This document shows, in pieces, positions 1 to 35,749 of a stretch of DNA of 35,749 nucleotides. Under the pieces are notes generated by a model that worked only from the letters and a program-made list of their open reading frames with translations, ran no database searches and was not told where the DNA came from. This DNA comes from Methylococcales bacterium (GTDB lineage Bacteria > Pseudomonadota > Gammaproteobacteria > Methylococcales > Methylomonadaceae): NCBI GenBank assembly GCA_026398935.1, contig JAPLRW010000227.1, forward strand, positions 1 through 35,749, given 5' to 3'. Both the position numbers and the translations under genes were made by a program. Numbering within the stretch: position 1 is the stretch's first letter; each line of letters starts with the position of its first letter.

Positions 1-151
1 AGCTTCTTACGCTCAATCCTTGGGTCATTCAAGGTGGAGAAATGTTCGACTATACTGCAATTCACTTGGGCTCTCGCAAATACCCAGTGATATAGTGACC
101 TTTATCATGTTTTTAAAGTGTTTTTAATGCGTTTGCCCTGATCGCAATTTT

Positions 152-350
152 GGGTTTGTCACAAAGTTAATCAGCTTGAGGTAGAATTCAGAGATTTATC
201 CATTGAATGATGATTAGTTTTAGCAGCGTCCACCAGCCAAGATAAGTCCGGCTTAGCAAGCTGCTTCAGCTAAACGGGGTATTCCTCTTACAGTTTATGG
301 CTTAGTAGGGTAGGTAGTTTATGATTTTCGCTACACTTTGCGACAAAACC
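152..350. mobile_element. Possible small remnant bounded by IS6-like inverted ends
   Basis: The left end at 152-172 reads GGGTTTGTCACAAAGTTAAT. The right end at 329-350, read on the minus strand, begins GGTTTTGTCGCAAAGTGTAG. These are imperfect inverted copies of each other. Both resemble the terminal repeat of IS6-family elements, which typically starts GGTTCTGTTGCAAAG; that comparison is from memory. No transposase is readable between them, so this would be an internally deleted or miniature form. Similar ends occur at 4390 and 34396. The short length and mismatches keep confidence low. Confidence 0.3.
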
Positions 351-378
351 GGGGAAGATGCGTTGCAAAGCTTCCCCG
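350..378 (-). terminator. Hairpin terminator of the FAD/Fe-S oxidase gene
   Basis: CGGGGAAG at 350-357 pairs perfectly with CTTCCCCG at 371-378 across a 13-base loop. Read leftward, the stem is followed by GGTTTTGTCG. It lies about 45 bases past the stop of the leftward gene. The T run is short, so termination may be modest. Confidence 0.5.
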
Positions 379-420
379 ATTATTATGAAGGTTTTTTTAC
401 GCTTTTTAACACGCGTACAT

Positions 421-3400
421 TTATACTAAAACCCGTTCGATGCCACCGTTTGTTGCTCGCGTTAGATAGTCACTCATCCAATTTTCTCCTAACAGGTTTT
501 TAGCGATTTCGACAACAATATAATCGACTTCTAATTGTTCTACATCGTCTTCATAGCGTTGCAAACCTTGCATACACGACGGGCAGGAGGTGAGCATTTT
601 TACGGGGCCTGTGTACCCAGTTGCACGCAGTTCATCGGTGTTTTTCTGCAATTCTTCGGTTTTTCGGTAACGAATCTGTGTCGAAATATCGGGTCTCGCT
701 ACCGCCAATGTACCCGCTTCACCGCAACAACGCTCGGATTTAATCACTGACGTACCTAACAGACCCATAACGATCTTCATAGGGTCTTTTTGTTTAAAGG
801 GGCTGTGGCACGGGTCATGGTACATATAACCTTGTCCAGAGACCCCTTCCAACTTAACGCCTTTTTCCAACAAATATTCATGAATATCCAGTAAGCGACA
901 GCCGGGGAATATTTTCTCAAATTCATAGCTTTCTAACTGATCCAGACAGGTTCCACAACTCACCAGTACGGTCTTGATGTCCAAATAGTTTAGCGTATTG
1001 GCCATCCGATGAAATAACACGCGATTATCCGTAGTGATTTTTTGCGCGGTCTCAAATTGACCTCCGGCACGCTGTGGATAGCCGCAGCATAAATAGCCCG
1101 GCGGCAATACTGTTTGCACGCCAATCTCGAACAATACCGCCTGAGTAGCTAAGCCAACTTGCGAAAAAAGTCGCTCCGAACCGCACCCTGGGAAATAAAA
1201 TACGGCTTCGGAATCATTACGGGTTTTTTGATGATCGCGAATAATGGGTATGATTTGACCATCCTCAATATCTAACAATGCCCGCGCTGTTTTAGTCGGT
1301 AAATTCCCCGGCATTTTTTTGTTCATGAAATGAATCACTTGCTCACGTATCGCAGGTTTTCCTACCGATGAGGGCGGTTGTTCGATTTGTACCTTTCCCC
1401 ATGGTTTCAGCAGTACATTGCCGATACGTTGTGCCTTATAGCCCCACTCTATCATGCCAAGACGCATGGTTTTAATTGAGCTAGGGTTTGACGTGCTCAG
1501 AAAGGCAATCGCTGCTGTCTTGACCGGATTGAAGCTCTGTTTACCCATTTTGCGCAGTAAATTACGCATATTCATGGATACATCACCAAAATCAATGTCA
1601 ACTGGGCAAGGATTAAAGCATTTATGGCAGACGGTACAATGGTCGGCTACATCTTCAAACTCTTTCCAGTGGGTAATGGAAATGCCCCGCCGCGTCTGTT
1701 CTTCATACAAAAAGGCTTCAATTAACAACGACGTTGCCAAGATTTTATTGCGTGGCGAATACAATAAATTGGCGGCCGGGACGTGTGTGTTACACACTGG
1801 CTTACATTTACCACAACGTAAACAATCCTTTATAGAATCAGAGATGGCACCAATATCACTTTGTTGCATAATGAGTGATTCAAAGCCCATTAAGCTAAAT
1901 GACGTTGTATACGCTGAGCTAAGATCAGAGCCAGGCATCAGCTTGCCACGATTAAAACGTCCCTCTGGATCGATCTTCTCTTTGTAAGTATGAAAGTCGG
2001 CTAATTCGGCATTGCTTAAAAACTCGTATTTAGTAATACCAATACCGTGCTCACCCGAAATTACACCATCCAGCGATCGAGCCAGTGCCATGATGCGCAC
2101 TACCGCAGCATTGGCTTCCTGTAACATATCGTAATGATCTGAGTTGACCGGCAAGTTGGTATGCACATTGCCGTCTCCTGCATGCATGTGTAATGCGACA
2201 AACACCCGTCCACGTAAAATTTCTTTATGCACAGCCTCAATGCGTTCGGTAATGAGTCGGAAGTTATCGCCTTCAAAGATTTCCTGTAAACGCGGTAACA
2301 ACTCTTTTTTCCACGATATGCGTACAGAATAATCCTGTACCCTATGAAACAAGGTGGGATCGGTAGCACGATTGCTAAATGCACTCGCTTGAATACCTCT
2401 CGTTGCAAAATCAGCCTCTGCGTCAGCCAGTGGTAAATCAAGATGGTCATAAATCCATTGCCAGCGATTGCGCACCAGCGTAACAGCATCTAGCGCCAAT
2501 GCACAACGATCACCGATTAAATCCGCTTTATTAACATGTTCATCGTAAGCGCGTAATGGCAGATCGCCATTCAGCAGCGTTGTTAAAGCATCGCACAGGC
2601 GTAATTTATTGCTCAGTGATAGCTCGATATTGATGCGCTCAATCCCGTCACAATACTCGCCCATACGCGGCAAGGGAATAACAACGTCTTCATTGATTTT
2701 GAACGCGTTAGTGTGCCGAGCAATTGCCGCGGTGCGTCCTCTATCCAACCAAAATGTTTTACGGGATTCTGCGCTAACGGCGATAAAACCTTCTGCACCT
2801 CTGGCATTACACAGCCGAACCACTTCTGAAGCCGCCATTGCTACTTGATCTTGATCATCGCCGACAATATCACCGACCAACAACATCTTTGGTCTACCAT
2901 GACGTTTGGCCTTGGTGGCATAACCGACTGCTTTGATATACCGTTCATCAAGGTGCTCTAAGCCAGCCAACATCACGCGGCCATTACCGGATTTAGGTAG
3001 GCTTTCTAAATAATCACGAATCTCGACGATTGAAGGGACTGCTTCACGTACCTGCCCGAAAAACTCCAGACAAAATGTTCGGGTATGTGGCGGCATGACA
3101 TGCAGTAACCAGCGAGCAGACGTGATAATTCCGTCACAGCCTTCTTTTTGTATACCGGGCAAGCCACCGAGAAACTTATCAGTCACATCTTTACCCAATC
3201 CGGTTTTTCTAAAAAGACTACCCGGTACGGTGAGCGTTTCTTCGGATAATAGCTGTTTGCCACTGCTATCAAAGCGCTTCAGTAAAAAGCTGACTTGCTC
3301 CTGCTCATGAATTTTCCCCAAATTGTGATTGAGACGCTCCACTTCCAGCCAGTTACCATCCGGTGTCACCATTCGCCATGACACCAAATTATCCAATGCA

Positions 3401-4338
3401 GTGCCCCATAACACCGCTTTCTTACCGCCCGCATTCATTGCAACATTACCACCGATACAAGAAGCATCCGCTGATGTCGGATCACAGGCAAATACCAATC
3501 CTGCGTTTTCAGCTTTTTCCATTGCTCGGCGTGTTACCACGCCAGCACCTGTGTAAATGGTCGCGCAGGGTGCTTCAACGCCTACTAAGTATGTATCACG
3601 CTCAACCGGCCCCATACTCAGAAGTTTTTCAGTATTAATGACCGCAGAAAAGGGCGTTAATGGCACGGCACCACCCGTATATCCAGTACCACCGCCGCGT
3701 GGAATCATCGTCAAGCCCAACTCAATACAGCCCCTTACCAAGTTCCCTACTTCATCTTCATTGGTTGGGTATAGCACTACAAAGGGATATTCAACCCGCC
3801 AATCGGTAGCATCCGTAACGTGACTAACGCGTGCAAAGCCATCAAAGCAGATATTATCTTTACGGGTATATTGCGACAACAATCGCTGCGCATTACTGCG
3901 CAATTGACTGATATTTTCGAAGTTGGCGGCAAAATCATTGACGGCTTGATGCGCGGCGGCTAGCAATTGTGCTACGCGCTCTACCCTTTCTGGATGTTCA
4001 TTTTTAAGGTCAACTTGCCGCATTTCTAGCTGCTGTAACCGATGCCTTAACGCATCAAGTAGCGCATTTCGCCGTTTGCGATTATTCAATAAATCATCTT
4101 CAAGATACGGATTGCGTTGTACCGCCCATATATCGCCTAATACTTCATACAGCATTCGAGCCGAACGCCCCGTCACTTGTTCATTACGTAAGGTATCGAG
4201 TATCCACCACATGTCCTCGCCCAACAAGCGTATTACAATTTCGCGATCGGAAAATGATGTGTAGTTATAGGGAATTTCCCGTAAACGTACGGTAGTAGTA
4301 TCAGTGGGTAAGGTCGTTGCTAGATCAGTCACAGGCAT
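421..4338 (-). CDS. FAD-binding oxidase / Fe-S / CCG-domain fusion (DUF3683-type)
   Basis: This 1305-residue protein joins parts that are usually separate subunits of glycolate or D-lactate oxidases (GlcD plus GlcF). After an N-terminal region of the DUF3683 type (about 1-150) comes a PCMH-type FAD-binding domain, with [11 protein letters not shown] near residue 212. The FAD-oxidase C-terminal domain follows, with [10 protein letters not shown] and GEHGIG near 730-770. Two 4Fe-4S motifs follow: [11 protein letters not shown] near 840 and [12 protein letters not shown] near 900. Two cysteine-rich CCG domains, near 1050-1100 and 1175-1220, complete it. The protein probably oxidises a 2-hydroxy acid and passes electrons to quinone or another carrier, but the substrate cannot be read from sequence. 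No membrane segment is evident. The start is the ATG at 4336-4338, without a strong ribosome site. It diverges from the formate dehydrogenase operon. Confidence 0.85.
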
Positions 4339-4371
4339 TGGATAAACGGAAAGTTATATTCATTAAGCGTG

Positions 4372-4400
4372 ATTATAATCGACTCAAGGGGTTCTGTCGC
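4372..4400 (-). promoter_or_regulatory. Putative promoter of the FAD/Fe-S oxidase gene
   Basis: On the minus strand a perfect TATAAT (4372-4377) lies 17 bases from GCGACA (4395-4400). This would give a leader of about 27 bases before the ATG at 4338. The -35 half lies inside the IS6-like end at 4390-4409, so the promoter may be a hybrid created by an insertion. TTGCGA at 4397-4402, with a 19-base spacer, is an alternative -35. Confidence 0.4.
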
Positions 4401-4660
4401 AAAGTTTAGTTTAAAGCGTCTTAGCCGTGGAGTTATCCCGTTAAAGCCATACACTGCGTGTGGTTGAGTGTATTTATTTACATAATTGAATGGTTCAAAC
4501 CCTGCGTGTCGGTGCAATTTCATCGATAGCCGATTTGGTAGACGAGCGCGTTGAATCGTGTTGGCCTTAATATTTCATTGGGTAACCATTTCTTCGACAT
4601 GTCGACACGCCACGCAGTATCTGGTGTAGAAGAAAAATGTACAAAAAACGACGTACAAAA
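4390..4660. mobile_element. Decayed insertion-sequence-like remnant, copy A
   Basis: It begins with GGTTCTGTCGCAAAGTTTAG (4390-4409), which resembles the inverted end of IS6-family elements. Further on it shares AATTTCATCGATAG (4516-4529) and TATCTGGTGTAGAA (4618-4631) with the gap at 34396-34800. There the same blocks occur in the same order after a similar end. No intact transposase remains: on the minus strand the frame around 4529 reads AIDEIAPTRRV and then stops. The family assignment is uncertain. The shared blocks are directly visible. Confidence 0.5.
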
Positions 4661-4782
4661 TAACCTTCTTGTAAAACGCAGTACGGCCAAAATGGATCAT
4701 TGTTCCATTAAGAAAATTTGCCATTCACTCTCGGAGCGATAAACTTTACGGCAGCGCCTATGTTTGTTATGTATAGAGGTTT

Positions 4783-4811
4783 TTTACATCTATTTATTCT
4801 TATGCTATGCT
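4783..4811 (+). promoter_or_regulatory. Putative sigma-70 promoter of the fds operon
   Basis: TTTACA (4783-4788) and TATGCT (4806-4811) are separated by exactly 17 bases. A transcript would start near 4818, giving a leader of about 70 bases before fdsG. No other candidate upstream of fdsG is as good. Confidence 0.45.
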
Positions 4812-4889
4812 CTTGCCCAAGTTTCTAACTACGCATCTGTAAGGATCAGCAGTTGTTTATCAGAATGGAGTCACCAAGGTGAGATTACG

Positions 4890-5366
4890 ATGAGTTATTC
4901 AGGCGCTACACAATCAATTGTCCAAACTATAACAGCAGCATTAAAAGACAAGCCTGGTGCCCTTTTACCGATTCTGCATGATGTGCAAAATGCGTTGGGT
5001 TACATTCCCGCTGAATGCGTTCCAGATATTGCCAGCGCGCTGAATCTTTCTCGGGCGGAAGTACATGGTGTCATTAGTTTTTACCATTACTTCCGAGATA
5101 CCCCACCAGGCAAAAAAACTATTCAACTGTGCAGAGCGGAATCTTGTCAAGCAATGGGTGGCAAGCTATTGGAAGAGCATGTTAAAGCTACATTAGGCAT
5201 TGATTTTCATGAAACCACCGCCGATGGGCAATTTTCTTTAGAGCCCGTGTATTGTCTTGGAAATTGTGCCTGTTCTCCCGCTATGCAAATTGGGAAGGAT
5301 ATTTATGGACGTGTATCCACCGCCGCATTTGATGCTGCAATCAATTCAACAGGAGAGTCCGCATGA
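4890..5366 (+). CDS. fdsG: NAD-dependent formate dehydrogenase, gamma subunit
   Basis: This 158-residue protein is of the NuoE / 24-kDa type with a thioredoxin-like [2Fe-2S] fold. Cluster ligands are visible as Cys81-x4-Cys86 and Cys122-x3-Cys126 (CRAESC and CLGNCAC). It passes electrons between FdsB flavin and the cluster chain in the cytoplasmic FdsGBA complex. A longer frame opens at 4764, but the ATG at 4890 is preferred. It has AAGGTGAG (4876-4883) six bases upstream and gives the usual subunit length. Its stop overlaps the fdsB start (ATGA at 5363-5366), so the two are probably translationally coupled. It is the first gene of the operon. Confidence 0.93.
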
Positions 5367-6916
5367 GCGTTACTGTTTATGTACCCAATGATTCCAGCGC
5401 AGTCTCTTTAGGCGCAGATCGTGTTGCAATTGCTATTATGGCAGAAGCAAAAAAACGTGGGATTGAAATTGACTTAATTCGTAATGGCAGCAGAGGTCTC
5501 TATTGGTTAGAGCCTTTGGTTGAAGTAGCAACTAGTGCTGGAAGAACGGCTTATGCGCCAGTACAAGTCAGTGATGTTGTCGGCTTATTTGATGCAAACT
5601 TCATAGAAGGTGGACATCACGCATTATGCTTGGGGTTGACCGAAGAACTGGACTATTTTAAAAAACAACAACGGCTTACCTTTGCGCGCGTCGGTAAAAC
5701 TGACCCACTCAGTTTAGATGATTATATCCAGCAAGATGGCTATCGTGGATTAAGCAATGCGTTGAGCTTAGCTCCGGCTGATATTGTTAAGCGTGTGACT
5801 GATTCTGGTTTACGGGGCAGGGGAGGGGCTGCATTTCCAACCGGTATAAAATGGAACACTGTCTTAAACACACCATCGGCACAAAAATACATTATTTGTA
5901 ATGCCGACGAAGGCGATTCGGGTACATTTTCGGACCGAATGATTATGGAAGGTGATCCGTTCGTCTTGATTGAAGGCATGACTATTGCTGGTTTAGCTGT
6001 AGGCGCAACGCAAGGCTATATTTATTTGCGCGTAGAATATCCCCATGCGCACATTGCCTTAAACAGTGCGATTGCTACTGCGTATCAAGCGGATTATTTA
6101 GGCGATAATATTCAGGGTAGCGGTAAAAAATTCGATTTAGAAGTTAGATTGGGTGCGGGCGCTTACGTTTGCGGAGAAGAAACCTCGTTAATGGAAAGCT
6201 TGGAAGGAAAACGTGGATTAGTGCGTTTTAAACCACCCCTACCCGCCATTAGTGGTTTGTTTGGCCAACCAACTGTGGTTAATAATGTTATTTCGTTAGC
6301 CTCTGTGCCCATTATTATGGATAAGGGCGGTGAGTATTATCGTGATTTTGGATTAGGACGATCACGCGGCACATTGCCCATGCAATTAGCCGGTAATATT
6401 AAACACCCCGGTTTAGTTGAAGTAGCATTTGGCATGACCTTACGCGAATTACTGTATGACTTTGGTGGCGGCTCTGCATCCGGTAGACCGATTCGTGCTG
6501 TGCAAGTGGGCGGCCCGTTAGGCGCTTATTTGCCGGAGTCACAGTTTGATACGGCGCTGGATTATGAAGCCTTTGCGGCAATCTGGACGGTATTAGGTCA
6601 TGGCGGTGTAGTAGCATTTGATGACACGGTTAATATGGCAGAAATGGCTCGTTACAGCATGGAGTTTTGTGCCATAGAATCGTGTGGAAAATGCACGCCC
6701 TGCCGCATTGGTTCAACGCGTGGCATGGAAGTGATGGATGAGATTCTTAACGGTCAGGACTTGGCTAAAAACATCCCGTTATTGCGCGATTTGTGCAATA
6801 CCTTACTGAATGGCTCGCTCTGTGCGTTAGGCGGCATGACACCGTATCCGGTGTTGAGTGCATTAAATCATTTCCCGGAAGATTTCGGGATACACGATAC
6901 CGCTAACGTCGCTTGA
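5363..6916 (+). CDS. fdsB: NAD-dependent formate dehydrogenase, beta (NADH/FMN) subunit
   Basis: This 517-residue protein belongs to the NuoF family. It carries an N-terminal thioredoxin-like extension, as FdsB/HoxF proteins do. Visible motifs are the NAD/FMN-binding [13 protein letters not shown] near residue 150, [13 protein letters not shown] near 180, [14 protein letters not shown] near 265, and the 4Fe-4S motif [12 protein letters not shown] near 438. It is where NAD+ is reduced with electrons from formate. The start has AGGAG at 5351-5355, seven bases upstream of the ATG that overlaps the fdsG stop. fdsA follows after 21 bases. Confidence 0.94.
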
Positions 6917-6937
6917 TAATGACATGAGGAACCCCGT

Positions 6938-9787
6938 ATGAGCATGAATAAACCACAAGATTTTGGAACACCGGCTAGTGAAGCCAGTCAATTAGTCACG
7001 CTAGAAATTGATGGCTTTAAAGTCACGGTTCCTGCCGGAACATCTATCATGCGCGCAGCAGCGAGCATTGGCATTGACATTCCTAAGTTGTGCGCAACAG
7101 ATAGTATTGAGCCGTTTGGTTCATGTCGCTTATGTGTGGTACAGATCGAAGGGGGGCGTGGTATGCCTGCTTCGTGTACAACACCCGCGGCCGAAGGCCT
7201 TAAAGTGGTGACGCAAAATCAAAAATTGGCAGATGTCCGCCGTGGGGTAATGGAGCTGTATATTTCAGATCATCCTTTGGATTGTCTAACTTGTTCCGCT
7301 AATGGCGATTGTGAACTGCAAGATATGGCCGGTGCAGTCGGTTTACGCGAGGTACGTTATAACCCTGTTGAAACACATCTTCATGCTGCTAAAGATGAAA
7401 GTAACCCTTACTTTAGCTTTGATCCCAGTAAATGTATTGTCTGCTCACGCTGCGTAAGAGCGTGTGAAGAAACGCAAGGCACATTCGCTTTAACCATTGA
7501 TGGTCGTGGCTTTGATTCTAAAGTGTCGCCCGGTCAAAACCAACCGTTCATGGATTCGGAATGCGTTTCCTGTGGGGCATGCGTTCAAGCCTGCCCAACG
7601 GCAACATTAATGGAAAAATCGGTCATTGATCACGGTCAGCCGGAACATTCCATTGTGACTACCTGCGCTTACTGTGGTGTGGGTTGTTCATTCCGTGCCG
7701 AAATGAAAGGCGAACAAGTCATTCGTATGGTGCCAAACAAAGATGGTCATGCCAATCATGGGCATTCCTGTGTAAAAGGGCGCTTTGCTTTTGGTTATGC
7801 AACACACAAAGACCGTATCACCAAGCCGATGATTCGTGCCAGTATCAAAGATGCGTGGCAAGAAGTCAGCTGGGAAGAGGCTATTAATCATGCTGCCTCA
7901 GAATTAAAACGCATTCAGACCAAATATGGCAAAGATGCTATTGGTGGCATCACTTCTTCCCGTTGTACCAACGAAGAAGTGTTTATCATGCAAAAACTGA
8001 TTCGTGCAGGTTTTGGTAATAATAACGTTGATACCTGCGCACGGGTTTGTCATTCACCGACGGGTTACGGTTTAAAACAAACCTTTGGCGAATCATCAGG
8101 TACACAGAATTTTGATTCGGTTATGCATGCGGATGTCATTTTAATCATTGGTGCGAATCCAACCGATGGACATCCGGTATTTGCCTCGCAAATGAAAAAA
8201 CGTTTGCGTCAGGGAGCAAAACTGATTATTGTCGATCCGCGTCAAATTGATCTGGTCAAAAGCGCACACATTCAAGCAGATTATCATCTGAAATTACGTC
8301 CCAGTACCAACGTGGCGTTAATTAATGCCTTGGCGCATGTCATCGTTACAGAAAATTTGCTGGATGATGCCTTTGTTAATGAACGTTGTGATGTGGCCTC
8401 TTTCCAAAAATGGAAAACCTTTATTGCACAGGATATTCACTCACCAGAAGCCAGTGAAGCAATAACAGGCGTTCCTGCCGCTGAACTCAGAGCCGCCGCG
8501 CTGCTTTATGCGACAGCTAATAATGCTGCTATTTACTATGGATTAGGCGTTACTGAACACAGTCAAGGCTCAACAATGGTTATCGGCATTGCCAACTTAG
8601 CCATGGCTACGGGGAATTTAGGGCGTGATGGCGTGGGTGTAAATCCTCTGCGTGGTCAAAATAATGTCCAAGGCTCTTGTGACATGGGATCATTTCCGCA
8701 TGAATTTCCTGGCTATCGCCATGTTTCTGATCCTAGCACGCATCAATTGTTTGAACATGCGTGGAAAACTGAATTAAGCGCAGAACCCGGTCTACGTATT
8801 CCCAATATGTTTGATGCAGCAATGGACAGCAGCTTTATGGGCTTATATTGTGAAGGTGAAGATATTGCTCAGTCCGATCCCGATATTCAGCATGTACACG
8901 CCGCCTTGCGCAAAATGGAATGTGTCATTGTGCAGGATATATTCCTTAATGAAACGGCTAAATTTGCGCATGTTTTTCTCCCTGGCGCATCCTTTTTAGA
9001 AAAAAATGGCACGTTTACTAACGCCGAGCGGCGTATTTCACCGGTGCGGAAGGTTATGTCGCCGTTGGCGGGCTATCAAGATTGGGAAGTGACACAAATG
9101 CTCTCAAACGCGATGGGCTATCCAATGAATTACAGCCATCCATCAGAAATTATGGCTGAAATCGCTAGTCTTACACCTGCTTTTGCTGGGGTCAGTTATG
9201 AAAAGATTGATGAGCTAGGCAGTGTGCAATGGCCATGCTACGACGAAGAGTCGACAGGAACACCCATCATGCACGAACAAGCTTTTATGCGCGATAATGG
9301 CAAAGGCTTGTTTATGCTGACTGAATTTGTCGCCACAACCGAAAAAGTGAATGGAAAATTCCCGCTAATCTTAACGACAGGACGTATTTTGTCGCAGTAC
9401 AATGTTGGCGCACAAACCCGTCGTACTGAGAATAATGTCTGGCACGCAGAAGATCGTTTAGAAATTCATCCACATGATGCTGAAGATCGGGGTTTAAAAA
9501 CCGATGATTGGGTCGGTATTAAAAGTCGTGCGGGTGAAACGGTGTTAAGGGCGTTGATCAGTGAGCGTGTACAGCCGGGTGTGGTTTATACCACTTTTCA
9601 TTTTCCAGAGTCTGGTGCAAACGTTATTACCACCGATAATTCCGATTGGGCGACCAATTGCCCTGAATACAAGGTAACGGCGGTGCAGGTAATGAAAGTG
9701 AGCCAACCCTCTGAATGGCAAAATAATTATCAGGCTTTTTCAGAAGATCAACTGGAGTTGCTAGCACAGAGCGCAGGTAATGATTAG
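6938..9787 (+). CDS. fdsA: NAD-dependent formate dehydrogenase, catalytic molybdenum subunit
   Basis: This 949-residue subunit oxidises formate to CO2 at a bis-MGD molybdenum (or tungsten) centre. In order it shows a [2Fe-2S] domain (GSCRLC near 60) and a NuoG-type His/Cys cluster (DHPLDCLTCSANGDC near 110). Two ferredoxin clusters follow (CIVCSRCVRAC near 166, CVSCGACVQAC near 209), then a 4Fe-4S motif (CAYCGVGC near 242) heading the molybdopterin domain. The metal ligand is Cys371, followed by the catalytic His372 (CARVCHSPT). The codon is TGT, so this is a cysteine and not a selenocysteine enzyme. GAGGA at 6926-6930 supports the ATG at 6938. The 3' end overlaps fdhD by 8 bases. Confidence 0.95.
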   Translation: MSMNKPQDFGTPASEASQLVTLEIDGFKVTVPAGTSIMRAAASIGIDIPKLCATDSIEPFGSCRLCVVQIEGGRGMPASCTTPAAEGLKVVTQNQKLADVRRGVMELYISDHPLDCLTCSANGDCELQDMAGAVGLREVRYNPVETHLHAAKDESNPYFSFDPSKCIVCSRCVRACEETQGTFALTIDGRGFDSKVSPGQNQPFMDSECVSCGACVQACPTATLMEKSVIDHGQPEHSIVTTCAYCGVGCSFRAEMKGEQVIRMVPNKDGHANHGHSCVKGRFAFGYATHKDRITKPMIRASIKDAWQEVSWEEAINHAASELKRIQTKYGKDAIGGITSSRCTNEEVFIMQKLIRAGFGNNNVDTCARVCHSPTGYGLKQTFGESSGTQNFDSVMHADVILIIGANPTDGHPVFASQMKKRLRQGAKLIIVDPRQIDLVKSAHIQADYHLKLRPSTNVALINALAHVIVTENLLDDAFVNERCDVASFQKWKTFIAQDIHSPEASEAITGVPAAELRAAALLYATANNAAIYYGLGVTEHSQGSTMVIGIANLAMATGNLGRDGVGVNPLRGQNNVQGSCDMGSFPHEFPGYRHVSDPSTHQLFEHAWKTELSAEPGLRIPNMFDAAMDSSFMGLYCEGEDIAQSDPDIQHVHAALRKMECVIVQDIFLNETAKFAHVFLPGASFLEKNGTFTNAERRISPVRKVMSPLAGYQDWEVTQMLSNAMGYPMNYSHPSEIMAEIASLTPAFAGVSYEKIDELGSVQWPCYDEESTGTPIMHEQAFMRDNGKGLFMLTEFVATTEKVNGKFPLILTTGRILSQYNVGAQTRRTENNVWHAEDRLEIHPHDAEDRGLKTDDWVGIKSRAGETVLRALISERVQPGVVYTTFHFPESGANVITTDNSDWATNCPEYKVTAVQVMKVSQPSEWQNNYQAFSEDQLELLAQSAGND

Positions 9788-10646
9788 CAGCAATGCTATT
9801 ATGGAGTCACTCGCTCTGGATTTGGGCTGGCCCAGTTATCAACAAAGTATGGTTGAATGTTGGCACGGTTCAGAGCGCTCGCAACAACAGGATTATATTG
9901 CCGAAGAAGTACCCGTTTCGCTGGTTTATAATGGCATTCCACATGTAGTCATGTTGGCAACGCCGACTAATTTGGAGGAGTTTGTTCTAGGCTTCAGTGT
10001 GACGGAAGGGATCATTGGTAATGCACAAGAGCTATTATCGGTAAAACGCTATAATCGTTCAAATGGTATTGAAATGCAGTGCAAGATTCCTCCCGAACGG
10101 TTTTCTTGTTTGGCTGATAAGGGGCGTAATTTAACTGGGCGTACCGGTTGCGGGTTATGTGGTGCGAGTACCTTACAACAAGCGATTCGTGAACCGAAGC
10201 CTGTAAACGGTGAATTATCCCTAGAGGCCACTGAGTTACTGGCTGCCGTGGCGGATATTAAACAACGGCAACAGCTTAATCAATTAACTGGGTCTGTACA
10301 TGCTGCGGCTTGGGCTGTACCCGGTCAGGGTCTTATCGCGCTACGTGAAGACGTCGGTCGCCATAATGCCTTGGATAAATTAATCGGCTTATTGGTGCGT
10401 AATAAAACGGATTTCAGTACCGGCTTTGTTATCGTCACCAGCCGCGCAAGTTATGAAATGGTTCAAAAAGCCACGGCAGTAGGCATTACATTATTAGCAG
10501 CGATTTCTGCACCAACTGGCTTAGCAATACGTTTAGCCGAACAATCAGGACTGACCTTAATTGGTTTCGCGCGAGATGAGCGGTATGTGGTTTATACACA
10601 TCATTATCGCTTAACGCACCCCCAAAATATTACTTTAATTCAATAA
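9780..10646 (+). CDS. fdhD: Formate dehydrogenase sulfurtransferase/accessory protein FdhD
   Basis: This 288-residue protein is of the family that moves sulfur from a cysteine desulfurase to the bis-MGD cofactor, a step needed to activate formate dehydrogenase. The Cys-x2-Cys pair that carries sulfur is visible as Cys124 and Cys127 (RTGCGLCG). The family motif DVGRHNALDKL lies near residue 195. The ATG at 9780 overlaps the fdsA stop by 8 bases. A second ATG at 9801 is possible but would lose family sequence. Its position between fdsA and fdsD is common in Fds operons. Confidence 0.93.
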   Translation: MISSNAIMESLALDLGWPSYQQSMVECWHGSERSQQQDYIAEEVPVSLVYNGIPHVVMLATPTNLEEFVLGFSVTEGIIGNAQELLSVKRYNRSNGIEMQCKIPPERFSCLADKGRNLTGRTGCGLCGASTLQQAIREPKPVNGELSLEATELLAAVADIKQRQQLNQLTGSVHAAAWAVPGQGLIALREDVGRHNALDKLIGLLVRNKTDFSTGFVIVTSRASYEMVQKATAVGITLLAAISAPTGLAIRLAEQSGLTLIGFARDERYVVYTHHYRLTHPQNITLIQ

Positions 10647-10655
10647 CGATTTATC

Positions 10656-10871
10656 ATGAAAATTGAACGACTGATTAAAATGGCCAATGATATTGGTCAA
10701 TTCTTTAATGCTGAAAGCGATAAAGACATCGCCGCTGAAGGGGTGAGAAATCATATAGAAAGGTCTTGGGATCCTAGAATGCGCCGTGAACTTATCCTGT
10801 ATGGTCAGCAAGATGGCGCGGCATTAATCGATATAGTCAAAGTGGCCGTTTCAAGACTTGATCCTGTCTGA
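10656..10871 (+). CDS. fdsD: Formate dehydrogenase delta subunit
   Basis: This small 71-residue protein matches FdsD in size, in being the last gene of the operon, and in sequence style: a start like KIERLIKMANDIGQFF, then a central HIERSWDPRMRREL. FdsD family proteins are needed for cofactor insertion or stability of the Fds complex rather than electron transfer. No metal-binding motif is present. It starts 9 bases after the fdhD stop with only a poor ribosome site, so coupling to fdhD translation is likely. Confidence 0.88.
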   Translation: MKIERLIKMANDIGQFFNAESDKDIAAEGVRNHIERSWDPRMRRELILYGQQDGAALIDIVKVAVSRLDPV

Positions 10872-10884
10872 TAGTAATCAATGA

Positions 10885-10920
10885 ACCCTACACTTGCTCT
10901 CAGTGTAGGGTGTTTTCCTT
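10885..10920 (+). terminator. Terminator of the fds operon
   Basis: ACCCTACACT (10885-10894) and AGTGTAGGGT (10902-10911) form a perfect 10-bp stem with a 7-base loop, followed by GTTTTCCTT. It lies 13 bases past the fdsD stop. The next gene converges from the right and ends at 10946, so the stem may serve both directions. Confidence 0.8.
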
Positions 10921-10945
10921 GGCCTTTAGTTCTAAGTGCTGGTGT

Positions 10946-12475
10946 TTAAAACCACTCTAAGCGATATAAATCTGGGCGTCTATTGGCGAGATTTCGCGCA
11001 GCACCGCGCGTACGTACTTGTCTTAATAAATCCAAATTAACATCAGCAATCAGCGTCATTTCCGTATTGGGTGTTGCTTCTGCTAATATAGCATCGTGTG
11101 GAAATGAGAAATCACTGGGGCTAAAAATGGCTGCTTGTGCGTATTGGATGTCCATGTTTTCTGCATGGGGTAGGTTCCCGACGCTGCCCGTAATTGCGAC
11201 AAAACATTCATTTTCAATCGCCCTGGCTTGCGAACAATACCGTACCCGTTGATAAGCATTTCTGGTATCCGTCCAAAAGGGCACAAAAAGAATTTGCGCA
11301 CCCTGCAAGGTTGCTAGCCGCGCTAATTCCGGAAACTCCGAATCATAGCAAATCAATACGGCAATCTTGCCGCAATCGGTGTCGAATACTTTTAACGCGT
11401 CACCGCCTTTAACGCCCCAACAACTGACTTCATCAATAGTAACGTGAATTTTGTATTGGGCTTCAAATGTGCCATCTCGTCTTAATAGCCAAGACACATT
11501 ATAAAGCTCATGCGCACTGTATTCCGGTAAAGAACCAGCAATAATATTGATATTGTAAGACATGGCCATTTGGAGTAAGCCATTGCGAATCTCACTGCTG
11601 AAACTGGCCAAGGCGCGAATGGCATCGGGTGGGTTTTTATCGTTAAACAAGCCCATCAGTGGCGCGCTCATGTATTCGGGAAAGAGTACAAAGTCAGCCT
11701 GATAGCCCGCTACTGCATCGATAAAAAACTCAGCATGCTTAAGTAATTCTTCGACGCTGGTCAATGTTCGCATCTGCCATTGCACAACCCCTAAACGGAT
11801 AATGGTTTTGGCACCACCAATTGAGGGGACTTTATCGACATAATCCAGATTAACCCATTCCAGTAGTGTAGCAAAGCCTTTAGAATCAGCATCTACAGGA
11901 AGATAGCCAGTGAGCAGTTTGCGTACATGGAAGCCATTGGCGAGTTGAAATGACAGCACAGGATCAAAAATCTCACGATTTTTGACTTCTTCGATGTAAC
12001 GTAGTGGTGTGAAATTTTCAGCGTACGCCGCGTAGCCGGGAATCCGTCCCCCTGCTATAAAGCGGCGAAGATTCAAGTTGCGGCATAATTCTTTGCGCGC
12101 ATCATACAACCTTCGTCCCAAGCGTAACCCGCGATACTTTGGATGCACAAAAATGTCCACACCATACAGCGTATCACCCAGTGGGTCATGGTGGGTCAAA
12201 TAGCCATCGCCCGTAATTTGAGCGTAGGTATGCACGTCGCCAAAGCGATTATAATCGACGATCATACTCAACGCTGCCGCTATGAGTTGACCATTATCTT
12301 CAATGACAATCTGTCCTTGTGGAAAGCGGGTAATTTGAGAAATGTACTGGTCTTTTTTCCAGGCCCCCCCCAAATTACCATAAACATGCTCCATTAAAAT
12401 CGCGATATTATCGTAATCTTCCAAGGTTAACAGTCTAAGCAGCAGCTTATGCTTTTTAATTTTAACTTTTTTCAT
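10946..12475 (-). CDS. GNAT acetyltransferase - nitrilase (carbon-nitrogen hydrolase) fusion protein
   Basis: This 509-residue protein has two enzymes in one chain. Residues about 12-200 form a GNAT N-acetyltransferase domain, with the acetyl-CoA loop YRGLRLGRRL near 114-123. Residues about 225-500 form a carbon-nitrogen hydrolase. Its catalytic triad is visible: Glu267 (FPEYMS), Lys342 (YKIHVT) and Cys376 (LICYDSEFPEL). Such fusions are a known but poorly characterised family, probably acting on amides or amines; the substrate cannot be told. It ends convergently with the fds operon and is probably its own unit. The start is the ATG at 12475. Confidence 0.88.
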   Translation of the reverse strand: MKKVKIKKHKLLLRLLTLEDYDNIAILMEHVYGNLGGAWKKDQYISQITRFPQGQIVIEDNGQLIAAALSMIVDYNRFGDVHTYAQITGDGYLTHHDPLGDTLYGVDIFVHPKYRGLRLGRRLYDARKELCRNLNLRRFIAGGRIPGYAAYAENFTPLRYIEEVKNREIFDPVLSFQLANGFHVRKLLTGYLPVDADSKGFATLLEWVNLDYVDKVPSIGGAKTIIRLGVVQWQMRTLTSVEELLKHAEFFIDAVAGYQADFVLFPEYMSAPLMGLFNDKNPPDAIRALASFSSEIRNGLLQMAMSYNINIIAGSLPEYSAHELYNVSWLLRRDGTFEAQYKIHVTIDEVSCWGVKGGDALKVFDTDCGKIAVLICYDSEFPELARLATLQGAQILFVPFWTDTRNAYQRVRYCSQARAIENECFVAITGSVGNLPHAENMDIQYAQAAIFSPSDFSFPHDAILAEATPNTEMTLIADVNLDLLRQVRTRGAARNLANRRPDLYRLEWF

Positions 12476-12605
12476 AGTCGCACAGTATAACGTTGCTTTT
12501 TGACAACCTTATGACAAGTCAATGAAGTGGTTTAATTCTTTACAGTCTACCATCACCAATATGCCGCTATTTATGCTTAACAGACCCATGTGTATCGCTT
12601 AATGT

Positions 12606-12965
12606 TTAAGATTTTGGGCGGCCTGTTTTAACTTTTTCAACGCGTTGAACGGCTTTTTTTAGTTCAGCCAAGTCTAATTCTGACAGTAATTGCAGACCCG
12701 CGCGAAGTAATTCGCCTTTTTTAACATGCACGCCCTCTGCCAAGCAGAGTTTTTTAAGTTCTAAAATTTTTAAGTAATCCACTTCTGGAAATGAAAAACT
12801 GTCACGGATTACTTTTGTTTTACCGTGCTTGTTCTTTTTAGCAGAAATTTCAACTTCTTTTTCAGGGCATTCTGGGGCTGCTTGCTGTATTACGGGTTCT
12901 ATGGCTAATTCAACGTCGGCGGGTTTGGTGACTATTTTTTTAGTCGTTGGTTTTTTGGTAGTCAT
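12606..12965 (-). CDS. Small lysine-rich protein, possible DNA-binding
   Basis: This 119-residue protein is not assigned to a function. Its N-terminal half is lysine-, threonine- and proline-rich and probably disordered (KKPTTKKIVTK near the start). Residues about 55-110 look helical with a pattern recalling a ribbon-helix-helix fold: a strand-like VIRDSFSFPEVDY, then two helices including KKGELLRAGLQLLSEL. The tail KTGRPKS is basic. This would fit a small nucleoid or regulatory protein, but that is inference from composition only. It starts at the ATG at 12965, downstream of a good promoter, and looks like a separate transcription unit. Confidence 0.65.
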   Translation of the reverse strand: MTTKKPTTKKIVTKPADVELAIEPVIQQAAPECPEKEVEISAKKNKHGKTKVIRDSFSFPEVDYLKILELKKLCLAEGVHVKKGELLRAGLQLLSELDLAELKKAVQRVEKVKTGRPKS

Positions 12966-12999
12966 GATGATTTACTCTTAATTAATTAGACGAATAAAC

Positions 13000-13027
13000 A
13001 GTATATACCGTTTATACTATTTTACAA
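13000..13027 (-). promoter_or_regulatory. Promoter with overlapping dyad upstream of the small lysine-rich gene
   Basis: On the minus strand TTGTAA (13022-13027) and TATACT (13000-13005) are 16 bases apart. The plus strand also shows AGTATA at 13000-13005 and TATACT at 13013-13018, a dyad covering the -10 region. That would suit an operator, possibly for self-regulation by the gene product. The operator part is speculative. Confidence 0.4.
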
Positions 13028-13100
13028 TGGTGTATTATCAAATATATCAAGGAGATTTACGCTGTAAATGCTCAATACAACAAGGAAAAATAGACAGGAA

Positions 13101-13120
13101 ACGCCGTTCAATTATGGCGT
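13101..13120 (-). terminator. Weak hairpin downstream of nasA
   Basis: ACGCC (13101-13105) pairs with GGCGT (13116-13120) around a 10-base loop. Read leftward it is followed by TTTCC and then TATTTTTCC. It lies about 70 bases past the nasA stop. The stem is short, so this is only a candidate terminator. Confidence 0.25.
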
Positions 13121-13192
13121 ATCATCTAAAATAACTATTTGATATATAGATCACAATACCTATAGAATCAGGTTGTAGTTTAGTCAGTGTCA

Positions 13193-15979
13193 TTACAATA
13201 ATGCTTTTATCTCTGGTATACACGATCCGCAATTGGTTCCAGCTTTAAGGCATTGACCCACCTCTTGATGGGTTTTAAGTCCGTGCGCTTTAATGGCTGC
13301 ACTAATGGTTTTCGCACCAACATTAAAGCAGGCGCAAACAATCGTACCAATGTCTGGCGTACCTGCAGGAGGAACGCCTAGCAACAACGATTTTCGTTCT
13401 GCTGGGGACAATGTGGCTTTTATAAATAAACTGCTTAACCAGTGTCGGTCACAAAAAATTGCTCCTGCATTTCCTGCATTCGGTACGTCCTGTACCTCGC
13501 CGGAAATTGCTCCTGCATTTCCTGCATTCGGTACGTCCTGTACCTCGTCGCAAACTGTTTCTGTATTAGTGGTCTTTACGTATTCTTTAGCGGCAGAGGA
13601 ATTATCTTGGATGCTGATAAAGAGAACGCTCTCTAGCTGATGCGCCACAATTTTGGCAAGGCGATACTGACCTTTACGGCTATCCTGATAAATTTGCCAG
13701 TTGGAATCATCATCTTCGACGCTGTTGAGCATTTTTTTCCCCCACACCAGCCACTCAGTGGCAAGGGTTTCTCCCGCCAGTTCGTAACGATAAACTTGTT
13801 CGGCGTTAATTTTTATCCAATAGTCGGTATTGCTTAATACCAATGCTTGTCTTGACAGTACAAATCCAATCCAAGCGGGCTGATAAGCGCAGATATTAAC
13901 GGGCGTGTGTTTACTTTCCGGTTGCTTGGAGAGTGGATCAACAACCGGATTAACCAGTGTCCCCATGCGCCCTTGGCTGGCATATTGATCCGTCCAATGC
14001 ATAGGTACAAATATATTACCCCGCTGCTGTGTTTCGGTTATCTGTACGCGTGCCAGCATTTTCCCCCATGCGCTGTTAATGGTCGCTAAACCATCGGCTA
14101 ATAAGCCGTAACGTGCAGCATCGGCGGGATGGATCTCTACAAATGGTTCCGGCTTATGCGGATTGAGTTTAGTGGCCAGTGCTGTGCGTGTCATGGTGTG
14201 CCATTGATCACGTAAACGTCCGGTATTTAACACCAACGGGTAATTAGTGTCTGGAGTATTCACGGGTAAGCGGGGCGTGATAGCGATAAACTGTGCTTTA
14301 CCAGACGGAGTAAAAAAACGCCCATCGGCAAATAACCGTGTTGTTCCTTGCGGATGAGCGGTATTCACTGGCCATTGCGTGGGTTGCAATTGCTCATAAT
14401 CGTGTGCGGTGATTGTGGCAAAGGCTGAAATATCAAAATCACGCTGTCCGTTATTTTCAAAGCCAGACAGTGCCGCATGTTCGCGGAAAATGTCCACGGG
14501 ACGTTCATAAGTAAATGCTTTAACAAAACCCAAGCGTCTTGCTACTTGTGTCAGTATCCACCAATCCGGTTGCGCCTCACCCGCGGGTTTAAATAGCGCG
14601 CGCTGCCTTGAAATACGGCGCTCAGAGTTAGTTACCGTACCGTCTTTTTCACTCCAACCTTGTGCGGGTAACAGCACATGCGCTAGCGCGGTAGTATCGG
14701 TGTTGGCAATACAATCAGACACCACTACAAACGCACAGCGCTGCAACGCCTGCTTTACTTTGTCGGCATTGGGCATGGACACCACGGGATTAGTGCCCAT
14801 AATCCAAACCGCTTTAACACTGCCGTCAGCAATTGCATCGAATAGCTCTACTGCCGCCAGTCCCGGTTTTTTAGCAATCGATGGACTGCTCCAAAAACGT
14901 GCCACGCGGTCTATATCCTCGGCGTTGGAAAAATCCATGTGCGCCGCCAGTTGATTGGCTAAACCGCCTACTTCGCGCCCCCCCATGGCATTGGGTTGTC
15001 CTGTGAGTGAAAAAGGCCCCATGCCCGGTTTGCCAATTCTACCCGTTGCCAAGTGGCAATTGATAATGGCATTTACCTTGTCAGTGCCGGAGGAGGATTG
15101 GTTTATACCTTGACTGTACAGACTCATGACCTTATCAATGTGCGTAAACCAGTCATAAAACTGCCCCACCGCTTCCTTGTCTAAGCGACATTGCTCGGCG
15201 ACTTGCTCAAGGGTATCGCTTGCTGTATCCAGTGCCGCCGTAAAGCCTTCGGTATGCTCAGAAATATAGCTATGATTGATAGCGTGCTGTTGATGAAGGT
15301 GCTGTAACAGGCCGTTGAACAGAATAGCATCTCGTCCACTGGCAATCGGTAAGTGCAAATCCGCAATGTCGCAGCTGGCCGTGTTACGGGGATCTATAAC
15401 CACAATTTTTAACGCTGGATTCTGCTCTTTTGCCGCGCGTATCCGTTGAAAAATAACGGGATGACACCATGCCGCGTTTGATCCGATTAAGACAATCAGT
15501 TCGGCCTGTTCAAAATCTTCATAGCAACCGGGTACGGTATCCGTGCCAAATGCCCGTCGATGACCCGATACCGAAGATGACATGCACAAGCGGCTATTAG
15601 TATCCATATTGCCACTGCCGATAAAGCCTTTCATGAGCTTATTGGCCACATAATAGTCTTCGGTTAACAGTTGCCCAGAGCCGTAAATAGCCACCGAATC
15701 GGCGCCGTAAGTAGCAATGGTGCGTCTGAATCTATCCGCAACCACATCCAATGCGTCCGTCCAGCTACTTGTTGTACCGTACACGGATGGCTGTAGCAGC
15801 CGATCAGTTAGTGCCACCGTATCCCCCAGCGCAGAACCTTTGGAACACAGGCGACCAAAATTAGCGGGGTGTGACGTGTCGCCTTTTATCGTAACACGGT
15901 GCTCTTGTTCACTCACTTGTGCGCTGATACCGCAGCCTACGCCACAATAAGGGCAGGTGGTTTGTATGCTGTTAAACAT
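13193..15979 (-). CDS. nasA: Assimilatory nitrate reductase catalytic subunit
   Basis: This cytoplasmic molybdoenzyme of about 928 residues reduces nitrate to nitrite. An N-terminal 4Fe-4S motif (Cys9, Cys12, Cys16, Cys45; CPYCGVGCG and RLCSKGS) is followed by the bis-MGD domain. The probable molybdenum ligand is Cys132 (SRLCMSSS). The last 50 residues form a BFD-like [2Fe-2S] domain (CACFNVG, then TNCGSC), as in Klebsiella-type NasA. Ahead of it, the linker contains a doubled 16-residue segment. A TTG start at 15991 is possible. I prefer the ATG at 15979, which puts the first cysteine at the usual place. It overlaps the upstream reductase gene by 8 bases. It is the last gene of the nir-nas unit. 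Confidence 0.93.
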   Translation of the reverse strand: MFNSIQTTCPYCGVGCGISAQVSEQEHRVTIKGDTSHPANFGRLCSKGSALGDTVALTDRLLQPSVYGTTSSWTDALDVVADRFRRTIATYGADSVAIYGSGQLLTEDYYVANKLMKGFIGSGNMDTNSRLCMSSSVSGHRRAFGTDTVPGCYEDFEQAELIVLIGSNAAWCHPVIFQRIRAAKEQNPALKIVVIDPRNTASCDIADLHLPIASGRDAILFNGLLQHLHQQHAINHSYISEHTEGFTAALDTASDTLEQVAEQCRLDKEAVGQFYDWFTHIDKVMSLYSQGINQSSSGTDKVNAIINCHLATGRIGKPGMGPFSLTGQPNAMGGREVGGLANQLAAHMDFSNAEDIDRVARFWSSPSIAKKPGLAAVELFDAIADGSVKAVWIMGTNPVVSMPNADKVKQALQRCAFVVVSDCIANTDTTALAHVLLPAQGWSEKDGTVTNSERRISRQRALFKPAGEAQPDWWILTQVARRLGFVKAFTYERPVDIFREHAALSGFENNGQRDFDISAFATITAHDYEQLQPTQWPVNTAHPQGTTRLFADGRFFTPSGKAQFIAITPRLPVNTPDTNYPLVLNTGRLRDQWHTMTRTALATKLNPHKPEPFVEIHPADAARYGLLADGLATINSAWGKMLARVQITETQQRGNIFVPMHWTDQYASQGRMGTLVNPVVDPLSKQPESKHTPVNICAYQPAWIGFVLSRQALVLSNTDYWIKINAEQVYRYELAGETLATEWLVWGKKMLNSVEDDDSNWQIYQDSRKGQYRLAKIVAHQLESVLFISIQDNSSAAKEYVKTTNTETVCDEVQDVPNAGNAGAISGEVQDVPNAGNAGAIFCDRHWLSSLFIKATLSPAERKSLLLGVPPAGTPDIGTIVCACFNVGAKTISAAIKAHGLKTHQEVGQCLKAGTNCGSCIPEIKALL
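13456..13551. repeat. 48-bp tandem duplication inside nasA
   Basis: Two 48-base units (13456-13503 and 13504-13551) match at all but two positions. Each contains the small dyad GGTAC-GTCCT-GTACC and the internal direct repeat CCTGCATT. The length is a multiple of three, and the repeat adds 16 residues (about VQDVPNAGNAGAI) in a linker of NasA without breaking the frame. It looks like a palindromic repeat element tolerated inside a gene. Confidence 0.85.
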
Positions 15980-17192
15980 GAGCCTTACCAAAAATTAGTA
16001 CATTTCTTATGTCAGCGATATTAACTTTTTGCTCTAATAGCTCCTGATACCAAGCCCCATCAGCGGTATCGCCGTATAACACCGCCCCGATTAATCGGTT
16101 AGCACTAATGACTAATTTTTTATAAATGCCTAATGCGGTATCTGTAAAATGCAGGATTTCAGCATTGGCATCGCCGTGAAAGTCACCGACGGAAAATAGA
16201 TGAATACCGGTGACTTTGAGCTTTGTCGCTGTTGGCAAGGTGACATATTCAGCGACACCGTGCTCGCTTAAATGATTCGCACACACTTTCGCTTGTTCAA
16301 ACAACGGCGCAACCAATCCGAAAGTTTGCCCGCGGTGTTGAATACATTCACCGACGGCATAAATAATTGGATCGTAAGTTTGCAGTGTATCGTTGACCAC
16401 GATGCCGCGTTCACAATACAAACCTGCGGCTTGCGCTAAGGCCATATTAGGTTGTACGCCAATGGCCGCAATAAACAGATCACACGCGAGTTCACTGCCA
16501 TCGGCAAAAGTAACCGCGCGGATATGCGCGTCAGCATCCCCTAATAATGCATTAAGCTTGGCGGCCATTTTGAATTTTATGCCTCTTTGCTCTAATTCTG
16601 CTTGTAACAGTGCGGCGGCATGCTGGTCGAGCTGGCGATTCAGTAATACGTTGTGGTTATGAATGACAGTCACTTGCATGCCCCGTAGTGCTAATCCATT
16701 CGCGGCTTCCAGACCCAATAAGCCACCCCCTAATATGACTGCTTTTTGGCTGTGTGCTGCGTATTCCAGCATTTTGTTAACATCGACAATGTCACGAAAA
16801 CTGATCACGCCCGCCAAATCGTTACCGGGGATCGCTGGTATAATGGCTTTGGAGCCCGTTGCAATGAGTAAGCGATCATAGGTTGCCACCGTGCCGTCCA
16901 GAGCGATGACGGTGCGGTTTTTTCGGTCAATGCGCATCACAGTTTTTTCTTCTCCGGCAAATAGACGTATGCCATTATCTACATACCACTGCCGGTCATT
17001 AATCACGATGTCTTCCAAGGTCTTATCACCGCACAACACGGCCGATAACATAATGCGATTGTAATTACCGTGTGGCTCTGCACCAAAGACGGTAATTGCA
17101 TATTGATCAGGCGCACTTAACAGCTGCTCTTCAATCGTCCGCATACCGGCCATACCATTACCAATGACGACTAAACGTGGTTTCATGTGCAA
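15972..17192 (-). CDS. nasC: FAD-dependent NAD(P)H reductase of assimilatory nitrate reductase
   Basis: This protein of about 406 residues belongs to the pyridine-nucleotide-disulfide oxidoreductase class. It has an N-terminal dinucleotide fold (VVIGNGMAGMRT), a central one (AVILGGGLLGLEAANGLALRG near 155) and an FAD contact (IYAVGECIQHRG near 275). It resembles the N-terminal half of NirB but lacks the BFD and siroheme parts, so it most likely feeds NAD(P)H electrons to NasA. Two starts compete. The TTG at 17192 has AGGAT about six bases upstream, whereas the ATG at 17186 lies 13 bases from it, so TTG is favoured. The 3' end overlaps nasA. Confidence 0.82.
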   Translation of the reverse strand: MHMKPRLVVIGNGMAGMRTIEEQLLSAPDQYAITVFGAEPHGNYNRIMLSAVLCGDKTLEDIVINDRQWYVDNGIRLFAGEEKTVMRIDRKNRTVIALDGTVATYDRLLIATGSKAIIPAIPGNDLAGVISFRDIVDVNKMLEYAAHSQKAVILGGGLLGLEAANGLALRGMQVTVIHNHNVLLNRQLDQHAAALLQAELEQRGIKFKMAAKLNALLGDADAHIRAVTFADGSELACDLFIAAIGVQPNMALAQAAGLYCERGIVVNDTLQTYDPIIYAVGECIQHRGQTFGLVAPLFEQAKVCANHLSEHGVAEYVTLPTATKLKVTGIHLFSVGDFHGDANAEILHFTDTALGIYKKLVISANRLIGAVLYGDTADGAWYQELLEQKVNIADIRNVLIFGKAHV

Positions 17193-17267
17193 CGGATTAT
17201 CCTAAATAGAATGTGTACGGGAGGCATCGTCTACCTGTTGAATAAGACGCATTGTGCGTAGCGGTGG

Positions 17268-18188
17268 CTACACATGGGGAATAGTCATACGTCCTTCTGC
17301 CACCATAACCGCTTCACCGCCGATTCTGAAGGTCAAGTCGGCTTCACGTTTATGATCCATCTCCAGATTAATCAGGCTGCGGCGATTTTTGGTATCACCA
17401 CGATCAACAGAAAAAGTATACGTGCCTTTTTGCAGATGCTCAAAGGAACATAAATACGCCGCAAAGGCAGGCATCGCAGTTCCTACGGGTGGATCGTCAT
17501 GTAGACCGATATTAGGGCCTAGTAAGCGGGCGTTAAAATCGGCGTCATGAAAAGGCGTTTTGGCAGAAAACAAGAGTATTTCTTGTGCGGCGGTTTGTGG
17601 GGCGATGGATTGACTCCATGCCTGAAAATTAAAACGCGCCGATCTAACCGTTTCGTACGTGTAAACCGGTACAATCAGATAAGGAAAGCCACAAGACACT
17701 AAGCGCGTACTGTATTTTTTAGTATCAATCTGTGCTTCAGGAATGGATAAAAAGCTGGCTAACTCACCATTGGGCGGCGCAAATCGATCCACAATGGGCG
17801 ATACTTTACCGGTAAATTGAATAAACCCCGGCTTACCCTCATCGTTGCTAATCGTGGCATTGATCAAGCCGCTGTTTTGTTCGAATACTATGGGGGTAAA
17901 TTTCTCATTCAACACAATATCGCCACAACTGGCTAACACATAAGCCGTGGCGATGATGGGGTGACCTGCGAACATAATTTCAGCTTTAGGTGAAAAAATA
18001 CGCATACGCCTATTCGTCAAGCTGTCTTTTTTGTGAAAGACAAATACGGTTTCGGTTAAATTCAGTTCACGGGCAACCAATTGCATTTGTTGGACATTTA
18101 ACCCCTCGGCATGCGGAAAAACCGCAATCTGCGCACCGTTAAAAATCTGTTTGGTAAATACATCAACAATAAAATACTGATAACTCAT
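17268..18188 (-). CDS. PhzF-family isomerase-like protein
   Basis: This 306-residue protein has the PhzF/YddE double-barrel pattern. It starts with YFIVDVFTKQIFNGAQIAVF, has the likely catalytic glutamate near residue 46 (LNLTETVF), and has AGHPIIATAY near 75 and PPVGTAMPAFAAYL near 240. Family members are isomerases or epimerases of varied substrates, so the reaction here is unknown. Its ATG overlaps the nirD stop (ATGA at 18185-18188), so it is translated with nitrite reductase. That is an unusual position which hints at a role in nitrogen metabolism or repair of a by-product. The gap to the next gene (nasC) is 75 bases. Confidence 0.85.
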   Translation of the reverse strand: MSYQYFIVDVFTKQIFNGAQIAVFPHAEGLNVQQMQLVARELNLTETVFVFHKKDSLTNRRMRIFSPKAEIMFAGHPIIATAYVLASCGDIVLNEKFTPIVFEQNSGLINATISNDEGKPGFIQFTGKVSPIVDRFAPPNGELASFLSIPEAQIDTKKYSTRLVSCGFPYLIVPVYTYETVRSARFNFQAWSQSIAPQTAAQEILLFSAKTPFHDADFNARLLGPNIGLHDDPPVGTAMPAFAAYLCSFEHLQKGTYTFSVDRGDTKNRRSLINLEMDHKREADLTFRIGGEAVMVAEGRMTIPHV

Positions 18189-18526
18189 GATACTAACTCC
18201 ACCAAACTAACTTGCACACTGCCGTTGTCTATGCGAATAGGATAGACGCGTACGCTAACGGTCTCATCTTCAAGGCAAACGCCGCTTTGCAGATTAAAAT
18301 GTTGTTTGTATAACGGCGATGCTACAACAGGTTGACCGTTAATATCGCCGCACAGCCCACGGGATAAGACATTAGCCTTACCAAACGGATCGTAATTATT
18401 AATGGCATAAATAGCGCCTTCTTTTGGCATATAAAAAATGGCTACTTGCTGATCAGCAATCAGCACACATATCCCTGAGTTTGGTTGTAAATCATCGACG
18501 CTACATACCTTTTGCCACTGAGTCAT
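18185..18526 (-). CDS. nirD: Nitrite reductase small subunit
   Basis: This 113-residue protein has the NirD Rieske-like fold. The family-typical stretch NYDPFGKANVLSRGLCGD is followed by VASPLYKQHFNLQSGVCLED. The Cys-His pairs of true Rieske proteins are absent, as is normal for NirD, so it carries no cluster. It is thought to assist NirB in the NADH-dependent reduction of nitrite to ammonium. The start overlaps the nirB stop by one base (TAATG), and the stop overlaps the PhzF-like gene. Confidence 0.93.
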   Translation of the reverse strand: MTQWQKVCSVDDLQPNSGICVLIADQQVAIFYMPKEGAIYAINNYDPFGKANVLSRGLCGDINGQPVVASPLYKQHFNLQSGVCLEDETVSVRVYPIRIDNGSVQVSLVELVS

Positions 18527-21063
18527 TAGACCATCTCCACCAATTTAAAATGTTTACGCTCTTCCTCATCAGCCGGACGCAGTTGGCCGCGCTCTTCGAC
18601 AAAAACCACTTGATCATCCGGTTGGTCACTGTTAATAAAGTGCCGAAAACGTTTGAGTTTGGCTTCATCAGCAATAGTGGTTTTCCATTCACATTGATAG
18701 GTATCAATGACGTTCTGCATTTGTTGATCCAGTTGTTCACACAGCCCCAGTTTGTCATTAATCACCACCGATTTCAGGTAATCCAAGCCACCTTCCATAT
18801 TTTCCATCCAGACGGATGTCCGTTGCAGACGATCTGCGGTACGCACATAAAACGACAGAAAGCGGTCAATGGTTTTAATCAGGGTTTCCTTATCCAGACC
18901 GGTAGCAAATAAATCTGCATGACGGGGTTTCATACCACCATTGCCGCAGACATACAAATTCCAGCCGGATTCGGTGGCAATGATGCCGACATCTTTACTC
19001 TGTGCTTCGGCACATTCGCGGGTACACCCTGACACGGCGAATTTGATTTTATGCGGTGAGCGTAAGCCTTTATAACGGTTCTCCAGTTCTATTGCCAAAC
19101 CAACGCTGTCATCAACGCCGTAACGACACCAAGTGCTGCCGACGCAGGATTTGACGGTGCGTAAAGATTTGCCATAGGCGTGACCGGATTCAAAGCCGGC
19201 ATCAATCAGTTCTTTCCAGATTAACGGTAATTGGTCAACCCGTGCGCCAAATAAATCCACGCGCTGGCCGCCGGTAATTTTGGTATACAGTTTATATTTC
19301 TTACCGACCTGACCAATAGCTATCAGCATATCTGGGCTTATTTCGCCGCCAGCAATGCGCGGTACGACGGAATAGGTACCGTCTTTTTGCATGTTCGCCA
19401 AAAAGGTATCATTGGTGTCTTGCAAGCCAAGGTGTTCATTGGACAGAATGTACGCATTCCATTGCGATGCCAGAATAGAACCAACCGCTGGTTTGCAAAT
19501 TTCGCAACCCCGGCCTTTACCGTGTTTTTCCAGTAATTCGTCAAAGGTTTTGATGTGTTCAACCATGATCAGGTTGTATAGATCTTGTCGCGTATAGGCA
19601 AAGTGTTCACATATATCCGTATTGACCACAAAGCCTTGTTTTGACAGCTCTGAGTTCATCACCGATTTAAGCAAGGCCGCGCAGCCACCACAACCCGTTG
19701 CGGCTTTGGTTTCTGCTTTTAATCCACCAAAAGTGGTGCAACCTGCTTCAATCGCCTGACAGATAGCGCCCTTGGTAACATCGTAACAAGAACAAATTTG
19801 TGCCGCCATAGGCAGAGCATCTGCTCCTAAGCCTACCGATTCATCTGACCGTGCAGGCAAAATCAGTGCGTCCGGGTTTTCCGGTAATTCAATACTGTTT
19901 AAATAGTATTGTAATAACGTACCATAGCCGGAGGCATCCCCGACTAAGACCGCCCCTAATAAGTATTTTTTATCCTGACTGACGACTAAGCGTTTATACA
20001 CTTCGCTGGCACCATTTTGGTAGGTATACACCATGGCTCCCGGCGTTTTAGCGTGAGCATCACCAATACTGGCGACATCAACCCCCATTAATTTCAACTT
20101 GGTACTCATGTCAGCACCCGTAAAGCTTGCGACATTTCCCGCTAGATCAGCAATCACCGTACGTGCCATGGCGTAGCCCGGTGCGACCAGCCCGAAAATC
20201 ATCCCATTCCACAAAGCGCATTCACCGATAGCATAAATATCCGGATCGGAGGTTTTACAGCTATTATCAATCACAATACCGCCACGTGGCCCAACCGCTA
20301 AATCGCAACCTCTGGCAATATCATCGCGCGGACGAATGCCTGCAGAAAACAAGACAACATCGGTTTCTAATTCCTCACCATCCGCGAAACACATTTTGTG
20401 TACGCACTGCTCGCCATCGGTAATGATACTGGTATTTTTACCGGTATGAACAATAACGCCTAAGTCTTCAATTTTGCGGCGTAACATCGCGCCACCCGCT
20501 TCATCCAATTGCACCGCCATTAAGCGCGGAGCAAATTCCACCACATGCGTTTCTAAGCCTAAGTCCACCAGTGCTTTCGCCGCTTCCAAGCCTAACAAGC
20601 CACCGCCAACTACCACGCCGACTTTACTGGTTTTTGCCGCTGCCGCCATGGCTTCTAAGTCTTCAATAGTACGGTAAACCAAGCAGTTACGGCGATCATG
20701 TCCCGGTACTGGCGGTACAAAAGGGTATGATCCGGTGGCCAGTATTAGCTTATCGTATTGAACATGGATACCTTTAGCTGAGGTAACGGTTTTATTTTCT
20801 CGGTCGATATGCGCGGCCTTATCATTTAAGTGTAAGGTAATCGCATGTTGCTCAAAAAAATCGGCGCTAACCATAGACAATTCTTCAGCGGTTTTGCCAG
20901 AGAAAAAAGCCGATAAATGTACGCGATCATAAGCGGGTCTGGGTTCTTCGCAAAAAGTGATTATTTCAAACGCGTCTCTAATTGACTGATTAACCAAGCC
21001 CGCTAAAAAGTACTGACCGACCATGCCGTTGCCAATGACGACCAATTTTTGTTTGTTACTCAT
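18526..21063 (-). CDS. nirB: Nitrite reductase [NAD(P)H] large subunit
   Basis: This 845-residue cytoplasmic siroheme enzyme reduces nitrite to ammonium. Residues about 1-400 hold two dinucleotide folds (VVIGNGMVGQYFL at the start, VVVGGGLLGLEAAKALVDLG near 150). A BFD-like [2Fe-2S] domain (ICSCYDVTKG near 420, TGCGGC near 457) and a second cysteine pair (GCEICKP near 510) follow. The siroheme/4Fe-4S motif is split as CVGSTWC near 637 and CTRECAEA near 678. The ATG at 21063 has a weak site (CGAGAT). A sigma-54-type promoter stands about 40 bases upstream. It heads the nirB-nirD-phzF-nasC-nasA unit. Confidence 0.95.
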   Translation of the reverse strand: MSNKQKLVVIGNGMVGQYFLAGLVNQSIRDAFEIITFCEEPRPAYDRVHLSAFFSGKTAEELSMVSADFFEQHAITLHLNDKAAHIDRENKTVTSAKGIHVQYDKLILATGSYPFVPPVPGHDRRNCLVYRTIEDLEAMAAAAKTSKVGVVVGGGLLGLEAAKALVDLGLETHVVEFAPRLMAVQLDEAGGAMLRRKIEDLGVIVHTGKNTSIITDGEQCVHKMCFADGEELETDVVLFSAGIRPRDDIARGCDLAVGPRGGIVIDNSCKTSDPDIYAIGECALWNGMIFGLVAPGYAMARTVIADLAGNVASFTGADMSTKLKLMGVDVASIGDAHAKTPGAMVYTYQNGASEVYKRLVVSQDKKYLLGAVLVGDASGYGTLLQYYLNSIELPENPDALILPARSDESVGLGADALPMAAQICSCYDVTKGAICQAIEAGCTTFGGLKAETKAATGCGGCAALLKSVMNSELSKQGFVVNTDICEHFAYTRQDLYNLIMVEHIKTFDELLEKHGKGRGCEICKPAVGSILASQWNAYILSNEHLGLQDTNDTFLANMQKDGTYSVVPRIAGGEISPDMLIAIGQVGKKYKLYTKITGGQRVDLFGARVDQLPLIWKELIDAGFESGHAYGKSLRTVKSCVGSTWCRYGVDDSVGLAIELENRYKGLRSPHKIKFAVSGCTRECAEAQSKDVGIIATESGWNLYVCGNGGMKPRHADLFATGLDKETLIKTIDRFLSFYVRTADRLQRTSVWMENMEGGLDYLKSVVINDKLGLCEQLDQQMQNVIDTYQCEWKTTIADEAKLKRFRHFINSDQPDDQVVFVEERGQLRPADEEERKHFKLVEMV

Positions 21064-21102
21064 GTGTAATCTCGATGACGTTAAGGCTGCTTAATTAAAT
21101 AT

Positions 21103-21118
21103 AGCAAGCACCGTGCCA
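21103..21118 (-). promoter_or_regulatory. Sigma-54 promoter of nirB
   Basis: The minus strand reads TGGCACGGTGCTTGCT, a full match to the sigma-54 consensus TGGCAC-N5-TTGCW with GG and GC ten bases apart. Transcription would begin near 21092 with a leader of about 29 bases. This predicts dependence on an enhancer-binding protein such as NtrC. Confidence 0.85.
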
Positions 21119-21174
21119 CTTCATTAAAGCGTACTCTCTAATGCTTTTATCTAAAAAACCAATGTGCTTAAACT

Positions 21175-21209
21175 AAAAAACCGCATCAAAATAGGGCAAC
21201 ACTAGCGGT
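21175..21209 (-). terminator. Possible terminator of the phosphatase/kinase gene
   Basis: Read leftward, ACCGC (21209-21205) can pair with GCGGT (21184-21180), followed directly by a run of T's (21179-21175). The stem is only five base pairs with a 20-base loop, so strength is uncertain. It lies between the kinase stop and the nirB promoter. Confidence 0.35.
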
Positions 21210-21222
21210 GAAAAAAGTTTAA

Positions 21223-21239
21223 CGCACTAACTTAGCGCT
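21223..21239. promoter_or_regulatory. NtrC-like site upstream of nirB (weak)
   Basis: CGCACTAACTTAGCGCT is a dyad matching the NtrC site TGCACYNNNNNRGTGCA at most, not all, positions. It lies about 105 bases upstream of the sigma-54 promoter, a fitting distance for an enhancer. The same dyad, read leftward and followed by TTTTTT a few bases on, could instead be a terminator for the kinase gene. Confidence 0.25.
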
Positions 21240-21260
21240 ATGTTGCATGGCAATAAAACT

Positions 21261-23003
21261 TCACGCCAAACAATACGCCAAGATCACGTTACTAATGAAC
21301 AAAAGCGCCGATAAACACTTCCAGAACAGCAGAGGATTGCGCTCTATCAGCGGTATGGTTGCTTGGGTATTTAAAAATTGAGGATTTGGAACAGATAAAT
21401 CATGTAAAAACTCGGACAATTCATCATAGCGTAGCGCTGGATTAACCGCTGTGGCTTTTTTTAATGCGCCATCAATCCAGAGTGGCACCATGACATTGCA
21501 ATGAAAACTCGGCACATACTGCAGTTTAGCCAGATTAGCCGCGTCCGGTTTTTCGGGAATGTCTTGCCCAAAAGGCAGTGCGCCATTTAGCAACTCATAC
21601 AAGATCACTGCCAGTGAAAATTGATCAGACTTTACGCTGCCACGTTGACCTAAATGGTATTCCGGTGCGCTGTAATTTAACGTACCAAGTACATTTTCTT
21701 GGTTACTGTCACTGAGTGGCGTAATCTCGGTAATACCGGCAATTTTCACCGAGCCGAAATCGATGATTTTAAGCACGCCTTGTGCATCGAACATGATATT
21801 TTCAGGTTTCAAATCTTGATGCAGCATCTCCATACGATGAAAGGCACGTAAGCCTTTGGCAATCTGTTGCACCATTTTTCGGCTAACGTCGATGTCAGCT
21901 TTGGGGTGTTGATCCATCCATTCTCTAAGGGTTTGACCCGCCAAAAATTCAGTTACATAATAAATGCAGCTTTTTTCCCGGTCGGTACTGAGTACCTTTA
22001 GAACATTGTCATGATTAATGCGCTTACCTGCCCACTCTTCATGCAAAAAATGTTCAATGTAATAGGTATCATCATCAAACAGGATCGACGGTGCTTTGAT
22101 AATAACGGTTTGAGCAGTTTTAGTATCGTAAGCCTTATAGACTTGCGTGCGTTTACTAGCGTGTAATTCCGCTGCTATACGGTAACCATCCAGCATCATG
22201 CCCGGCTCTAACGGCGGCGGGAAGGGCAGGTTGGCGTGACGGCGCAGAATTTCATCTTCTTTCGCCTCAGGCAATGCATCCACCTGAATAATCTGACAGG
22301 TGAGGTTATCATCACTGTGCAGGCTTATCGCCAGTTGCACGATTTTCTCGGCGGTTTCTGCTAAATCAGTGTTATCGAGCAACAGATTTTTAAGCGATTT
22401 TTCGTCTACAAAATCATGGACGCCATCGGTAGTCATTAAAAACACATCCCCTCTGGCCAATGGCAATGCATGGTAATCAACTTCCAGTCGTGGCTCTATC
22501 CCCATGGCGCGGTTGAGGTAGTTTTTTTCTTCTGAAATCCAGACGCGATGATCGCGGGTGATTTGTTCAACATTACCTTTGCGTAGGCGGTAAATTCGTG
22601 AGTCACCAATATGAAAAATGTGTGCGGTGGCTGATTTTAAAACGATGATACTTAAGGTACTAACCATGCCCTTGCTTGAGCCATAACGGATGTGTCCTTG
22701 GCTATACAACCAAGAGTTAGTGGCAGAAAGTATCTTTTGCCCCGCTTGTTTGACTGACCACGAGTCGGGTGTACTGTAGTAATCAGTTAGAAAACTCACC
22801 ACACAGCACTGACTGGCTTGCTGCCCCGCATCACTGCCGCTCATGCCATCGGCAATAGCGGCAGTGATGCCTTTATGAATCAGCGCTGTGCCATCAGGAA
22901 TAATTGCCCCAACAAAGTCTTCATTATCGGGTTTAATGCCTTTGTTGCTGGCGTGATGAATAATGACGTTAAGTGCTTGATTAGACAAGTTGATGTCCCG
23001 CAT
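21261..23003 (-). CDS. PP2C phosphatase - Ser/Thr protein kinase fusion with C-terminal membrane anchor
   Basis: This 580-residue protein has an N-terminal PP2C-type phosphatase with its metal-binding aspartates visible: Asp52 in ADGMSGS, HIGDSR near 131, Asp193 in TTDGVHD, and DDN at 231-233. A protein kinase domain follows (about 270-530), with Lys303 (VIIKAPS), HQDLKPEN at 395-402, DFG at 415-417 and SAPEYH near 440. The ATP-binding loop (ELHASKRTQVYKA) lacks the usual glycines. A single hydrophobic segment closes the protein near 555-578. Similar genes sit beside nitrate transporter and nitrite reductase genes in Pseudomonas, so a role in controlling nitrate assimilation is likely. The targets are unknown. 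It overlaps the cupin gene by 23 bases. Confidence 0.88.
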   Translation of the reverse strand: MRDINLSNQALNVIIHHASNKGIKPDNEDFVGAIIPDGTALIHKGITAAIADGMSGSDAGQQASQCCVVSFLTDYYSTPDSWSVKQAGQKILSATNSWLYSQGHIRYGSSKGMVSTLSIIVLKSATAHIFHIGDSRIYRLRKGNVEQITRDHRVWISEEKNYLNRAMGIEPRLEVDYHALPLARGDVFLMTTDGVHDFVDEKSLKNLLLDNTDLAETAEKIVQLAISLHSDDNLTCQIIQVDALPEAKEDEILRRHANLPFPPPLEPGMMLDGYRIAAELHASKRTQVYKAYDTKTAQTVIIKAPSILFDDDTYYIEHFLHEEWAGKRINHDNVLKVLSTDREKSCIYYVTEFLAGQTLREWMDQHPKADIDVSRKMVQQIAKGLRAFHRMEMLHQDLKPENIMFDAQGVLKIIDFGSVKIAGITEITPLSDSNQENVLGTLNYSAPEYHLGQRGSVKSDQFSLAVILYELLNGALPFGQDIPEKPDAANLAKLQYVPSFHCNVMVPLWIDGALKKATAVNPALRYDELSEFLHDLSVPNPQFLNTQATIPLIERNPLLFWKCLSALLFISNVILAYCLA

Positions 23004-23334
23004 CAGCAGGTGATACGACTGAAATAAACACCAACGGTTCCGTATCGTTATTCAAAACACCGTGTACTTCACCACTATGTGCTATGACTATATCGCCCGC
23101 TTTAATGGCTTGGCTAGCATCATGGCTATTTAGATAATAATGGCCTTTACCGGCTAAAATAGTCCAGGTATCTTGTCCGTTTGGATGCATGTGCAACGCA
23201 ATTTTCTGCCCTTTCTTAATATGCCAAGCCACCACCGTTGCATCCTTAGACTGGGTTACTATAGAGCGAATTGGCTCCTTGTCATCAGTCGGTTGAAAAA
23301 AATTCCTGCTGTCAAATATTCTCGATATTGTCAT
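22981..23334 (-). CDS. Small cupin-domain protein
   Basis: This 117-residue single-domain cupin shows motif 1 as GQKIALHMHPNGQDTW (two histidines near residue 50) and motif 2 as GDIVIAHSGEVHGVLN near 85. These would bind a metal such as iron, manganese or zinc. The ligand or substrate cannot be told. A strong ribosome site (GAGGAG) lies six bases before the ATG. It sits 70 bases after narK and overlaps the phosphatase/kinase gene, so the three are probably one operon. It may act as a sensor or small enzyme in that group. Confidence 0.85.
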   Translation of the reverse strand: MTISRIFDSRNFFQPTDDKEPIRSIVTQSKDATVVAWHIKKGQKIALHMHPNGQDTWTILAGKGHYYLNSHDASQAIKAGDIVIAHSGEVHGVLNNDTEPLVFISVVSPADAGHQLV

Positions 23335-23404
23335 GTGATGCTCCTCGTAATCGTTCGTTCATTGCTACGCCTAGCGCACTTTTTATTTGCATAGATATTA
23401 TTCA

Positions 23405-24886
23405 TTAATGCAATTCAATCATTTCCACCGAGCCATCTTCCTGAATTTCAGCCATATGTCCTTTAGGTTCGTCAATAAATTGCACCGCCATTAAAATTAC
23501 CAATGCAGCTGCACCCAGCACAATAAAAAACATTTCCGGCGTAACAAATGACAATACCGTTAAAAACAGAACCCCGCCGACATTACCATAGGCACCGACC
23601 ATACCGGCAATTTGCCCCGTCATGCGGCGTTTAATCAAAGGAACAATGGCGTAAACCGCGCCGCAACCCGCCGATACAAAACAGGAACAGGCCATGGTTA
23701 GCAATACCGCTAAAGCAATTGACCATTCGGCGTTAATCTGTGACATGCCAAAATAGCCTAGCGACAACCCTAGCACAAAGGTACTTAACGATAATTTACG
23801 ACCAAACTTATCACTGAGCCAACCCCCCATGGGTCGTGCAATTAAATTGATAAATGCGAAACTGCCACCCAATAATCCCGCCTGCACCATTGTAATGCCT
23901 TGCGATTCGTGGAAAATTTCAAAGAAATACAGCGGTAACATCGATACCACGGCAAGTTCCGAACCAAAGGTAATGAAGTAAGCCAAATCCAGAATAGCCA
24001 CTTGTTTAAATTTATACTGATGGATAGCTGCTATCGGTTGTTGCAAATGTTCTTTATTAACGTGAATGATTTTAGCGACATTGTAAAAATACATCAGCCA
24101 AATACCGACATAAAGACTCAGCGCAACGGGCATGGATAACAGGTTTGCTGAGGCAGCAGAAGACAGCTTCCAGGTTAATAAACTCAATGTGGCATATAAA
24201 GGCAAGGTCATTAAAATGTAAAAAGTCCTATCGCCTTTACTGGTTACTTCCATAGCCCCGGCTTTTTTGGGTTTAAAATAGGTTGAACCTTTGGGGGTAT
24301 CGGATACGTTTAAAAAATAAATGACCGAATAAATCAGCGCAATAACCCCGGTTGAGGCAATGGCATAACGCCAGCCGTTAGCGCCACCAAAAGCCAAGGC
24401 CAATAATGGTAACGTACCTGCCGCAGCGGCGGAGCCAAAATTTCCCCAGCCCCCATAAATACCTTCTGCAATACCGACTTGTTTCGCTGGAAACCATTCA
24501 CCGACCATGCGTATGCCAATAACAAAACCCGCACCAATAAAGCCCGATAAAAAACGTGCCAAGGCTAATTGTTCAAAGCTAGTGGCGAAAGCGAACATAA
24601 AGCACGGCAGACTACCAGCGGCTAACAGTGCAGAATAGGTACGTTTAGGGCCGAATTTATCCACCAGTATGCCAATGATAATGCGGGCAGGAATGGTTAG
24701 CGCAACATTTAAAATAAGAATGGTTTTAATCTGTGACTTATCCAGTCCCAAACTCTGTGCAATCATCATCATTAACGGCGCATGACTAAACCAGATCACA
24801 AAGGTGATAAAAAAAGCCATCCACGTCATGTGGAGTATCTTGGTTTTTCCTGAGAATGAAAACAGATTAAGACGTTGATGTGACAT
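23405..24886 (-). CDS. narK: Nitrate/nitrite transporter, major facilitator (NarK/NrtP) family
   Basis: This inner-membrane protein of about 493 residues has roughly 12 hydrophobic segments. The two nitrate-signature motifs of the NNP family are visible: GGWGNFGSAAAAG near residue 144 and GAYGNVGG near 430. The family's substrate arginine lies in the segment VIGIRMVGEWFP. It imports nitrate (or exchanges it with nitrite). A longer frame opens at 24955, but the ATG at 24886 with AGGA eight bases upstream fits best. A sigma-54-type promoter lies about 35-50 bases ahead. It probably leads a narK-cupin-kinase operon. Confidence 0.92.
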   Translation of the reverse strand: MSHQRLNLFSFSGKTKILHMTWMAFFITFVIWFSHAPLMMMIAQSLGLDKSQIKTILILNVALTIPARIIIGILVDKFGPKRTYSALLAAGSLPCFMFAFATSFEQLALARFLSGFIGAGFVIGIRMVGEWFPAKQVGIAEGIYGGWGNFGSAAAAGTLPLLALAFGGANGWRYAIASTGVIALIYSVIYFLNVSDTPKGSTYFKPKKAGAMEVTSKGDRTFYILMTLPLYATLSLLTWKLSSAASANLLSMPVALSLYVGIWLMYFYNVAKIIHVNKEHLQQPIAAIHQYKFKQVAILDLAYFITFGSELAVVSMLPLYFFEIFHESQGITMVQAGLLGGSFAFINLIARPMGGWLSDKFGRKLSLSTFVLGLSLGYFGMSQINAEWSIALAVLLTMACSCFVSAGCGAVYAIVPLIKRRMTGQIAGMVGAYGNVGGVLFLTVLSFVTPEMFFIVLGAAALVILMAVQFIDEPKGHMAEIQEDGSVEMIELH

Positions 24887-24922
24887 AGATGTATTCCTAA
24901 CAATGAATGATAGAAATAACGA

Positions 24923-24938
24923 CGCACAATGTATGCCA
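24923..24938 (-). promoter_or_regulatory. Sigma-54-type promoter of narK
   Basis: The minus strand reads TGGCATACATTGTGCG, with GG and GC ten bases apart as sigma-54 needs. Two outer positions differ from the consensus. Transcription would start near 24912. Half sites for NtrC at 24949-24954 (GGTGCA) and in the dyad at 25029-25069 lie upstream. Confidence 0.6.
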
Positions 24939-25028
24939 TGTTTTTTTAGGTGCAAAAAAGCTTATTTTTAGCGGATTGCGTATAGATCGCTTTGAAATAG
25001 TGCCTATTTTATTAGGCATGGATCGTAA

Positions 25029-25069
25029 AATGCACCAAAAAAACGCTGAGCAGCTTGTTTTGGTGCATT
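25029..25069 (-). terminator. Long dyad after the porin gene: terminator and/or NtrC half-site pair
   Basis: AATGCACCAAAA (25029-25040) and TTTTGGTGCATT (25058-25069) pair perfectly over 12 bases. Inside the loop GCTG and CAGC can extend the fold. Read leftward it ends the porin transcript and is followed by TTTACG. TGCACC and GGTGCA are also the two halves of an NtrC site, here 25 bases apart instead of 5. The dyad lies 90-145 bases upstream of the narK promoter. Both roles are possible. Confidence 0.6.
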
Positions 25070-25089
25070 AGGGGTGAGTTTAAACGTAC

Positions 25090-26349
25090 TTAAAAGCTAA
25101 TATTGCCTTGTAACCATATTTTTTGGGTATCAGTACCTATCTTATCCGCATCGTAAAACGCATATTTCGCTAATAACGAATAATGTTTACCGAATTTTTT
25201 CAGCACTTGCGCATCATATTCCTTGCCATAATGCACGCTGGATGTATCGTCGTGATAGTCATGATAAACGAACGTTGCAACGGTACTCCCCCCCTCAAAT
25301 TGTCCGACTAGGGTGCCAAAGACGTCGCGAATACCGTTAGCAGGCGTGGTTAAGAATAAATCTGCCCAGCCTTGAAACGCATGGTTGGTACCCAGAGGTG
25401 TATCAAAGGTTTTATTAAGACCTCCGCCACCCAATTGCTCCATTGCACCTTGAACAGTGAAATTATAAGCCGTAACACCCCCCATTACGTTATAACGATC
25501 GGCTTCATAATTGGTTTGGCCGTGTCCATAATCTTGTTGGTTACTGTACTCGGCGGTATATACGACACCAAAATTATCCGTGAGTTTGAGCGAATCCCCC
25601 GGTTTCTGGTAATTAGACATCCGAAAACCATAGGTTTGACTGGATTTTTCATAGTTTTCTTTTTCGGTGTAATCCAGCCAATAACCATAGGCTACCGCAT
25701 TACCGTAATCACCTACTTTGTAATTCAGGTTTAAAATGGGCGCATTGATGTTTTCAGTGGTGGCGGTAAAGGTGTTAACGTTACCGATATAACCAGCATT
25801 AACCGTTAAACCAAACAACTGTTGGTTTTTATGGGTTAACACCACTGCGTCATAGGTTTGCTCCATTTGCCGCCAACCCACGTTACCAATAAAACGGTCA
25901 TCATCCCATTTAATACGTTGCCGTCCGCCCTTAATTTCCGTGTCAGCAATCCCGGTATAATTAACCCATAATTGATTAAGCTCACTGTGATCAGGGTCGG
26001 CAACCGTCGAATAACCGGTATTGCCGTTACGCGTACTGTTGTAATCCTCCTGCATAGCCAGATTGCCTTCATACTCAGCATAGCCTTGTAAACCGTAAAA
26101 GACCGGAGAGAGTAAGCCTAACCGTAAACGGGCCGTATTCGCATTCGCGGTTTGTGGCTTGCCAATATCCTGATCGACGTTTTCCCAACGGTAATTAAGG
26201 TCTAATTTAACGGCGCCGTTTTTGCCATAATGATAAAAATTTAGCGCGTCTTCAACTTCTTGCGTTACACCCACCGCGAAAACGGGGCTACTGACGGCTG
26301 ACAGGCCAAGCACGGCGGTAATAATGAGGTGTTTATATTCTGATGGCAT
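25090..26349 (-). CDS. Outer-membrane porin (alginate-export-like), probable nitrate porin
   Basis: This 419-residue protein has an N-terminal signal peptide, with a hydrophobic stretch to about residue 25 and likely cleavage after SSPVFA. The rest is built of short alternating strands rich in aromatic residues and glycine. It ends in phenylalanine (GNISF), as outer-membrane barrels do. Segments such as LNYRWENVDQD and GGRQRIKWDDDRFIGNVGWRQ recall the alginate-export porin family. Its place between nrtCD and narK suggests that it lets nitrate or a related anion into the periplasm; this is inference from context. A gap of about 157 bases separates it from nrtCD, so it may be transcribed with nrt or alone. 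Confidence 0.8.
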   Translation of the reverse strand: MPSEYKHLIITAVLGLSAVSSPVFAVGVTQEVEDALNFYHYGKNGAVKLDLNYRWENVDQDIGKPQTANANTARLRLGLLSPVFYGLQGYAEYEGNLAMQEDYNSTRNGNTGYSTVADPDHSELNQLWVNYTGIADTEIKGGRQRIKWDDDRFIGNVGWRQMEQTYDAVVLTHKNQQLFGLTVNAGYIGNVNTFTATTENINAPILNLNYKVGDYGNAVAYGYWLDYTEKENYEKSSQTYGFRMSNYQKPGDSLKLTDNFGVVYTAEYSNQQDYGHGQTNYEADRYNVMGGVTAYNFTVQGAMEQLGGGGLNKTFDTPLGTNHAFQGWADLFLTTPANGIRDVFGTLVGQFEGGSTVATFVYHDYHDDTSSVHYGKEYDAQVLKKFGKHYSLLAKYAFYDADKIGTDTQKIWLQGNISF

Positions 26350-26405
26350 ATGAATTCTCTGCTAAAAAATTGAAATGAAGGTGCTGCACGCGTGTGAAGT
26401 GCGAG

Positions 26406-26444
26406 GCATTGACCACCCAATGCGGATGGCCGTGCTGGTACAGC
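26406..26444. other. Paired small hairpins between nrtCD and the porin gene
   Basis: GCATTG-ACCACC-CAATGC (26406-26423) is a perfect 6-bp stem with a 6-base loop. A second small dyad, GCTG-GTA-CAGC, lies at about 26434-26444. They could stabilise or end part of the nrt message before the porin. The first loop lacks the leading A of ANTAR-type loops, so I do not call it a second antitermination leader. Confidence 0.35.
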
Positions 26445-26506
26445 TTTTATAATTAACATTGAGCGTAGCATGATTATTTAAATATCACCTATACTTAATG
26501 TTGTAA

Positions 26507-28255
26507 TTAATGCGTATGATCACACTCATGTAGGAAGTTTAGTATACTTTCCCTATATTGATAGTAATCTGGGTGCGCCAGTAGTGCTTTACGGCTGCGT
26601 GGTCTGGGTAAATCAATGTGTTCAATTTTACCGATTTTAGCATGTGGCCCATTAGTCATCATCACCACACGGTCAGCTAACAAAATAGCTTCATCGACAT
26701 CATGCGTGACAATAATCGCGGTCACCTGTGTGCGATCCCACACTTCCATTAATACTTCCTGCAATTCCCAACGGGTTAAGGAATCCAGCATACCAAACGG
26801 TTCATCCAATAATAATAATTTGGGTGATAACGCAAATGCCCGCGCAATCCCGACCCGTTGCCGCATACCATTGGACATATCACCCGCTTTTTTACGCAAG
26901 GAATCACCCAAACCGACACGGGTTAGATAATATTCAACAATGTCATCGCGTTCTGATTTTGAAGCGTGCGGATACACTTTATCCACGCCTAAGGTTACGT
27001 TTTCAAACGCCGTCAACCAAGGAAATAAACTGGGTGCTTGAAATACCACACCGCGATCAGGGCCGGCGCTGTCTATTTCGCGGTTATCCAAAATGATAAC
27101 ACCTTCTGAAATACTGTTTAAACCAGCGGTCATAGACAACACAGTCGATTTACCACAACCGGAATGCCCGATGATGGAAATAAATTCGCCTTTCTTCATT
27201 TTCAGATCAAAACCATCCACCACCTTTACGGTACTATTGCCATCAGAGGTGGGGTAAACTTTCGATAGCTGTGAAAACTCCAGATAACGCGGCGAAGGTA
27301 CTTCTGTTTTAACTATATTTAATACTGACTTTTCAATTTCCCAAGCATTGCGCGTATTCGGCTGAACTGAGGGTAATACGATAGCACGGCCAATGCTCTG
27401 TTGCGTTTTTGCGCTACCAATGTCCATCAGATAACGGGTTATCTCCGCGCGTAAGCGCTGAAATTCTGTGTTGTGATTTAACGCAGTCCGGTCGCGAGGT
27501 CGCTCAATAGTAATGTTAAACGCAGGGCCGAAGGTGGCATCAGGCCCAGGATTCAGGGGGATAACCCGATCAGCCATATAGATAGCTTCATCCACATCAT
27601 TGGTGATGAGGATAACCGTCTTTTTTTCTTGCGCCCAGATGGATAAAATTTCATCTTGTAAGTTGCCACGCGTCAGTGCATCTAAGGCACTTAAGGGCTC
27701 ATCCAATAATAAAATATCTGGATTTGCAGCCAACGCTCTTGCTACGTTAACGCGTTGCCGCATACCTCCTGACAGCTCGGCGGGTTTTTTATGCATTGCT
27801 GCGCCTAAATTAACCATCCGTACATATTTTTCAGTATGGGCGCGGCGCTCATTGCTAGACCAGTCTTTGAAAATCTCATCAACCGCTAACGCAACATTTT
27901 CATACACGGTCAACCACGGCATTAAGGAATAGTTTTGAAATACCACGCCGCGATCAGGGCCTGGTGCAGTAATGGGTTTACCCTGCTTTAAGACTTCACC
28001 ACTGTCCGCGTGGATTAGTCCGGCGATGGTTGAAATCAGTGTGGTTTTTCCACTACCCGAAAAGCCAACAATGGCGATAAATTCACCTTCACGTACCGAT
28101 AAGTTAATATTTTTCAGGATAGAGGTTTTGCTCTTTCCTTCACCATAGCTTTTACAGACATCCTTTAATTCCAGTAACGGCTGAAACGGATCATTTGAGG
28201 ATGACAGCAGTCCGCTGTTTACAGTATTCACGACTTTAAGGTTGACGGCGCTCAT
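26507..28255 (-). CDS. nrtCD: Nitrate ABC transporter ATPase with two fused nucleotide-binding domains
   Basis: This 582-residue protein holds two complete ABC ATPase domains in tandem. Domain 1 has Walker A GFSGSGKT (64-71), signature LSGGMRQR (161-168), Walker B with Asp185-Glu186, and Asn219 where the switch histidine should be. Domain 2 has GHSGCGKS (363-370), an altered signature MSNGMRQR (460-467), Asp484-Glu485 and an intact His518. A linker of roughly 80 residues joins them. It energises nitrate uptake with NrtA and NrtB. In cyanobacteria NrtC and NrtD are separate, and NrtC ends in an NrtA-like domain that is missing here. TGGAG six bases before the ATG supports the start. It follows nrtB by 14 bases. 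Confidence 0.9.
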   Translation of the reverse strand: MSAVNLKVVNTVNSGLLSSSNDPFQPLLELKDVCKSYGEGKSKTSILKNINLSVREGEFIAIVGFSGSGKTTLISTIAGLIHADSGEVLKQGKPITAPGPDRGVVFQNYSLMPWLTVYENVALAVDEIFKDWSSNERRAHTEKYVRMVNLGAAMHKKPAELSGGMRQRVNVARALAANPDILLLDEPLSALDALTRGNLQDEILSIWAQEKKTVILITNDVDEAIYMADRVIPLNPGPDATFGPAFNITIERPRDRTALNHNTEFQRLRAEITRYLMDIGSAKTQQSIGRAIVLPSVQPNTRNAWEIEKSVLNIVKTEVPSPRYLEFSQLSKVYPTSDGNSTVKVVDGFDLKMKKGEFISIIGHSGCGKSTVLSMTAGLNSISEGVIILDNREIDSAGPDRGVVFQAPSLFPWLTAFENVTLGVDKVYPHASKSERDDIVEYYLTRVGLGDSLRKKAGDMSNGMRQRVGIARAFALSPKLLLLDEPFGMLDSLTRWELQEVLMEVWDRTQVTAIIVTHDVDEAILLADRVVMMTNGPHAKIGKIEHIDLPRPRSRKALLAHPDYYQYRESILNFLHECDHTH

Positions 28256-28269
28256 CTTCGACTCCAGTG

Positions 28270-29286
28270 TTAAAGGGTTTTTCCAAAAGAAAATACGGTT
28301 TGAAAGGATTGCATAATGCGATCCAAAATGAAGCCGATAAGTCCAATGGTAAAAACCGCGACCATAATTCTACCCAATGAGTTTGAGCTGCCATTTTGAA
28401 ACTCATCCCAGACAAATTTACCCAACCCAGGGTTTTGCGCCAACATTTCCGCGGCAATTAACACCATCCAGCCCACACCTAAGGACAAGCGCATACCGGT
28501 AAAAATATACGGTAATGCCGAGGGTAAGATGATTTTCTTAATTTGCGTACTCCAGTTCAGCCGTAACACTTTACCGACATTCACCAAATCTTTATCAATG
28601 GATGACACGCCAACCGCCGTATTAATCAGTGTTGGCCACAGCGAACACAGCGTAACGGTAATGGCGGAGGTTAAAAATGATTTCTCAAACCAGGAATCAT
28701 CGGTCGTTACATAGACGGCACTGACCACCAGAGTAACAATGGGCAGCCACGCAAGCGGTGATACCGGTTTAAACAGTTGAATCAGCGGATTTAGCGCGGT
28801 ATTAAATACCGGATTCATGCCGCATAACAGCCCCAAGGGAATAGCGATGACTGAGGCGATCACGAAACCGGCAAACACGGTATATAGGCTGGTAAAAATT
28901 TTATCCAGATAGGTTGCTTGACCGTTATAAGGGCGTACTTTAATGTCTGCGCTAGGATCCTCTGCGTGTTTCTTTTCATTGCGTTCTGTTTGGCGTTGGT
29001 AATAGTCAACTTCTTTGGCTCGTTCAGCAAAATGCTCATCCAATAAACCGTTCGCTTCGTGCCAAACAGCCACTGGCCCAGGAATAGCACCTAAACTGGT
29101 ATTGACTTTAGAGGCTGAAAAACTCCACAGTCCCAAAAAGAGCATAAATGCAATAATCGGTACGCCCATGATTAAAAATAATTGCCGCGCCTGTTGTGTG
29201 GCGTTTTCCCCGGCGGCTATTTTTACCAATGGCACAAACCAGGTTAAACCAGTAATGTTAAGATATTTAATAATTTGATTGTGCAT
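28270..29286 (-). CDS. nrtB: Nitrate ABC transporter permease
   Basis: This 338-residue inner-membrane protein is of the binding-protein-dependent permease family. It has an N-terminal hydrophobic segment near 30-50 and a charged loop (about 75-125) of the kind long NrtB proteins carry. About five more segments follow, with the ATPase-contact EAA loop visible as EMLAQNPGLGKFVWDEF near 285. It forms the membrane channel for nitrate with NrtA and the fused ATPase. The ATG at 29286 has a purine-rich site (AGGGGTGGG) upstream. It follows nrtA by 81 bases, with no clear terminator between them. Confidence 0.9.
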   Translation of the reverse strand: MHNQIIKYLNITGLTWFVPLVKIAAGENATQQARQLFLIMGVPIIAFMLFLGLWSFSASKVNTSLGAIPGPVAVWHEANGLLDEHFAERAKEVDYYQRQTERNEKKHAEDPSADIKVRPYNGQATYLDKIFTSLYTVFAGFVIASVIAIPLGLLCGMNPVFNTALNPLIQLFKPVSPLAWLPIVTLVVSAVYVTTDDSWFEKSFLTSAITVTLCSLWPTLINTAVGVSSIDKDLVNVGKVLRLNWSTQIKKIILPSALPYIFTGMRLSLGVGWMVLIAAEMLAQNPGLGKFVWDEFQNGSSNSLGRIMVAVFTIGLIGFILDRIMQSFQTVFSFGKTL

Positions 29287-29367
29287 GACCCACCCCTAAG
29301 TTTGTTACCGATTGTAATAATGGGTGCATCCATGCACACCAAATTCAACACATTATTGCGCTAGTGC

Positions 29368-30768
29368 CTAACCAACTACCTTGCCGCCTTTTACGACTTG
29401 TTTGTCTTTTAGACCAATTTTAAAGTTGTTTAAATAGGCATTCGGTTTAGTTGCATCAAACGAAATACCATCAATAAAATCTGCGCTGGGGGGTTTAATA
29501 CCGGTTTCGCTATCGCTGGGGAAATCACTGGCTTTAGCTTTTCCTTCGGCAATTAACGCTTTAGCAGCAGCCATATAGATGTCAGGACGGTAAACTTTCT
29601 TAGCGGTTTCAAGATACCAAGCATCTGATTTCGCCTCATTAATTTGTCCCCAGCGACGCATTTGTGTCAAATTCCAAATGGCATCGCTGTAATAGGGGTA
29701 AGAGCCGTTATGACGGAAAAATACATTGAAATCAGGTAACGGGCGTTTATCGCCTTTTTCATATTCAAACGTACCGTTCATGCTATTGGCAATGACCTCA
29801 TAATCCGCGCCGACGTATTGTTTTTGTGACAACATTTCTACGCCTTCATTACGGTTTTTATTGGCTTCAGCATCCAGCCACATCGACGCGCGAATCAACG
29901 CCTTAATGACGGCTTTGTGGGTATTAGGATTCTTATCCGCCCACGCTTTACTGACGCCAAATATTTTTTCCGCACTGTTTTTCATTAGCTCATAGTCACT
30001 GATAACCGGTACGCCGATACCTTTAAATACCGCTTGCTGGTTCCATGGTTCACCGACACAGTAACCGACGATAGTGCCAGAATCCATAGTTGCAGGCATT
30101 TGTGGTGGCGGTGTTACGGATAAAATAGCTTCTGCCCCAATCTGACCGGAAGTATCTTGAGGGGGGGCATAAAAGCCTGGGTGAATACCGCCCGCCGCCA
30201 ACCAATAACGTAATTTCATATTATGCGACCCCACCGGAAAGGTCATCGCCATATTAAATGGCTTGCCTTCTGCTTTATATTTTTCCAGTATCGGTTTTAA
30301 GGTATCCGCTTTAATAGGATGCACTGGTTTGCCATCCTGCATTGGAATCTGTGGTTTCATCTGTTTCCAAACATCATTTGAAACCGTAATGGCATCGCCG
30401 TTTAAGGTCATCGTGAAGGCGCTAACAATATCTGCTTTAGTACCAAAACCAATGACACCCCCTAAAGGCAATGGCGCTAACATATGCGCACCATCTAATT
30501 CGCCACTGACCACCCGATCAAACAACACTTTCCAGTTTGCTTGCGCTTCAATTTGTACTGAAAGACCTTCATCATCAAAATAGCCTTTTTCAAAGGCGAC
30601 GGCGAGCGGAGCCATGTCGGTTAGCTTGATAAAGCCCAGTTTTAAGCTTTCTTTTTCCAGTTTTTCAGCGGCCATTACACTACCGGCAAAACTTAAAGCG
30701 GTAAAAGCTGCCACGGATGCAAGCACTGTAACCCGTCTTTTAATCGTCAAATATTCGATTTTTTTCAT
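29368..30768 (-). CDS. nrtA: Nitrate ABC transporter substrate-binding protein
   Basis: This protein of about 466 residues belongs to the NrtA/CmpA family of periplasmic binding proteins. Family sequence begins with KLGFIKLTDMAPLAVAFEKGYF, then GAHMLAPLPLG near 100 and GYCVGEPWNQQAV near 250. A signal peptide with a basic start (KRRV) and a hydrophobic core ends at SVMAAE. No lipobox cysteine is seen, so it is soluble or tethered otherwise. A longer frame opens at 30816, but the ATG at 30768 gives a proper signal peptide. It is preceded by a leader with antitermination features and a sigma-54 promoter, so control is probably by nitrogen status and by nitrate. Confidence 0.92.
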   Translation of the reverse strand: MKKIEYLTIKRRVTVLASVAAFTALSFAGSVMAAEKLEKESLKLGFIKLTDMAPLAVAFEKGYFDDEGLSVQIEAQANWKVLFDRVVSGELDGAHMLAPLPLGGVIGFGTKADIVSAFTMTLNGDAITVSNDVWKQMKPQIPMQDGKPVHPIKADTLKPILEKYKAEGKPFNMAMTFPVGSHNMKLRYWLAAGGIHPGFYAPPQDTSGQIGAEAILSVTPPPQMPATMDSGTIVGYCVGEPWNQQAVFKGIGVPVISDYELMKNSAEKIFGVSKAWADKNPNTHKAVIKALIRASMWLDAEANKNRNEGVEMLSQKQYVGADYEVIANSMNGTFEYEKGDKRPLPDFNVFFRHNGSYPYYSDAIWNLTQMRRWGQINEAKSDAWYLETAKKVYRPDIYMAAAKALIAEGKAKASDFPSDSETGIKPPSADFIDGISFDATKPNAYLNNFKIGLKDKQVVKGGKVVG

Positions 30769-30799
30769 AATAAATTCTCTAAATAGCGTTATTTTAGGC

Positions 30800-30847
30800 A
30801 AAAAAAAACGTCTCAAAACCGTGATTTATCACGATTTAGTCGACGTC
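30800..30847 (-). terminator. Leader terminator (attenuator) before nrtA
   Basis: Read leftward, GACGTC (30847-30842) pairs with GACGTT (30812-30807). Inside, a stretch ending in CGTGAT pairs with ATCACG plus an A/T-rich extension, giving a long nearly continuous stem. It is followed by nine U's in the RNA (30808-30800). It stands inside the nrtA leader, 30-80 bases before the start codon, so it would stop transcription unless overridden. Confidence 0.75.
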
Positions 30848-30859
30848 TTTGTCGGGTGT

Positions 30860-30898
30860 GCTCAGCGTTGAGCGAATTTTCAACCCCAGCATTGGAGT
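30860..30898 (-). promoter_or_regulatory. ANTAR-type two-hairpin RNA motif in the nrtA leader
   Basis: P1 (30898-30883) reads ACUCC-AAUGCU-GGGGU. P2 (30873-30860) reads GCUC-AACGCU-GAGC. Both have six-base loops with A at position 1 and G at position 4, the hallmark of RNA bound by ANTAR antiterminators such as NasR and NasT. They are 9 bases apart, lie downstream of the sigma-54 start and stand just ahead of the leader terminator. The regulator itself is not in this window. Confidence 0.75.
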
Positions 30899-30913
30899 CT
30901 CTGTAATTATTAA

Positions 30914-30929
30914 TGCATAAGCCGTGCCA
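30914..30929 (-). promoter_or_regulatory. Sigma-54 promoter of nrtA
   Basis: The minus strand reads TGGCACGGCTTATGCA, with GG and GC separated by ten bases and a full TGGCACG upstream half. Only one base of the -12 element differs from consensus. The start near 30902 gives a leader of about 135 bases that holds the two hairpins and the terminator. Confidence 0.8.
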
Positions 30930-30937
30930 ATAATTAT

Positions 30938-30984
30938 AATAAGCCATTGTATTAAATATTTTACATTTAATACAATGGCTTATT
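30938..30984. terminator. Perfect 20-bp hairpin downstream of the PEGA kinase gene
   Basis: AATAAGCCATTGTATTAAAT (30938-30957) pairs perfectly with 30965-30984 around a 7-base loop. Read leftward it is followed by an A/T-rich tail but not a pure T run. It probably ends the upstream kinase transcript and insulates the nrtA promoter that begins 9 bases further on. Confidence 0.6.
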
Positions 30985-31079
30985 TATGTTATGAAAAGGA
31001 AGTCAGGTCTTAATAACGCTAGAAGAACATCAGCGTTGTGGCAGCTATGCCCTAGAAATGTACAGAGATGAATGGTTTT

Positions 31080-31096
31080 TGCACCAAAATAAGCTA
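31080..31096 (-). promoter_or_regulatory. NtrC-like half site upstream of nrtA
   Basis: TGCACCAAAAT (31080-31090) equals the first eleven bases of the E. coli glnA NtrC site as I recall it. The second half (AAGCTA) is poor. It lies about 150 bases upstream of the sigma-54 promoter, a suitable enhancer position. Confidence 0.4.
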
Positions 31097-31150
31097 TTTT
31101 TGAAGGAAATTTTCCTCAATCTTATTGCTATGGGGATTGATATATAAGGA

Positions 31151-32404
31151 CTACTTAACTAATGGGTGCAAAGCGACGTGTTCGGACTTATCTTCACCGG
31201 GCGCGATCTCCAGTGATAATTTTTCATCGCCATAACCCATTTTTCTGATAATGAGCGAATTACGTCCCGGTGGAATATACGCGCGATTTGTAGGGGTAAC
31301 GCCAATGAAGGCAAGCGCATCATTAGCCAAGACAATAGCGCCTTCCGGTGTTGAATTAATACTGAGGTAGCCTTGTTGCTGTTTTTGCACGACTTTCAAG
31401 GAATCTTGTTTTGCTAGGAATTGTAATAAGCCAATGCCTATTATGATGGCAGTAACACTCGAGCCAGCCAACCACCATCGATTTAAGGTGCCTATCCAAC
31501 GTTTAGTGCTAGGTGGATAAGGCCAGCGTTGTAATAATGCCGACATGCTTTGTGGTCTATCTAAAGATTTTGGCTGTAATATAGCGGTAAATTGTGGTCG
31601 TAACGCTGCCGAGATGTCCCTTAAATCTGGCACTGAGCGACGCGCTTTTTTTGCGGACTCTTCCGAATTACCCATATCCAAGCGTTTGCCGATAATAGCC
31701 TCAGCCAACACCAGTCCGAGGCTATAGAGATCTGAATAGGCACCTACTGTACCGCCGTCAAGTTGTTCTGGCGCTGCGTAAGCATACTTACCCACAAATA
31801 CTGAACCAAAAATGGTTGCATCGGAAGAGGGCTTATGCCATTTTGCGATACCAAAATCAATTAATTTAGCTTCTTCGATTTTACCGTCGTGCAGGATCAC
31901 ATTATCGGGCGATATGTCCCTATGGAAAATGCCTTTAGCATGCGCGGCAGCTAATCCACTCGCCAACCGATTACGCAATTGCCAAAATTGCGTGATGGTC
32001 AGTGGTTTTTGTTTTAAATAGTCTTTAAGGGATGGTCCTTCCACATATTCCATGATCAGACAATGACCGTATTTATCATCTTTCTGAAAACCTTGATAAC
32101 CAACTACGGCATCGTGATGAATACTGAGTAACGCCTCAGCTTCATGTTTGAGTAATGCAATTGATTTATTGTCGGCTTCTGAATGCGTCAGTTCAAAAGC
32201 GTTTGCTAAATTACTGGTGAATTCTGCTTTAATAACCTTAATAACATGTTTAGTATTACTCAGTTCTTTGTGGTGGGTAAGATAGGTTTTTGCCATACCT
32301 CCTGCATCAAGCGGACGATCTACAATATACGTTCCCAGTAGCAACGTTCCTGGTGATATGTCCTGCGTTTTTCGTGGGTCTATTCTAGTTTCTTCGTCGG
32401 TCAT
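31151..32404 (-). CDS. Membrane Ser/Thr protein kinase with C-terminal PEGA-like domain
   Basis: This 417-residue protein has an N-terminal kinase domain (about 20-285): a glycine loop (DAGGMAKTYL), a lysine in HVIKVIKAEF (about 56), and the catalytic loop HRDISPDN at 161-168, where the usual lysine is serine. DFG lies at 183-185 and YAAPEQL follows near 210. One membrane segment lies near 310-331. The outside part (about 345-400) looks like a PEGA domain (LSINSTPEGAIVLAND, then PGRNSLIIRKMGY). It probably senses something in the periplasm. A longer frame begins with TTG at 32443. The ATG at 32404 is chosen, though neither has a good ribosome site. It lies 226 bases past the ABC-like gene. 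Confidence 0.85.
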   Translation of the reverse strand: MTDEETRIDPRKTQDISPGTLLLGTYIVDRPLDAGGMAKTYLTHHKELSNTKHVIKVIKAEFTSNLANAFELTHSEADNKSIALLKHEAEALLSIHHDAVVGYQGFQKDDKYGHCLIMEYVEGPSLKDYLKQKPLTITQFWQLRNRLASGLAAAHAKGIFHRDISPDNVILHDGKIEEAKLIDFGIAKWHKPSSDATIFGSVFVGKYAYAAPEQLDGGTVGAYSDLYSLGLVLAEAIIGKRLDMGNSEESAKKARRSVPDLRDISAALRPQFTAILQPKSLDRPQSMSALLQRWPYPPSTKRWIGTLNRWWLAGSSVTAIIIGIGLLQFLAKQDSLKVVQKQQQGYLSINSTPEGAIVLANDALAFIGVTPTNRAYIPPGRNSLIIRKMGYGDEKLSLEIAPGEDKSEHVALHPLVK

Positions 32405-32630
32405 AAAATTAACGGCGGTGTTGTAGTCTTTAAATTTCCCCAAGCAACATAGGTAACCATAACCGCTAGCTTGGTGCTTAAACGCCGATTATTCAGGATG
32501 TTCAATACGCCCTTTTTCAAGCGACCCTAACCTTGGTAAGCATCAAGCGGTAACGGTCAAAATACGGGTCTGCCCACAGTTAAAAAGTAAGCTACTGGTT
32601 AGCGCTTTAGCATGCTCATATTGGCACCCT

Positions 32631-34319
32631 TTATAATACGATCCGGCGTTTATGAAATGCCTCGGCTAAAGGTTCATTAGTGATCGTCAATATCGCAGAA
32701 TTAGGCAGTTTTTTAGCGATTAATTGCAACATCTTTATTTCGCATAACGAATCCAGAGAGTCCATCGCTTCTTGTAGCAAGATCCATTTTGGTTTTTGCA
32801 ACAATACGCGCACCACGCCTAAACGCTGCTGTTGTTCACGAGAAAGTGCGTTAGCCCAGTTATCATTATGGTCAAGTTGTTCTTGTAAGTCTTCCAAGCT
32901 AACCAGCTCCAACGCCTCAGCCAATTCAGTTTCGGTATAGGCGACTTGGGTTGAGGGGTAGCAGATAGCACTCCGTAATGTTCCTGTGGGCAGATAAGGT
33001 CTCGGGGGCATAAAAAATATGGGATCTTTTGGTAACTCAATGGTTCCTTTTCCCCAGGGCCATAAGCCAACCAACGCTTTGAATGTTTTGGAACCCGTAA
33101 AGGCATTGCCAGTAATCAATACGTGTTCCCCTAATCTGATTTCCTCATTGAGCGCCGACACACACACAACCCCATCTAGTCTGATAATACACAGGTCACA
33201 AAAACGCAAAACATCCTGTTCGGTTTTTTTTAAATGGATTCTATGTGGATCTTGGCGGACAATTTCCTGTTCCAATTTATCCAGTCCATTAACCAGTCCC
33301 AATACCCGTTCAGCTGAAGCGCGCCATTCTGCAACTCTAGCCATATTATCAACTGGCCAAGACAGCGCGCCCGCTGTTTGCTGGAATGCTTGAGCTGATT
33401 GCATTAAAGCGCCCAGCGAAATACTCCCTAAAATATAGCGAGGTGCGGACACCAGAATGGGAAATGCCATAGATAACACCGAATAACCGGATGTCAGCAT
33501 AAATAAATGCGACCAAGTATGCGTTTGTCGTTGCCAAGCGTGAACGATATTTTTAAAAAGCCCAATGAACCGCCGTTGCTCATTGGCTTCACCATGCACC
33601 AGTGCAATTGCCAAAGAGTTTTCTCGTGCAGTGACCAGACCAAACCTGAAATTGGCCTCTACGGTTTGCCGAGCATCCGTAGCTAGCGTAAAAGGTTTGC
33701 CCAGCCACCAGCCCAACGAGGAAGCGCAGGCCGCATAGATGATAGCCAGCCAGACTAAATGCCCACGAATGGAAATATCAAAGAATAGTAGATTAAGCGT
33801 AACCGTGCCAGACAGCGTCCATAGGATTTTAGAAAAACTGATCAGCACCAATGAGCAATAGATCAAGGAATGGCAAAGTTCAATGGCTGATTCTGTTGCA
33901 ATACGAATATCTTCAGCAATTCGTCCATCGGGATTGTCGTGTGTTCCCTGAATATGCGTAACCAAATAATGGCGGCCATCGCTCATCCATTGACCAATCA
34001 GATGGTGTGTTAACCAGCTGCGCCAGTCAAGTTGTAAGCGTCGCTTAACTTTAAAGTGAGCCGTGGTAACGGCTATATTGATTAAAAAAATCAGTATGAT
34101 AAGCGCGACCTGCATAAATAACCCGCTCATTGAGCGTTGTTCCAGTGCATTGAAAAGATCGGCACTCCATTCTGTGATAACCACTGCAACACCAATCTGT
34201 ATGACGGTGAGCATGAATAAAGCCAATGCCAGACTACGAATCGTGGACTTGTTTTCAGAATGCCAAAAAGGGCCTGCTAACCGAATAAATTGAATGAAAA
34301 ATCCGTTTGAAAATTGCAA
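32631..34319 (-). CDS. SbmA/YddA-like ABC protein with degenerate ATPase domain
   Basis: This 562-residue protein has an N-terminal membrane domain (about 1-330, five to six segments) of the ABC_membrane_2 / SbmA-BacA type, followed by an ABC ATPase-like domain. The ATPase motifs are all altered. Walker A is GNAFTGSKT (404-412), with serine in the lysine position. The signature is LSREQQQR, Walker B has Gln516 in place of Asp (LLQEAMDSLD), and Asn548 replaces the switch histidine. The fold seems kept but hydrolysis looks unlikely. The start is a TTG at 34319, decided by a strong GGGAGG site six bases upstream; no suitable ATG exists. Relatives import peptides or vitamins, but the cargo here is unknown. 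Confidence 0.82.
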   Translation of the reverse strand: MQFSNGFFIQFIRLAGPFWHSENKSTIRSLALALFMLTVIQIGVAVVITEWSADLFNALEQRSMSGLFMQVALIILIFLINIAVTTAHFKVKRRLQLDWRSWLTHHLIGQWMSDGRHYLVTHIQGTHDNPDGRIAEDIRIATESAIELCHSLIYCSLVLISFSKILWTLSGTVTLNLLFFDISIRGHLVWLAIIYAACASSLGWWLGKPFTLATDARQTVEANFRFGLVTARENSLAIALVHGEANEQRRFIGLFKNIVHAWQRQTHTWSHLFMLTSGYSVLSMAFPILVSAPRYILGSISLGALMQSAQAFQQTAGALSWPVDNMARVAEWRASAERVLGLVNGLDKLEQEIVRQDPHRIHLKKTEQDVLRFCDLCIIRLDGVVCVSALNEEIRLGEHVLITGNAFTGSKTFKALVGLWPWGKGTIELPKDPIFFMPPRPYLPTGTLRSAICYPSTQVAYTETELAEALELVSLEDLQEQLDHNDNWANALSREQQQRLGVVRVLLQKPKWILLQEAMDSLDSLCEIKMLQLIAKKLPNSAILTITNEPLAEAFHKRRIVL

Positions 34320-34903
34320 GGGGAACCTCCCTATTAGAGTGAAATATAGAATGTTTCAATGCAGGGCTTTTTATTTTTTTAGTGCGCCCCGTATTGGTTT
34401 TGTCGCAACGTTTAGCTAACGGCTGGGAATGCCTAGCGGTTAGCTAAACTATTCTGCTAAAGCTTTAAATTGTTTGTAGCTGGACGTATTTTTAGAACGA
34501 TTGATCCTTACCGGAATCATACGCGCCGGTTTAATTTCATCGATAGTCGCTTTGGCGGAATAGCAAGCGATGGACTCTATCTACGGATGGTTTATTTTTT
34601 ATAAAACCAAGATATTACGGGGAATATTTTCTAGGCCTATGTAATTGGCGTCACTTTTGTCCATAGTGACGTTTATTGGAAGGCGCTTATTATCTATAAT
34701 CTACTTAAATCATGCGGCGGCTCACCACGCTTCTTGAGCGGCATGAGCTCGACAGTCTAGTCAACGCGCGTTATCTGGTGTAGAAAAAACGCGCTAAAAA
34801 CGGCATTCTTTTTAAACTGAGTAGCGTTTAATTTAAAAAGTGTGCATCAACCTATTAGGTAACTACGCTATGGTGATAGCGCCATTTTAAGTCTTGCTTC
34901 ACT
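34320..34903. other. Long intergenic region with decayed element, no gene
   Basis: I see no complete gene. It holds the element remnant at 34396-34800, an imperfect 40-bp palindrome at 34410-34449 (GTTTAGCTAAC and GTTAGCTAAAC as outer arms) and a hairpin at 34649-34671 (CGTCAC/GTGACG). A small stem at 34866-34881 (CGCTAT/ATAGCG) lies just past the pentapeptide-repeat gene and may end it, though no T run follows on that strand. Confidence 0.6.
34396..34800. mobile_element. Decayed insertion-sequence-like remnant, copy B
   Basis: It starts GGTTTTGTCGCAACGTTTAG (34396-34415), close to the end of copy A at 4390. It shares AATTTCATCGATAG (34533-34546) and TATCTGGTGTAGAA (34772-34785) with it, in the same order. 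Copy A is about 137 bases shorter between the last two blocks. On the minus strand a frame ending near 34440 reads ATIDEIKPARMIPVRINR, perhaps the tail of a lost transposase. The family is unresolved; the ends recall IS6. Confidence 0.5.
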
Positions 34904-35749
34904 TTATCGCAATGCAGGTGATGAGGCGTCACAATCTTCCACTGGCGTGAGTTTTTGATTAAAACAGCCAGGGATACCTGTGCTTGTTTGTCCTGCACGC
35001 TCATTATTAGGGCAAATCGTATGTGAATTCCAGATAATAGCTGGATTCTTTGCGATAGACGTAACCCCATTCGTTGACGTCAGTGAAAATTGCGCCCCGC
35101 AAAGGTTAGCATTTTCAAAATTTACGCCATTTAAGTTTGCACCTGTAAATGAGGCAAATCTTAAATTGCCGCTTTGAAATGTTGCATTAGTCAGGTCTGC
35201 ACCATTAAAATCAGCAAAGCTAAAATTTGTGGTCGCGTTAGTGGTGTTCAGTAGGGACGCCGTGACTAAATTCGCATTAGTAAGGTCAAATCCGGACAAA
35301 ACCAGATTATCAAATCGAGCACCTATTGCTTTAATGCCCCGTAAATCACCTGACGCTAAGGCGGTAATGTCGATTCCGGGTCGAGTAAAGTCACAGCCGA
35401 CGAGGTTTTCTCCCGCAGCAGGGTGTAGACAATTGGGACCAAAAGAAGCTGTAGCATTCAAGCTATTGGCATTTTTAGGTATTTGAATAGATGTTTTACA
35501 GGGGGTATTGACAGGTGCCAAGTAATTAATTTCTATATATTTATTGGTACTATAATCCAAAGAAGTAGTAGGAACTGGCGTAGGCGTGAGATCATAGACG
35601 CTAACGGTACAAGGTGTTCCGGTTACACCAGCCGGACCCGTTGCTCCGGTAGCACCTGCTGGGCCTGTTGCCCCAGTCAGACCCGTCGCTCCGGTAGCAC
35701 CTGCTGGGCCTGTTGCCCCAGTCAGACCCGTCGCTCCGGTAGCACCTGC
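34904..35749 (-). CDS. Collagen-like / pentapeptide-repeat protein, 5' end outside window
   Basis: The frame is open to the right edge, so the N-terminus is missing; 281 residues are visible. The first 45 or so are Gly-X-Y triplets of collagen type ([15 protein letters not shown] units). A spacer with a possible TTG restart at 35560 follows. Then comes a right-handed pentapeptide-repeat stretch ([34 protein letters not shown]). The tail contains several cysteines. The Gly-X-Y part suggests a surface or exported fibrous protein, but the signal peptide would be outside the window. Function is unknown. There is no visible link to nitrate use. Confidence 0.8.
35643..35749. repeat. 45-bp tandem repeats coding Gly-X-Y units
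   Basis: Units of 45 bases start at 35643 and 35688 and a third is cut by the edge at 35733; the visible copies are identical. Each codes for 15 residues (five Gly-X-Y triplets). Exact copies point to recent expansion, and copy number probably varies between strains. Confidence 0.9.

Follow-up and report, generated by a model that had tools for sequence, protein, structure and literature searches.

How is the nitrate gene cluster of a methanotroph switched on: by the start of transcription alone, by read-through of a leader terminator, or by both? The question is raised by the interval preceding nrtA on the minus strand of a stretch of 35,749 nucleotides from a Methylococcales bacterium (contig JAPLRW010000227.1; hereafter the window), where the original prediction, made from the letters only, placed a sigma-54 promoter and an ANTAR leader of two hairpins and proposed a double control, with NtrC for the start and nitrate-responsive antitermination for the read-through. 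Based on the analysis presented here, we propose that transcription of the cluster starts at an NtrC-activated sigma-54 promoter and that a NasT-like protein would prevent termination at a leader having three hairpins, with a GAF-domain protein probably relaying the signal. We give this reading a probability of about 0.8.

The leader and the nitrate cluster

The leader interval is bounded on the minus strand by the end of a protein-kinase gene at 31151 upstream and by the nrtA ATG at 30768 downstream (Table 1). After nrtA the cluster contains nrtB (TIGR01183), nrtCD (TIGR01184), a porin gene, narK (TIGR00886), a PP2C-kinase fusion gene, nirB, a PhzF-like gene, an NAD(P)H reductase gene and nasA, and these genes would presumably be co-transcribed with nrtA. 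The source genome (3.6 Mb, 99.99% complete assembly) has a single credible copy of the leader, which heads the whole nitrate cluster; no further copy in that genome is credible, the next best match having an E value of 0.6. It is also noted that the PP2C-phosphatase/Ser-Thr-kinase fusion lies inside the cluster at 21261-23003 and that a PEGA-domain Ser/Thr kinase is encoded directly upstream of the leader at 31151-32443. Near the nitrate locus of an uncultured gammaproteobacterium there is a group I intron match (L081:7809-8071, minus strand; 81.6 bits, above the cut-off).

Table 1. Coordinates of the leader elements and of the genes that follow them in the window
Feature	Position	Strand	Remark
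Possible NtrC half-site TTTTGGTGCAAAAACC	31073..31087	-	about 155 bp upstream of the promoter; weak in the window
Sigma-54 (-24/-12) promoter TGGCACGGCTTATGCA	30914..30929	-	sequence and conservation
H1 hexaloop hairpin gactcc-AATGCT-ggggtt (RNA loop AAUGCU)	30882..30899	-	upstream; extra relative to the published dual motif
H2 hexaloop hairpin gctc-AACGCT-gagc (RNA loop AACGCU)	30860..30873	-	counterpart of P1 (recruitment hairpin) by spacing
H3 putative antiterminator hairpin cgac-AAAGAC-gtcg (RNA CGAC-AAAGAC-GUCG)	30841..30854	-	counterpart of P2
Intrinsic terminator, stem 30850-30804 then nine T (30808-30800)	30800..30850	-	sequence and folding
nrtA, nitrate ABC transporter binding protein	29368..30768	-	first gene under predicted leader control
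Rest of the nitrate cluster	13193..29286	-	same strand as nrtA

All the elements listed in the original prediction (the promoter, the AAUGCU and AACGCU hairpins, the long stem, the nine U's and nrtA) are present on the minus strand. The promoter has one mismatch to TGGCACG-N4-TTGCA, with GG at -24, GC at -12 and a conserved spacing, and the predicted transcription start is at about 30904-30902 on the minus strand. Several relatives have NtrC-like sites with a good palindrome between about -115 and -170, while the window has a half-site only; NtrC would probably be the activator of the nrtA promoter. Directly upstream of the sigma-54 site, at 30938-30984, there is a perfect 20-bp inverted repeat with a 7-nt spacer, which has no T-tract and is not apparent at the same position in the leaders of the relatives.

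For the RNA 30904-30795 the computed fold has -33.3 kcal/mol and a z of -3.56, and none of 200 shuffles is as stable. Both hairpins named there are real, but the leader has a third hexaloop hairpin, H3, that was missed and whose loop shows the same A in the first and G in the fourth position (A1/G4) as the loops of H1 and H2. The two named hairpins do not by themselves make up a complete ANTAR element, since neither of them overlaps the 5' arm of the terminator; it is only H3 (30854-30841) that has bases in common with that arm (30850-30842). Three non-overlapping A1/G4 hexaloop hairpins with stems of at least 4 bp occurred in none of 20,000 dinucleotide shuffles of the leader, and two occurred in 15.

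Conservation among Methylococcales leaders

Scanning with NrtA yielded 80 named loci; of these, 29 (L038-L066) are close Methylococcales loci, and the H3 element is present in 27 of the 29. The alignment consists of the window and 26 relatives (27 leaders), with L060, having no hexaloop before H3, left out. Across these 27 leaders the TGGCA...TGC bases of the promoter are invariant and the spacing is kept as well. The loops, the conservation of which in relatives had been set as a check on the original prediction, are likewise kept, with A1 and G4 found, respectively, in 23 and 24 of the 27 leaders for H1, in 25 and 27 for H2, and in all 27 for both positions of H3. In the H1 and H2 loops, positions 3, 5 and 6 are variable while positions 1 and 4 are fixed. 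The upstream A1/G4 pattern is not an artefact of selecting the loop letters, because it is also seen when the anchoring is on H3 alone: of 28 leaders, 26 have some hexaloop hairpin in the 26 nt preceding H3, with G4 in every one of them and A1 in 24. The short element ACAAAGRCGTC is by itself not specific.

The stems are also maintained. In the 27 leaders, 94.9% of the stem cells are paired, as compared with 31-45% in slid controls, and 32 cells show two-sided compensatory changes versus 11.6 expected from shuffles. With no structure supplied, RNAalifold recovers H1, H2 and the terminator pairing of AAAGRCGUC with the 3' arm, which is the alternative to H3. Among the three hairpins the covariation is strongest in H1, where four of the five pairs have two-sided changes. 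This bears on whether the leader could be an ordinary dual-hexaloop ANTAR leader, where H2 and H3 suffice and H1 is decorative or stabilising. The H2-H3 spacing of 5 nt, which is near that in the two-hairpin leaders of another family of the order (f4), is consistent with such an arrangement, as are the H1 loops that are degenerate in 4 of the 27 leaders and the leader of L051, where the H1 hairpin is retained with the loop TTAAAG; however, a mere spacer would need neither the strongest covariation nor A1/G4 in most leaders. We regard a dispensable H1 as possible, although as the less probable case, and take the leader in what follows as a three-hairpin one.

The probable regulator

Two proteins in the source genome exceed the Pfam PF03861 cut-off for ANTAR. 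One (L001) is NasT-like, 191 aa long, with Response_reg and ANTAR domains (65 bits), and the other (L002) is a PdtaR-like regulator encoded beside a PdtaS-like histidine kinase. Thus, the genome does have the ANTAR protein without which the original prediction would fall, and it is NasT-like and encoded outside the window. Concerning the suggestion that nasT/nasS or nasR would lie there, the part on nasT holds, with the gene being elsewhere in the genome on a contig that ends about 105 bp upstream of it; no NasS was detected, and NasR is ruled out because neither ANTAR protein has a NIT domain, both being of the receiver-ANTAR type.

Across genomes, the leader and the NasT-like protein occur together. 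With thresholds of E < 1e-20 for NasT and E < 1e-4 for R1, the covariance model describing the three-hairpin leader, among 37 genomes of the same family (f1) a strong leader match is present in 21 of the 22 with NasT and in none of the 15 without it (Fisher 1.7e-9). NasT and the leader therefore agree in 36 of the 37 genomes, the exception being a 77% complete one (G007) that has NasT and no leader match. Two Methylococcaceae (L038 and L042), whose nrtA keeps the sigma-54 site, have lost the H2 and H3 hairpins and the terminator, and their genomes have neither NasT nor the GAF protein described below; among the named nrtA loci, both leaderless ones are without NasT as well. This co-occurrence partly reflects shared ancestry. 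In a wide sampling of the order, about 85 members of the family have a strong leader match, and other families give weaker and often shorter matches, with the two-hairpin leaders of family f4 having been seen directly.

The same observations bear on two other explanations. That the PdtaR-like L002, with its adjacent kinase, rather than the NasT-like protein is the regulator would accord with its being a genuine ANTAR protein over the Pfam cut-off, but it is the NasT-like protein that tracks the leader and adjoins nitrate genes in relatives, and searching the leader-bearing relatives with NasT gives, in most of them, no further ANTAR-like match at E <= 1e-10; we consider a role of L002 here very unlikely. 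That the hairpin and T-tract are a plain, unregulated terminator of the upstream gene is more improbable still, to the point of being hardly tenable: a same-strand gene does end at 31151, but a promoter with invariant bases sits between that gene and the terminator, and the loops, the spacing and the co-occurrence with NasT would be left unexplained.

It is also noted that the nrtA leaders of Alteromonadales (L067, L069, L070, L072, L075, L085, L092, L093, L095, L096, L102, L103, L107 and L112) carry a different element, e.g., GGC-AACGAA-GCCCACC...GGTGGG followed by a T-run, and many of them have an A1/G4 hexaloop at the foot of the terminator. Several Alteromonadales genomes tested (L069, L070, L072 and L085) gave no NasT match, and another ANTAR protein may act in those lacking NasT.

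The possible partner of NasT

NasT is normally partnered by NasS, an NrtA-like receptor (Paracoccus, PMC3795266). The locus studied here resembles the Paracoccus system in having a NasT-like receiver-ANTAR protein and a leader before nitrate assimilation genes, but differs from it in three respects (PMC3795266). Firstly, a search of the 99.99% complete source assembly with NrtA matches nrtA alone, so that of the NasS-NasT pair only NasT is found encoded, and the pair was rejected as the regulator. The same search does detect NasS-like proteins in other genomes, and an NrtA-like gene (35-42% identical) adjoins nasT in other families and in one f1 genome, G016; NasS is undetected in nearly all Methylococcales examined. 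Secondly, nasT is followed by a gene for a tandem-GAF protein of about 307 aa, 51-82% identical over 32 sequences. In most of these genomes the GAF protein (63-82% identical) is encoded next to nasT or close by; its gene is gained and lost together with nasT and is often directly followed by nrtA. Thirdly, the phospho-acceptor of the NasT receiver is Asn, or rarely another residue, in the NasS-less group of Methylococcales, while the Asp is retained in seven of eight NasS-linked NasT proteins.

We hypothesise that the GAF protein is a nitrate sensor feeding NasT. Its AlphaFold model is confident (pLDDT 85) and matches in the PDB the nitrate receptor NreA together with many other GAF proteins of many ligand classes. 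The protein is not a member of the NreA family, its NCBIfam NreA score being 22.5 bits against a cut-off of 175, with the likeness consisting of the common GAF motif only; because the likeness is generic and the score is so far below the cut-off, nitrate sensing is put forward as a hypothesis. Methylomonas and L062 have NasT and the leader without either the GAF protein or NasS, so that the module can evidently do without the former. These exceptions, together with the many ligand classes matched by the fold, are also consistent with the GAF protein not being the sensor. NasT could then be constitutive, or sense via an unlinked protein or NrtA, and the GAF protein could have another task, e.g., reading NO or redox state. 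By contrast, the tight adjacency and co-occurrence of the GAF gene with nasT and nrtA argue for a role in the signalling, as does a lineage outside the order (L238) with nasS, nasT, the GAF gene and nirB in a row, a plausible intermediate. On balance a non-sensing GAF protein is a serious possibility, falling only somewhat short of even odds, and a sensing one is taken in the pathway below.

The number of hairpins and the loss of NasS are not strictly linked, since leaders of the P11 type (see below) and those of the gammaproteobacteria L084, L090, L099 and L110 also have three hexaloops. In the f1 genome with NasS (G016, L036/L218) the middle hairpin has no hexaloop. The correlation between three hairpins and NasS loss is at most partial.

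The proposed switch

In the established model for ANTAR targets, the protein excludes the terminator by binding, with the second hexaloop positioned at the terminator's 5' base (PMC3369931). The crystal structure of EutV showed that the dimer holds one hexaloop at a time, a hand-over from the recruitment hairpin to the antiterminator was proposed in the same work, and the question why ANTAR antitermination requires more than one hexaloop was left by that structure (PMC8934654). As the model describes for a target (PMC3369931), the window has A1/G4 hexaloop hairpins with stems of at least 3 bp, three of them where at least two are required, the last one overlaps the 5' arm of the terminator and cannot coexist with it, and the genome encodes an ANTAR-domain protein. 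In the folding of the growing transcript, H1, H2 and H3 persist until the 3' arm of the terminator is made, whereupon H3 is displaced; the full leader with the terminator has -33.3 kcal/mol versus -28.7 kcal/mol with H3 enforced. As judged from the sequence, H3 is thus the predicted antiterminator of the ANTAR model.

The pathway would then be as follows. When nitrogen is short, NtrC probably activates the sigma-54 promoter, giving a leader of about 135 nt ahead of the nrt/nas cluster. With the regulator inactive, the leader terminator would form and transcription would stop before nrtA. In the presence of nitrate or nitrite, the signal would reach NasT probably via the adjacent GAF-domain protein instead of NasS, and NasT would bind each A1/G4 hexaloop upon its emergence, in the order H1, H2, H3. 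Bound NasT would hold H3 closed, thereby keeping the bases that H3 has in common with the terminator 5' arm from pairing in the terminator, and the cluster would be read. The order H1 to H2 to H3 implies a three-step relay, with H1 being the additional hairpin, which we infer by analogy with the proposed hand-over in EutV. The predicted combination of a sigma-54 start with ANTAR antitermination before nrtA, i.e., the double control put forward in the original prediction, is well supported by the conservation, the covariation and the co-occurrence with NasT.

Relation to known leaders and RNA families

The device would be of a known kind, an ANTAR antiterminator leader under sigma-54, the variant features being the series of three hexaloops and the GAF-linked NasT without NasS. 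Like the dual-hexaloop targets of EutV, NasR and AmiR (PMC3369931, PMC8934654), it has A1/G4 hexaloops with the last one overlapping the terminator 5' arm, an ANTAR protein in the genome and a nitrogen-metabolism operon downstream, the difference being that those have two hexaloops while here there are three in series. Neither a three-hexaloop ANTAR leader, nor a GAF partner of NasT, nor a methanotroph case was found in the literature searched, which covered few subscription papers, so that this negative counts as weak evidence.

At the gathering thresholds of Rfam there is no match in the window, with 27.6 bits to the narK RNA (RF03032, cut-off 43.2) and 21.8 bits to P11 (RF00625, cut-off 70). 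The narK RNA consensus, GGCACAgcucUUGCU followed by GGcagCC-AACGGC-GGcugCC and CGACAAAGACGUCG, reads as two A1/G4 hexaloop hairpins preceded by a sigma-54 promoter. It shares with the window the sigma-54 -24/-12 bases, a hexaloop hairpin, with AACGGC in the narK RNA, and the element CGACAAAGACGUCG, and differs in that the second hairpin is not modelled as paired in Rfam; the low score of the window is probably due to its extra hairpin. A nasS-nasT genome has a leader that passes the RF03032 cut-off (L215, 1596-1666), and the narK RNA appears to be a two-hairpin form of the same ANTAR leader device. P11, a Pseudomonas 'sRNA', shares the sigma-54 promoter, A1/G4 hexaloop hairpins, CAAAGGCGUC and the terminator, and differs in the H1 and H2 sequences; a strong member (L223, 1501-1640; 126 bits) has three hexaloops, the first on a 3-bp stem. 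P11 is probably a leader of the same kind. No statement that narK RNA or P11 is an ANTAR leader was found in the literature searched. Rfam files P11 as an sRNA and narK RNA as a cis-element.

In relatives, the leader also precedes other genes. The genome of Methylovulum miyakonense HT12 has three copies, before nrtA, nirB and narK separately, and Methylobacter-type genomes have extra copies before genes for an EAL c-di-GMP phosphodiesterase and a HAMP/MCP chemoreceptor. The EAL and chemoreceptor copies are located at L208:1168-2746, L208:4911-7522, L209, L210 and L213.

Implications

More tentatively, and with the balance lying against the whole being right, the system may combine a three-step relay, a NasT working without NasS or a phospho-acceptor, and an undescribed tandem-GAF nitrate receptor, with some species also placing a c-di-GMP phosphodiesterase and a chemoreceptor under the same control. 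The conserved series of three loops with fixed spacing makes the hand-over testable by removing the loops singly. From the comparison, a function can also be proposed for the Rfam narK RNA family, and likewise for P11. For methanotrophs, a NasT linked to a GAF protein and lacking NasS directs attention to a candidate new receptor of nitrate or nitrite.

Follow-up and report, generated by a model that had tools for sequence, protein, structure and literature searches.

The gene studied here raises the question of how a transporter of ABC descent can be kept in an unbroken reading frame when most of the motif residues of its ATPase have changed, and of what it then does. It lies in the window, i.e. 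the whole stretch of 35,749 nucleotides of a Methylococcales contig that was analysed, and encodes a protein (Table 1) in which Pfam recognized the membrane families ABC_membrane_2 (PF06472; 124.8 bits, cut-off 24.4) and SbmA_BacA (PF05992; 65.9 bits, cut-off 24), and in which ABC_tran (PF00005) reached only 23.9 bits, below its cut-off of 25. Among solved structures, the best match by sequence is M. tuberculosis Rv1819c (6tqe; E 1.4e-63), with ABCD-type proteins next. In the AlphaFold2 model (mean pLDDT 82.8) the NBD is well folded, and with Foldseek this model likewise retrieved Rv1819c (E 3.7e-27) and ABCD1/3 as its top fold matches. With an ABC_membrane_2 domain fused to an NBD and this fold, the protein is thus by descent a type IV ABC protein of the YddA/ABCD-like kind. 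It shares the TMD-NBD fusion and the fold with YddA/BclA and Rv1819c but, unlike them, belongs to a clade devoid of the Walker A Lys, the Walker B Asp, the Q-loop Gln and the signature Gly.

Table 1. Features of the transporter gene and its product, in window coordinates.
Feature	Positions	Strand	Basis
NBD-dead YddA/ABCD-type half-transporter, 562 aa, TTG start	32631..34319	-	ORF, Pfam, relatives
Shine-Dalgarno GGGAGGT, 5 nt before TTG	34325..34331	-	read from sequence
Transmembrane domain (TMD), ~residues 24-345	33285..34250	-	Pfam PF06472/PF05992; AlphaFold2 helices
TM2 clade-specific H88, K92, R93	34041..34058	-	clade vs sister residue counts
TM3 series E136 (= SbmA E193), E143, H150, 7-residue spacing	33870..33914	-	counts; model helix 134-170
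TM4 E221 (= SbmA E276)	33657..33659	-	E in 150/150
NBD remnant, ~residues 360-562, folded in model	32634..33242	-	PF00005 sub-cut-off; pLDDT mostly 80-94
Walker A remnant GNAFTGSKT, Lys deleted	33084..33110	-	motif alignment
Q-loop FFMPPRPYLPTGT, Gln to Pro439	32979..33017	-	motif alignment
Signature LSREQQQR (sisters: canonical LSxGEQQR)	32823..32846	-	motif alignment
Walker B/D-loop WILLQEAMDSLD, Asp to Gln516; Glu517 and Asp523 retained	32751..32786	-	motif alignment
Switch position Asn548	32676..32678	-	motif alignment

The earlier note on this DNA had read LSREQQQR, Gln516 and Asn548 in an intact frame, and we confirmed these readings; the other motif stretches are GNAFTGSKT, LLQEAMDSLD and TITNEP. 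Its statement that every ATPase motif is altered went slightly too far, because Glu517 and the D-loop Asp523 are present, although it holds for the other motifs, to which the Q-loop Pro439 has to be added. It had also placed Ser410 at the position of the Walker A Lys: the loss of the motif stands but not the replacement, since the stretch that starts at the first Gly of the P-loop and ends at the Trp of GLWP counts 17 residues in every one of the 150 clade members and 18 in each of the 21 intact sisters, which indicates that the Lys was deleted rather than swapped. Orthologues share these changes across the clade, as deduced from 150 distinct full or partial sequences, mostly from Methylococcales, that exclude duplicates (the window row, L008, L009 and identical rows), the fragments L117 and L247, and the TMD-only proteins L113, L114 and L228. 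Every one of these rows has a gap where the Walker A Lys would be, and the Q-loop Gln has become Pro in 149 and Ser in the remaining one. The signature Gly is absent from 147 rows, replaced by Glu in 138 of them and by Asp in 7, and is retained in one, the others being gaps. At the Walker B Asp there is Gln in 135 rows, Glu in 13, Arg in one and a gap in one, and at the switch position 86 rows have Asn and 28 have kept the His. All these positions, together with the catalytic Glu after Walker B, are canonical in the 21 intact sisters. A sequencing error can be discarded, because the same changes recur in dozens of independent genomes. As read from the sequences, the ATPase function has almost certainly been lost.

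Among the residues by which an ATP-hydrolysing ABC transporter is recognized, then, the Lys, Gln, Gly and Asp are missing from the window protein and the clade rows, and the catalytic Glu is retained (in 127/150 rows, and as Glu517 in the window protein). This Glu, and the Lys or Arg found at the shifted P-loop position (Lys411 in the window protein) in 148 of the 150 rows, could be taken as signs of an unorthodox ATPase working through Lys411 and Glu517. We consider it very improbable, because the Walker B Asp, the Q-loop Gln and the signature Gly are all lost in the same proteins and because the entire NBD has been lost independently, as described below.

Both domains are nevertheless under strong purifying selection, with the NBD less constrained than the TMD. 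By pairwise NG86, in which dS was saturated in many pairs, mean omega was 0.053 for the TMD and 0.095 for the NBD over the 55 pairs formed by 11 close relatives, and 0.069 and 0.116, respectively, in the 141 non-independent pairs with dS of 0.05-1 in both domains. Likewise, the mean frequency of the major residue in the dead clade is 0.76 in the TMD and 0.70 in the NBD, against 0.55 and 0.58 in the intact sisters, so that the NBD is the faster-evolving domain in the dead clade and the slower one in the sisters. The dN/dS check proposed in the earlier note, with omega of about 0.05-0.07 in the TMD and 0.09-0.12 in the NBD, therefore indicates purifying selection on both domains. That reversal of rates, and a broken copy in genome G025, would fit a pseudogene on its way to being lost by neutral decay; however, almost all family members have open frames of normal length, omega stays within 0.05-0.12 across both domains, and identical substitutions are fixed through 150 sequences. 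The omega values and the conservation lead us to reject decay for the family, and we give it next to no credence for the gene.

Degenerate halves are common among heterodimeric type IV ABC exporters, e.g. TAP and TM287/288, and on this precedent the window protein could be the degenerate half of a heterodimer whose partner hydrolyses ATP. We did not find an intact partner half-transporter in the window genome (G000, 99.99% complete): its only two ABC_membrane_2 proteins, the window protein and a single paralogue of 60% identity (L002), both have dead NBDs, which makes it unlikely that the protein pairs with a live half of the ABCD type. In addition, a search for ABC_membrane_2 in 61 genomes of the family gave matches in 36, with an intact copy only in G007 and G056, and the usual downstream neighbour of the transporter is a glycosidase gene rather than an ABC gene. 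We thus rejected the heterodimer, whose partner is absent from the genome, and its chances appear minimal.

Relatives were collected through their similarity to the dead protein, and intact ones were sought with a profile (A1), which in a class-level search reported 23 of 274 genomes of the class; of the matches at the level of the order, a part (14 stretches) was taken for motif reading. In a tree of 65 rows built on membrane-domain columns, the dead clade, its intermediates and the TMD-only members are together set apart from the other rows by a branch supported at 100/100. The intermediates, L226 and L227, come from another family of the class and have the P-loop Lys deleted but retain the Q-loop Gln, the signature Gly and the catalytic Glu; the Walker B Asp is retained in one of them and the switch His is gone in both. 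The TMD-only proteins L113, L114 and L228 fall at three separate places and the starred branches of the tree force three changes, so the NBD was lost outright three separate times within the clade. There is no NBD reading frame in the DNA examined downstream of L113 or L114, and the frame of L228 stops at residue 386, where a frame that resembles hisH/hisF in its translation adjoins it. A second dead-NBD clade (dead2: L245, L250, L251, L257-L262, L264 and L265, mostly from the Methylococcales family f4) is separate, with support of 100/99, and stands beside intact methanotroph YddA-like proteins. In its 11 members the Q-loop Gln is always Glu, the catalytic Glu is always lost (to Arg in 9), the switch His is lost and the Walker A Lys is retained in 7. 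Judging from these different substitutions, dead2 would have lost its ATPase independently of the main dead clade.

The losses of the NBD bear also on whether the remnant might sense nucleotides. If the NBD, though unable to hydrolyse, still took up a nucleotide or some other ligand and thereby controlled a passive pore, in a manner resembling CFTR or SUR, this would agree with a domain that is folded in the model, under purifying selection and conserved at Glu517 and in the QQQRLG stretch. We deem it unlikely, given that the Walker A Lys and the Q-loop Gln are lost from all 150 rows and the Walker B Asp wherever a residue is present, and that three lineages dropped the NBD and kept the TMD. 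Together, the changes shared by the clade, the purifying selection, the three NBD losses and the lack of an intact partner uphold the kept non-hydrolytic role put forward in the earlier note, and we regard it as very probable that the transporter is kept and does not hydrolyse ATP.

If not ATP, what drives transport? The TMD of the clade has a distinctive set of charged and polar residues. In TM2, H88, K92 and R93 are each present in 149 of the 150 members, the remaining row being a gap; His at 88 and Arg at 93 occur in none of the 21 intact sisters, and Lys at 92 in ~5%. In TM3, E136 and an acidic residue (E or D) at 143 are invariant and H150 is found in 148/150. The residues that the clade has gained, and that are rare in intact sisters, comprise H88, K92, R93, H127, R139, E/D143, H150, Q265, Q310 and Q313; E136 and E221 are frequent in the sisters as well (13/21 and 12/21, respectively). 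This comparison was also run on 152 rows, with L113 and L114 included, and the clade-specific residues are mostly common to the intermediates and the TMD-only proteins. E136, E143 and H150 are spaced seven residues apart on one helix predicted in the AlphaFold2 model, a spacing that would fit ion coupling rather than demonstrate it.

The accessible text of PMC13316013 gives E193, E203, E269, E276, E287 and E378 as the glutamate ladder of SbmA, and describes YddA as lacking equivalents of E203 and E287. The TMD of the window clade belongs to the same family as that of SbmA/BacA (SLiPT), and the equivalents of SbmA E193, R190 and E276 are invariant in it; at that of E378 (position 331), 85 of the 150 rows have Glu, and those of E203, E269 and E287 are absent. 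SbmA-like proton-driven uptake, as the earlier note suggested, is a possible mode of transport: only part of the ladder is present, although further conserved acidic and His residues occur in the helices that bear it. There is also precedent in LmrA, whose membrane domain, including the NBD-less LmrA-MD, is described as capable of proton-coupled secondary transport in the accessible part of PMC2704374, but there it is a laboratory truncation or a side activity of a functional ABC pump, unlike the naturally dead window clade. We rejected membership of SbmA/BacA itself: the NBD is still attached in nearly all members (absent only in L113, L114 and L228), the ladder is incomplete, and the window protein scores 52.2 bits against an SbmA equivalog cut-off of 492. 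The clade also stands apart from SbmA in the tree, where the SbmA branch is very long, and differs from it in being associated with glucan genes.

The transporter is widespread, with a match at E <= 1e-40 in 95 of 151 sampled genomes of the same family; of 494 stretches that matched, the best 80 were kept, and among their named carriers are Methylobacter tundripaludum, Methylomonas, Methylovulum and Crenothrix. At 69 of 109 loci the next gene downstream, on the same strand and at a median gap of 36 bp, encodes a GH5 protein; 35 loci, the window copy among them, have no adjacent GH5 gene and five stop at the edge of the contig. These GH5 proteins resemble fungal exo-beta-1,3-glucanases (8z2w, E 6.2e-64; 1cz1, E 7.3e-54), and in 80 of 86 distinct rows they show the motifs LNEP and GEWS, which we take to contain the two catalytic Glu. 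Most of them leave no space for a signal peptide. In the 151 family genomes, which were the scope of the GH5 search, transporter and GH5 occur together in 79, the transporter alone in 16, GH5 alone in one and neither in 55; i.e., ignoring relatedness, 79/95 carriers have a GH5, 16/95 have none at all, and only 1/56 non-carriers has one. At locus L117 (G025:C41), a broken transporter gene lies beside a partial GH5 gene, as if the pair had decayed together.

The link extends to the synthase. GT2-GH17 proteins are proposed to make cyclic beta-1,3-glucan with their GH17 domain in the periplasm, according to the accessible text of PMC10237404, and the synthase linked here has the same GH17 and GT2 domains as these NdvB/'Orphan' enzymes. 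As would be expected of a cyclic beta-glucan pathway, it co-occurs with the transporter, in 93 of 95 carriers against 19 of 56 non-carriers among the family genomes, with p-values that ignore relatedness. Outside the family, in a selected subset of the available genomes, it was found in five of six chosen carriers and in none of eight chosen genomes with intact sisters. Two early branches of the dead clade, L252 and L253, have the GT2-GH17 gene just upstream of the transporter, at gaps of 3 and 227 bp, and L252 has in addition a gene for a GH30 protein just downstream on the opposite strand. The window genome also contains a GT2-GH17 gene, followed by genes for OpgC and an NTP_transferase, and here the synthase is not adjacent to the transporter. 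The transporter family thus tracks beta-1,3-glucan genes, an association that is new here and that the earlier note did not see. Its links to synthase and glucanase genes favour a carbohydrate over a peptide substrate, and we accordingly favour less the uptake of peptides or antimicrobial peptides as its main role.

We propose that the protein would be a homodimeric inner-membrane transporter, derived from an ABC protein, that works without ATP hydrolysis and keeps its NBD as a folded cytoplasmic scaffold or gate. Transport would be driven by an ion gradient, most likely of protons, acting on the acidic and His residues of TM2-TM4 as in SbmA, or else would be passive and pulled by hydrolysis in the cytosol; we hold ion coupling and passive movement to be about equally probable. 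A GT2-GH17 (NdvB-type) enzyme would make the periplasmic beta-1,3-glucan, the transporter would take this glucan or its fragments inward, and a cytosolic GH5 exo-beta-1,3-glucanase would then degrade it. We lean slightly towards a substrate related to beta-glucan, and an inward direction, which is favoured by the lack of a signal peptide in GH5, seems plausible at just under an even chance. The whole proposal, of an ABC-derived secondary transporter or facilitator that perhaps retrieves periplasmic beta-glucan, is in our view evenly balanced between true and false.

The opposite direction has also some appeal, since a glucan or its precursor could be moved outward by the ion gradient. In its favour are the close link of the transporter to the glucan synthase and the case of rhizobial NdvA/ChvA, which exports cyclic beta-1,2-glucan. 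On the other hand, GT2-GH17 is proposed to hand its own product to its periplasmic GH17 domain (accessible text of PMC10237404), and a GH5 that in most members leaves no space for a signal peptide fits import better. Export appears rather unlikely, and we retain inward transport as the preferred reading. The terms 'ABC transporter', 'export' and 'OpgC' do not occur in the accessible text of that paper.

SbmA/BacA has been proposed to originate from a YddA-like ABC protein through loss of the NBD (PMC13316013, in its accessible part). That part describes split TMD and NBD genes; it does not contain the word 'degenerate' and does not mention dead-NBD intermediates. The dead clade would provide living intermediates for such an origin, so that a comparison of live sisters, intermediates and NBD-free members could test how another energy source came to take the place of ATP. 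More broadly, and as a tentative composite that we see as possible rather than probable, the clade might preserve a series from ATP-driven to secondary transport, running from live YddA-like sisters through intermediates with a dead P-loop and a kept Q-loop and dead but conserved NBDs to three NBD-free end points; the ionisable TM3 series E136-E143-H150 would have been gained on the same long branch as the loss of the ATPase; the converted transporter and the cytosolic GH5 would make up a previously unrecognised route for recycling periplasmic beta-1,3-glucan in methanotrophs; and dead2 would be a separate case. Such a route would give NdvB-type beta-1,3-glucan a partner in its transport and turnover, and an unknown methanotroph transporter a role that can be tested. 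The distribution of SbmA/BacA/BclA is surveyed in PMC12003926, as seen in its accessible text. Within the open-licence PMC literature we found no paper on a dead-NBD SbmA/YddA/BclA clade or its glucan link, nor work on methanotroph YddA or periplasmic glucan dealing with this clade or link.

The window copy itself departs from its surroundings. The gene is closest to those of genus g15 (Methylobacter-like), with 78-81% DNA identity, against 65-68% to its own genus, whereas the nearby nitrate genes match its own genus with up to 83% DNA identity; relative to the rest of contig C177, this suggests either horizontal transfer or an old paralogue. Given the missing GH5 gene next to it and its closest relationship to g15, the window copy may have changed partner. 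Among other loci only the transporter is widely matched (162 rows), and we found there no conserved link to the Ser/Thr kinase/PEGA, pentapeptide-protein or nitrate ABC genes of the window. The Ser/Thr protein kinase with a PEGA domain lies just downstream of the transporter (31151-32443) and, likewise, has no conserved link to it in relatives. Beside the gene, a stretch of 62 bp (32493-32554) is single-copy in the window genome and matches a repeat scattered many times in genome G109. Upstream, a strong inverted repeat of 18 bp with a loop of 4 nt (34410-34449) is a candidate terminator or operator. Finally, tandem repeats of 9/18/27 nt at 35619-35735, which on the minus strand encode collagen-like Gly-X-Thr repeats when translated by eye, adjoin the gene for the pentapeptide-repeat protein.
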